Shown here piece after piece: positions 1 through 41,153 of a stretch of 41,153 bases of DNA. The notes below the pieces were generated by a model that saw only the letters and a list, made by a program, of their open reading frames with translations, did no database searches and had not been told where the DNA came from. A program made the translations under genes and the position numbers. The stretch's first letter is position 1, and each line of letters starts with the position of its first letter. Origin of the DNA: a virus; IMG/VR virus record IMGVR_UViG_3300028025_001978, positions 1 through 41,153 of that record. One strand, 5' to 3'.

Positions 1-337
1 ACCCTCCGCCTCTTTCCCCCTCCCCCCCCCATTTGAATTTGAGAACTTTTTTCTGTGGACAACTAAGTTTGCAGAGGTGCGCTTGTAAGTCGTTGATTTT
101 GCTAGAGATTTCTTGCAACTTACAAACGACTGACGATTTCCATTTAATACAATGTCCATTATGTTAAGTCAAAATCAAAGAAAGCATTACAAACTGGTAG
201 AAACTGAAACGCAAAATTAAACCAGTTGGGACAATTGTGGATAACTTCGATTCAAATCTGTGGATAACCTGTGGATAACTTTTAAATCGGTGATTTTCTG
301 GCTGGTGGGGAGGCGGAGAGGGAAAGAGGCGGAGGGT
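1..337. repeat. Perfect 17-bp inverted repeat, arms 1-17 and 321-337
   Basis: The first 17 bases of the window are the exact reverse complement of 321-337, so the left end could fold back around the DnaA-box region. The second copy keeps the inner arm (33613-33629) but not the outer one, because sequence upstream of its C-tract is unrelated. This may be a real feature of one strain, or a fold-back artefact at a contig end. Confidence 0.6.
236..278 (+). promoter_or_regulatory. Cluster of three DnaA-box sequences, copy 1
   Basis: TGTGGATAA, the complement of the consensus DnaA box TTATCCACA, occurs perfectly at 236-244, 259-267 and 270-278, all in the same orientation. A one-mismatch box, TGTGGACAA, lies at 54-62. 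The second copy has perfect matches at the equivalent three positions, and its counterpart of the weak box is also perfect (33346-33354). Binding of host DnaA is an inference from the match to consensus. Confidence 0.7.
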
Positions 338-386
338 GCATTATTGGGATACTTGATAATGATATTGATTCGCATTTGCAAATATT

Positions 387-436
387 AAAAAAGGCTAGGC
401 AGAACACATAACTGGTAATGCCGCTAGAAAGCCTTT
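387..436 (-). terminator. Possible terminator after the leftward operon
   Basis: Read leftward, AAAGGCT near 436 can pair with AGCCTTT, followed by a run of T (plus-strand A-run 387-392). The intervening loop is long and the inner pairing (GGCA with TGCC) is imperfect. It lies just downstream of the last gene of the operon. The equivalent place in the second copy lacks this structure, so the call is weak. Confidence 0.35.
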
Positions 437-457
437 AAACAGGGCTAGAACAGGTTT

Positions 458-670
458 TTATGCCTTGTCTGTATCCAACCCTAAGAAATCAGATAAATCG
501 TTCTGAGGTCTGTATCCAGCTTCCCATAAAACCGCAAAGGATTCAATGACCACTTTGAACCCTAACGATATGTCACCATCGCCAGCACAAGCAAGGATTG
601 TCCTTTCAGCCTCACCGAGTTGCCGCTGAAAGTATTTGACATTCAAACTGGATGGTCTGCCTTTGCCCAC
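458..670 (-). CDS. Small hypothetical phage protein, copy 1
   Basis: This is a 70-residue protein of unknown function. The frame stays open further upstream, but that extension only overlaps the preceding gene in another frame. The best start is the GTG at 670, one base after the TAG stop of the upstream gene (674-672), with GAGGAAG just ahead of it. The second copy has a GTG at the same place (33952). The conserved core is in the middle (R..L.E..RTIL.CAG.G...GFK, then YRP.NDL.DFLG), while the two ends differ between copies. It is the last gene of the leftward replication operon. Confidence 0.7.
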   Translation of the reverse strand: MGKGRPSSLNVKYFQRQLGEAERTILACAGDGDISLGFKVVIESFAVLWEAGYRPQNDLSDFLGLDTDKA

Positions 671-671
671 C

Positions 672-1310
672 CTACTTCCTCGGTGGCGCATTAAACAACT
701 TAGGTGCTGGCTCACCTTCCAGTACATGAAGATCATCTTCCATATCATCAAACCCAGAGTCACCACCTGTCTTCTTGAACACCTTGACCTGTGCAGTCGG
801 TTCAAGTGCTTTCAGCATAAGAACCTCTTGCACAAATGGGTCAGTTAGGACAACCTCGAACTCCTCCAGTGTCCAGATCGTGTGTAGGTCTTTGCGTTCA
901 CGCTGTAGGTCAAGGCTTTCATTGATGGTCTGGACAACTGCCATGATTTTCCCATCCTGAGTTTTCCACTCCAAAAATCGCAGGGGTGGATTCTGCGAAA
1001 CTCCATTGTCCACTGCCCACTTCTCCAAAGCATCGTATCCCTTGACCATCCCATAGACCGATTTCCGTAACCGATCAATGTCCTTCCTGTCAGTCGCATC
1101 CCAAACCCTCGCCATCTGCACCCAAAACTTCTCCCTAAACTCACTGTCAACTAAAGTAATCAATCTCTCACAACCCCATTTCTGGTGATGTTTGTCTTTC
1201 CTTGCCTCTAGTTCAACCAAAACCGCATGAGCCTGAATATCCCAACTGGTTGGCTCATACCTCTTCACCTCAACTTGAGGAACATCTTTCTTAGACCTTG
1301 AACGACTCAT
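672..1310 (-). CDS. Hypothetical protein of the replication operon, copy 1
   Basis: This 212-residue protein has a basic N-terminus (MSRSRSKKD) and an acidic, proline-containing C-terminus. I do not recognise the family. The start at 1310 is preferred over in-frame starts at 1316 and 1337 because AAGGA sits about eight bases upstream and the second copy begins at the same residue. The counterpart at 33954-34592 is nearly identical in protein, so the gene is under constraint. It lies between the primase-helicase and the small gene at 458, separated from the helicase by a 324-base spacer with a stem-loop, so a replication accessory role is possible but unproven. Confidence 0.75.
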   Translation of the reverse strand: MSRSRSKKDVPQVEVKRYEPTSWDIQAHAVLVELEARKDKHHQKWGCERLITLVDSEFREKFWVQMARVWDATDRKDIDRLRKSVYGMVKGYDALEKWAVDNGVSQNPPLRFLEWKTQDGKIMAVVQTINESLDLQRERKDLHTIWTLEEFEVVLTDPFVQEVLMLKALEPTAQVKVFKKTGGDSGFDDMEDDLHVLEGEPAPKLFNAPPRK

Positions 1311-1634
1311 TTTCATTTTCCTTAAACAAAGCGACAAAGCGACAAAGTGACAGGTGACAAACCCCTTATCATAGATAAGGGGTGGTTTGTCCCCATCTCC
1401 TCGGGTGGGACATTTTTAACTTTGTCCCACTTTGTCTCGTTTGTCACTGTATATCCATACATATCAAATCCTTTCAATCCCATCAAAAACCACGAATTTT
1501 GCCTATTTTTTAAGCAATTGCCTAAAAATTAAGCAACCAGAGACATGGGACAAAGTTCAATTTTAGGTTTGTCCCATGGGGTAAACCCTTAGAAGTCACT
1601 GTATATATATACAACTTTGTCCCTTTGTCCCACT
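1311..1634 (-). other. Spacer with conserved stem-loop and dense GACAAA/TTTGTC repeats, copy 1
   Basis: No gene is seen in this 324-base spacer. It contains a long hairpin: inner arms 1362-1370 and 1374-1382 (CCCCTTATC with GATAAGGGG), outer arms GACAAA 1356-1361 and TTTGTC 1386-1391. About a dozen TTGTC/GACAA motifs occur across the spacer on both strands, and GTCACTGTATAT occurs twice. The second copy (34593-34746) is about half as long but keeps the hairpin with different paired bases. No strong T-run follows the stem, so an RNA processing, attenuation or protein-binding site is as likely as a terminator. Confidence 0.6.
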
Positions 1635-3677
1635 TCAGAACGATTCTGAGTTGCTTTTGAGCCAAACCCAATTGGAGCCAATCACAATCTTATTTGTGGC
1701 TATGAGTCTTTCTCTTGCCCTGACCCAAGCCTTGCGAAAAGCTATTTTGTCCTCTTCAGTACAACCCTTCATGCTCCAAAATTCAGCCCTCCAATCATCC
1801 AAAGCCACTCCATACCGACTAGTACCTTCCACTTCACGATATGAGCCTTTAGCCTTAATCACTTTCATCAACGAATCCATCTCCAAACGCTGATTTCCAC
1901 CACTGCCAGAGTTATTTTTGCTTCCCTTTGCGGTACTGTTTGCGATGTCTTGGTTAGGTCTGATAGCCAAACTGGTCAAGGTTTCAAAGCCCAAGTCCGA
2001 TGTCCCAATCTCCACCAGCACGATCTCAATGCCCATTTCGATGGAGTCAGCCCCATCTTTCTGCTTTGACACCTTCAGAATTGCATTCCCTACCACGCTG
2101 GAATCTCCTGAGTTGATGACGCTATCTTGCCTTTGAATCTCAAGTTCAGTGTCCACCGCACCAAGCAGGGAGCTATGACCACGCAAACCCTTGGAGACAT
2201 CCTTACCGCTATGGTGGATGACCAATAACGCACACTCATAGATTTCCTGTAATTTGCCTGTCTGGGTGATGAATGCACCCATGTCTTCGGAACTGTTCTC
2301 GTTAAAGCCACCACCTGACATCCGCATCAGGGTATCCAAGATGATGAGTTCCAAGGGTTCATCTATCTGAGCCACCAGTTCATTGATTGCGTCAAGGAGT
2401 TCCGCAAAGTCCTCTGGTGACGATCTCAGGTTGAGTTGCGCTCTGATGATGTACAGGTTTGTGCCATCGGGACTCTGATTCTGTATCTTGCAAGCCTTCA
2501 CCCTTGCGCCCATACCGCCATGACCCTCACCGCAAATGTATAGAACTGCACCCTTTTTAGGTATCCTGTAACCCATCCATTCCCGACCTGTGGCTATCGC
2601 CTCAGCCAAGTCGAGGGCAATGAATGACTTGTATGAGGCTGGCGGTGCGTAGAGAGCTACAAATGCCTTCTTAGGCAATATCGACTCGACAAGCCACTCA
2701 ACTGGTTCATCCTTGATGGAGTCCCAAGACTCGACAACGAGCTTCTTCCTTTGCGACTCACTAGGTTGATGATCTACTTTGGGTTCATTGTTGTGGCTTA
2801 ACAGGTCATCAATTGCTGATTCAATTAGCCTTTTGGGTATCAGGATGACATCTTCAGCAGTCAATGGCTGAGACTTCTTGGCTTTGCTTGCCAGTATTTC
2901 CTTTGTGCCTGAATACTTGTATACAAACTCGAAAGCATCTTCCTTTGGCTTTGGCAACTCTAAATCAATAATCCTGATGCTCTTGACCACTGAAAGCAAA
3001 GACTGAACGATCTTGTCTGCATAACCCCAACCAGCGGCATCATTGTCAGGCACTACAACGACATTTGCGCCAGCAAAGTATTGGTTCAGGTCTTGATTCC
3101 AACCTCCTGCACCAGCGTGTGAGGTGGTGGATACGACACCCAAACTGCACAAGGCATCTGCCGCCTTTTCACCCTCACAGATGTATATTGCTCTTCCCTC
3201 GGCAACCGCCTGTTGCACTTCGGGCAATCTGTAAGGCACGATTCTGCAATCTCCCAACTTCCCTATCCGAGTGCCATCAGCCATGACTCTGAGAGTCTTA
3301 TAGGTCTTACCTTTGGCATCAAAGGTCTTGTAGCGTTGCTTGAGGAATAGGGGTAACTCGTTCTCGTCTGTATAGACCCATTCATTCTCTAGGATTGGTA
3401 TTGCTGGCATGATAGGTCTGACATTAGATAAATATTCTGGTCTGTCTGGTAGCTGTGGGAGGAGTCCCATGTCCTTGATGGTGCTGAACACTGCTGACTG
3501 CTCACACCCACCATGACACTTAAAGAGTATGTTGCCATCCTCACCATCTGTCACTGAGAGGGATGGATTCTTGTCTCCATTGCCCTGACCATGATGAGGA
3601 ACAGGACAACTTGCTAGGTAACCATTGCCTACCTTTTTTGCATTACCCAAGGTAGTGGCTATTTGTTGTGCTGACAT
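1635..3677 (-). CDS. Primase-helicase (zinc finger, TOPRIM, RepA-type ATPase), copy 1
   Basis: This 680-residue replication protein is predicted to prime and unwind DNA at the fork. Its domains in order are a zinc-binding N-terminus (C24, H28/H29, C54, C58), a TOPRIM primase core (E168-G-E170 and D211-N-D213), and a RecA-like ATPase of the RepA/AAA_25 type. The ATPase has a Walker A motif at 344-351 (APPASYKS), CGEG at 382-385, Walker B ending at D448, and a VIHHSGKD segment near 485. A small basic C-terminal domain follows. Phage primase-helicases of this build recruit host polymerase, and no phage polymerase is visible here. There is no strong ribosome site before the ATG at 3677. The gene follows a terminator (3701-3733), so it may have its own weak promoter or depend on readthrough. 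Confidence 0.9.
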   Translation of the reverse strand: MSAQQIATTLGNAKKVGNGYLASCPVPHHGQGNGDKNPSLSVTDGEDGNILFKCHGGCEQSAVFSTIKDMGLLPQLPDRPEYLSNVRPIMPAIPILENEWVYTDENELPLFLKQRYKTFDAKGKTYKTLRVMADGTRIGKLGDCRIVPYRLPEVQQAVAEGRAIYICEGEKAADALCSLGVVSTTSHAGAGGWNQDLNQYFAGANVVVVPDNDAAGWGYADKIVQSLLSVVKSIRIIDLELPKPKEDAFEFVYKYSGTKEILASKAKKSQPLTAEDVILIPKRLIESAIDDLLSHNNEPKVDHQPSESQRKKLVVESWDSIKDEPVEWLVESILPKKAFVALYAPPASYKSFIALDLAEAIATGREWMGYRIPKKGAVLYICGEGHGGMGARVKACKIQNQSPDGTNLYIIRAQLNLRSSPEDFAELLDAINELVAQIDEPLELIILDTLMRMSGGGFNENSSEDMGAFITQTGKLQEIYECALLVIHHSGKDVSKGLRGHSSLLGAVDTELEIQRQDSVINSGDSSVVGNAILKVSKQKDGADSIEMGIEIVLVEIGTSDLGFETLTSLAIRPNQDIANSTAKGSKNNSGSGGNQRLEMDSLMKVIKAKGSYREVEGTSRYGVALDDWRAEFWSMKGCTEEDKIAFRKAWVRARERLIATNKIVIGSNWVWLKSNSESF

Positions 3678-3700
3678 TGAGAGTCCAATTTACAAGAGAC

Positions 3701-3733
3701 AAAAAAACCAGAGTTCTCCCCCGAAAACTCTGG
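3701..3733 (-). terminator. Rho-independent terminator after the SSB-like gene, copy 1
   Basis: Read leftward, CCAGAGTT (3733-3726) pairs with AACTCTGG (3715-3708) across a G-rich loop and is followed by seven T (3707-3701). It lies 18 bases past the SSB-like stop and 23 bases before the primase-helicase start, so it divides the leftward operon. The second copy has the same stem at 36813-36845. Confidence 0.85.
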
Positions 3734-3751
3734 TGCGGATTGGTTCAGTGA

Positions 3752-4336
3752 TTAGCTGAACATCTCATCATCACTCATTGATGGTGCGGGCTTGCTAGGT
3801 GCGGGCTTGGCTACTGGTGCTGGAACTTGAGTTGTAGGCACTTGAACATATTCTTCTGCACCACCTGACAATGCCGCTGGTCTTGCTACCCAACTCACCA
3901 CCTCAAACAATGGCACTCGTGTAGTTCCCTTGCCGACCTTCTCAGGGCGTGAACCCTTGTACTCGACAACTGGCAACTTGCCAGCGTTAGCAGATGCCTG
4001 TGCTTGCACTTGCTTCCAGAGAGCCTCTAAGCCCATGTTAGCCCCTGCACCGTTGGCACTAAATTCGGCAACCCCCATCTTTTTGTTAAAGAAAGTTGCA
4101 CGAAAGCCACGCTTATGATCTGCACTTGGCTGTGCGCCTTTCTGACCCAGACTTCCATCAGGCAAGAATTCAAAGATGCCAGTTGCAATCAGCATCCAAC
4201 CTGTTTCCAAGTTCTCATAGTCAAAGACCGACTTCTCAAAGGTGAACTCACCATCTTGGTTAGTCCATGCGTTTGCTTGCGGTGAAAAGCGGATGTAGTT
4301 ACCACTACCACCGCCATTTGAAAGGTTTAAGTTCAT
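3752..4336 (-). CDS. Putative single-stranded DNA-binding protein, copy 1
   Basis: This 194-residue protein has a glycine-rich N-terminus, a compact beta-rich body and a proline/alanine-rich linker ending in an acidic tail, SDDEMFS. That tail resembles the DDxxxF tip by which SSB proteins bind partners. The region after residue 155 differs most from the second copy, as expected for a flexible linker, while the tail is conserved. AAGGA lies eight bases before the ATG. The position between the nuclease and the primase-helicase supports a ssDNA-binding role. No catalytic motif is seen. The assignment rests on tail and context, not on a recognised OB-fold signature. Confidence 0.6.
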   Translation of the reverse strand: MNLNLSNGGGSGNYIRFSPQANAWTNQDGEFTFEKSVFDYENLETGWMLIATGIFEFLPDGSLGQKGAQPSADHKRGFRATFFNKKMGVAEFSANGAGANMGLEALWKQVQAQASANAGKLPVVEYKGSRPEKVGKGTTRVPLFEVVSWVARPAALSGGAEEYVQVPTTQVPAPVAKPAPSKPAPSMSDDEMFS

Positions 4337-4372
4337 TTGATGTTTCCTTGTTTAAAGTTAAAGTTGAAAAAT

Positions 4373-4386
4373 GTGACAGATGTCAC
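4373..4386. promoter_or_regulatory. Palindrome in the spacer before the SSB-like gene
   Basis: GTGACA and TGTCAC form a perfect 6-bp dyad with a 2-base spacer, 36 bases upstream of the SSB-like start. The second copy (37485-37498) keeps a 5-bp dyad at the same place. It could be an operator or an RNA hairpin. No clear -35/-10 pair accompanies it. Confidence 0.4.
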
Positions 4387-4407
4387 TGTGGGGGATTGGG
4401 GTTGGGA

Positions 4408-5496
4408 TTATTGACTAATACCCTTGTCTCTGGCAAGCGTCAATCCTGAAGATATGCGGGAAGTTAAAGGTTCAATGGTTTCCTTTAATCCTTTAGGCAA
4501 TAGTTTCTCTGCCTGTGCAGGGGTGATGAGTTCGGTCTTCGTTATCTCTTTGATGCCCATGCCAAGGAACATGAGATGCTTCATCGCTTCTTCTTCTGAT
4601 GTCCAAGACCTCAACGCTCTCTTAGGTGCGAGTTGCCATCCAGCAATCACCGCACCCTTTTCCATGCGTTTAAGGGCATGATCTCTCACCGCCTTGATGT
4701 AGTCCTCAACCATGTCGAACTTGGTCAGCAAGACGCTGATCTGCTCCTCTGTCAGCACCTCTACTGGTGGTGCTGTATGCACAACCTCGACCATGTTTGC
4801 TTGTGCAGGGCAAATCGTTTTAGCCGAACAGTATTGGCAAGCAGAGTCGCTAGGCACAGGAGGGAATGCAGGGTTCAGCACATTCTCAATCGCAGGGGTC
4901 AGGATGTAATGCTCCCAATCAACCAACTCTTGAGTTGTCATTGAGTGCTTGCGTACCTCACCATGATGAGGCTGGATAATCCAGAGTTCGATGGTGTCGA
5001 TGTCTTGGTAAAGACCTTCAGACTCCATAGCCGCCAATGCGTAGAGCTTCAACTGCTCACTTTCAGCATCAACATACCCTCTACCAGTTTTCAGATCAGC
5101 AATGATGAGTTTGCGTTTCTCTTTGCTAATGCCTATGACATCAGCAGTGCCACCAATCTTGTATGCAGGAGATTCTTGGTAGGGTAGGAATTGCTCAACC
5201 GATACAGTTCCCTCACCCAACTCTTCCTCTATGTCCCAGATGGCTTTCAGATGCTGTTGTGCAAAGTCGCAATTCTCTTGAGTCATCAAGATACCTTCAT
5301 AGACCTTGCCAACAAACCACATGGGGTCTAAATCCCTTTGATAGCAATGCTCTGCCAGTGCATGAATTGCAGTACCAATCTTTGCCGCCTCACCACTTTC
5401 CACATAAGGAACTTGTGCTGATAGCCTGACGCTTGCAGGGCAAGCAATTGTTCTACCGATACCTGATGGTCTGATGTTCAGTTGCTTTGTTGCCAT
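4408..5496 (-). CDS. Cas4-like PD-(D/E)XK nuclease (DUF2800-type), copy 1
   Basis: This 362-residue nuclease is expected to degrade DNA ends for recombination. The nuclease core shows GTAIHALAEH (H45), D119 in GGTADV, and D134-L-K136 in IADLKTG, followed by a Q-L-K-L-Y helix (148-152). One cysteine near the N-terminus (C19) and three later ones (C220, C223, C229) match the spacing of a Cas4/AddB-type 4Fe-4S cluster. This arrangement is known from the DUF2800 phage family. It overlaps the upstream small gene by 19 bases, so translation is probably coupled. RuvC-like and SSB-like neighbours support a recombination function. Confidence 0.8.
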   Translation of the reverse strand: MATKQLNIRPSGIGRTIACPASVRLSAQVPYVESGEAAKIGTAIHALAEHCYQRDLDPMWFVGKVYEGILMTQENCDFAQQHLKAIWDIEEELGEGTVSVEQFLPYQESPAYKIGGTADVIGISKEKRKLIIADLKTGRGYVDAESEQLKLYALAAMESEGLYQDIDTIELWIIQPHHGEVRKHSMTTQELVDWEHYILTPAIENVLNPAFPPVPSDSACQYCSAKTICPAQANMVEVVHTAPPVEVLTEEQISVLLTKFDMVEDYIKAVRDHALKRMEKGAVIAGWQLAPKRALRSWTSEEEAMKHLMFLGMGIKEITKTELITPAQAEKLLPKGLKETIEPLTSRISSGLTLARDKGISQ

Positions 5497-5702
5497 GATG
5501 ATCTTTCAATGTGGTGATGTTCAATGAGTAGTTGGTAGGCGAGTTGTCTGACCTCGTGAGATACCGCATGACCTAAGTCCTCTGGGTCAAGCAAACGCTT
5601 GAGGTAAACCACAGTTGCTTGGTTCTGCTTTCTTTCTTGTTCGAGTTGAGAGCCAAGCCAGACAATGTGCTCACGCAAAGTCTCTCGTTCTTTGTTATCC
5701 AT
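5478..5702 (-). CDS. Small hypothetical, coiled-coil-like protein, copy 1
   Basis: This 74-residue, charged, probably helical protein of unknown function starts MDNKERETLREHIVWLGSQ. The ATG at 5702 is preferred to an in-frame ATG at 5723, because a G-rich ribosome site (GGGGG) lies between them and the second copy agrees. It overlaps the RuvC-like gene by 8 bases and the nuclease gene by 19, so it sits in a translationally coupled string. Confidence 0.7.
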   Translation of the reverse strand: MDNKERETLREHIVWLGSQLEQERKQNQATVVYLKRLLDPEDLGHAVSHEVRQLAYQLLIEHHHIERSSWQQSN

Positions 5703-6168
5703 TGCGATACCCCCAAAGTGCAATCAAACTGGCATCTGATCTGCCATCATCCTTGACCCTCTTAAAGAGACTCATGTGCTCTGGAAATAACTCCATTGCT
5801 CTGGCTCTTGAGCCATCCTTGCCACCAATGACACCCATCGACTTAATCCAAGTCTGTGGGGTCATCATGGTGGTCTTTATCTGTAGGGCTGTGAGGACAC
5901 CTTCAACGACCCCCAGACTGCGCCCCAGAGAAAAGACGGAAGTCACCCCTTGCCCACTCATGGCAAATACCTTTTCGGTGAATGCCTCGTTGGGGTCAAA
6001 TTCCTTGACGATCTGAACCAACTCAGGCACTGACACCTGACGCTTGTTCTTGCCGTTTCGGGTGAGGGTGACTGTAGGCATATCCTCAACCTTGACCAGT
6101 TCCCCATCGACTATGAGGGCAAGAGCACCACTCAAGCCGCAATCAATACCAATGGTGCGCCTAGTCAT
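5695..6168 (-). CDS. RuvC-like Holliday junction resolvase, copy 1
   Basis: This 157-residue protein of the RNase H-fold RuvC type should cut four-way junctions made during replication and recombination. Acidic residues that fit a RuvC active site are D9 (IGIDCG), E65 (FTEKVF), and D141 and D145 near the C-terminus (DDGRSDASLIALWG). The length fits small RuvC-type resolvases. It overlaps the HTH regulator by 8 bases upstream. It differs at only five residues from the second copy, none in these motifs. Confidence 0.85.
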   Translation of the reverse strand: MTRRTIGIDCGLSGALALIVDGELVKVEDMPTVTLTRNGKNKRQVSVPELVQIVKEFDPNEAFTEKVFAMSGQGVTSVFSLGRSLGVVEGVLTALQIKTTMMTPQTWIKSMGVIGGKDGSRARAMELFPEHMSLFKRVKDDGRSDASLIALWGYRNG

Positions 6169-6391
6169 TTAACAGCCCCTGTAGAGCCTTAAAACGGCTC
6201 TGAATCAGGGAATCTACCGATTCATCTAACCGCCTGATGGTGGTGACAAGTGGTATGGTTTTACCTGTGGCATATCTGGAGACTTGAGCAGGGTGAAAGC
6301 CAGCATGACGAGCTACATCAGTGATGGTGTAGCCAGCTACTTCAGCCTTTTCCTTAATGTTTTCAATGGTTTGCATGGTTTGTGTGTTCAT
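6161..6391 (-). CDS. Cro/CI-like HTH regulator, near-leaderless, copy 1
   Basis: This 76-residue DNA-binding protein has a clear helix-turn-helix (TITDVARHAGFHPAQVSRYA, about residues 22-41). I start it at the ATG at 6391. An upstream TTG at 6430 lies inside the promoter -35 box, and the 13 extra codons differ between copies whereas the 76 residues from 6391 are identical. The -10 box ends ten bases before this ATG, so the mRNA has almost no leader, as for lambda cI from PRM. It is the first gene of the leftward replication operon. A palindrome overlaps its -10 box, suggesting autoregulation. Confidence 0.8.
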   Translation of the reverse strand: MNTQTMQTIENIKEKAEVAGYTITDVARHAGFHPAQVSRYATGKTIPLVTTIRRLDESVDSLIQSRFKALQGLLND

Positions 6392-6401
6392 AGTGTGGGC
6401 G

Positions 6402-6430
6402 AGTCTAGAGACTTTTAATCCATTGGTCAA
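6402..6430 (-). promoter_or_regulatory. Leftward promoter with overlapping operator, copy 1
   Basis: On the minus strand TTGACC (6430-6425), a 17-base spacer and TAGACT (6407-6402) form a sigma70-type promoter. AGTCT and AGACT arms (6402-6413, 2-base spacer) make a dyad covering the -10 box. In the second copy the same element is a perfect 12-bp palindrome. Likely control is by the HTH protein encoded just downstream. Confidence 0.75.
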
Positions 6431-6483
6431 GCCCTTTGTGATTTAATAGTTGAGTGGATTGTGGGGGATTAGTTACAGGGTAG

Positions 6484-6511
6484 TTGACAAGGTAGTTAAC
6501 CTGTATATGAT
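6484..6511 (+). promoter_or_regulatory. Rightward early promoter, copy 1
   Basis: TTGACA (6484-6489), a 16-base spacer and TATGAT (6506-6511) form a near-consensus sigma70 promoter 41 bases before the first rightward gene. GGTAGTT occurs twice with a 12-base period around the -35 (6479-6497). The second copy keeps both hexamers and the 16-base spacing, but changes the right half of the spacer. Confidence 0.8.
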
Positions 6512-6551
6512 TAGAACCTTGACAACAACGAACTTAAAAGGAAACTTCAAA

Positions 6552-6932
6552 ATGAACACAACTTACCAAGCATATGTAGCCTCCGATTTGTATCAAGCTG
6601 GTATTGCTTGCGATGGTCACCCTTTCATCGCTGAGAAGTATTTTGTCTTGATTGAGAATGCGGCTGGTAGACGCTTTCGTCATGAGAAATCTTTTGCTGG
6701 AGTAGAAGTCGTGGAGTGTGAAGAAACTGGCGAGGTTAATTTTGCCGATATTCGTGAGACTGCCAAGGCAATCGTTGAAGATTTAGCCGCCAAAGTTAAT
6801 GTGGCTTTGGCATCAGGTAAAGCCTTGACAGCATCTTGCTGGTTTGAAGTCGATCCAGCTTACGGCTCTGACGCTTATATCAATCAAGGTACAGAGTCAA
6901 AGCGTCTTTTTGAAGAGAAGTTAGCCGCCTAA
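6552..6932 (+). CDS. First rightward early protein, unknown function
   Basis: This 126-residue protein is acidic, with no recognised motif. The start at 6552 follows AAAAGGAAAC at normal spacing, although the frame is open further upstream through the promoter. The second copy has an unrelated 68-residue gene in exactly this slot, between the same promoter and the same 46-base boundary sequence. The slot is therefore an exchangeable early-gene position, where host-takeover or anti-defence genes are often found. That role is inference. Confidence 0.75.
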   Translation: MNTTYQAYVASDLYQAGIACDGHPFIAEKYFVLIENAAGRRFRHEKSFAGVEVVECEETGEVNFADIRETAKAIVEDLAAKVNVALASGKALTASCWFEVDPAYGSDAYINQGTESKRLFEEKLAA

Positions 6933-6937
6933 TCAAC

Positions 6938-6983
6938 CCAAAGGGGCGCAAGCCCCATCTTTCAACCTAACAGGAGAATTGAA
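6938..6983 (+). other. 46-base conserved boundary sequence with GNRA-loop hairpin, copy 1
   Basis: This stretch is identical in the second copy (39865-39910), although the genes on both sides differ. It holds a hairpin GGGGC-GCAA-GCCCC (6943-6956, a GNRA-type tetraloop) and ends with the ribosome site AGGAGA for the next gene. A short identical block between unlike genes is a good recombination boundary. The hairpin could also act on mRNA stability or as an attenuator. Confidence 0.7.
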
Positions 6984-6984
6984 A

Positions 6985-7245
6985 ATGAAATGCAAAGGTC
7001 AAGGTAAAAAAGAATATGTAGTTGTCATCAAAGAAGATGATGGCTCTAAGCGAGTGTTTTCTCACCCTGTCACCGAAAAATCTGCGGTGTTTATGATTCT
7101 TGGTTCTTCATTGCCATTGGATTATGTAGCCATTCGCCACATTGAAGAACTTGGCATCAAGTCCAATAAGCCTTGGACACACAATGCACCATACAACCCT
7201 CAATTCCTTGGCGCACAGCCAGCAAGAGTTGGAGAAGATTACTGA
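6985..7245 (+). CDS. Small early protein with exchanged N-terminal part
   Basis: This is an 86-residue protein of unknown function. ATG at 6985 lies seven bases after AGGAGA, and a TTG at 6979 is too close to that site. The last 24 residues (from PWTHNAPYN to the end) match the gene at 39912-40184 almost exactly, while the N-terminal 60 or so do not. The C-terminal piece is thus a shared tail on two different bodies. The stop overlaps the next start (TGATG). Confidence 0.7.
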   Translation: MKCKGQGKKEYVVVIKEDDGSKRVFSHPVTEKSAVFMILGSSLPLDYVAIRHIEELGIKSNKPWTHNAPYNPQFLGAQPARVGEDY

Positions 7246-7400
7246 TGTACCCAATTGACGATTCAGAAGCAGAGGAGATCAAAGCGGAGGCTCGTCTGGA
7301 AAGACGCTACCGCTTTCAACTGCTCAACCACCCCGACTGCCGTGACCCCGACCACCCAACCTGTGAACTCTGTAACGAGGAGAATGATGATGACGCTTAA
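7245..7400 (+). CDS. Small zinc-ribbon-like early protein, copy 1
   Basis: This 51-residue protein ends in an H-x2-C-x4-H-x2-C-x2-C cluster (HPDCRDPDHPTCELC), which could bind zinc. It starts on TGATG overlap with the preceding stop. The acidic N-terminus (MYPIDDSEAEEIK) and the cluster are shared with 40184-40348, while the middle differs. Function is unknown. Confidence 0.7.
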   Translation: MYPIDDSEAEEIKAEARLERRYRFQLLNHPDCRDPDHPTCELCNEENDDDA

Positions 7401-7482
7401 AGAAATATTCCAAGCCACCCTAGTGGGATTGATTCTGTCTGTGCCTTTCCTGATTGAGATTGCAAAGGAGTTAGTGAAATGA
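7390..7482 (+). CDS. 30-residue single-pass membrane protein, copy 1
   Basis: The sequence starts MTLKEIFQATLVGLILSVPF and continues as one hydrophobic helix followed by a short charged end. Three tandem ATG codons occur at 7384-7392. The last is chosen because GAGGAG lies seven bases before it and the second copy starts there without the others. Only one residue differs between copies (S17 to A). The stop overlaps the next start as ATGA. Function is unknown. A membrane-acting early micropeptide is plausible. Confidence 0.7.
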   Translation: MTLKEIFQATLVGLILSVPFLIEIAKELVK

Positions 7483-7730
7483 CACCACTCCAAGACTTCT
7501 GCCAAGAGCCTCGCACTATGGAAGACCTTGTAGAGGCAGGGTTCAAACCTAACAGCGTCTATAGCGCAGTCAAAAAGGGTGAACTCAAGAACATCAAGGC
7601 AACTGATGATTGGGGGCGCAGAACGCATGGTAAGGGCTTATTCCTCTCAACAGTCACCATTGCACCCATGAACTTCACCGCCTTGCAACACGCATGGAAT
7701 TCACCACAACCACAAGGAGAGACAACATGA
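7479..7730 (+). CDS. Small early protein, possibly DNA-binding, copy 1
   Basis: This 83-residue protein has a predicted helical N-terminal half (DLVEAGFKPNSVYSAVKKGE), reminiscent of a winged-helix or HTH turn, then a GRRTHGKGLF turn and a strand-rich end. I cannot name a family. It is coupled on both sides by ATGA overlaps. The second copy (40660-40911) differs at few residues. Confidence 0.7.
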   Translation: MTPLQDFCQEPRTMEDLVEAGFKPNSVYSAVKKGELKNIKATDDWGRRTHGKGLFLSTVTIAPMNFTALQHAWNSPQPQGETT

Positions 7731-7990
7731 GCATCGAAAAAGAACTTGAAGAACTCATCACCAAGATTGCGCCATCCAAAGACATCGCTGGCGGCTTTAT
7801 GAGTCGTGACCAGATCATCCAACTCATCCGCAAGGTGGCAACTGAGGCATCCCTGATTGGGTACTGCCACGCTGAGAAGTTGACCAGAGAACGCATGGAA
7901 AAGAAACTGAAGATGGTTGAACAGGAACTCACCATCATCAAAGAAGAACTCAAAGACGCTGAGTTGGAACTGATTGCGTCAGCAAAATGA
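7727..7990 (+). CDS. Coiled-coil early protein, copy 1
   Basis: This 87-residue protein has a charged C-terminal coiled coil (about 50-85, rich in E/K heptads). It starts at 7727, four bases before the end of the previous gene (ATGA). An in-frame ATG at 7694 lies within that gene and has no ribosome site. The counterpart at 40908 runs off the end of the window. Function is unknown. Confidence 0.75.
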   Translation: MSIEKELEELITKIAPSKDIAGGFMSRDQIIQLIRKVATEASLIGYCHAEKLTRERMEKKLKMVEQELTIIKEELKDAELELIASAK

Positions 7991-8343
7991 GCCACTTGCA
8001 CAAAGTCATCATAGCGTTGCTTTGTGCTGGCGCACTCTTTTACTTTGATTCAAAGGAGACAACAAATGCTAGAAACAATCATAAATTTCATGCTGATAGC
8101 GATGTTCGCATTCGCATTGGGAATAGCAGTTTGCGTAGCGTTTGTATGGTGGTTACTAAAAGAAAGCGAAAAAGAGTGAAATGTCCAGTCTGCGAAAAGT
8201 GGGTGAGTACCCTTGAGACTCGACAAAGGTCTGATGGTTCAACCTACAGACGCTATGAATGCGCTAACTTGCACCGATTCGTTACCAAGGAAAAGATTGA
8301 GAGGGTATTGGTAGTCAGCCACAGAAAAAGGAAAAAGGCATGA
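7987..8343 (+). CDS. Zinc-ribbon protein with doubtful N-terminal membrane extension
   Basis: The frame encodes 118 residues: a membrane or signal-like segment (MSHLHKVIIALLCAGALFYF), a low-complexity middle, then a basic zinc ribbon with C-P-V-C near 66-69 and a later cysteine. The middle overlaps a well-formed small gene (8066-8179) in another frame. A GTG at 8176 overlaps that gene's TGA stop and would give a 55-residue zinc ribbon starting VKCPVCEKW. I think the zinc ribbon probably starts at 8176 and the first 28 or so codons are a separate small gene that has lost its stop. The full-length fusion cannot be excluded. Confidence 0.5.
   Translation: MSHLHKVIIALLCAGALFYFDSKETTNARNNHKFHADSDVRIRIGNSSLRSVCMVVTKRKRKRVKCPVCEKWVSTLETRQRSDGSTYRRYECANLHRFVTKEKIERVLVVSHRKRKKA
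8066..8179 (+). CDS. 37-residue membrane protein nested in another frame
   Basis: A good ribosome site (AAAGGAG) lies seven bases before the ATG. The product starts MLETIINFMLIAMFAFALGI and is one long hydrophobic helix followed by a charged tail. The stop overlaps a GTG (GTGA) that would start the zinc-ribbon protein downstream. Such tiny membrane proteins are common in phage early operons. The overlap with the longer frame at 7987 is the main doubt. Confidence 0.6.
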   Translation: MLETIINFMLIAMFAFALGIAVCVAFVWWLLKESEKE

Positions 8344-8558
8344 ACTGGCGAGAATTAACGATCAAGTATGTCAAGGATTTGCTCAGACCAAAAACTCCTT
8401 TGGAGATGGTGCAAAAGGAACTGACAGAGGCACAACTTGCCAAGTTGCAAGCAGAAACCTCAGTCGAATATTCGCAAGCCATCGTGAACTACAACGAGCA
8501 AAGAATCTTTAGGCTTTACAAACGCATCACAGAACTTCAGGAGTTTGGGCATGAATGA
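8340..8558 (+). CDS. Small helical early protein
   Basis: This 72-residue protein has a long central helix (LEMVQKELTEAQLAKLQAET) and is probably a coiled coil. The start is coupled to the previous stop by ATGA. Function is unknown. Similar small coiled-coil proteins are frequent in phage early regions. Confidence 0.65.
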   Translation: MNWRELTIKYVKDLLRPKTPLEMVQKELTEAQLAKLQAETSVEYSQAIVNYNEQRIFRLYKRITELQEFGHE

Positions 8559-8730
8559 ATCACTGAACCGAAAGAGACAGATTGAGGAGTACAAAACCCA
8601 ACAAGAGGTCTATGACGAGCTACGCAATGACATCATTGAACAGGTGGCTGTTGAGATTGAGAAGATGCAAGGGTTTGGCAAGGATACCTTGAGTTCGTTT
8701 GGGATATTTATTAGAGGAATGAAGAAATGA
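8551..8730 (+). CDS. Small helical early protein
   Basis: This 59-residue protein begins MNESLNRKRQIEEYKTQQEV, is helical and charged, and has unknown function. The ATG at 8551 lies seven bases after CAGGAG and overlaps the previous gene by eight bases. An in-frame TTG at 8545 is too near the ribosome site. Confidence 0.65.
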   Translation: MNESLNRKRQIEEYKTQQEVYDELRNDIIEQVAVEIEKMQGFGKDTLSSFGIFIRGMKK

Positions 8731-9176
8731 TTGAAGTATTGAAACAGATGGTTGATGCTCTTGAATGGTGCTATGGTGGTGAGCCTATAAACACAGCAGA
8801 AGCTATCCAAGCAGGGAAGAAAGCCATTGCAGAGTTGGAAAGCCAAGAGCCTGTGGGGTGGCATCTTATTGAAGCCTTGTATCCGCAAGGTGAACGATTG
8901 GATATTCGTATGGGTGATGGCTCAATTCTCTGTAATTTATTGCCTCAAGCTGATGGCGATTTATGGTGGGATGGTTCTGGTACAGGTGAAAAATTTATTG
9001 ACCCTGTATATGCGGATGTAACGCATTGGCGTATTCATTCCAACACCCACCCACCACAGCGCACATGGGTAGGGCTGACTGATGATGAGCATTGCGACAT
9101 TTGGTACAAAGAATCACTTGATTGGATGGAATATGGCAAAGCCATTGAAGCCAAACTCAAGGAACGCAATATATGA
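8727..9176 (+). CDS. Hypothetical early protein with WVGLTDDE motif
   Basis: This is a 149-residue protein. The N-terminal part is helical, the middle contains a GDG.ILCNLLP..DG.LWWDG and DVTHWRIH pattern resembling DUF551-type phage domains, and the end has TWVGLTDDE before a helix. That ending is frequent in uncharacterised phage proteins. It is coupled to its neighbours by ATGA overlaps on both sides. No enzymatic residues can be identified. Confidence 0.65.
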   Translation: MIEVLKQMVDALEWCYGGEPINTAEAIQAGKKAIAELESQEPVGWHLIEALYPQGERLDIRMGDGSILCNLLPQADGDLWWDGSGTGEKFIDPVYADVTHWRIHSNTHPPQRTWVGLTDDEHCDIWYKESLDWMEYGKAIEAKLKERNI

Positions 9177-9355
9177 ATTCACCTTGGGACTACAAAGGTC
9201 AACCTTCAATCTGGACAACAGACTCGAAACTCAAGATGATTACTGTGGCAAAGATGAATGGTGAGAATCGCAGAGAGCAAATGAGGAAGATAGAACAGTC
9301 TTTAAATGAACGCAAGCAATGCCTCACCTACTCAAAGGCAAATTCCAAGAAATGA
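9173..9355 (+). CDS. Small hypothetical early protein
   Basis: This 60-residue, basic and hydrophilic protein starts on an ATGA overlap with the preceding gene and ends with an ATGA overlap with the next. No family is recognised. Confidence 0.6.
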   Translation: MNSPWDYKGQPSIWTTDSKLKMITVAKMNGENRREQMRKIEQSLNERKQCLTYSKANSKK

Positions 9356-9555
9356 TTGTCAAGATACGCACTTTTTATGGCAGAAGCAGAGGTCTGCGAG
9401 GTGAGAGGCAGACCAAGGTAGATGAGGGAGTGGCTTGGCTATGCCAGAAGTGTGGAGAGGTGATTCTGTACGAGCACCTCATCCACAAGCACTTTTGCAA
9501 GAGACTGCTTACGCTACGAGTCCATTCAGATACTGAGTCTTCCCCGCCACCTTAA
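9352..9555 (+). CDS. Small zinc-finger-like early protein, last rightward gene
   Basis: This 67-residue basic protein has C-x2-C (CQKCGE) and H-x3-H-x2-C (HLIHKHFC), a possible zinc finger. It starts at 9352 with ATGA coupling, although the frame opens further upstream. Its last 47 bases overlap the convergent peptidase gene (9509-9973), and no terminator separates the two, so the transcripts from the two sides collide here. Confidence 0.6.
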   Translation: MIVKIRTFYGRSRGLRGERQTKVDEGVAWLCQKCGEVILYEHLIHKHFCKRLLTLRVHSDTESSPPP

Positions 9556-9973
9556 CAGCAGTCAGTTCTTGACATTTAAGATTCTCAGGATTAAACGAGG
9601 CGTGAACCCACCCTGAGTTTGGCTGACCTTGAGTGTAGAACTCTAAGATCAATTGCGTGTATTTGAGATTGTCAGCAATCCACTGAGCCAAATCAGGATT
9701 GGATACACCATCAATTTCAAAATCGCAGGCTTGACCTTTGCAATGGTCTGAGGTTGCTGAACCTCCTGTAGCTTGGTTCAAAGTAGGACACCTAAATCCT
9801 GAATTGATCTTCACAGGTTTGCCAAAGTGGTCACGCACAGGTTGCAGGATGTTTTCACACAATAAACGCAATGATTCGATCTGTTCCTCATTGGGCGTGT
9901 TGTCAATGTCCAGACGATCAGCAGTATCTGATCTGGTGAGTTCTTTGAGGGTGAAGTTAGCTGATAAGTTCAT
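9509..9973 (-). CDS. Peptidase M15 endolysin (D-Ala-D-Ala carboxypeptidase-like)
   Basis: This 154-residue cell-wall peptidase is expected to cut peptidoglycan cross-links at lysis. The zinc and catalytic pattern of the M15 family is visible: SGFRCP (58-63), S-x-H77-x-x-G-x-A-x-D84 (SDHCKGQACDFE), E111 and G-W-V-H124. No signal peptide is present, so export would need a holin. It is the last gene of the late block and overlaps Rz by four bases (ATGA). Confidence 0.85.
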   Translation of the reverse strand: MNLSANFTLKELTRSDTADRLDIDNTPNEEQIESLRLLCENILQPVRDHFGKPVKINSGFRCPTLNQATGGSATSDHCKGQACDFEIDGVSNPDLAQWIADNLKYTQLILEFYTQGQPNSGWVHASFNPENLKCQELTAVKVAGKTQYLNGLVA

Positions 9974-10452
9974 GGTTTTCCTTTCAGGGTTTGGTAGATT
10001 GAGTTGTAGGCATCGATGCAGGCATTGAGTTGTCTGGTGTTGGCATCTCCTTGGTCTGTGATGGCGATAAGAGATTTAGCAATTGTTGGGTCAAGTTCGG
10101 TTGTTGCTTGAACGCTATCTCTGGGGGGAGAGGTGGAATCTGTGGGGGTTGGTATGGGGCAGTTGGTTGCTTTGACAGGAATCCGCAACTTGAGAGCACC
10201 AGACTCAAGGTCAGAATTGCGCTTTTGTTGAGCGAGTTTTGCATCTTGATTTGCTTTCTGAAGTTTAGTGGTTTGGGTTTGAATTGCTGAAACTAGGATT
10301 TGTTCCTTCTGCCTAGCTTCAGCGTTAAGTTGGGCAATCTCAAGTTGCTGACGAGTCACCTCATCCTTTGAGCCTTTCCAGTACCCACTGCCAAACGAAC
10401 CTAGCACCGCCAAGACGATGCCAAGAATCACATAAGGGTTGAATAGGCTCAT
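9970..10452 (-). CDS. Rz: Rz-like inner-membrane spanin
   Basis: This 160-residue protein has one N-terminal membrane helix (about 8-24), then a long coiled coil rich in Q/K/A (30-85) and a C-terminal periplasmic part with two cysteines. This is the layout of the i-spanin Rz, which with Rz1 fuses inner and outer membranes in the last step of lysis. A complete Rz1-type lipoprotein gene is embedded in another frame (9984-10244), the classic arrangement. It is coupled upstream to the holin-like gene by ATGA. Confidence 0.8.
   Translation of the reverse strand: MSLFNPYVILGIVLAVLGSFGSGYWKGSKDEVTRQQLEIAQLNAEARQKEQILVSAIQTQTTKLQKANQDAKLAQQKRNSDLESGALKLRIPVKATNCPIPTPTDSTSPPRDSVQATTELDPTIAKSLIAITDQGDANTRQLNACIDAYNSIYQTLKGKP
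9984..10244 (-). CDS. Rz1: Rz1-like outer-membrane lipoprotein spanin, embedded in Rz
   Basis: This 86-residue protein has a lipoprotein signal ending in LSSC with C20 as the lipidated residue. It is followed by a proline-rich stretch (QPTAPYQPPQIPPLPPEI), typical of Rz1. It lies wholly inside the Rz gene in a different frame, as in lambda. The signal, the proline content and the nesting together make this a real gene rather than a shadow frame. Confidence 0.8.
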   Translation of the reverse strand: MQNSLNKSAILTLSLVLSSCGFLSKQPTAPYQPPQIPPLPPEIAFKQQPNLTQQLLNLLSPSQTKEMPTPDNSMPASMPTTQSTKP

Positions 10453-10769
10453 GGTGTTGGTGGCTCTGAGTCAGCGTCAGCATCTGCCTTGGCTATCGCC
10501 TTGGCACTGGCTGAGACAGCACTACGACCAGCCACACCACCCAAAACACCAGTAATGAACACCATGATGGTATTGATTTGCTGTGTATATACCTTGTCAA
10601 TTGCCGCCATGCCTGACATTGGTTGCGTCACGAATGAAACGCTGTAGAGGAACATAGCCACAGAGCCAAGAAGAATCATGGTCAGGGAGAAGATGACGAT
10701 TGCCCAAATTCGGACTTCAATCTCTTCAGCGGTCATTCGGTTGTTTGGTTTAAATCCTACTGTTGGCAT
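10449..10769 (-). CDS. Holin-like membrane protein
   Basis: This 106-residue protein has two predicted membrane helices (about 21-46 and 67-82), a G-V-L-G-G-V-A-G turn in the second, and a hydrophilic tail with repeated A-D. Size, topology and position directly before Rz/Rz1 and the peptidase suggest a holin or holin accessory. CAGGAG lies before the ATG at 10769, which overlaps the upstream TAA by one base. Confidence 0.6.
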   Translation of the reverse strand: MPTVGFKPNNRMTAEEIEVRIWAIVIFSLTMILLGSVAMFLYSVSFVTQPMSGMAAIDKVYTQQINTIMVFITGVLGGVAGRSAVSASAKAIAKADADADSEPPTP

Positions 10770-10942
10770 TACTTTTTCTCCTGTTCAGGTTTAACGAGTT
10801 GCTCTGGACAAGTACCTGTGGCGGTACAGATCGGGGGTTTACATTCGGTATTTTGCCAATTCTGAGGGTCTTGGCACTTATATCTAAACCTATCTTCACA
10901 GGCAGACAATAGAACCAGTGCCATCAAGCAAACTATTTTCAT
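10769..10942 (-). CDS. Small cysteine-rich lipoprotein in the lysis cassette
   Basis: This 57-residue protein begins MKIVCLMALVLLSAC, a lipoprotein signal with lipobox LSAC (C15 lipidated). Five further cysteines are spread through the mature part. GGAGAAAGAG precedes the ATG, and both ends overlap neighbouring genes (ATGA upstream, TAATG downstream). A second lipoprotein beside Rz1 could be an accessory lysis or superinfection-exclusion factor. That is inference. Confidence 0.7.
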   Translation of the reverse strand: MKIVCLMALVLLSACEDRFRYKCQDPQNWQNTECKPPICTATGTCPEQLVKPEQEKK

Positions 10943-11106
10943 TTCTCTTTCTCCCTTTCCTTCTGTTCAACCTGTCTTCTCAACTTCTCAACCTTTTCAA
11001 CTTGAGACTTGACTTCATTCTTCGTTTCCAAGATGTCCAGATACAGCATTGCGCCCAATGGAAGTAAGAGTGCGATCAACACACAGCAGGCTATCCAAGC
11101 AATCAC
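10939..11106 (-). CDS. Single-pass membrane protein with coiled-coil tail
   Basis: This 55-residue protein has a hydrophobic helix at the start (VIAWIACCVLIALLLPLGAM) and a charged coiled coil at the end (KVEKLRRQVEQKEREKEK). I start it at the GTG at 11106, which overlaps the TGA of the upstream gene (GTGA) and follows GGGGGA. The frame is open further upstream, but that part only overlaps the neighbour. Membrane topology in the lysis cassette suggests an antiholin or holin partner, without proof. Confidence 0.6.
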   Translation of the reverse strand: MIAWIACCVLIALLLPLGAMLYLDILETKNEVKSQVEKVEKLRRQVEQKEREKEK

Positions 11107-11801
11107 TTCTTCCCCCAATGACTTACGAACCACAGCCACAGCCACAGGTACAGGAGGAATATAAAAGTCACTGTTACTGCTCCTAGCTTTGCTTGTAGGT
11201 TTCTTTCTTCCTCCTTGCGTAGCCATACCTCTTGCCTCTTGATAGCTTCTTGCCTTAACCTTGCCTGAGTTTGCTCCTCCTCGATCTTGTCCTTCATGCT
11301 GAAGACCTCTGAGTACAGTGCGCCCATCTCAGGAGGGCTTTGATACACCATACACTCACGAATCTGCACAACTAACGCATCCATCTCTTGCTGTGCCATC
11401 ACCCTCTTTAAAGCCGCCTCCATGTGGTTCTGGTCAGGGTCATAGACTGTCAGACTCTTCTCTTCTTCTTCCCGAATGTGTGCCGCTAACTGTTCTTGAA
11501 GTCTGAAAAACTCAGTCAAATTCTTGACAATATCAACTTTTACTTGGGTTTCATCAACAGCGACATAATTCGACTTCTTAGACTTAGCCACAGGCTTTGC
11601 AACTTGAGGCTTTGGGCTACCAGCAAAGAACTTGCGTAGCTTGCTCCAGAAGCCACCAAGTTCCTTGCCGATAGCCACAACCTCATCAGCAGTGTTTTTA
11701 ATCTCAACAAAAGACTCTTTTGCTTGCTTATAAAGTTCACAGCCAGCTTGAATCTGTTTGACAAGTCCTGCCGCAAGGAGGCAAATGCTGATTGGGTCAA
11801 T
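11103..11801 (-). CDS. Membrane-anchored coiled-coil protein with probable ATT start
   Basis: This protein has 232 residues if initiated at an ATT at 11801. The N-terminus would read (M)DPISICLLAAGLVKQIQAG. There is no ATG, GTG or TTG in frame before the GTG at 11678, while a perfect AGGAG lies six bases ahead of the ATT. The D-P-I-S start resembles other phage proteins that begin MDPI. The middle is charged and helical, and the C-terminus has one membrane helix (GAVTVTFIFLLYLWLWLWF). Starting at 11678 would lose 41 conserved-looking residues. It follows the ejection-protein gene directly. Function is unknown. Confidence 0.6.
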   Translation of the reverse strand: MDPISICLLAAGLVKQIQAGCELYKQAKESFVEIKNTADEVVAIGKELGGFWSKLRKFFAGSPKPQVAKPVAKSKKSNYVAVDETQVKVDIVKNLTEFFRLQEQLAAHIREEEEKSLTVYDPDQNHMEAALKRVMAQQEMDALVVQIRECMVYQSPPEMGALYSEVFSMKDKIEEEQTQARLRQEAIKRQEVWLRKEEERNLQAKLGAVTVTFIFLLYLWLWLWFVSHWGKK

Positions 11802-11802
11802 T

Positions 11803-13710
11803 TCAGTCTCCTAAGATACCAGTGGTAGTACCAACACTAGCCGCACCAGATAACAAACCTGTCTTGGGTGTTCTTGCTCTGCGATTCAACTCAGCAAGGA
11901 TTGCTCGTTGTTCTATCGGGTCAGCACTGAACAGCTTTTTCTGCAATATTTCAGATGACTCGCTACTGATGCCTTTTGCTCTTGCCAACAATGATGAGCC
12001 AGCGGCTCTCATCAATCCAAATACATCACCAGTTGCCGCACTTTGAGCCATACCAGCCATCTCTCTAGCTTGATCTGTACTGGCAATACGCTCACCGCTA
12101 GGTGAACCGCCAATTATCTTCTTGGCGGTCTTGCTTTGATCGGTCAAGCCCTTTACATATTGAGAGAACTCGGTGTAAGCATCCTGTGCTGACTTAATGA
12201 CTTTGCCATTAGCGTCAACAGTGTCAGTGAATGCGTTACGAATAAGCAACTTCTGGTTGTCAGACTTGAATATCTCTCTGGTGAAGTCTCCACCTTTGTA
12301 TTTACCAAGTCTTGCATTGATGTCTGCCATCATGCCAAGTCTGAACGCTTCTTTCTCGTCATTGTTCATCTTCTTGATCTTAGATGCCGCCTCTTTAGGG
12401 TCAAGTGCTTGGTACTTTTGCCCCATCTCAAACACTTCTTTGATGCGTGAAGCGTCAGCAAATTCAGCATTGGCTAATTTGTAATCGTTATTGAGTGCCT
12501 TGATTTTGTCGTTAAATTCATTCTTGACATTGATGACATCACGACCATAGCTAGAAACCTTGCCTGTTACAGCGTCTGTTTCTGCTTCAATCACTCGGTC
12601 AAGACCAATTTTTATCTTGTGCAGTATCTCTGTGGGAACTGATTGAGCATTGCGGATAGCATCCAAACTAGGCAATTTGATGCCCTTGGTATCTGCACTT
12701 CTTACTGCATTTTTATATGCATTTTTAAATACATCTCTGTCAATGTATTCTCTAAATGGTCTTGCATCAATGTCCATGCTGTAGGCATTTGGGTATGCCG
12801 TACTTGCCTTTAAAGATTGAGACTCAATAAGTCCCTCTAAATACTCAAAGCCATTGATATTTTTAGCTAACCCTGCCTTTTGAACCAATCCTTTGACAAT
12901 ATCGCTAGGTTGGTCAATCAGTCTACTTGCAAGGAACTCCTCAGTAGCACCCTTGGCTTTAGACTGAACCACATAAGCGTTGTATCCTAAACTTTTTAAG
13001 TTCGCACCCAAGTCGGCAATGACAGGGTTAGGCACACCAATTCTTCTCAATTCATCAAGTACTTGTTGAGCCTCTTGAGGCGTGAGATTGTCCTTCTCCA
13101 TGTAACTAGCCAACATCTTGGAAGATGCTGTTGCTTGGTCACCAATGCCAGCAGAGTTCAGGACATTCTTGATGACTGAGCCAGCTTTGTTTATGACGAT
13201 AGGAACAGTACCACCCAATACACCGCCAAAAACACCACCCATTAGAGCCTCTGAGCCAGCATCTCCCTCGGCATAACCATACCCTGACAATGCACCAGTT
13301 CCTGCGCCTAAAGCAGTGGCTCTACCAACCTGACCCATTGTTGTTGTGCCAGTTACCAGTGCTTGCGCCTCTGGTGCTAATCTTTGAACTTGACGAGCCA
13401 CCCCAAAAGGAACAGCAAATCCACCAGCCAACTCAGCAGGAGTCTTAACAGCAGGGAAGTCCTCACCAAACTGTCTTTGTTGACCTCGCAACTGGTCACG
13501 CAACTTCACATACTCATCATTGCTGATAGAACCTGTGCGTAATGCCGCCTCAAGTTCATCCAAAGTGCCAAAGGTTACACCTTGACCCACAGACCTAACA
13601 GTCTCAACAAGTGGGTTATAGGTTACTTTGGGTGCAAAGGTTGACTGAATAGCTTTTGCGTTAGATGCTTCAACATCATCAGCCAAGGGCAGTGTTGTGT
13701 AATCTACCAT
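11803..13710 (-). CDS. Large internal virion (DNA ejection) protein
   Basis: This 635-residue protein has a glycine/alanine-rich, potentially membrane-inserting segment at about 135-185 (ATALGAGTGALSGYGYAEGD, then GGVFGGVLGG) and long helical stretches after it. It lies third in a row of three alanine/glutamine-rich proteins placed after the tail genes, the position of P22 gp7/gp20/gp16-type ejection proteins. No lytic transglycosylase motif was found. The start overlaps the preceding stop (TAATG). Confidence 0.6.
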   Translation of the reverse strand: MVDYTTLPLADDVEASNAKAIQSTFAPKVTYNPLVETVRSVGQGVTFGTLDELEAALRTGSISNDEYVKLRDQLRGQQRQFGEDFPAVKTPAELAGGFAVPFGVARQVQRLAPEAQALVTGTTTMGQVGRATALGAGTGALSGYGYAEGDAGSEALMGGVFGGVLGGTVPIVINKAGSVIKNVLNSAGIGDQATASSKMLASYMEKDNLTPQEAQQVLDELRRIGVPNPVIADLGANLKSLGYNAYVVQSKAKGATEEFLASRLIDQPSDIVKGLVQKAGLAKNINGFEYLEGLIESQSLKASTAYPNAYSMDIDARPFREYIDRDVFKNAYKNAVRSADTKGIKLPSLDAIRNAQSVPTEILHKIKIGLDRVIEAETDAVTGKVSSYGRDVINVKNEFNDKIKALNNDYKLANAEFADASRIKEVFEMGQKYQALDPKEAASKIKKMNNDEKEAFRLGMMADINARLGKYKGGDFTREIFKSDNQKLLIRNAFTDTVDANGKVIKSAQDAYTEFSQYVKGLTDQSKTAKKIIGGSPSGERIASTDQAREMAGMAQSAATGDVFGLMRAAGSSLLARAKGISSESSEILQKKLFSADPIEQRAILAELNRRARTPKTGLLSGAASVGTTTGILGD

Positions 13711-15281
13711 TATGGTTTCACCCTTCTAACCCCTTTAGGGTCAACAAAAATAGTGCCTTTAGGATACTTAGGATTCTTCAAGAATGAGTCAACATCTTGT
13801 TGCGTGAATGTGTGAGGTTCAAAATTCAATGTCTCAATTGGTACTTCAGGCAATGCTAAGTTTGCATTCCTTCTGCGTCTTTCAATTGATTTCTGTGCAT
13901 CTGCAACTTTTCTAGCGTTAAGTTGAGCCAGTGTGTTGATTGCTTTAGCGGCATCAACCTCAGACTCAGCACCTTGCAACTCTTTGATTGAACGCTGTGC
14001 ATCACCCTCTGTTTGAGTACCCTTGTTGAGGCGCAAAGATTCATTGACAAGGCGAGTCTTGAACCTCTCAAAGTCATTTCTTGCAACTACATCAGGGTCA
14101 TTTGACCCCAATAGACTTCTAGCCGCAATAGAAGCACGATCTTTCAATCCAAACTTGATATTGCCAGCCTTGATGCTGTTTACATAGTCATTTGCTTCAA
14201 TAGCAAGGTTTCTAGCCTCACTTGCCTTTGCGTAATCAGCTTCTTCATCTTTAGCCAAGTCTGCTCTAAGAGGTTTATTTCTCTTCTCTTCTGCTTTTTG
14301 CTCTGCCTCTACTCTCTTTGCGTCTGCTTTGTCAATGGATTGTTGACGCTTAAAATTAGCTTCAGACACTCTCATTTGCTGATTAAATGTGTTTTGTTGC
14401 TCTGCCAACTTAGCTTGCGCCTGTGCCATCGCAAGATATGCCGCTGAGTTCTCAAGACCTTGCGCTCTCATAGCCGCCATTGAATCTTGATTGGCTTTGA
14501 TTTGCTGTTGCGCCTGATCGAATTGATTAATGCGCTGAGTCATATCAGCCAAGTCTTTGACCCTTGCATCAACCTTTTCAGGGTCAATCATTCCTTTGGC
14601 AAAACTACTTGAGTATTGAGTTGCAAGAGTCTTCACATTTGCAGGGATGCTTGGGTCATCAACAAACACCTTGAATGGGTCTTCTTCTGGTACACCCATA
14701 GCACCAATCCTACGCAAGTCAGGAATAAGTTTAGCCAATTGAGATATTGCGGCTTGACCTTGAGGAAATGAAAGCATCTTGGCTTTGACTTCCTCATTGA
14801 TAGTGCCATCAGGATTTCTAAGTTGTTGAGCCAGTTCTTGTGCTTGTGCCTCAAGACCTCTGGCTTGCATACCCAAGCCACGCTGAGTCAGATAATCTTC
14901 TGTCTTGAACTGAGTCAATTGCTGTTCTTGAGCCTGTTGCTTGACACGCATCATCTCATTACGCAATAGGAATGCCGCTTCTTGGTCACCAGTTTGTAGT
15001 GCCACATTGATTGCTTGAGCATAAGAATCAGGATTGTTTGGGTCAATCATGCCAAGCAATTGCTGACGCTGAGTGATCTTCTGCAACTGTGGGTCAACAC
15101 CACCCAAAGCACCACCAATGGCACGACCTAATTGTTGTGCGCCAAGAGCAATGCCGTACTGACCTTGCTCCATAGGGCTAAGTCTTGCCATTTGCAAGGC
15201 TTGAGCTTCCATAGCGGCTTGACGCTGTTGCTCATACTGCTGTGGGCTTGCGAATAAACCTAAGATTTCTGATGTTGCCAT
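13710..15281 (-). CDS. Ejection-type internal virion protein, Q/A-rich helical
   Basis: This 523-residue protein is rich in Q, A and K with long predicted coiled coils (about 100-150, 240-345). The N-terminus (MATSEILGLFASPQQYEQQR) and composition match proteins packaged with podovirus DNA and ejected into the host. AAAGGAAT precedes the ATG. It lies between the other two ejection-type genes. The assignment is by composition and position. Confidence 0.55.
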   Translation of the reverse strand: MATSEILGLFASPQQYEQQRQAAMEAQALQMARLSPMEQGQYGIALGAQQLGRAIGGALGGVDPQLQKITQRQQLLGMIDPNNPDSYAQAINVALQTGDQEAAFLLRNEMMRVKQQAQEQQLTQFKTEDYLTQRGLGMQARGLEAQAQELAQQLRNPDGTINEEVKAKMLSFPQGQAAISQLAKLIPDLRRIGAMGVPEEDPFKVFVDDPSIPANVKTLATQYSSSFAKGMIDPEKVDARVKDLADMTQRINQFDQAQQQIKANQDSMAAMRAQGLENSAAYLAMAQAQAKLAEQQNTFNQQMRVSEANFKRQQSIDKADAKRVEAEQKAEEKRNKPLRADLAKDEEADYAKASEARNLAIEANDYVNSIKAGNIKFGLKDRASIAARSLLGSNDPDVVARNDFERFKTRLVNESLRLNKGTQTEGDAQRSIKELQGAESEVDAAKAINTLAQLNARKVADAQKSIERRRRNANLALPEVPIETLNFEPHTFTQQDVDSFLKNPKYPKGTIFVDPKGVRRVKP

Positions 15282-15292
15282 GATTTATTCCT

Positions 15293-16387
15293 TTATGTGC
15301 CAAATGGACTTCTAGTCAAATTAGCTGATGGTGTTGTACCTAGATAACCTTCCCAAACATTTGGAGAGATTCCATATCCAGCCGCAGTTGTAGGAGAACC
15401 ACCACCAAACCCTTGTTGTTGCCACCAATTAGCAACACCAGTACCAAACTCAGGACTTCTGCCCAAGTTCATCAACCCAAGTCCAATCCCACTTGTTCCA
15501 GCCGCACCTTGAATAGTCTTTGCCGCACCTAATCCACCAGTAAGCAATGCCTGACCAACATTTCCACCAGCAGTAGCCGCACGACCACCAAGGGCTGAAC
15601 CTAACTCCAAAGGTTGTTGACCAAGAGACTCAATCGTAGAGCCAGCACCCAAATAGGCACTGAATGGGCTTAATGCACCGACTTGACCAGCTTGATACTG
15701 ACCCATCAAACCAGCACCAGTGCCCAACAATCCTGCGCCAAAGGCTACATTCTGTTGACCAGCCTGTTGAGCCTGTGAAGCCAATTGCAAGTCTTGTTGC
15801 GCCAATGCGTTGTAGTAAGCCTCCATCTCAGGAGTAGTTGCGCCCAAACCAGCCGCACCGCTAGGTCTAGCACCTGTAGCACCCACAGACAAACCACCAC
15901 GACCTTGTTGGAACAACTGGTTCTGCAACTGAGCCATTTGTCTTTCACGGCTAGGAGCAAGCAAATCTTGTTGTTGACGCATATATTGAGATGCAACTTG
16001 CTCAGGAGTCTGCTGTAGGTACTGCTGACCCAAGCCAAACAGTCCTGTAGCACTTTGTTGCAATGGCTCATACTGTTGCTGTGCCATCTCAGCTTGAGTC
16101 AAAGCACCGCCTGTAAGAGCCTGTAAGCGATCTTGATAAGCCTTTAACTCAGGGCTGACTGTATAACCAGCACCAGTTAGATAACCACTAGGGTCAAACT
16201 GGAAGTTAGAGCTACCAAAGCGAGTAGTTACACCTACAGGGCGAAACTTAGCCGCTTCAGCCGCAATTCGTGCCGCCTCAAGTTGAGCTTGTGCGGATTG
16301 TCGTGCCGCATCTCCAGCGGCTCTACTTTGCATCGAACCACCAAGCAGTGATGCACCTCCCATTATTGCGGCGGCGGCTATAGGCAT
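15293..16387 (-). CDS. Ejection-type virion protein with N-terminal hydrophobic segment
   Basis: This 364-residue protein starts MPIAAAAIMGGASLLGGSMQ, a short hydrophobic glycine/alanine stretch common in podovirus injection proteins. It is followed by an alanine-rich helix and a long Q/G-rich region. AAAGGAG lies before the ATG. It is the first of three consecutive candidates for proteins that leave the head with the DNA. Confidence 0.55.
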   Translation of the reverse strand: MPIAAAAIMGGASLLGGSMQSRAAGDAARQSAQAQLEAARIAAEAAKFRPVGVTTRFGSSNFQFDPSGYLTGAGYTVSPELKAYQDRLQALTGGALTQAEMAQQQYEPLQQSATGLFGLGQQYLQQTPEQVASQYMRQQQDLLAPSRERQMAQLQNQLFQQGRGGLSVGATGARPSGAAGLGATTPEMEAYYNALAQQDLQLASQAQQAGQQNVAFGAGLLGTGAGLMGQYQAGQVGALSPFSAYLGAGSTIESLGQQPLELGSALGGRAATAGGNVGQALLTGGLGAAKTIQGAAGTSGIGLGLMNLGRSPEFGTGVANWWQQQGFGGGSPTTAAGYGISPNVWEGYLGTTPSANLTRSPFGT

Positions 16388-16388
16388 A

Positions 16389-16709
16389 TCAATCTCCTTT
16401 AATCAAAATCTCATCCACTTTAGACGGGTCTTTCTCGTCAGTGACATGAATACAAAACCAAACACAGTCTGTTATCGCTTTGACTCCATGAGTCAATCCT
16501 TTTTCAATTTCAATACACGCTGGCGCAGAATAAATGTCAATCTCAGTACCACGCAATACAGCAACCTTGCCATGCGCCAATATCGACAAATGACTGAAGT
16601 CATGCGTATGCTTCAAGATGGTCATTCCAGCAGTAAAGAATGACTCTTTAGCATACAACCCATCACTGAAGTGATGAGTAATGCGATATTCTGGGTCTTG
16701 CATCATCAT
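16389..16709 (-). CDS. Small cupin-fold protein
   Basis: This 106-residue protein carries a cupin-like signature. Histidines cluster in ILKHTHDFSHLSILAHGKV, followed by a turn and a second strand set ending with WFCIHVTD. The start at 16709 overlaps the upstream TGA (ATGA), with GGAAG eight bases ahead. A GTG at 16724 is also in frame. Cupins bind metal or sugar ligands. Beside a tail-fibre gene the role may be fibre assembly or modification, which is speculative. Confidence 0.6.
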   Translation of the reverse strand: MMMQDPEYRITHHFSDGLYAKESFFTAGMTILKHTHDFSHLSILAHGKVAVLRGTEIDIYSAPACIEIEKGLTHGVKAITDCVWFCIHVTDEKDPSKVDEILIKGD

Positions 16710-17407
16710 GCTGTACGCTTCCACATATAGACAGTAATGTATGGCTGATAGTTAGCATTTGTGCCACTTGAACCAGTTGAGGAGTTTGTTGTTGCAACAG
16801 TAATTCCTGTGGTTACGCTTGATGTTGCAATTGGATAGCCTGGTCTTCCTGAGCCAGCTTCCAAACCACTTGAACCACCACCACCAAAAGAACCAGTGCC
16901 ATAAGCAATTGTGTGATTGTGACCTGAATCAGTAACAGTTGATGTTGCAGTGTGAGTGTGGCTGACAGTGATTGCATCTGCACTACCGCCAGTTTCTTCA
17001 GCCGTGTCAAACAGCGCATTACCTGAGTCAAAACCAACCATGACACGACCAGCCGCAAATGCAGTCCAAGTGCCAAAGCCAAGCAATGTTGCAGGGTTAG
17101 TGCTGACGCTTGCATTGGTATAGATTGAACCTACTGGATACATAGCCGCTAATGCCGCTTGAACAAAAGCAGTTGTTGCTACAGCAGTTGAACTATTCCC
17201 ATAAGACTGAGTAGTTGCAATAGTACCTGTTGGAAGTGTTGGCGTACCAGTAAAAGTAGGGCTTGCCAAATCTGCCTTAGTTGCAATGGCAGTAGCAATA
17301 TTGTTGAACTCTGTGTCAATCTCAGTACCCTTGACAATCTTCAAAGGGTTGCCAGAAGACAAATTGTCTTTGGTGGCAAAGTTCGTGCTTTTCGTGTAAT
17401 CAGACAC
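16706..17407 (-). CDS. Tail fibre with phage collar-type receptor-binding tip
   Basis: This 233-residue fibre protein has a short N-terminal part with an LASPTFTGTPTLPTGT repeat pattern. A collar domain starts near 89 (MYPVGSIYTNASVSTNPATL, W-x-A-F-A-A-G-R-V). His-rich metal-binding motifs follow (SHTHTATSTV, GHNHTI), and the end is NYQPYITVYMWKRTA. This matches the collar-type tips of many short tail fibres, which bind the host surface. The start is GTG at 17407 after AAGGAG. Confidence 0.8.
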   Translation of the reverse strand: MSDYTKSTNFATKDNLSSGNPLKIVKGTEIDTEFNNIATAIATKADLASPTFTGTPTLPTGTIATTQSYGNSSTAVATTAFVQAALAAMYPVGSIYTNASVSTNPATLLGFGTWTAFAAGRVMVGFDSGNALFDTAEETGGSADAITVSHTHTATSTVTDSGHNHTIAYGTGSFGGGGSSGLEAGSGRPGYPIATSSVTTGITVATTNSSTGSSGTNANYQPYITVYMWKRTA

Positions 17408-17417
17408 AATATTCTCC

Positions 17418-18977
17418 TTAAGTCATCTTGCCATTTTTGGCTTGAATTTCAATCTTCTGAATAGACAATGGAGTTCCATTTATGTCTGATTCATAACCTG
17501 TTTGCACAACCTTACCTGCTCCAGAAGCAGAAACAACCAATGTCTGTAACGCAACACCATCAGAATAGTAAGCAATCGTTGTTGCGTTTGCTCCATATTC
17601 AGCTATTCCATAGTAATAAACATTTTGAGTTGGAATAGTTGCATTGTCGGACAAGTAATTTGTCTTGAAATCAAAACCCCACTTGAATGTCACTGTTTGA
17701 TTTGTTCCACCAATCACGACAGTTGACAATTTCTTCAGGATTGAAAGTACATTCTGATCGCCAAGGTCAGCATGATTTGTGTAATACAACATACGATAAG
17801 AAGATTGGTAATCTTGATAAGTGTTGTAATAACCTACATAACCATTCTTTCCAATGTAAAGGCTTCCATCTCTGCGAGAAAGCAAAGATTTAGGTGTGAT
17901 TGAATCCCAAGTAGTTACCCTTGCAGAACCATCAGGCAGATAAGCCTTGGTATCAAAACACCAAGTAGTGTCAATGCTAGGAGTCACCAACAGATAAAAC
18001 GCTTCACGCTCTGAATAGACAGATTTGATATTAGCCAATGTTTCACCAGCCACAGCACCCATTAAATCATTGCGAATGTTCTTAGACAAGTCTCTCTCAG
18101 GAGCAGACTTCTCTTGAATCGTTCTCATCAACGATCTGACACCAGAATTTGACAAGAACAATACATCAGTGCTTGTGGTCTGAATACTGTCTCTGGCAAT
18201 GCAACCAATGCCTTCAACAGTGTCACTGATTGACATGGTTGATGGTGCTGTAGCCCCTTGATATACAAGAATTTGACGCTTACCAAAGATAAACAAGAAC
18301 CCATTATGAGCCGCTAAACCAGTGATCTGGTCAGCACCATTTACCCACACATTGTTCACATTCAATGAGCCAGCAGTACCTGTTGACCACACATGACCAG
18401 CAATCAAGTCACTGAAGTAAACAGTTGCATTCACAGAGGTAGTATTAGCCGCCCACAAACGACCAAAGGCAGAAATCACAATGTCTGCATCAGGAACAGT
18501 AGCGGCATAACCTGTCTTCTCAGAAACTCTGCGATAGGTTGTAGTCGATACAGCAGGGTCATAAATCAATGCATTGTGACCAGACTGAAAGAAGTATGTG
18601 ATGCCATTCAAAGATGCACACTGCCAATTGCTTGCAGTAATAGTTGGTGCAGTACCCCCACCCCCATAGGTGAGTTCAGTCACAGTGTTTGTGGAACTCA
18701 ACTTGAAAATCTTGTTGTTACCAGCAAACAAAACAGTCAAAGTCCCATCAGCTAACACTAACTCATGGATAACCTTGACATCATTTGCGCCCAAGTCACC
18801 AGAAGAAGCATTGACTCTTGACCAACCTTTGCGTGAACCAATACGACCATATTGGTCAATGATGCAGTTAGTCGCAACCAAAGCAAAGCCAGCATTCAAA
18901 TCAAGAGGCGAGTCTTGAGTATTCAACCCATAAAAGCCAGGGGCTGAGATACTGTAAGTTTGAATTGCTTGGCTCAT
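17418..18977 (-). CDS. Tail nozzle / P22 gp10-like stabilisation protein
   Basis: This 519-residue, beta-rich protein starts with APGFYGLNTQDSPLDLNAGF and ATNCIIDQYGRIGSRKGW. That N-terminus is typical of podovirus tail-tube or nozzle proteins related to P22 gp10. It follows a gp4-like adaptor gene by an ATGA overlap, the same order as in P22-like tails. The rest reads as repeated strands, consistent with a beta-propeller. Exact family membership would need a profile search. Confidence 0.6.
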   Translation of the reverse strand: MSQAIQTYSISAPGFYGLNTQDSPLDLNAGFALVATNCIIDQYGRIGSRKGWSRVNASSGDLGANDVKVIHELVLADGTLTVLFAGNNKIFKLSSTNTVTELTYGGGGTAPTITASNWQCASLNGITYFFQSGHNALIYDPAVSTTTYRRVSEKTGYAATVPDADIVISAFGRLWAANTTSVNATVYFSDLIAGHVWSTGTAGSLNVNNVWVNGADQITGLAAHNGFLFIFGKRQILVYQGATAPSTMSISDTVEGIGCIARDSIQTTSTDVLFLSNSGVRSLMRTIQEKSAPERDLSKNIRNDLMGAVAGETLANIKSVYSEREAFYLLVTPSIDTTWCFDTKAYLPDGSARVTTWDSITPKSLLSRRDGSLYIGKNGYVGYYNTYQDYQSSYRMLYYTNHADLGDQNVLSILKKLSTVVIGGTNQTVTFKWGFDFKTNYLSDNATIPTQNVYYYGIAEYGANATTIAYYSDGVALQTLVVSASGAGKVVQTGYESDINGTPLSIQKIEIQAKNGKMT

Positions 18978-19621
18978 ACTGCCACAAACTCCTGATTCTC
19001 AGGATAGCGAGTGCCTTCCAAGGCAATGTAGTCAGAGAGCATTGACCTGTACAACAAGTAAGCCTCAGATGAAGACAAACCACCATCCTCACCACGCTCT
19101 ACCAATGCACGAGCATAAGCATTTTGAGAAACCAAAACATCAGGTACTTTCACAACAGTAGAGTCTGATGACAAAGTGGCTTGTGGAACTGTCAAACTAA
19201 ATGGGATGCTATACACACCATCAGGGCGAGGATACAGCGTTACTTTGGTGTCATAGCTACCATCAATGCCATCAAAAGCATAGTAGGCAGGAATACCATT
19301 CACAGGTGTAGAAAAGTTCTGATACCTGTTCATAGTTGCAAAATCAATGTTCTTCATGCGTAAATTGCTTGTGACATTGAGAACATCAAGAACTTGGAAC
19401 TTCTGACCAGCACCAGTCAGTGCATAAGAGTATGTGCCAGAAGTTGTAGAAAGGGTAATGGTTGTGCCAAGCACATTCCATGCAAAAGCATCTTCAATCT
19501 GACGCTTTGCATCATTGACAAATTTGCCAATCAGAGTTGAATAGGATGTTTCGGAAACAGTCGAAACAGTTGCTTCACGCAACCTTACGAGTACATCGTT
19601 TACAAGTTCTAAGTAAGTCAT
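18974..19621 (-). CDS. P22 gp4-like head completion / tail adaptor protein
   Basis: This 215-residue protein begins MTYLELVNDVLVRLREATVS, followed by VNDAKRQIEDAFAWNVL. This helical N-terminal pattern is found in podovirus adaptors that sit under the portal (P22 gp4, T7 gp11 type). A strand-rich middle and a helical end (ALVERGEDGGLSSSEAYLLY) follow. It is coupled to neighbours by ATGA overlaps on both sides. Confidence 0.65.
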   Translation of the reverse strand: MTYLELVNDVLVRLREATVSTVSETSYSTLIGKFVNDAKRQIEDAFAWNVLGTTITLSTTSGTYSYALTGAGQKFQVLDVLNVTSNLRMKNIDFATMNRYQNFSTPVNGIPAYYAFDGIDGSYDTKVTLYPRPDGVYSIPFSLTVPQATLSSDSTVVKVPDVLVSQNAYARALVERGEDGGLSSSEAYLLYRSMLSDYIALEGTRYPENQEFVAV

Positions 19622-19926
19622 CTGCTTGCCTTCGCTTTGTTCCTTGCGGATATAGCTTTAGCTTTTGCCTTTGCGTCAGCTTTTGAGGATGCACCCCATG
19701 CTTTAAGCGAAAGAAGCAGTCTTGTCGGTTCACCATCCTTGTACTCAGCACCAGCCATATTGCCCATGCGAGCCAAGAAACTTGCTCTGCGAGGGTTATC
19801 CCCCGACTTTACTGGTGCTTTCAAGTTGCCACCAGTTTCTGCATTATAAGATGCTCTCCCCTTGGCATTCAACCCCCCTGATTGAGATTTTCCCTCATTT
19901 CTAGTCCATGCTGGCGTTTTTGGCAT
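19618..19926 (-). CDS. Small basic virion-region protein (DUF6321-like)
   Basis: This 102-residue protein carries the pattern PAWTRNEGKSQSGGLNAKGRAS, then NPRRASFLARMGNM and a Lys/Ala-rich tail. I recognise it as a widespread small phage family (DUF6321-like) of unknown role found among head genes. The first codons overlap the end of the HNH gene. A second, truncated version of its N-terminus lies upstream of that HNH gene (20440-20481), indicating that the HNH gene entered at this start. Confidence 0.65.
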   Translation of the reverse strand: MPKTPAWTRNEGKSQSGGLNAKGRASYNAETGGNLKAPVKSGDNPRRASFLARMGNMAGAEYKDGEPTRLLLSLKAWGASSKADAKAKAKAISARNKAKASR

Positions 19927-20452
19927 TATTTTTCTCCATAACTGCTTGACAGAGTTTTACAAAATCTGCCTCTGAAAGATTGTGCTTTGCAACATTTGCC
20001 GCTCTACAAACCAATTGAACATTACCAACAATATATCCAATTAAAGAATCTATTCTGTCTATACTGCAATTTGTTGGGACAACGCCATTTGCTAATTCCA
20101 TTGTCATTTCCCAACCTGTTAAGGCGCATTTGCCGTTCTGGGAGTGCCATAACAATTCCAACGCATCTAAAGAAATTATTTCACTTCCTTTTTTACGTTG
20201 TAATGCTTTTGATCTTAAATACTGTAAATATGTACGCACAGACTTAGTGCGCTTAAATGCGTGATATTGGAGTTTTTCTTCACCCCAAGTACGTTTGTGA
20301 TAGGAAACTTGTTTGACAGAAATACATTTCTTACACCACGAGTTGTACTTTGGTGAACCATCAACTTTTTTCCCTGTTGTATAAAACAAGTCTAAAGTCT
20401 TTGTAACACCACAGTTAGTGCAATGCTTGACTGTATCTTTTAATGTATCCAT
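19901..20452 (-). CDS. HNH homing endonuclease
   Basis: This 183-residue protein has an N-terminal treble-clef-like zinc site (C11, C14, C40, C43) and a C-terminal HNH core with I-D-R-I-D at 131-135, N144 and nearby C149, as in endonuclease VII-type HNH proteins. Free-standing homing enzymes cut a cognate phage genome and spread their own gene. The gene is more AT-rich than its neighbours, lacks a good ribosome site, and splits the start of the DUF6321-like gene, all signs of recent insertion. Confidence 0.8.
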   Translation of the reverse strand: MDTLKDTVKHCTNCGVTKTLDLFYTTGKKVDGSPKYNSWCKKCISVKQVSYHKRTWGEEKLQYHAFKRTKSVRTYLQYLRSKALQRKKGSEIISLDALELLWHSQNGKCALTGWEMTMELANGVVPTNCSIDRIDSLIGYIVGNVQLVCRAANVAKHNLSEADFVKLCQAVMEKNNAKNASMD

Positions 20453-20481
20453 TCAGAGCGTTGCCAAGATGGAGTTTTCAT
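20440..20481 (-). pseudogene. Remnant of the original DUF6321-like gene start
   Basis: A 13-codon frame, MKTPSWQRSEWIH then stop, begins on a TGATG overlap with the 52-residue gene upstream. Its first ten residues match KTPAWTRNE at the start of the intact gene at 19926. The match ends where the HNH gene begins. This is what insertion of a homing gene just after the start codons of the target gene would leave. Confidence 0.6.
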
Positions 20482-20639
20482 CACTTCCCCTTTTTAGGTT
20501 TCTTTGCAGTCTTTGCCGCTTGTTTAAATGCTTCAGCAGTAGGTGCGCCTTTAGAACCTACCTTTCGCATTTTTTCACCAGAACCAGCCTTGATTCGAGC
20601 TTGTTTGGCATGAATGTTGGCGTAAAGTCCCTGCTTCAT
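20481..20639 (-). CDS. Small basic phage protein
   Basis: This 52-residue lysine-rich protein starts MKQGLYANIHAKQARIKAGS, then GEKMRKVGSKGAPTAEAFKQ. The pattern is common in small phage proteins near head genes, where its function is unknown. It starts on ATGA overlap with the preceding gene and ends on TGATG overlap with the remnant described at 20440. Confidence 0.75.
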   Translation of the reverse strand: MKQGLYANIHAKQARIKAGSGEKMRKVGSKGAPTAEAFKQAAKTAKKPKKGK

Positions 20640-20806
20640 TTCATCTTCTTCTTTTTAGGCTTAGACATACCAGCCTCAGACAAAGCAATAGCAACTGCCT
20701 GTTTAGGATTGGTCACAACCTTGCCACCCTTGCCAGAGTGCAAAGTTCCCTCTTTGTACTCACCCATGACTTTCTTAATCTTTTTCTGAGGTTTAGTCAT
20801 TTTCAT
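20636..20806 (-). CDS. Small basic protein (DUF6496-like)
   Basis: This 56-residue protein contains KVMGEYKEGTLHSGKGGKVV followed by KQAVAIALSEAGMSKPKKKK. This matches my recollection of the DUF6496 family of small basic phage and bacterial proteins. AAGGAG lies seven bases before the ATG at 20806. DNA or RNA binding is plausible from the charge. Confidence 0.75.
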   Translation of the reverse strand: MKMTKPQKKIKKVMGEYKEGTLHSGKGGKVVTNPKQAVAIALSEAGMSKPKKKKMK

Positions 20807-20817
20807 AGGGTTTCTCC

Positions 20818-21102
20818 TTAGTACATGATTTTGGCTGTAATCGTGCCAGTTACAAAAACAGTGCAGTTTGCTCGTAAATACTTAGGAGCATTTTGGACAG
20901 TAATAATGCCGTTAGCAGTCAGAGCAGTGCCAATGGTTGACCAGTTTGTTCCATCAAGACTACCTTGCAGTGCAACAGTAGCTGATGTAATTCCTGAAAC
21001 TTGCAAGAATGCTGGCTGACCAGAATCAACTTGTACAGCTTTAGATTCTCCAGTTGCGACAACAGCATTTAGGAGTGTGATGGGTGCGGTTAAAGATGAC
21101 AT
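20818..21102 (-). CDS. Putative head decoration or structural protein
   Basis: This 94-residue, all-beta-looking protein includes LQGSLDGTNWSTIGTALTAN and YLRANCTVFVTGTITAKI, a pattern seen in small phage structural proteins of Ig-like or jelly-roll type. It starts on a TAATG overlap with the previous gene. Location beside the capsid genes supports a virion role. Confidence 0.55.
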   Translation of the reverse strand: MSSLTAPITLLNAVVATGESKAVQVDSGQPAFLQVSGITSATVALQGSLDGTNWSTIGTALTANGIITVQNAPKYLRANCTVFVTGTITAKIMY

Positions 21103-21287
21103 TATTTACCTCTTGAGGATTTCTTCATCATGTTGGTAGCAGTTCTGCCACCACGCATAGGCATACCTTTGGGTTTTCCAATAGCAACCATGATGGTCAC
21201 AGGAACACCCTTTTTCTTGCCGTATTCTTTTGCTTCTTTTTCCCCTTTTTCGGTGTAGGGAAACTTCTTTTTTCCAACTGAAGGCAT
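21102..21287 (-). CDS. Small basic head-region protein
   Basis: This 61-residue protein starts MPSVGKKKFPYTEKGEKEAK and ends in a Lys/Arg-rich tail after GMPMRGGRTATNMM. The start at 21287 follows TAAGGAG. An in-frame upstream start at 21323 lies in the preceding gene. Such proteins recur near podovirus capsid genes, and their function is unknown. Confidence 0.7.
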   Translation of the reverse strand: MPSVGKKKFPYTEKGEKEAKEYGKKKGVPVTIMVAIGKPKGMPMRGGRTATNMMKKSSRGK

Positions 21288-21297
21288 AGTATTCTCC

Positions 21298-21501
21298 TTA
21301 TTTCCAGAGTCGATCAGCAACAAAGGTAATCACACCGCCCATGAATGAAGCGATAGTCATACCCATCCAAAATCCACCTTTGCCTTTATTGGCAAGTTCA
21401 AGTAATGATTTGACATCGGTACTAAGTGAGTGCATCTCCTTTTGGAGTGCCTCGACTTGAGCTTCTAATTTGCCAAAATCTCTTGCGTCAACTTCAGACA
21501 T
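21298..21501 (-). CDS. Coiled-coil protein with C-terminal membrane helix
   Basis: This 67-residue protein has an N-terminal coiled coil (GKLEAQVEALQKEMHSLSTD) and one membrane helix near the end (FWMGMTIASFMGGVITFVAD). This is the layout of XhlA/DUF1515-like phage proteins, some of which help lysis. It overlaps its upstream neighbour by eight bases. Confidence 0.65.
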   Translation of the reverse strand: MSEVDARDFGKLEAQVEALQKEMHSLSTDVKSLLELANKGKGGFWMGMTIASFMGGVITFVADRLWK

Positions 21502-21715
21502 TTGCTACCTTTCTTGGTCTACCCATACGCTTAATTGTGGGGATGACAGGCGCACGAAAGGCGGTATCTGTTCTAACTTCAGATTCTACAGATTCTGTGG
21601 TTACTTCTGTTTCGTCAACTCTCACATAACCCTGATGACCCTTCATAGAGTCAATGTCATGTTGGAGGGTAAAAGTCACGCAATTACCAGATTGAAGACA
21701 ACGAAAAGTAGCCAT
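21494..21715 (-). CDS. Small hypothetical protein
   Basis: This 73-residue protein has a compact N-terminal part with two cysteines (FRCLQSGNCVTFTLQHDID) and a basic end containing a GRPRK motif that resembles an AT-hook. AAGGGG precedes the ATG. No family is recognised. Confidence 0.6.
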   Translation of the reverse strand: MATFRCLQSGNCVTFTLQHDIDSMKGHQGYVRVDETEVTTESVESEVRTDTAFRAPVIPTIKRMGRPRKVANV

Positions 21716-21729
21716 AAAACCCCTTAAAT

Positions 21730-21752
21730 AAGAAAGGGGGGACTAGCCCCCC
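21730..21752 (-). terminator. Probable terminator after the decoration-like gene
   Basis: Read leftward, GGGGGG and CCCCCC (21752-21747 and 21741-21736) pair around a five-base loop and are followed by TTTCTT. It lies a few bases past the stop of the gene at 21758. The short T-run makes it moderate. Confidence 0.6.
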
Positions 21753-21757
21753 TATCA

Positions 21758-22084
21758 TTAAACTACAGCACGACCGATAACGAGTTGTAATGTAGTTGAA
21801 GCCAAATCAACTGAACTACCTGTTGGGTTATAGGTCACGATAGTTACTGTATTGGCGGCTGAAACATAGGCTCTACGAACCAATCCAGCTTCACTTACAC
21901 CAACTGACATACCAAGAACCATGTCACCCAAAGCCACTCCTGCAACAGTTACTGTGTCTGTAGCTGTAGCTGTAGTAGCGACTGAGCCGCTATCTAAAGT
22001 ACATGAAACATCCCAAGTATCTGTAAACAGACCACGAAATTGGTCATTGCCCCTGCGGGAAACGACTGCTGTTGCTGATGCCAT
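21758..22084 (-). CDS. Putative capsid decoration protein
   Basis: This 108-residue, threonine/valine-rich beta protein (TATATDTVTVAGVALGDMVL, VSAANTVTIVTYNPTG) is placed directly after the major capsid gene in transcription order. Small all-beta proteins at this place often stud the capsid. AGGAG lies before the ATG. Terminators flank it on both sides, suggesting separately adjusted expression. Confidence 0.6.
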   Translation of the reverse strand: MASATAVVSRRGNDQFRGLFTDTWDVSCTLDSGSVATTATATDTVTVAGVALGDMVLGMSVGVSEAGLVRRAYVSAANTVTIVTYNPTGSSVDLASTTLQLVIGRAVV

Positions 22085-22106
22085 TTTGATTTCTCCTAAT
22101 TAGGTT

Positions 22107-22147
22107 AAAAAAGTCCCCCTACCCCTATCGCTAGAAGTAGGAGGGAC
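22107..22147 (-). terminator. Rho-independent terminator after the major capsid gene
   Basis: Read leftward, GTCCCTCCTAC (22147-22137) pairs with GTAGGGGGAC (22122-22113), with one bulged base, and is followed by six T (22112-22107). It starts nine bases past the capsid stop. Partial termination after the most abundant protein is common in phages. Confidence 0.8.
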
Positions 22148-22155
22148 AACTGCAA

Positions 22156-23142
22156 TTAGCTAGGAACAACCAAAGCAAACATGGATGAGGACTTAGCCGC
22201 ACCCACAGTAGCGGCATTACGCAAAGCGGCAACGCCATACAAAGTGTCAGATGTGAACAGAGTAGCCAAATACTCTTGTTTGTACTGAACTTGTGAACGC
22301 ACACCAACTTGCTCAACCAGAACCATAGAGTCCTTGTGACCCATCAAGCAGACACGAGCAATTGCAGAACCGCTAGTTGGGAAAGCGGCAGTTGCAGAAG
22401 CTGAGTCAGCATTGCTAGAAGTGAACACAGGGATACCATACAGGTTACCGATTTCACCATTCTGGATAGCGTTGCCATTACCGACAAATGCTTGTTCGGT
22501 GTAGCGAGCCAGACCCATCAAAGTGTTGCGGCTTGAAGGAGGAATCAGGAAGAAACGACCATCCATAGGAGTGTCGTTGTCATCCAAACGCTGAATGGTG
22601 CGGCGAATTGCGGCATCAGTCAGAGCAGACGCATTACCAGTGTTGGTGTTTGCGGTGTAGTCAAAGGTTGTTGTTCCGTCACCGCCAATGAAACCAGCGT
22701 CATAACGAGCAGAACCAGCAGTGCCACCATTGGCTGAACGACCCAACTGCACCAAGTCGGTATCAACTTGACGAGCCAAGGCGTAGCCAGCATCAGAGGT
22801 GTAGAACTGACGCATGGAGTTCAGAGCTTGAGCTTCCACGATGTCTTCGATCAATCGGCTATATTCATAGTGCTTGTTGATAGACACTTGGACTTCAGAC
22901 TCAGTAGCGGCAATCAAAGTGACTGCTGTCTCAGCGGCTTTAGCAGAAGCAGAACCACGAGTAGGTGCAGGAATGTGAATAGTGTCACCTTTCTTGCCCT
23001 TGAAGTTCATCTTCATAACCAAGTTAGCTAAAACGAGGTTCTTTTTATAAGCCGCTACGATTTCATCTGACCAAATATCAGGGATAAATTTTTCAGCGGT
23101 GGTGGTAGTAACTGAGTTACTAGGGGAAAATGATGTTGCCAT
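22156..23142 (-). CDS. Major capsid protein
   Basis: This 328-residue protein has an N-terminus (TTTTAEKFIPDIWSDEIVAA, MKMNFKGKKGDTIHIPAPTR) and middle (SINKHYEYSRLIEDIVEAQA) typical of HK97-fold coat proteins of environmental podoviruses. It directly follows the scaffold gene in transcription order and precedes a strong terminator. GGAG lies nine bases before the ATG. Exact coat family (P22-like or other) cannot be fixed by eye. Confidence 0.8.
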   Translation of the reverse strand: MATSFSPSNSVTTTTAEKFIPDIWSDEIVAAYKKNLVLANLVMKMNFKGKKGDTIHIPAPTRGSASAKAAETAVTLIAATESEVQVSINKHYEYSRLIEDIVEAQALNSMRQFYTSDAGYALARQVDTDLVQLGRSANGGTAGSARYDAGFIGGDGTTTFDYTANTNTGNASALTDAAIRRTIQRLDDNDTPMDGRFFLIPPSSRNTLMGLARYTEQAFVGNGNAIQNGEIGNLYGIPVFTSSNADSASATAAFPTSGSAIARVCLMGHKDSMVLVEQVGVRSQVQYKQEYLATLFTSDTLYGVAALRNAATVGAAKSSSMFALVVPS

Positions 23143-23173
23143 TTGTGTACTCCAATAAAATCAAAAGTTAGGG

Positions 23174-23935
23174 TTACTTGACTCTACCTTCACTGTATGC
23201 CGCCATGATTTCATCACTGAGGGCATCGTATCGTGCAGGGTCTTGCATCTTCAGCCGAATAAGGTCAGCCCTTCGGTAAACTCTCTTTCCAGACTCTCCA
23301 GTACCACCAACATCAACAGTTGCCGCCTTAAGGTTTGACTTGCGTTGGGTTTCCCCTGCTTCGCTCGTCTGTTTTGCCTTAATGCCCTTCAATTGCTTGT
23401 AGGTGCTCAACAATTCGTTAGCACTGTCATAGTCAAACTCACCATCTGCTTTTGCGTACAAACCAATGCGAACAGGTGAAGATTTCACCCAATTTGCAAA
23501 GTCTTGGTCTTGAACAATCTGACCGAAATCAGGGTGTTCTTGCGCCAGCTTTTGCTGAATTTGCATCTTCTTGAAGTCTTGACTAGCTTGTCTAGCCGCA
23601 AGTACATCAGGATGATTGTCAACAGTCTTACGAACAGCCGCCTGTGGATTCTCGAAAAAATCTACTTCGGGTTCTTCCTCTTTAATAGGTTGAGCTTTGC
23701 CAGCAAGGTTTTGCTTAATGAGTTCATCTGCGAGCTTTCTAACCTCACCAACCTCTTGAGCTTGCTTGCCAATGAGCTTTTCAGCCTCTTGGTGCATCTT
23801 AATAATGTCAGATAACTGTTTTCCCTTGTATTTCTCAGGGACATCATCTGACGCTTGCTCAAGGATTGAGTCAAGTTTCTGACTCTCAACAATGTCTAAC
23901 TCACTCTGCGACTCGTCTGGGTTATCAATCAACAT
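23174..23935 (-). CDS. Capsid scaffolding protein
   Basis: This is a 253-residue charged, helical protein. The middle has coiled-coil potential (HQEAEKLIGKQAQEVGEVRK), and the C-terminal helix-turn-helix-like end (YRRADLIRLKMQDPARYDAL) is the usual coat-binding tip of podovirus scaffolds. I start it at the ATG at 23935, with AAGGA five bases ahead, rather than at a GTG at 23956. The position before the capsid gene fits. Confidence 0.75.
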   Translation of the reverse strand: MLIDNPDESQSELDIVESQKLDSILEQASDDVPEKYKGKQLSDIIKMHQEAEKLIGKQAQEVGEVRKLADELIKQNLAGKAQPIKEEEPEVDFFENPQAAVRKTVDNHPDVLAARQASQDFKKMQIQQKLAQEHPDFGQIVQDQDFANWVKSSPVRIGLYAKADGEFDYDSANELLSTYKQLKGIKAKQTSEAGETQRKSNLKAATVDVGGTGESGKRVYRRADLIRLKMQDPARYDALSDEIMAAYSEGRVK

Positions 23936-23990
23936 ATTTTTCCTTTTTCCTGCCACTTTTGGGTTCTAGGATACACAACGGCATAAATGC

Positions 23991-24218
23991 TTATGTTGTG
24001 GCTTTGCGCTCATGCGCCAACTTATCTCGGTGTTTCTTGTCAAATTTCATCCATGAAGATGGAAAATGACCCGACCAACCTTCCAAGTTGACGCTTGGTG
24101 CGCTGATTGTGCGATTGGCTGAACCACCGCACTCACATTGAGCTACTTGCGCCTCATAATCGCAGTATCTCTCAATTCTGTGTCCACTCTCGCAGACAAA
24201 TTCATACATTCTTTTCAT
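23991..24218 (-). CDS. FmdB-like zinc-ribbon protein
   Basis: This 75-residue protein opens with MYEFVCESGHRIERYCDYEA and then C-x-C (QCECGG), a degenerate FmdB-type zinc ribbon in which the first knuckle is C-x-x-x-H rather than C-x-x-C. FmdB-like proteins are frequent between portal and capsid genes. GAGGA precedes the ATG. Function in virions is unknown. Confidence 0.65.
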   Translation of the reverse strand: MKRMYEFVCESGHRIERYCDYEAQVAQCECGGSANRTISAPSVNLEGWSGHFPSSWMKFDKKHRDKLAHERKATT

Positions 24219-24441
24219 TCAATTCCTCGTAGGCTCGTTCGCTGACTTCTTTCAAAGTTTTCAGCCAAGTCAAGATGGAAAGTTCACCTTTTCTGAACAT
24301 CAAGGTCTTTTCATCAGGAATTACGCTTATATTATTGAGTGACTCTATCATATTGTCAATATCAATAATTAAATCCTTCCAACCCTGATTTCCCATCATT
24401 TCAAAGCGATTTTCATAATAATGTTGTAGTTCTGGGGTCAT
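24202..24441 (-). CDS. Small hypothetical helical protein
   Basis: This 79-residue protein has the pattern HYYENRFEMMGNQGWKDLII and a later FRKGELSILTWLKTL. Similar small proteins are common in environmental podoviruses between portal and scaffold genes, and their role is unknown. It overlaps neighbours on both sides. Confidence 0.65.
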   Translation of the reverse strand: MTPELQHYYENRFEMMGNQGWKDLIIDIDNMIESLNNISVIPDEKTLMFRKGELSILTWLKTLKEVSERAYEELNEKNV

Positions 24442-24659
24442 GGCATTGCCGCTTTAATTGCATCAGTGGTGCTTGCCGCATCAATGGCAGTCTGCATGGC
24501 GGCATACTTGTCCCGCACAGCTTGCCTTGCCGCCTCTGCCGCTGTTGCTTCAGATGGAATGGTTGCCTTGATGTCCAAAGGCGCAAACTCAGCAGATCGT
24601 GCTGTGCGTCTAGCATCATGGGCAATGGTCTTGGCTTTGTCAATGTTAATGGTAATCAT
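24438..24659 (-). CDS. Small helical protein near the tail fibres
   Basis: This 73-residue, alanine-rich, helical protein starts MITINIDKAKTIAHDARRTA. The ATG at 24659 overlaps the upstream TGA (ATGA). An in-frame ATG at 24674 lies inside that gene. Proteins of this build often follow fibre genes and may help fibre folding, which is inference. Confidence 0.65.
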   Translation of the reverse strand: MITINIDKAKTIAHDARRTARSAEFAPLDIKATIPSEATAAEAARQAVRDKYAAMQTAIDAASTTDAIKAAMP

Positions 24660-24847
24660 TCTGAATACTCCCATGCGTTGCGGAATATGCGGTCTGTTGG
24701 AATGTCAGCGACATCCACAATCTTGTAAGGTTTGCCAGCAGGAACATCTTTGGTGGCAATTTCCTCAATGGTTAAACCGCATTCAGCGGCTGGAATGATG
24801 ACAGCAACACCGCCATCGTCTGTTGGGTAAATGATTCTTGAGTTCAT
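24656..24847 (-). CDS. Small hypothetical protein near the tail fibres
   Basis: This 63-residue acidic protein begins MNSRIIYPTDDGGVAVIIPA and has TDRIFRNAWEY near the end. That ending is common in small proteins encoded beside phage fibres. AAGGA lies before the ATG. It is coupled to the next gene by ATGA. Confidence 0.65.
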   Translation of the reverse strand: MNSRIIYPTDDGGVAVIIPAAECGLTIEEIATKDVPAGKPYKIVDVADIPTDRIFRNAWEYSE

Positions 24848-24856
24848 GTTCGTCCT

Positions 24857-25354
24857 TTATCTGAAAATAGCAACATTGTTATAGGTGCAATCTGTGCCAT
24901 TGCCTGTTCCTCTAGCCACAGTTGTTATTCTTACAACAGTTGTTGATGGTACTGTTGTCCATTCAATAGCAACTATGCCTAAACCTTCTACACCACTTTT
25001 TGTAGATGACAATGCTGTTGTTGAATAATTAGCATCAGGCATAGCAGTTGTAAAGTTAACTGTGTAATCACCAACACCATTATCAGTAATGCTAGTCACA
25101 TTCCCACTTGCACGAATAGCTACAGTACCTGTGCCATTAAAGTTCACCCAAGCACGACACATATAAATTGGTGCAGTGCCAGATACAGTAGGAATTTGCG
25201 CTGAATCAATGTTTGGGGTTGTCAGAGTTGGACTTGTCAAAGTCTTGTTTGTCAGTGTCTGTGTGTCAGTAGTTCCAACAACAGCACCAGTAGGATTACC
25301 TACGCCTCCTGCGGGGAATGTAACTCCTGCTGTACCGCTTATTAGAGTTGTCAT
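24857..25354 (-). CDS. Tail fibre tip protein with repeated module, paralogue A
   Basis: This is a 165-residue protein. The N-terminus has a TQTLTNKTLTSPTLTTPNID fibre-shaft repeat. The C-terminal module (IYMCRAWVNFNGTGTVAIRA, then SITDNGVG and VNFTTAMPDANY) also occurs in the gene at 26624-27160. Such tips are exchangeable receptor-binding heads. GAGGA precedes the ATG, and coupling to the gene before is by ATGA. Confidence 0.75.
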   Translation of the reverse strand: MTTLISGTAGVTFPAGGVGNPTGAVVGTTDTQTLTNKTLTSPTLTTPNIDSAQIPTVSGTAPIYMCRAWVNFNGTGTVAIRASGNVTSITDNGVGDYTVNFTTAMPDANYSTTALSSTKSGVEGLGIVAIEWTTVPSTTVVRITTVARGTGNGTDCTYNNVAIFR

Positions 25355-25515
25355 GTTTGTTCCTCGTCAGCAGGAAGTGGTTGGTTGCCCTCTGCAAGCC
25401 AAGCCTTGAACTCTGGATATTCTTCTGTGCAAGTTAAACGACATTTACCATCGTCATCAATACGAGCGTAAATTTGTGGTTCTCCATCAACGGAAGGTAA
25501 ACATTTATAAATCAT
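25351..25515 (-). CDS. Small protein between fibre genes
   Basis: This 54-residue protein starts MIYKCLPSVDGEPQIYARID and ends EGNQPLPADEEQT. ATGA overlaps link it to the fibre genes on both sides, so it is very likely translated. It may be a fibre assembly chaperone by position. No family is recognised. Confidence 0.7.
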   Translation of the reverse strand: MIYKCLPSVDGEPQIYARIDDDGKCRLTCTEEYPEFKAWLAEGNQPLPADEEQT

Positions 25516-26615
25516 AGTTCTGCACTCCATGCAAGATAACTGTTTGCACCATTAGCACCTGCTGTCAAACCATTTCCTGCTGTCAATACTGCTGAAACAG
25601 TGTAATTAACCACACCTAAAATTACACTTGCATTGGTAAAAGTTGGAACAGAAGAACAAGCAGTTGCAGTATTTTGATAAGCAAGTAAATAATCTGATGC
25701 AGTTCCAGATTGTTCTAATGCGCTTGGATTGGTTCTCATTGTCACTGGAAATGAAACAGCTACATCGGCTGTGGTTGTTGTTTTGGCATACCCTACCCCT
25801 TGTCTTCCTGATGAGCCAGATATTCTGTAATAGTACCTCTGACACAAAGCCAACTCAGTCCCATAAGGTCTGTAGTCAAAGCTAGTTGCTGTTGAGCCTT
25901 TTTCTAGCTGTACGCCTGTGATGTAGAACGTGGCTCCGTTTGTTCCCACTACGCTTGTTGCACCTGTGGCTGATACATAATTTACTGATGCCCATGCTCC
26001 AGCAGTGCCACTAAGTGTAGAGCCAGCACCAAGTGAAAAACAGAGGTTTATGCCTATGCCATTAGTGGTTAGCCATGTTCCTGATGTATCACCAGCAATA
26101 GTTACCGTTTTTTGCTCCCATGTATTCGCGGCATTTATTGTGTAGGTGTATGGATATGATCGAGTTGCCGTTTGATTCCTTAAAGACCCACCAAATGCAC
26201 CAGTCAAACTTGAATAAACCCAAAAAGAAAGGGTAACTGTTGCCGCAGATGCTGTACCCCATGCTAAGTCCGCAACATTTAAACCTTCAATTCTTTGTTG
26301 GAAATTAAAATTTTCTGCTGCCCCAACTGTATAGGCTGAAAGCGATGTACAACCAAGATAATTTATAAAGCCAGCAGGTGGAGTTACAGAGCCAGCGTTT
26401 TGCCCAATTTTAAATTTTGATGCTACAGATGAGCCAACTAACCATCTATCAAGATAATAAACGCTACCAACAGCAGGATTCACCTCTGCCCCCGCATTCC
26501 TCTGGTCAATCACCATCGAACCATTGATGATGCGGTTCTTGAAGCCCATTGATGACGCAGAATTAAACTGCCCATCAAGGGTGATTCCAGTTGTTCCTGA
26601 TATTGCTATGGTCAT
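25512..26615 (-). CDS. Tail fibre / appendage protein with lectin-like middle
   Basis: This 367-residue protein begins MTIAISGTTGITLDGQFNSA. It continues with NRIINGSMVIDQRNAGAE and a beta-rich domain ending VQLEKGSTATSFDYRPYGTE, a pattern seen in phage appendage proteins with carbohydrate-binding-like folds. The C-terminal 100 residues look like a separate tip domain. It lies in the fibre cluster after the collagen-like fibre gene. Confidence 0.7.
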   Translation of the reverse strand: MTIAISGTTGITLDGQFNSASSMGFKNRIINGSMVIDQRNAGAEVNPAVGSVYYLDRWLVGSSVASKFKIGQNAGSVTPPAGFINYLGCTSLSAYTVGAAENFNFQQRIEGLNVADLAWGTASAATVTLSFWVYSSLTGAFGGSLRNQTATRSYPYTYTINAANTWEQKTVTIAGDTSGTWLTTNGIGINLCFSLGAGSTLSGTAGAWASVNYVSATGATSVVGTNGATFYITGVQLEKGSTATSFDYRPYGTELALCQRYYYRISGSSGRQGVGYAKTTTTADVAVSFPVTMRTNPSALEQSGTASDYLLAYQNTATACSSVPTFTNASVILGVVNYTVSAVLTAGNGLTAGANGANSYLAWSAEL

Positions 26616-26623
26616 GGTTATCC

Positions 26624-27160
26624 TTATCTAAAAACAGATGCAAAAATATAAGGCAAATCCGCATAACCAGCAGTTGTATCTGTGCCAAGTGAAGCACCAG
26701 CACCTAGTGCTATTCTGAATTTTGCTGTTGTAGGTGCTTGTCCGTTAGTTTGACCACCAATTGCATATAAAGCAGAACTTGAACTATAAGCAGTTACAAC
26801 AGGGGCGTAGTTTGCGTCAGTCATAGCTGTTGTGAAATTCACATCATATAAACCAACACCAGAATCAGTGATACTTGAGACATTTGCACTTGCCCGAATA
26901 GCAACAGTTCCTGTGCCGTTAAAGTTTACCCAAGCCCTTGCCATATACAAAGGCGCAGTTCCAGAAACAGTTGCAATTTGTGCAGAGTCAACGTTTGGCG
27001 TTGTCAATGTTTTATTAGTTAGCGTTTGAGTCGCATCTGTACCGACAAATGTAGTAGTTGCTGTCGGCAAAGTTAGCGTGTAATTGCTGTTTGTATTGGG
27101 TGCGGCAATGGTCAATGTACCAGTACCGCTTGCATTTCCTGATATGGCTACTAGAGACAT
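26624..27160 (-). CDS. Tail fibre tip protein with repeated module, paralogue B
   Basis: This 178-residue protein has the fibre repeat DATQTLTNKTLTTPNVDSAQ and the same RAWVNFNGTGTVAIRAS and VNFTTAM.DANY module as the gene at 24857-25354, but a different C-terminal tip. The two genes are paralogues made by module duplication or exchange. AAAGGA precedes the ATG. Confidence 0.75.
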   Translation of the reverse strand: MSLVAISGNASGTGTLTIAAPNTNSNYTLTLPTATTTFVGTDATQTLTNKTLTTPNVDSAQIATVSGTAPLYMARAWVNFNGTGTVAIRASANVSSITDSGVGLYDVNFTTAMTDANYAPVVTAYSSSSALYAIGGQTNGQAPTTAKFRIALGAGASLGTDTTAGYADLPYIFASVFR

Positions 27161-27169
27161 TTCTTTCCT

Positions 27170-29374
27170 TTAAATCACAGTCCAAACTGAACCAGTTGCA
27201 ATCGTTACAGTTACACCAGAATTAACAGATACAGTTCCTGCACTTAATCCATTATTGCCTGCCGCAATGGTGTAGTCAGCAGATACAGTCTGTGAGTTCA
27301 CAACAATGCCATTGGATGCTACCAAAACAGTTGACTGCAACTCGCCAGTGCTAGGCTTGTAAAGCAACTTGGTATTACCAGTGTAAATCGTACTTGGCGT
27401 ACCACTTGTTGCATTTGCAAACAATGGATAGACATTGGTTGATGTACTTGTGTCGTTACTGATGCTTGCGCCAGCAGTCCCATTCGATGCGGCTGTAATC
27501 CGACCATAAGCATCAACAGTAATGTTTGCCGCTGTGTAGCTTGCCGCTGTTACTCCAGTAGTATCAAGAGCAACAGTGCCACTTGTTGTAATCGTGCCAC
27601 CAGTTAACCCTGTTCCAGCAGTGATTGAAGTCACAGTGCCAGAATAGGCATCGTTGGAAGTAATGGTGAAGTTAGGGTAAGTACCAGTAATGCTTGTTGT
27701 GCCAGCACCAGTCAATGCAACTGTTTGATCTGGTGCAGAGTTGGTAATAGTTACAGCACCAGTACCACTAGATACAGAAATCCCTGTACCAGCAACTGCT
27801 GAAGTCACGCCTGAGTTAGCAATCGTGATTGAACCAGCGCCTTCAGTAATGCTGATTCCAGTGCCATCAGTCAGTGTGTTCTTCTCCCACAATGAAGTAG
27901 AAGCGTTATAGATAAGCACTTGCCCATTGCTAGGATTCTGAGCAGAAACATTGTGCAACTCATCCATCTCATAGCCGTTTTGTATACGAACATACAAACG
28001 ACCATTGCCACTGTTGGCTCTTTCAACCACACCAATGTAAACAAGGTGGTTAGGTGCGTAGGGTTTGGTTGCAGTCAATGTTCCTGCTGTTGCGCCAAGA
28101 TACAAAGTATCTCCTGCCGTATACGCTCCAAGGTTCAAACCATCTTGAACACCTTGGCACAAGACCATACCAGCCTGTCCAGCGGCAATGTCTTCAGCAC
28201 AAATACCAAGCGTCTTAGCTGATGTTGCATCACCAGTGTTGTATGCCAATTTGACCGATACACGATCACCCTGTGCCGAATACATATAGACAGGTTGACC
28301 TTTGTTGATCGTTATAGCCTCATCATTGGTGACATAAGCATACAAAGTCTGACCAATATCAGCGGCAATGTTAGTTGTCAAACCAACAGTCAAAGTCTTT
28401 TGAGTGTCATCCCAATACAACTTACCAACAGCATTTGTATTTGTTGCAGTGGTATCAAATTGCACAAAATCAGGTGATGAGATTCCACCTGTGATGCCTG
28501 TCATTGAGGTGATGTTGTCGTTTGCGCCAGCAGTTGCCCAACTTTGGTCAATCTTTTGCCAAACAGTCCCATTGAAAACTAACCAATCCCCTGCTTGCCA
28601 ATCAGTAATGCCGTTCAGATTGGTAGTTCCAGCAACAGAAACAATGTAGTAGTACCCACTTGTGCCAGTGCTACTCGCAAGAGTTGGCGTATTGGTAGAT
28701 GCGTTCCATGTACCTTGATATGTCAAACCACTGCCACTGACAGTAGCCCAAGACAAGGCAGAACCATTGGTAGTTAGATACTTTCCTGCATTTCCTGTCT
28801 GACTAGGAATCAGGTTATCAATTTGAGTCTGAAGTGAGGCTAGAGTATCAAGAACAGACTGAGAAGTGCCGCCACCATTAGTAATGACTTTGATGCGTTC
28901 TGCAAGATCAGGAGCAACAACTTCACCAACATTGAGTTCAACACCAGAAGACAGTGCAATGATAAGGCTACCATCAAAATCAATCCGAGCAGAGGTAACA
29001 GAAACACCATCAACACCATCCACTCCATCACGCCCATCTCTACCAGCGTCACCCTTATCACCCTTTGCGCCATCTCGACCTGCTTTTCCATCTTTGCCAT
29101 CCCTTCCATCTTTGCCGTTGATACCATCACGACCATCTTTGATAGAAGCAACACGCTTTTCAATGGCATTACCTACATCGTCATAGCGAGAACGAATGTC
29201 AGCTTCAATCTTCTTGAGGGCTTGAACAACGAGGTCAACATTTTCACCAATCTTGCGCTTTTGCACTTCTTTGGCTTGGGCAACTGACTGACGCACTGAA
29301 TCCAAAACAGCCATCTGCTGTTCAGGAGTCATGTTCTTAAGGATTAGCTCCTTGGCAAGGTTTTCTACATCCAT
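27170..29374 (-). CDS. Long tail fibre with collagen-like stretch
   Basis: This is a 734-residue fibre. A helical N-terminus (about 1-75) is followed by 15 uninterrupted G-x-y triplets (about 81-125, rich in GRD, GKD and GVD), which should form a collagen-like triple helix. A long beta-rich shaft follows, with TLTDGTGISI, GTGISVSS and GLTGGTITTSGTVALDTTGV type repeats. The start overlaps the portal stop (TAATG), so the fibre follows the portal directly. Confidence 0.8.
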   Translation of the reverse strand: MDVENLAKELILKNMTPEQQMAVLDSVRQSVAQAKEVQKRKIGENVDLVVQALKKIEADIRSRYDDVGNAIEKRVASIKDGRDGINGKDGRDGKDGKAGRDGAKGDKGDAGRDGRDGVDGVDGVSVTSARIDFDGSLIIALSSGVELNVGEVVAPDLAERIKVITNGGGTSQSVLDTLASLQTQIDNLIPSQTGNAGKYLTTNGSALSWATVSGSGLTYQGTWNASTNTPTLASSTGTSGYYYIVSVAGTTNLNGITDWQAGDWLVFNGTVWQKIDQSWATAGANDNITSMTGITGGISSPDFVQFDTTATNTNAVGKLYWDDTQKTLTVGLTTNIAADIGQTLYAYVTNDEAITINKGQPVYMYSAQGDRVSVKLAYNTGDATSAKTLGICAEDIAAGQAGMVLCQGVQDGLNLGAYTAGDTLYLGATAGTLTATKPYAPNHLVYIGVVERANSGNGRLYVRIQNGYEMDELHNVSAQNPSNGQVLIYNASTSLWEKNTLTDGTGISITEGAGSITIANSGVTSAVAGTGISVSSGTGAVTITNSAPDQTVALTGAGTTSITGTYPNFTITSNDAYSGTVTSITAGTGLTGGTITTSGTVALDTTGVTAASYTAANITVDAYGRITAASNGTAGASISNDTSTSTNVYPLFANATSGTPSTIYTGNTKLLYKPSTGELQSTVLVASNGIVVNSQTVSADYTIAAGNNGLSAGTVSVNSGVTVTIATGSVWTVI

Positions 29375-31455
29375 TATTCAGTACCAGTTTGTGCAGAACT
29401 CAACTGCTTGGTCAATTGGTTGAGGAAATCTTCTTCCATGCCTGAAATCTTGTTGTTTTTCTCTGCCATTTGCAGTTCAACAATCTTAGATTTGTTCTTG
29501 ATGTCTGCTTCTTTCAGCATCAACTCAGCAATCTTAACTCTCTTGTCAAACTCTTTGGAAGCTAAATCGTCTTGATTTGGCAAGTTTTTGGTCAATGCAC
29601 TGGCTGTTTTTGCCTGTACTTCTTGAGGCATTAACTGCGCTTCAACCAACAATTTCTGTGCTTCAGCCCTATTTTGCTCTGCCGCTGTAGTGTTTACAGC
29701 AATCTGAGCCTGTGCCGCTTGGATAGCCAACTGCTGTTGAGCCTGTTGCATCTGTTGTTGCTCAGGATTGGGTTGCATCATCTCATCCAACTTGGCAATC
29801 AACTCCATTCGGTTGCTCAAACTGGAGTTTGCAACGATTCCCTTTAGGATAATTGGCAAAACAGGGGTTTCAGCACCCAAAGTCTGTAACAAACCAATGA
29901 ATTGCTGTTGCTCATACTCACGAGCAATGATGCCAAGGGTGGCAGTTGGGATGAAGTTCATGTCTACAGAGGGATAACGCTCTGGGTCAAACTGCATGAA
30001 CCTGAAAGCCGCTTTTTTGATGAATGGAATCAAGAAATCTTCTTGGAAATTCACCAAAGTGCGTTTGTATTTCTTGATGATAGAGGCAACAGCCATCGAC
30101 ATACCACCACCAGCACCATCACGAGCCGCTTGGCTGACCATTCCTTGAGAATCCAGCGTTCCAGTGGCTTGCAAGAGCATTCTTTCAAATGCTTGGGCAG
30201 TGGCAAGGTTGTTTGGGTCACTCTGACCAAACTTAAATGGGTACAAAATCTCGCTAGGTGCGCCATTTGTGAGGATAGCTTTTCCTGGCTTTATCTCAAA
30301 CTTCATTCCACGAGGCAAACGAGTGGCATCCATTGCAATCATGGGACTTGTGGTCAGTGCAAGTGAATCTAAGTGACTGCGAGTCTGTGCATCAATGGCT
30401 TTTTGCATATTGAATGCCTTTTCCACTGTGCCACGACCCAACAATCTGTTCGGAATCGTATCGTCTTGGTAGGACAGAACAGGTCTGTCTTTCATCATGT
30501 AAGGGTTTTCCTCAGCTTTGAGGAGCAATCCATCGTTGGCAATCACCACAATGGCTTCAACCATGTCTGTATAGTCTTCAGCGGCTGAGTTTTCGGGGAA
30601 CAACTCAACGATGTCCTTGTTTTCCTTCATGTTATTGAGGTACTCACGGGGGACAAGACCATAATAGGTCAGCAAAAGTACCTTTTCATCCTGATACTGA
30701 CTCACCTCTTGGGTAGGCTCAAGGTCAGTGTCTTCGTAGGTGGGCGTGATGTCTACTTTTCGGTAGATGCCTTTCTCGATGCCAGCCACAATCTTGTGGA
30801 TTGAGACATACTTCTCGATAGCCACGCCCATGCAGTCGTCAATGGATGTGCCATTAGGGTCAAAGAGGAAGTTCTTTGGGTTGACAGGCATGATCTTGAC
30901 AGCGATTCTGTCTCGCTCGATCACGCCAATTGCGGCTTGCCCCTGCATATTAGGAATAGCTTGTGTGGCAGGGATGTATTCTTTTTCGGTTTTGACAACA
31001 ATCTCGCCAATACCTGTGCCGTAGATTTCTGCCATCAACTCAATCTGGTCAATACTCTTGCGAATCTTGTCCTTTTTGAAGTCTTCCATCAGTTGAGCCT
31101 TAATCATCTCAACATCAATGGGGTTGCCGTTCACATCTTGAATATTGTCTTCAATGTCAAAGAACTCGCCTTGACCAAAGATTGCTTCCATAATCTCAGC
31201 ATGACGAGTCTCAACTGCTTGCTGAGTCGCAGGGGTCACAATACGGCTACGCTCTGACTCACGAGTCTTGTCTTCAGAAGCCCATTGACCTCGGAAGATG
31301 CGTTCATACTCTAACCAATCAGGTAGGAAGTTGACATCTCGGTAGTCACGCCACTTGGTGCAGTGGTCAACAACAAATGCTGTCAGTTCTTTATCAGCCT
31401 CAGTCGGCTCATAAAATTCGTTCTGCTCAAGTTTGACTTCTTTATCTGTTGCCAT
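29374..31455 (-). CDS. Portal protein (P22-like)
   Basis: This 693-residue portal is the dodecameric ring through which DNA enters and leaves the head. The N-terminal region (DYRDVNFLPDWLEYERIFRG, RIVTPATQQAVETRHAEIME) and the central QATGTLDSQGMV and GGGMSMAVASIIKKYKRTL segments fit P22-type portals. The C-terminal 150 residues form a Q/A-rich helical barrel-like tail. It follows the terminase genes and GAGGG precedes the ATG. Confidence 0.8.
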   Translation of the reverse strand: MATDKEVKLEQNEFYEPTEADKELTAFVVDHCTKWRDYRDVNFLPDWLEYERIFRGQWASEDKTRESERSRIVTPATQQAVETRHAEIMEAIFGQGEFFDIEDNIQDVNGNPIDVEMIKAQLMEDFKKDKIRKSIDQIELMAEIYGTGIGEIVVKTEKEYIPATQAIPNMQGQAAIGVIERDRIAVKIMPVNPKNFLFDPNGTSIDDCMGVAIEKYVSIHKIVAGIEKGIYRKVDITPTYEDTDLEPTQEVSQYQDEKVLLLTYYGLVPREYLNNMKENKDIVELFPENSAAEDYTDMVEAIVVIANDGLLLKAEENPYMMKDRPVLSYQDDTIPNRLLGRGTVEKAFNMQKAIDAQTRSHLDSLALTTSPMIAMDATRLPRGMKFEIKPGKAILTNGAPSEILYPFKFGQSDPNNLATAQAFERMLLQATGTLDSQGMVSQAARDGAGGGMSMAVASIIKKYKRTLVNFQEDFLIPFIKKAAFRFMQFDPERYPSVDMNFIPTATLGIIAREYEQQQFIGLLQTLGAETPVLPIILKGIVANSSLSNRMELIAKLDEMMQPNPEQQQMQQAQQQLAIQAAQAQIAVNTTAAEQNRAEAQKLLVEAQLMPQEVQAKTASALTKNLPNQDDLASKEFDKRVKIAELMLKEADIKNKSKIVELQMAEKNNKISGMEEDFLNQLTKQLSSAQTGTE

Positions 31456-31464
31456 TTAATGCCC

Positions 31465-32724
31465 TCATATACCGCTAATGATGTCGATTGGTTGCCACTC
31501 GTCTTCATCATCTGCCTCAAAGTATGAGGTTATAGATAACTGATCTATATAACTTAACGCATCAGGAAGATCGTCATGCACCCCTTGGGATGGGTACATC
31601 AGCAACTGGTCAACGAACTCCGACCAATCCTCATCCTTGTTAAGCACGATTCTGCCATGCTCGAACCTTCCTTGCAATGCCCAAATGATTCGATCTGACT
31701 TCTTGCGATTCCCATGCGTCAAATCCACAATATGAGCATATATGTTGGATTTTCGCATTAAATCGGACAAATAGGGAAGTACCGCATTTTTCAATGCTCC
31801 ACGCTCAATCCCGATGGATAAGGGTTTGTACTCCCTGATAGCCAACAGTATATTCGCAGCAGTGGTGCGGATGTCCCACCGACCATACTCAATCTTCTCA
31901 ACATACCACTTGCCATCCTCGGTCACCTTCACCACCGCAATGGCACTCTGGTCTAGCCTCTTCTTAGAGTTGGCGGCTTGCTTTGCCACCTCCTCAAACC
32001 CCGCCAAGTCCACCGCTATGAAGTACGACCCCTGTTCAGGAATCTCACCATACCGAATCCACTCCTCCTTGAAGACATCAGAGCCAGCATTGTCAAAGGA
32101 TGCCATATACTCTTGCTTGAAAGCAAAGCTGGATAGGGTCTTCTTTGCGCTTTCGATTTCTGATGGGTCAATCAAAGGGTTGTCTTTAGTGGTGAAATGC
32201 CACGATTTCCAATCAGGGTCTTCGCCTTCTTGCCCCAAGTTGTACAGGTCATAGAACCAGTTTCTACCCTTGGGTGTCCCGATAAACATCGCTCTGCCAC
32301 GCTTGTCCGACAGTGACGCACGAATGACCTGCTCCCAAGTCTCAGGCTTAATGTCAGCAACCTCATCCAGTACAGCATAAGTCAAGGAGACACCCCGCAA
32401 GGTGTCGGGTCTGTCCGAACCCCTCACATATATCTTTGCACCATTGATGAGCGTGACTTCCATGTTGTTCACATGGCTACTGGTGATGATCTCCCGACCG
32501 ATGTCTAGCAAAACATCCCAAATGATTTGTCGTGCCTGACCTTGGGTAGGGGCAACATAAAGCACAGCAGAACCAGCGGGACAGCTTAAACCCTCAATCA
32601 GTAGCGTAGTGACCGCTAACCTAGACTTACCGCATCTACGCCCAGCCACCACAACCTTGAACCTCGTCTTGTCGGCATACACCTCCTGTTGCCAAGGCAA
32701 TAGCGCAAAGTTCAGATCAGCCAT
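31465..32724 (-). CDS. terL: Terminase large subunit
   Basis: This 419-residue packaging motor cuts concatemers and pumps DNA into the head. Its ATPase has Walker A AGRRCGKS (27-34), Walker B AVLD-E (D120, catalytic E121) and a coupling motif IGTPKGRN (148-155). The nuclease domain has D239 (FIAVDLAG), E307 (IGIERG) and an acidic cluster HDDLPDAL (383-390). All main motifs are present, so it looks functional. It overlaps the upstream gene by eight bases. Confidence 0.92.
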   Translation of the reverse strand: MADLNFALLPWQQEVYADKTRFKVVVAGRRCGKSRLAVTTLLIEGLSCPAGSAVLYVAPTQGQARQIIWDVLLDIGREIITSSHVNNMEVTLINGAKIYVRGSDRPDTLRGVSLTYAVLDEVADIKPETWEQVIRASLSDKRGRAMFIGTPKGRNWFYDLYNLGQEGEDPDWKSWHFTTKDNPLIDPSEIESAKKTLSSFAFKQEYMASFDNAGSDVFKEEWIRYGEIPEQGSYFIAVDLAGFEEVAKQAANSKKRLDQSAIAVVKVTEDGKWYVEKIEYGRWDIRTTAANILLAIREYKPLSIGIERGALKNAVLPYLSDLMRKSNIYAHIVDLTHGNRKKSDRIIWALQGRFEHGRIVLNKDEDWSEFVDQLLMYPSQGVHDDLPDALSYIDQLSITSYFEADDEDEWQPIDIISGI

Positions 32725-33148
32725 TCTTAGCCTCTATGTCCTGAATGTCATCTGGGGGGATTGTCGTTGCTGATACTGTAGGTGCGCCTATGCCAGTGAT
32801 TGTGATGTTGACTGCACTCCTCTGGCTCTTATCCTTCTCAAACATACTGACAGGCAGTGTGCGGTCAACGCACATCTTGATAGCCGCCATTTGAGCAGGG
32901 TGGTTGTCGTTTAGCGCAATCATGATGAGTTTTTCCACAACATCCTTGCCGCTAGACTTGATAAGCATATCCTTCAAGTCCTTGATTCTCTGGCTGTCAG
33001 TCTTGGGCAAGGCAAGGTCAGGATTCCTTGCGTACTCCTGTATCTGACGCTTTAAGCCATAGATGCCCTTGGGTCTGCCAGCTTTCTTCTTGTCTGGTTG
33101 TGACTGTGGGCTTTCATCTTGGATGCTGTCCATTTGCTCTATCTTCAC
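32717..33148 (-). CDS. Putative terminase small subunit
   Basis: This 143-residue basic protein has KKKAGRPKGIYGLKRQIQEY near the N-terminus and a helical middle. It lies directly upstream of terL, where the DNA-recognition subunit is normally encoded. The start is the GTG at 33148, with AAGGA five bases ahead. An ATG at 33133 is an alternative. The sequence itself does not show a classic HTH that I can define. Confidence 0.6.
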   Translation of the reverse strand: MKIEQMDSIQDESPQSQPDKKKAGRPKGIYGLKRQIQEYARNPDLALPKTDSQRIKDLKDMLIKSSGKDVVEKLIMIALNDNHPAQMAAIKMCVDRTLPVSMFEKDKSQRSAVNITITGIGAPTVSATTIPPDDIQDIEAKNG

Positions 33149-33715
33149 GATTGTCCTTAGCGTTGTGGGCGTGATAGGGGTGGACTATAGCAAATTGTGT
33201 GTTGATAGTCTTCTTTTTTTTCGTAGCGGATAGTGGGGCATTGGCATTTTTCTATTTTCGTTTTTTCGGTGAGTCGGAGGCTCCCACAATTTTCACCGAC
33301 AGCGACCACCCCCTCCCCCCCATCAAAAATTTGAGAACTTTTTTCTGTGGATAACTCCGTTTGCAGATATGCGCCTGTAAGTGCTTGATTTTCCTAGACA
33401 TTTTCTGTAACTTACAAATCGCTGACAAAATCCATTTAATACAATCTCCATTATGTTAAGTCAAAATCAAAGAAAGCATTACAAACTGGTAGAAACTGAA
33501 ACGCAAAATTAAACCAGTTGGGACAATTGTGGATAACTTCTATCCAAATCTGTGGATAACCTGTGGATAACTTTTGAATCGGTGATTTTCTGGCTGGCGG
33601 GGAGGCGGAGAGGGAAAGAGGCGGAGGGTGCATTATTGGGGTACTTGATAATGATATTGATTCGCATTTACAAATCGTAACCAAGGCTAACAAGGGCATC
33701 AAGCTAACAATACCT
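33149..33715. other. Non-coding region upstream of the terminase, with origin-like elements, copy 2
   Basis: No gene is seen in 567 bases. 33149-33300 has no counterpart in copy 1. It is AT-rich around 33195-33265 and has a dyad TCGGTGA/TCACCGA enclosing GGAG/CTCC between about 33268 and 33300. From 33308 it parallels 16-457: C-tract, DnaA boxes, TGTAAGT/ACTTACA dyad (33376-33382, 33410-33416) and the purine block. In the leftward reading this region lies between the replication operon and the terminase genes, so it should also hold any promoter for the late block. I could not define one securely. Confidence 0.6.
33528..33570 (+). promoter_or_regulatory. Cluster of three DnaA-box sequences, copy 2
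   Basis: TGTGGATAA occurs perfectly at 33528-33536, 33551-33559 and 33562-33570, with a fourth perfect box at 33346-33354. Spacing between the three clustered boxes is the same as in copy 1, while the flanking bases vary, which argues that the boxes themselves are conserved. Confidence 0.7.
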
Positions 33716-33952
33716 CTAATCCTCGTCAGAATCGCTTTTAACAGGGGTTTGTAGCATTTCCTCATCCACCCCAAGGAAATCGTATAAATCGTTTCTAGGG
33801 CGGTATCCAAGCCGCCATAAGATTGCGTAGCAATCCAAGACCTCCTTGAAGCCTTTGGTAATGTTTCCCTTGCCAGCACACAACAGGATTGTCCTTTGTT
33901 CCTCAGTCAGCTTGCGCCTGAACTGGACAGTGTGAAGTTGTGGACTTGCCAC
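33716..33952 (-). CDS. Small hypothetical phage protein, copy 2
   Basis: This 78-residue counterpart of 458-670 starts at the GTG at 33952, next to the upstream stop. The core (RTIL.CAG.G, YRP.NDL.DFLG) is kept. The N-terminus and an acidic C-terminal extension (VKSDSDED) differ, making it eight residues longer. Function is unknown. Confidence 0.7.
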   Translation of the reverse strand: MASPQLHTVQFRRKLTEEQRTILLCAGKGNITKGFKEVLDCYAILWRLGYRPRNDLYDFLGVDEEMLQTPVKSDSDED

Positions 33953-33953
33953 C

Positions 33954-34592
33954 CTACTTCCTCGGTGGTGCGTTAAACAGTTTAGGTGCTGGCTCACCTT
34001 CCAGTACATGAAGATCATCTTCCATGTCATCAAACCCAGAGTCACCACCTGTCTTCTTAAACATCTTGACCTGTGCAGTCGGTTCAAGTGCCTTCAGCAT
34101 GAGAACCTCTTGCACAAATGGGTCAGCTAGGACAACCTCAAACTCCTCCAGTGTCCAGATCGTGTGTAGGTCTTTGCGTTCACGCTGTAGGTCAAGGCTT
34201 TCATTGATGGTCTGGACAACTGCCATGATTTTCCCATCCTGAGTTTTCCACTCCAAAAATCGCAGAGGTGGATTTTGAGGCACTCCATTGTCTTCAGCCC
34301 ACTTCTCCAAAGCGTCATAACCTTTGACCATCCCATAGACCGACTTCCTCAACCGATCGATGTCCTTCCTATCAGTTGCATCCCAAACCCTAGCCATCTG
34401 CACCCAAAACTTCTCCCTAAACTCAGTGTCAACTAAAGTAATCAGTCTCTCACAACCCCATTTCTGGTGATGTTTGTCTTTCCTTGCCTCGAGTTCAACC
34501 AAAACCGCATGAGCTTGAATATCCCAACTGGTTGGCTCATACCTCTTCACCTCAACTTGAGGAACATCTTTCTTAGACCTTAAACGACTCAT
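33954..34592 (-). CDS. Hypothetical protein of the replication operon, copy 2
   Basis: This is a 212-residue counterpart of 672-1310 with a handful of substitutions and the same length. The ATG at 34592 follows GAAGGAAATT. No upstream in-frame start is available here, which settles the start for both copies. Function is unknown. Confidence 0.75.
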   Translation of the reverse strand: MSRLRSKKDVPQVEVKRYEPTSWDIQAHAVLVELEARKDKHHQKWGCERLITLVDTEFREKFWVQMARVWDATDRKDIDRLRKSVYGMVKGYDALEKWAEDNGVPQNPPLRFLEWKTQDGKIMAVVQTINESLDLQRERKDLHTIWTLEEFEVVLADPFVQEVLMLKALEPTAQVKMFKKTGGDSGFDDMEDDLHVLEGEPAPKLFNAPPRK

Positions 34593-34746
34593 TTTTAATT
34601 TCCTTCAACAAAAAGACAAAGAGACAAACCGACAGGGGACAAACCTCAGGTTTATAGACCTGAGGTGGTTTGTCCCCATCTCCTCAAGGGGACATTTGGG
34701 ACATTTGTCCCCGTTTGTCCCCTTTGTCACTGGATAAATATACATA
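34593..34746 (-). other. Spacer with conserved stem-loop, copy 2
   Basis: This 154-base spacer has a hairpin with inner arms CCTCAGGT (34644-34651) and ACCTGAGG (34658-34665). The outer arms are GACAAA (34638-34643) and TTTGTC (34669-34674). The inner arms are different bases from copy 1 but still pair, and the outer arms are the same. Several more GACAAA and TTTGTCCCC motifs flank it. About 170 bases present in copy 1 are missing. Confidence 0.6.
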
Positions 34747-36789
34747 TCAAAAACTCTCCGAATTGGACTTCAACCACACCCAACCAGACCCAATCACGAC
34801 CTTATTCACGGCTACCAATCTCTCCCTAGCCCGCATCCAAGCCTTCTTAAAAGCCGCCTTATCATCCTCAGTACAACCCTTCATGCTCCAAAATTCAGCC
34901 CTCCAATCATCCAAAGCCACTCCATACCGACTAATACCTTCCACTTCACGATATGAGCCTTTAGCCTTAATCACTTTCATTAACGAATCCATCTCCAAAC
35001 GCTGATTTCCACCACTGCCAGAGTTATTTTTACTCCCCTTTGCGGTACTGTTTGCGATGTCTTGGTTAGGTCTGATAGCCAAACTGGTCAAGGTTTCAAA
35101 GCCTAAGTCTGATGTCCCAATCTCCACCAGAACGATCTCAATACCCACTTCGATGGAGTCAGCCCCATCCTTTTGCTTTGACACCTTCAGGATTGCGTTC
35201 CCTACCACGCTGGAATCTCCTGAGTTGATGACGCTATCTTGCCTTTGAATCTCAAGTTCAGTGTCCACCGCACCAAGCAGGGAGCTATGACCACGCAAAC
35301 CCTTGGAGACATCCTTACCGCTATGGTGGATGACCAACAACGCACACTCAAAGATTTCCTGTAGCTTGCCTGTCTGGGTGATGAATGCGCCCATGTCTTC
35401 GGAACTGTTCTCGTTAAAGCCACCACCAGACATCCTCATCAGGGTGTCAAGGATGATGAGTTCCAAGGGTTCATCTATTTGCGCCACCAATTCGTTGATA
35501 GCGTCTAAAAGTTCCGCAAAATCCTCTGGTGACGATCTCAGGTTGAGTTGCGCCCTGATGATGTACAGGTTTGTCCCATCGGGACTCTGGTTCTGTATCT
35601 TGCAAGCCTTCACCCTTGCGCCCATACCGCCATGACCTTCACCACAGATATACAGCACCGCACCCTTTTTGGGTATCTTGTAACCCATCCAATCCCTACC
35701 AGTTGCAATTGCCTCTGCCAAGTCGAGGGCAATGAATGACTTATATGATGCTGGCGGTGCGTAGAGAGCTACAAATGCCTTCTTGGGCAGTATCGACTCA
35801 ACCAACCATTCAACTGGCTCATCCTTGATTGAGTCCCAAGACTCGACAACGAGCTTTTTCCTTTGCGACTCACTAGGTTGATGCTCTACTTTGGGTTCAT
35901 TGTTGTGGCTTAACAGGTCATCAATTGCTGATTCAATTAGCCTTTTGGGTATCAGGATGACATCTTCAGGGGTCAAAGGCTGAGACTTCTTGGCTTTGCT
36001 TGCCAGTATTTCCTTTGTGCCTGAGTATTTGTGGACAAACTCATGTGCATCTTCCTTTGGCTTTGGCAACTCAAGATCAATAATCCTGATGCTTTTGACC
36101 ACTGAAAGCAAAGACTGAACGATCTTGTCTGCATAACCCCAACCAGCGGCATCATTGTCTGGCACGACAACGACATTTGCGCCAGCAAAGTACTGGTTCA
36201 GGTCTTGATTCCAACCTCCTGCACCAGCGTGCGAGGTGGTGGCTACGACTCCCAAACTGCACAAGGCATCTGCCGCTTTTTCACCCTCACAGATGTATAT
36301 TGCTCTTCCCTCGGCAACTGCCTGTTGCACCTCGGGCAGTCTGTAAGGCACGATTCTGCAATCTCCCAACTTCCCGACCCGACTGCCATCAGCCATGACT
36401 CTGAGAGTCTTATAGGTCTTACCCTTGGCATCAAAGGTCTTGTAGCGTTGCTTAAGGAACAGCGGTGTTTCGTTCTCGTCTGTGTAGACCCATTCATTCT
36501 CTAATATTGGTATTGCTGGCATGATGGGTCTGACATTTGAAAGGTATTCTGGTCTGTCTGGTAGCTGTGGGAGGAGTCCCATGTCCTTGATGGTGCTGAA
36601 CACTGCTGACTGCTCGCACCCACCATGACACTTGAAGAGTATGTTGCCATCCTCACCATCTGTGACCGATAGGGATGGATTCTTGTCCCCATTGCCCTGA
36701 CCATGATGAGGAACAGGACAACTTGCTAGGTAACCATTGCCTACCTTCTTTGCGTTACCCAAGGTAGTGGCTATTTGTTGTGCTGACAT
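34747..36789 (-). CDS. Primase-helicase, copy 2
   Basis: This 680-residue protein has the same length as 1635-3677 and all motifs intact: zinc site C24/H28/C54/C58, TOPRIM E168/E170 and D211/D213, Walker A 344-351, Walker B D448. Substitutions are few and lie mainly in linkers (about 245-305) and the C-terminal 40 residues. Both copies therefore look functional. Two full helicase genes in one phage genome would be unusual. Confidence 0.9.
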   Translation of the reverse strand: MSAQQIATTLGNAKKVGNGYLASCPVPHHGQGNGDKNPSLSVTDGEDGNILFKCHGGCEQSAVFSTIKDMGLLPQLPDRPEYLSNVRPIMPAIPILENEWVYTDENETPLFLKQRYKTFDAKGKTYKTLRVMADGSRVGKLGDCRIVPYRLPEVQQAVAEGRAIYICEGEKAADALCSLGVVATTSHAGAGGWNQDLNQYFAGANVVVVPDNDAAGWGYADKIVQSLLSVVKSIRIIDLELPKPKEDAHEFVHKYSGTKEILASKAKKSQPLTPEDVILIPKRLIESAIDDLLSHNNEPKVEHQPSESQRKKLVVESWDSIKDEPVEWLVESILPKKAFVALYAPPASYKSFIALDLAEAIATGRDWMGYKIPKKGAVLYICGEGHGGMGARVKACKIQNQSPDGTNLYIIRAQLNLRSSPEDFAELLDAINELVAQIDEPLELIILDTLMRMSGGGFNENSSEDMGAFITQTGKLQEIFECALLVIHHSGKDVSKGLRGHSSLLGAVDTELEIQRQDSVINSGDSSVVGNAILKVSKQKDGADSIEVGIEIVLVEIGTSDLGFETLTSLAIRPNQDIANSTAKGSKNNSGSGGNQRLEMDSLMKVIKAKGSYREVEGISRYGVALDDWRAEFWSMKGCTEDDKAAFKKAWMRARERLVAVNKVVIGSGWVWLKSNSESF

Positions 36790-36812
36790 TTAGAGTCCAA
36801 TTTACAAGAGAC

Positions 36813-36845
36813 AAAAAAACCAGAGTTCTCCCCCGAAAACTCTGG
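36813..36845 (-). terminator. Rho-independent terminator after the SSB-like gene, copy 2
   Basis: The stem (36845-36838 with 36827-36820) and seven-T tail (36819-36813) match copy 1, and the loop is also the same. It separates the SSB-like gene from the primase-helicase. Confidence 0.85.
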
Positions 36846-36863
36846 TGCGGATTGGTTCAGTAT

Positions 36864-37448
36864 TTAGCTGAACATCTCATCATCACTTTGTGAGGGTGGT
36901 GCTGGTTTGCTAGGTGCGGGTTTAGCAATTATCTTTGGCGCATCAAATGATGAGGTTGACTCATCAGCACCGCCATCTTGCAAAGCCGCTGGTCGTGCTA
37001 CCCAACTCACCACCTCAAACAATGGCACTCGTGTAGTTCCCTTGCCGACCTTCTCAGGGCGTGAACCCTTGTACTCGACCACTGGCAACTTACCAGCGTT
37101 AGCAGATGCCTGTGCTTGCACTTGCTTCCACAAGGCTTCCAAGCCCATGTTAGCCCCTGCACCATTGGCACTGAACTCTGCGACACCCATAGTCTTGTTG
37201 TAGAAAGTTGCCCGAAAGCCACGCTTGTGCTCTGCACTTGGCTGTGCGCCTTTCTGCCCAAGACTGCCATCAGGCAAGAATTCAAAGATGCCAGTGGCTA
37301 TCAGCATCCAACCTGTTTCCAAGTTCTCATGGTCAAAGACTGATTTCTCAAAGGTGAATTCACCATCTTGGTTAGTCCATGCATTTGCTTGCGGTGAAAA
37401 GCGAATGTAGTTACCACTACCACCGCCAGAGGAGAGATTTAAATTCAT
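36864..37448 (-). CDS. Putative single-stranded DNA-binding protein, copy 2
   Basis: This is a 194-residue counterpart of 3752-4336. The body is nearly the same and the acidic tail (SDDEMFS) is kept. The linker at about 155-185 is clearly different in sequence (GGADESTSSFDAPKI against GGAEEYVQVPTTQVP) at equal length. Conserved tip and drifting linker is the pattern expected for an SSB. Confidence 0.6.
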   Translation of the reverse strand: MNLNLSSGGGSGNYIRFSPQANAWTNQDGEFTFEKSVFDHENLETGWMLIATGIFEFLPDGSLGQKGAQPSAEHKRGFRATFYNKTMGVAEFSANGAGANMGLEALWKQVQAQASANAGKLPVVEYKGSRPEKVGKGTTRVPLFEVVSWVARPAALQDGGADESTSSFDAPKIIAKPAPSKPAPPSQSDDEMFS

Positions 37449-37484
37449 TTGATGTTTCCTTTTTGAAAGTTAAAGTTGAAAAAT

Positions 37485-37498
37485 GTGACTGATGTCAC
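37485..37498. promoter_or_regulatory. Palindrome before the SSB-like gene, copy 2
   Basis: GTGAC and GTCAC arms with a four-base spacer lie 36 bases upstream of the SSB-like start, the same place as the 6-bp dyad in copy 1. One arm base has changed without compensation, which weakens a strict structural role. Confidence 0.35.
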
Positions 37499-37519
37499 TG
37501 TGGGGGATTGGGGTTGGGA

Positions 37520-38608
37520 TTATTGACTAATACCCTTGTCTCTGGCAAGCGTCAATCCGCTAGATATGCGAGAAGTTAAAGGTTCAATGGACTCCTTTAA
37601 GCCTTTAGGCAATAGTTTCTCTGCCTGTGCAGGGGTGATGAGTTCGGTCTTCGTTATCTCTTTGATGCCCATACCAAGGAACATGAGATGCTTCATCGCT
37701 TCTTCCTCTGATGTCCAAGACCTTAACGCTCTTTTAGGTGCGAGTTGCCATCCAGCAATTACAGCACCTTTCTCCATGCGTTTCAAAGCATGATCTCTCA
37801 CCGCCTTGATGTAGTCCTCAACCATGTCAAACTTGGTCAGCAAGACACTGATCTGCTCTTCTGTCAAGACTTCAACTGGTGGTGCAGAGTGAACCACCTC
37901 AACCATGTTTGCTTGTGCAGGGCAAATCGTTTTAGCCGAACAGTATTGACAAGCAGAGTCAGAGGGTACAGGAGGGAATGCAGGGTTCAGCACATTCTCA
38001 ATCGCAGGGGTCAGTATGTAATGCTCCCAATCCACCAACTCTTGAGTTGTCATCGTGTGCTTGCGTACCTCACCATGATGGGGTTGGATAATCCAGAGTT
38101 CAATGGTGTCGATGTCTTGGTACAGCCCACCAGACTCCATAGCCGCCAAACTGTATAGCTTGAGTTGATCTGATTCGGCATCGACATACCCTCTACCAGT
38201 TTTTAAGTCAGCAATGATGAGCTTGCGTTTCTCATTACTAATGCCTATGACATCAGCAGTTCCACCAATCTTGTATGCAGGGCTTTCTTGGTAGGGTAGG
38301 AACTTCTCGACCTGAACAGTTCCCTTGCCCAACTCTTCCTCTATGTCCCAAATAGCTTTCAAGTGCTGTTGTGCAAAGTCGCAATTCTCTTGAGTCATCA
38401 AGATGCTTTCATAGACTTTGCCAACGAACCACATGGGGTCTAAATCCCTTTGATAGCAGTGCTCTGCCAAGGCATGAATTGCAGTCCCGATCTTTGCCGC
38501 CTCACCACTCTCGACATAAGGTACTTGTGCTGATAACCTGACACTTGCAGGGCAAGCAATTGTCCTAGCAATACCTGATGGTCTGATGTTCAGTTGCTTT
38601 GTTGCCAT
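37520..38608 (-). CDS. Cas4-like PD-(D/E)XK nuclease, copy 2
   Basis: This is a 362-residue counterpart of 4408-5496 with the catalytic D119, D134 and K136 and the cysteines C19, C220, C223 and C229 all kept. Differences are scattered and conservative (for example E95 to K, S99 to Q). It overlaps the upstream small gene by 19 bases, as in copy 1. Confidence 0.8.
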   Translation of the reverse strand: MATKQLNIRPSGIARTIACPASVRLSAQVPYVESGEAAKIGTAIHALAEHCYQRDLDPMWFVGKVYESILMTQENCDFAQQHLKAIWDIEEELGKGTVQVEKFLPYQESPAYKIGGTADVIGISNEKRKLIIADLKTGRGYVDAESDQLKLYSLAAMESGGLYQDIDTIELWIIQPHHGEVRKHTMTTQELVDWEHYILTPAIENVLNPAFPPVPSDSACQYCSAKTICPAQANMVEVVHSAPPVEVLTEEQISVLLTKFDMVEDYIKAVRDHALKRMEKGAVIAGWQLAPKRALRSWTSEEEAMKHLMFLGMGIKEITKTELITPAQAEKLLPKGLKESIEPLTSRISSGLTLARDKGISQ

Positions 38609-38814
38609 GATGTTCTTTCGATGTGGTGATGTTCAATCAGTAATTGATAGGCGAGTTGTCTGACCTCATGCGACACCGCATGACCTAAGTCCTCTGGGTC
38701 AAGTAGACGCTTAAGGTAAACCACAGTCGCTTGGTTCTGCTTTCGTTCTTGTTCGAGTTGAGAGCCAAGCCAGACAATATGCTCACGCAAGGTTTCTCGT
38801 TCTTTGTTATCCAT
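38590..38814 (-). CDS. Small hypothetical, coiled-coil-like protein, copy 2
   Basis: This 74-residue counterpart of 5478-5702 differs at one residue near the end (S to T). It starts at the ATG at 38814 after a G-rich ribosome site. Function is unknown. Confidence 0.7.
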   Translation of the reverse strand: MDNKERETLREHIVWLGSQLEQERKQNQATVVYLKRLLDPEDLGHAVSHEVRQLAYQLLIEHHHIERTSWQQSN

Positions 38815-39280
38815 TCCTATACCCCCAAAGTGCAATCAAACTGGCATCCGATCTGCCATCATCCTTGACCCTCTTAAAGAGGCTCATGTGTTCAGGGAAC
38901 AACTCCATCGCTCTGGCTCTTGACCCATCCTTGCCACCAACAACACCCATTGCCTTAATCCAAGTCTGTGGGGTCATCATCGTGGTCTTGATTTGTAGGG
39001 CTGTGAGAACTCCCTCAACGACACCAAGACTGCGCCCTAGAGAGAAGACTGAAGTCACCCCTTGCCCACTCATAGCGAACACTTTTTCGGTGAATGCCTC
39101 GTTGGGGTCAAAGTCCTTGATGATCTGAACCAACTCAGGCACTGATACCTGACGCTTGTTCTTGCCGTTTCGGGTGAGGGTGACTGTAGGCATATCCTCA
39201 ACCTTGACCAGTTCACCATCCACAATCAGGGCTAGAGCACCATTCAGACCACAGTCAATGCCAATGGTGCGCCTAGTCAT
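38807..39280 (-). CDS. RuvC-like Holliday junction resolvase, copy 2
   Basis: This is a 157-residue counterpart of 5695-6168 with five substitutions (positions 13, 54, 56, 110, 114). D9, E65, D141 and D145 are kept, so it should be active. Confidence 0.85.
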   Translation of the reverse strand: MTRRTIGIDCGLNGALALIVDGELVKVEDMPTVTLTRNGKNKRQVSVPELVQIIKDFDPNEAFTEKVFAMSGQGVTSVFSLGRSLGVVEGVLTALQIKTTMMTPQTWIKAMGVVGGKDGSRARAMELFPEHMSLFKRVKDDGRSDASLIALWGYRNG

Positions 39281-39503
39281 TTAACAGCCCCTGTAGAGCC
39301 TTAAAACGGCTCTGAATCAGGGAATCTACTGATTCATCCAACCGCCTGATGGTGGTGACAAGTGGTATGGTTTTACCTGTTGCATATCTGGAGACTTGAG
39401 CAGGGTGAAAGCCAGCATGACGAGCAACATCGGTGATGGTGTAGCCAGCTACTTCAGCCTTTTCCTTAATGTTTTCAATGGTTTGCATGGTTTGTGTGTT
39501 CAT
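39273..39503 (-). CDS. Cro/CI-like HTH regulator, near-leaderless, copy 2
   Basis: From the ATG at 39503 the 76 residues are identical to copy 1, while the bases upstream, which would encode extra residues from a TTG at 39542, have changed. Complete protein identity means both copies encode the same DNA-binding specificity. The two phages or modules would be homoimmune if this is the immunity repressor. Confidence 0.8.
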   Translation of the reverse strand: MNTQTMQTIENIKEKAEVAGYTITDVARHAGFHPAQVSRYATGKTIPLVTTIRRLDESVDSLIQSRFKALQGLLND

Positions 39504-39513
39504 AGTGTGGGGG

Positions 39514-39542
39514 AGTCTATAGACTTTTAATTCATTGGTCAA
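39514..39542 (-). promoter_or_regulatory. Leftward promoter with perfect palindromic operator, copy 2
   Basis: TTGACC (39542-39537), a 17-base spacer and TAGACT (39519-39514) form the promoter. AGTCTATAGACT (39514-39525) is a perfect 12-bp palindrome over the -10 box. The ATG of the regulator lies ten bases downstream of the -10. Confidence 0.75.
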
Positions 39543-39595
39543 GCCCTTTGTGATTTAATAGTTGAGTTGATTGTGGGGGATTAGTTATAGGGGAG

Positions 39596-39623
39596 TTGAC
39601 AAGGTAGTTAATTACTATATGAT
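39596..39623 (+). promoter_or_regulatory. Rightward early promoter, copy 2
   Basis: TTGACA (39596-39601), a 16-base spacer and TATGAT (39618-39623) match copy 1 in both hexamers and spacing. The spacer half next to the -10 has changed from AACCTGTA to AATTACTA, so any operator there differs between copies. Confidence 0.8.
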
Positions 39624-39657
39624 TCACTACATCAACAACGCAAACAGGAGATTCCAA

Positions 39658-39864
39658 ATGAACCAGCAACTTACAGACTTAATCGCAAAAGCAAATGCCA
39701 GTGAATTTCAATTTGCAGTAGCAATCATTAACGACAAACGAGTTGTTGTAAAAGTCATTCACCAAACTCGTCGCACAACTCCAAGAAAAACTCAGCAACC
39801 ATCTTTGATGTGGAAAGTTGAAGGCAAACGAGTTTCAGCAAAAGACTTGATGCAAGCAATTTAA
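39658..39864 (+). CDS. First rightward early protein, unrelated to the copy 1 gene
   Basis: This 68-residue basic protein starts MNQQLTDLIAKANASEFQFA after CAGGAG. It fills the slot taken by a different, acidic 126-residue gene in copy 1, with the same promoter upstream and the same 46-base boundary downstream. Function is unknown. Gene exchange at this first early position is the notable point. Confidence 0.7.
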   Translation: MNQQLTDLIAKANASEFQFAVAIINDKRVVVKVIHQTRRTTPRKTQQPSLMWKVEGKRVSAKDLMQAI

Positions 39865-39910
39865 CCAAAGGGGCGCAAGCCCCATCTTTCAACCTAACAG
39901 GAGAATTGAA
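39865..39910 (+). other. 46-base conserved boundary sequence with hairpin, copy 2
   Basis: This is identical to 6938-6983, including the GGGGC-GCAA-GCCCC hairpin (39870-39883) and the AGGAGA ribosome site, although the genes on both sides differ from copy 1. Confidence 0.7.
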
Positions 39911-39911
39911 G

Positions 39912-40184
39912 ATGACAACATACACATTCACAAACAAACTTGAAGTCTTAGAGACAGTTCGTAGAGCCATTGAATTAGGTGTTAGCGACATCCGCATCAC
40001 CGATTGCAGTGGTGACGCTGTTGGCTATGAGATCGACATGGATTTGTCTTGCATCATGACGAGTCAAGAGCAAAAGTATGTCACCCAATTTGCCGAGCAT
40101 GAAGCAAACCCTTGGACACACAACGCACCCTACAACTCTCAATTCCTTGGCGCACAACCAGCAAGAGTTGGAGAGGATTACTGA
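39912..40184 (+). CDS. Small early protein with shared C-terminal tail
   Basis: This 90-residue protein starts MTTYTFTNKLEVLETVRRAI at 39912, after the shared ribosome site. Its body is unlike the gene at 6985-7245, but the last 24 residues (from PWTHNAPYN) agree except for one residue. The crossover lies inside the gene. Function is unknown. Confidence 0.7.
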   Translation: MTTYTFTNKLEVLETVRRAIELGVSDIRITDCSGDAVGYEIDMDLSCIMTSQEQKYVTQFAEHEANPWTHNAPYNSQFLGAQPARVGEDY

Positions 40185-40348
40185 TGTACCCAATTGACGA
40201 TTCAGAAGCAGAGGAGATCAAGTCTGAGGCTCGTCACCTCAGACGCTACCGAAACCTTTTGGCTAACCACCCCGACTGCCGTGACCCCGACCACCCAACC
40301 TGTGAACTCTGTGAGGAGAATGATGATGACTCAAATGACACTGATTGA
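40184..40348 (+). CDS. Small zinc-ribbon-like early protein, copy 2
   Basis: This is a 54-residue counterpart of 7245-7400. The N-terminal MYPIDDSEAEEIK and the HPDCRDPDHPTCELC cluster are kept, and the acidic tail is different and slightly longer. Its end overlaps the extra gene starting at 40326 by 23 bases. Confidence 0.7.
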   Translation: MYPIDDSEAEEIKSEARHLRRYRNLLANHPDCRDPDHPTCELCEENDDDSNDTD

Positions 40349-40574
40349 TTTGCACCTCATGTCAGAAGATGACAAATTACCAACTGATGTTGCATTCAAA
40401 ATTGTTGGTGGTCGCACCATTTATAAGCACATTGGATGGATGTGGAGACAATCCGACAAGCAAATTTATCTCAATAAATATGATTGGGACTTTGAAAATG
40501 AAGAGCGTCATAGACGCTACTTGGATGACAACACAATGATTCAAGTTCTGCAACTAAGTGAGGTATCACAATGA
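40326..40574 (+). CDS. Extra early gene found only in copy 2
   Basis: This 82-residue protein begins MTQMTLIDLHLMSEDDKLPT and includes GGRTIYKHIGWMWRQSDKQI. It uses the GAGGAG ribosome site and the ATGATGATGAC start that in copy 1 serve the 30-residue membrane protein, and its stop overlaps that gene's new start (ATGA). It has clearly been inserted at, or deleted from, that start codon. Function is unknown. Confidence 0.7.
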   Translation: MTQMTLIDLHLMSEDDKLPTDVAFKIVGGRTIYKHIGWMWRQSDKQIYLNKYDWDFENEERHRRYLDDNTMIQVLQLSEVSQ

Positions 40575-40663
40575 CGCTTAAAGAAATATTCCAAGCCACC
40601 CTAGTGGGCTTGATTCTGGCTGTGCCTTTCCTGATTGAGATTGCAAAGGAGTTAGTGAAATGA
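40571..40663 (+). CDS. 30-residue single-pass membrane protein, copy 2
   Basis: This is the same micropeptide as 7390-7482 with one substitution (S17 to A). It starts on ATGA overlap with the extra gene and ends on ATGA overlap with the next. Survival of a 30-residue frame in both arrangements supports it as a real gene. Confidence 0.7.
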   Translation: MTLKEIFQATLVGLILAVPFLIEIAKELVK

Positions 40664-40911
40664 CACCACTACAAGACTTCTGCCAAGAGCCTCGCACTAT
40701 GGAAGAGTTGGTAGAGGGTGGGTTCAAACCTAACAGCGTCTATAGCGCAGTCAAAAAGAATGAACTCAAGAACATCAAGGCAACAGATGATTGGGGGCGC
40801 AGAACGCATGGTAAGGGCTTATTCCTCTCAACAGTCACCATTGCCCCCATGAACTTCACCGCCTTGCAACACGCATGGAATTCACCACAACCACAAGGAG
40901 AGACAGCATGA
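40660..40911 (+). CDS. Small early protein, possibly DNA-binding, copy 2
   Basis: This is an 83-residue counterpart of 7479-7730 with few substitutions (D16 to E, A19 to G, G34 to N and the last residue). Coupling by ATGA is kept on both sides. Function is unknown. Confidence 0.7.
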   Translation: MTPLQDFCQEPRTMEELVEGGFKPNSVYSAVKKNELKNIKATDDWGRRTHGKGLFLSTVTIAPMNFTALQHAWNSPQPQGETA

Positions 40912-41153
40912 CCATCGAAAAAGAACTTGAAGAACTCATCACCAAGATTGCGCCTAGCAAGGACATCGCTGGTGGCTTTATGAGTCGTGACCAGATCATT
41001 CAACTCATCCGCAAGGTGGCAACTGACGCATCCCTGATTGGGTACTGCCACGCTGAGAAGTTGACCAGAGAACGCATGGAAAAGAAACTGAAGATGGTTG
41101 AACAGGAACTCACCATCATCAAAGAAGAACTCAAAGACGCTGAGTTGGAACTG
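40908..41153 (+). CDS. Coiled-coil early protein, copy 2, cut by the window end
   Basis: These are the first 82 codons of the counterpart of 7727-7990 (87 residues). The frame is open to the last base of the window, so about five residues and the stop are missing. The E/K-rich coiled coil is unchanged. Confidence 0.75.
   Translation, partial: MTIEKELEELITKIAPSKDIAGGFMSRDQIIQLIRKVATDASLIGYCHAEKLTRERMEKKLKMVEQELTIIKEELKDAELEL

Follow-up and report, generated by a model that had tools for sequence, protein, structure and literature searches.

Phage regions for host takeover and counter-defence lie in the first genes past an early promoter, which are small, exchanged rapidly and of unknown function. 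For another kind of phage locus, PeSL, the acronym is said to stand for promoter early stem-loop, a term reportedly found in the work of Arbiol et al. from 2010, and the title of a paper by Comeau et al. from 2014 is said to refer to promoter-terminator motifs. According to one account, PeSL cassettes in T4-type phages place a stem-loop beside small early genes of unknown function and are said to mediate gene shuffling between related phages (PMC4503421). More generally, phage mosaicism has been attributed to relaxed homologous recombination by phage recombinases, with short stretches of higher identity on either side of the mosaic pieces (PMC3945230).

Here, we analyzed a viral stretch of 41,153 nucleotides (IMG/VR record IMGVR_UViG_3300028025_001978; hereafter the window), together with its relatives. 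The data very probably describe an early-gene cassette locus with exchangeable slot genes, breakpoints that fall at the -10 element and the hairpin/linker, and a hairpin fold that is conserved irrespective of its sequence, from which we infer a recombination route, a role in mRNA and a host-directed function. In the arrangement that we propose, slot A would lie 3' of the main rightward early promoter, a cassette would comprise a gene, its own leader and a GC-rich hairpin, and a promoterless linker (CUUUCAACCUNNNAGGAGAAUUGAA) would then give a ribosome site to either a slot B cassette or the conserved operon.

The closest known parallel of this locus is the T4-type PeSL, with which it shares a stem-loop at the boundary of shuffled early genes, here in 54 of 57 occupied slots. 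Unlike the present locus, the PeSL as described has a promoter that adjoins the stem-loop and drives the next gene, whereas the joint analyzed here holds a ribosome-site leader only. Moreover, PeSLs are present as many dispersed copies in hyperplastic regions of a T4-type backbone, whereas here a single locus per genome, with at most three tandem cassettes (L186), resides in a podovirus-like phage of ~33 kb with SU10-type adaptor, portal and terminase, and a second boundary is situated inside a coding tail. Because the joint carries no promoter, there is one site per genome and the phage is of another type, the locus works similarly to a PeSL but is not one.

In the first copy of the locus, the left-hand anchor is a divergent HTH regulator (HTH_3/HTH_31; 6161-6391, minus strand), adjoined by the core gene for the RuvC-like Holliday junction resolvase (5695-6168, minus strand). 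On the plus strand, a sigma70-like early promoter (TTGACA-N16-TATGAT, 11 of 12 consensus positions; 6484-6511), whose -10 is the left edge of the exchanged unit, precedes a slot A gene for a hypothetical protein of 126 aa (6552-6932), the distant relatives of which are small hypothetical genes in large phages. The 46-base linker block (6938-6983) follows, composed of an RNA hairpin, CUUUCAACC and the ribosome-binding site of the next gene. The GNRA-loop hairpin that had been predicted within the block was found as GGGGC-GCAA-GCCCC (6943-6956), 10 nt past the gene A stop, where relatives have alternative stems or loops. The slot B gene (86 aa; 6985-7245) bears a constant C-terminal tail (NAPYNPQFLGAQPARVGEDY, codons 7183-7242) common to unrelated slot B proteins, and its stop overlaps the start (TGATG) of a conserved downstream gene of 51 aa (7245-7400), which is followed by a conserved gene for a hydrophobic protein of 31 aa (7387-7482) and by the conserved core gene p83 (83 aa; 7479-7730), the right-hand anchor.

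The second copy, likewise on the plus strand, comprises the early promoter (39596-39623), a slot A gene of 68 aa (39658-39864), the linker block (39865-39910) and a slot B gene of 90 aa (39912-40184), the N-terminal part of which is unrelated to that of copy 1 and the C-terminal tail identical in kind (codons 40122-40181). It carries one more inserted gene of 83 aa (40323-40574), which is absent from copy 1 and which other phages carry as a slot B gene with the tail attached (109 aa). The original prediction, made from the window alone, was that a conserved promoter and an identical 46-base block enclose unrelated first genes in the two copies, and each of its elements was recovered: the promoter is conserved in both, the block (CCAAAGGGGCGCAAGCCCCATCTTTCAACCTAACAGGAGAATTGAA) is the same letter for letter, and the 126-aa and 68-aa proteins have no BLASTP similarity to each other. 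No third occurrence of the block was detected anywhere in the window, and the 17-nt hairpin core had two matches there at up to 3 mismatches, compared to 0.06 expected. The proposed swap of the first early gene stood; a point missed in that prediction is that the slot B genes differ too (86 versus 90 aa), apart from the shared C-terminal tail.

The two copies themselves call for a different description. The two ends of the window, 16-7972 and 33309-41153, show 85-96% identity over an alignment of 8 kb, with an offset of ~33.1 kb. Related genomes are 30-35 kb long with one such locus apiece, and the adjacent core gene p83 had exactly one copy in seven of ten relatives tested (26-37 kb) and none in the other three. 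Because the relatives carry one locus each and the window ends align in this manner, we read the 41 kb contig as exceeding one genome length and the apparent copies as alleles of a single locus from two strains, brought together in assembly. A duplication inside one genome was ruled out, since relatives possess one locus. Gene counts taken from this record would therefore come out inflated.

Scanning IMG/VR with RuvC, p83 and the block itself yielded about 70 unique loci, all on metagenomic contigs, among which some chimeras are possible. The block itself, or a different GC hairpin occupying its position, followed the first early gene at about 75 related junctions, with many unrelated genes flanking it on both sides; this is the outcome that the search of related phages, suggested beforehand as a check, had been expected to give. 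Slot A, the first gene 3' of the promoter, was occupied by one small gene, sometimes two, each with its own 5' leader, and its content fell into about 20 families of 58-209 aa, whereas slot B, 3' of the linker, held members of over a dozen families or was empty. Four contigs from a single metagenome (3300020042) carried four different slot A families. Several families were seen on both sides of hairpins (63-71 aa MKYKLN, 73 aa MTKIYK, 130 aa MNYKHN/MKYKHN and 49 aa MTKREI), the maximum number of cassettes in tandem was three (L186), and direct-repeat-like leaders flanked some cassettes on both sides. In addition, the typical 5' leader of the 126-aa family (TATGATTAGAACCTTGACAACAACGAACTTAAAGG) precedes a different gene (MYATQYEEH...) in L163 (3300042894_000330), and leader and gene are therefore separable.

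Since all slot A proteins are small, and some of their families are homologous to genes in later slots, they might represent highly diverged forms of one protein. We regard this as very unlikely, in view of the missing BLASTP similarity between the two window proteins, the range in length across families, the presence of outside relatives particular to several families, and predicted strand/helix orders that differ between the two window proteins in low-confidence AlphaFold2 models (mean pLDDT 50 and 62, shallow alignments).

Exchange of these families was evaluated on a tree of RuvC from 49 loci. The slot A family required 37 changes, compared to a mean of 37.9 after shuffling and a possible minimum of 17, and slot B 28 changes compared to 35.7. 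Clusters of p83, which is located beyond the slots and was used as control, required 3 changes when divided into 4 states (possible minimum 3) and 11 changes when divided into 11 states (25.8 after shuffling); p83 follows the tree, and the RuvC tree is therefore informative there. Slot A content is statistically independent of core phylogeny, whereas p83 tracks it. Of the 105 pairs sharing a family, 48 had a gene A identity that exceeded that of the core by 10 points or more, as exemplified by L008/L052 (100% for gene A, 68% for RuvC) and L017/L202 (97.4% versus 58.9% for the core). In the alignments, left breakpoints were located in the promoter spacer or -10 and right breakpoints where the hairpin ends, beyond the linker, or at the ATG of the next gene, so that the breakpoints of recent swaps fall at the block edges, in line with the exchange initially proposed. 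The reverse case was encountered in L040/L047, where the two phages differ in gene A and in the hairpin and match from the linker onwards, through gene B.

Different early genes could also have been joined to the block by assemblers through repeat collapse, as might be suggested by the window itself, which runs longer than a genome and unites alleles of two strains. This is nevertheless highly improbable: about 70 contigs, drawn from many independent metagenomes, obey the same rule, lineage-specific downstream genes follow the swapped genes, identical cassettes recur across samples, p83, lying past the slots, is consistent with RuvC, and the 46-base repeat is shorter than a typical read.

At the joint itself, a GC hairpin was present 3-15 nt past the stop in 54 of 57 occupied slots that had been picked by their anchors, regardless of the hairpin. 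The three exceptions comprise L124, with a second gene before the hairpin, L118, in which the first gene was skipped by the gene caller, and L126, a true exception. The hairpin is missing from loci with nothing in slot A (L093, L104, L114 and L076). An independent scan via the 126-aa gene A family, blind to hairpin and anchors, returned 28 distinct loci, of which 24 had a hairpin. Among 65 distinct junctions measured (66 folded), its distance from the stop was 5-11 nt; this set is partly hairpin-selected, and the anchor-selected 54/57 is the fair figure. Stems are interchanged (GGGGC/GCCCC, GGAGGC/GCCUCC, GGGGG/CCCCC), and the loops include GCAA, GAAA, GAGA, UUCG, CACG, UUUG, UUGC, CAUAGA, UACG and others. 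Because the fold stays while its letters change, and a recombination sequence acting as DNA only would need no fold, the hairpin, as judged from these sequences, functions at least in part as RNA, beyond any recombination role.

Unlike an intrinsic terminator, the GC hairpin is followed by only a weak U-run (3-4 U in the next 8 nt), and it was not called by a terminator scan of the plus strand. Nor did a promoter scan find any promoter in the gap of ~30 nt between the hairpin and the next ATG, the only one being 5' of the first gene. The minimum free energy of the 76-nt junction was unexceptional relative to dinucleotide shuffles (z -0.78), and no matching family was found in Rfam. A second stem around the ribosome site (UUUCAA/UUGAAA) was considered and found to be unsupported, its arms being nearly invariant and the pairing being broken in L161. 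At the L094/L034 junction, the hairpin occurs as its reverse complement (GGGGCUUGCGCCCC), with the stem retained and the loop flipped. In mRNA, such a hairpin may act as a weak terminator, a 3'-end protector or an insulator, and with it any gene could be inserted with its neighbours left undisturbed.

An RNA role of this kind raises the possibility that the block is merely an RNA and ribosome-site element under selection, with illegitimate recombination occurring anywhere, only the junctions at the block surviving, and the block itself promoting nothing. We give this reading somewhat less than an even chance. It would agree with the retention of the fold while the sequence is replaced, with the presence of the hairpin even next to a different linker type and with the variety of tetraloops across wider phages. 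However, in 1,162 locus pairs in which both flanking genes are unrelated, the linker 3' of the hairpin retains a mean identity of 92% over 21 positions, compared to 28% in the 60 nt on either side, which goes beyond the need of a hairpin and a ribosome site, and several recent exchanges keep identity across the whole block to the next ATG (L049/L056).

The hairpin could instead be mainly a recombination signal for a site-specific enzyme in the manner of integron cassettes, as the hairpin at one end of each cassette, the tandem array in L186 and the direct-repeat-like leaders around some cassettes might suggest. This is hardly credible, given that integron arrays combine an integrase with an attC-type site, whereas no integrase or transposase was found among the window proteins scanned, that the stem and loop letters vary to an extent which a site-specific recombinase is unlikely to tolerate, and that the 5' breakpoints lie in the promoter rather than in a second hairpin.

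In the preferred cassette model, the exchange machinery is likely relaxed homologous recombination by phage recombinases, as suggested by two enzymes encoded in the window: a PD-(D/E)XK exonuclease (DUF2800/phrog_69; 4408-5496, minus strand), which is a candidate recombination enzyme, and the RuvC-like resolvase. Co-infecting phages would pair through homologous sequence in the promoter region at one end and in the linker at the other end, and would recombine with the help of the phage exonuclease. The raised-identity flanks and the presence of both enzymes are shared with mosaicism by relaxed recombination; unlike in the latter, the boundaries are fixed here at one RNA-structured linker and not at scattered homology. 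None of the window proteins was identified as an annealing recombinase. In the distant lineage L140, a 193-aa protein encoded just upstream of p83 is, by resemblance, a candidate Erf-type annealing protein. Adjoining the exonuclease gene is a conserved gene of 194 aa (3752-4336, minus strand), whose product has an acidic tip (DDEMFS) at its end and is perhaps a candidate single-strand binding protein; it had no database match, and a PDB sequence search gave nothing meaningful.

Alongside these enzymes, the window proteins include a primase-helicase, portal, terminase, capsid, SU10-type adaptor, tail proteins and a spanin. The phage belongs to an uncultivated group of small tailed, podovirus-like phages of ~33 kb. 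Cultured phages showed no DNA match to window positions 1-24000 and only distant protein matches (portal, primase). The linker had zero occurrences in 84,980 bacterial and archaeal genomes, in which RuvC relatives reached at most 46% identity.

A second, coding joint, absent from the original prediction, is formed by the tail of the slot B proteins. The constant 20 residues (YNxxFLGAQPARxGxDY) terminate slot B proteins whose N-terminal parts fall into about nine unrelated families and, among the loci fetched, were found only at this locus. Three families exist in both forms, without and with the tail: MNANQS (69 and 92 aa), MTLIDLH (83 and 109 aa) and MRVTHL (65 and 89 aa). Synonymous changes in the tail codons far outnumber non-synonymous ones (pS 0.51, pN 0.11, pN/pS 0.21), and the tail peptide itself is therefore under purifying selection. 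We tentatively suggest, as a possibility that we hold with some doubt, a plug-in expression site with two standard joints, one of RNA (hairpin, linker and ribosome site) and one of protein (the in-frame tail), in which the tail would give the interchangeable early effectors a shared address or a tag for binding a partner.

Regarding the swapped genes, no slot gene matched Pfam at the cut-off, all PHROG matches were of unknown function, and PADLOC returned a single weak and partial match (REase_II, E 0.003) for a 149-aa family; there was no convincing match to a defence or counter-defence family in PADLOC, Pfam or PHROG. A distant relative of the 126-aa protein is encoded in Pseudomonas phage Astolliot, in a small-gene array close to the end of its genome. 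The 209-aa slot A family (L003, L060 and L112) has relatives in Roseobacter phages, in rhizobial phages and in many phages of Klebsiella and Vibrio; those listed with the best scores are all hypothetical. A PDB sequence search with the 130-aa protein gave nothing meaningful. In position, small size and fast exchange, the slot genes resemble takeover and counter-defence regions, unlike which they matched no known anti-defence family. A role as host-directed early accessory functions, for example in takeover or counter-defence, is a plausible guess from position and turnover.

Overall, the locus represents a compact and quantifiable case of gene-by-gene phage modularity, in which the slot is independent of core phylogeny and the core gene beyond the slots is not. 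It makes two long-standing questions testable, namely what sets mosaic boundaries and whether transcript structure defines exchange units. The tail common to unrelated proteins suggests a shared target, and the about 20 families of first-expressed small proteins constitute a catalogue to screen for takeover or counter-defence activity.
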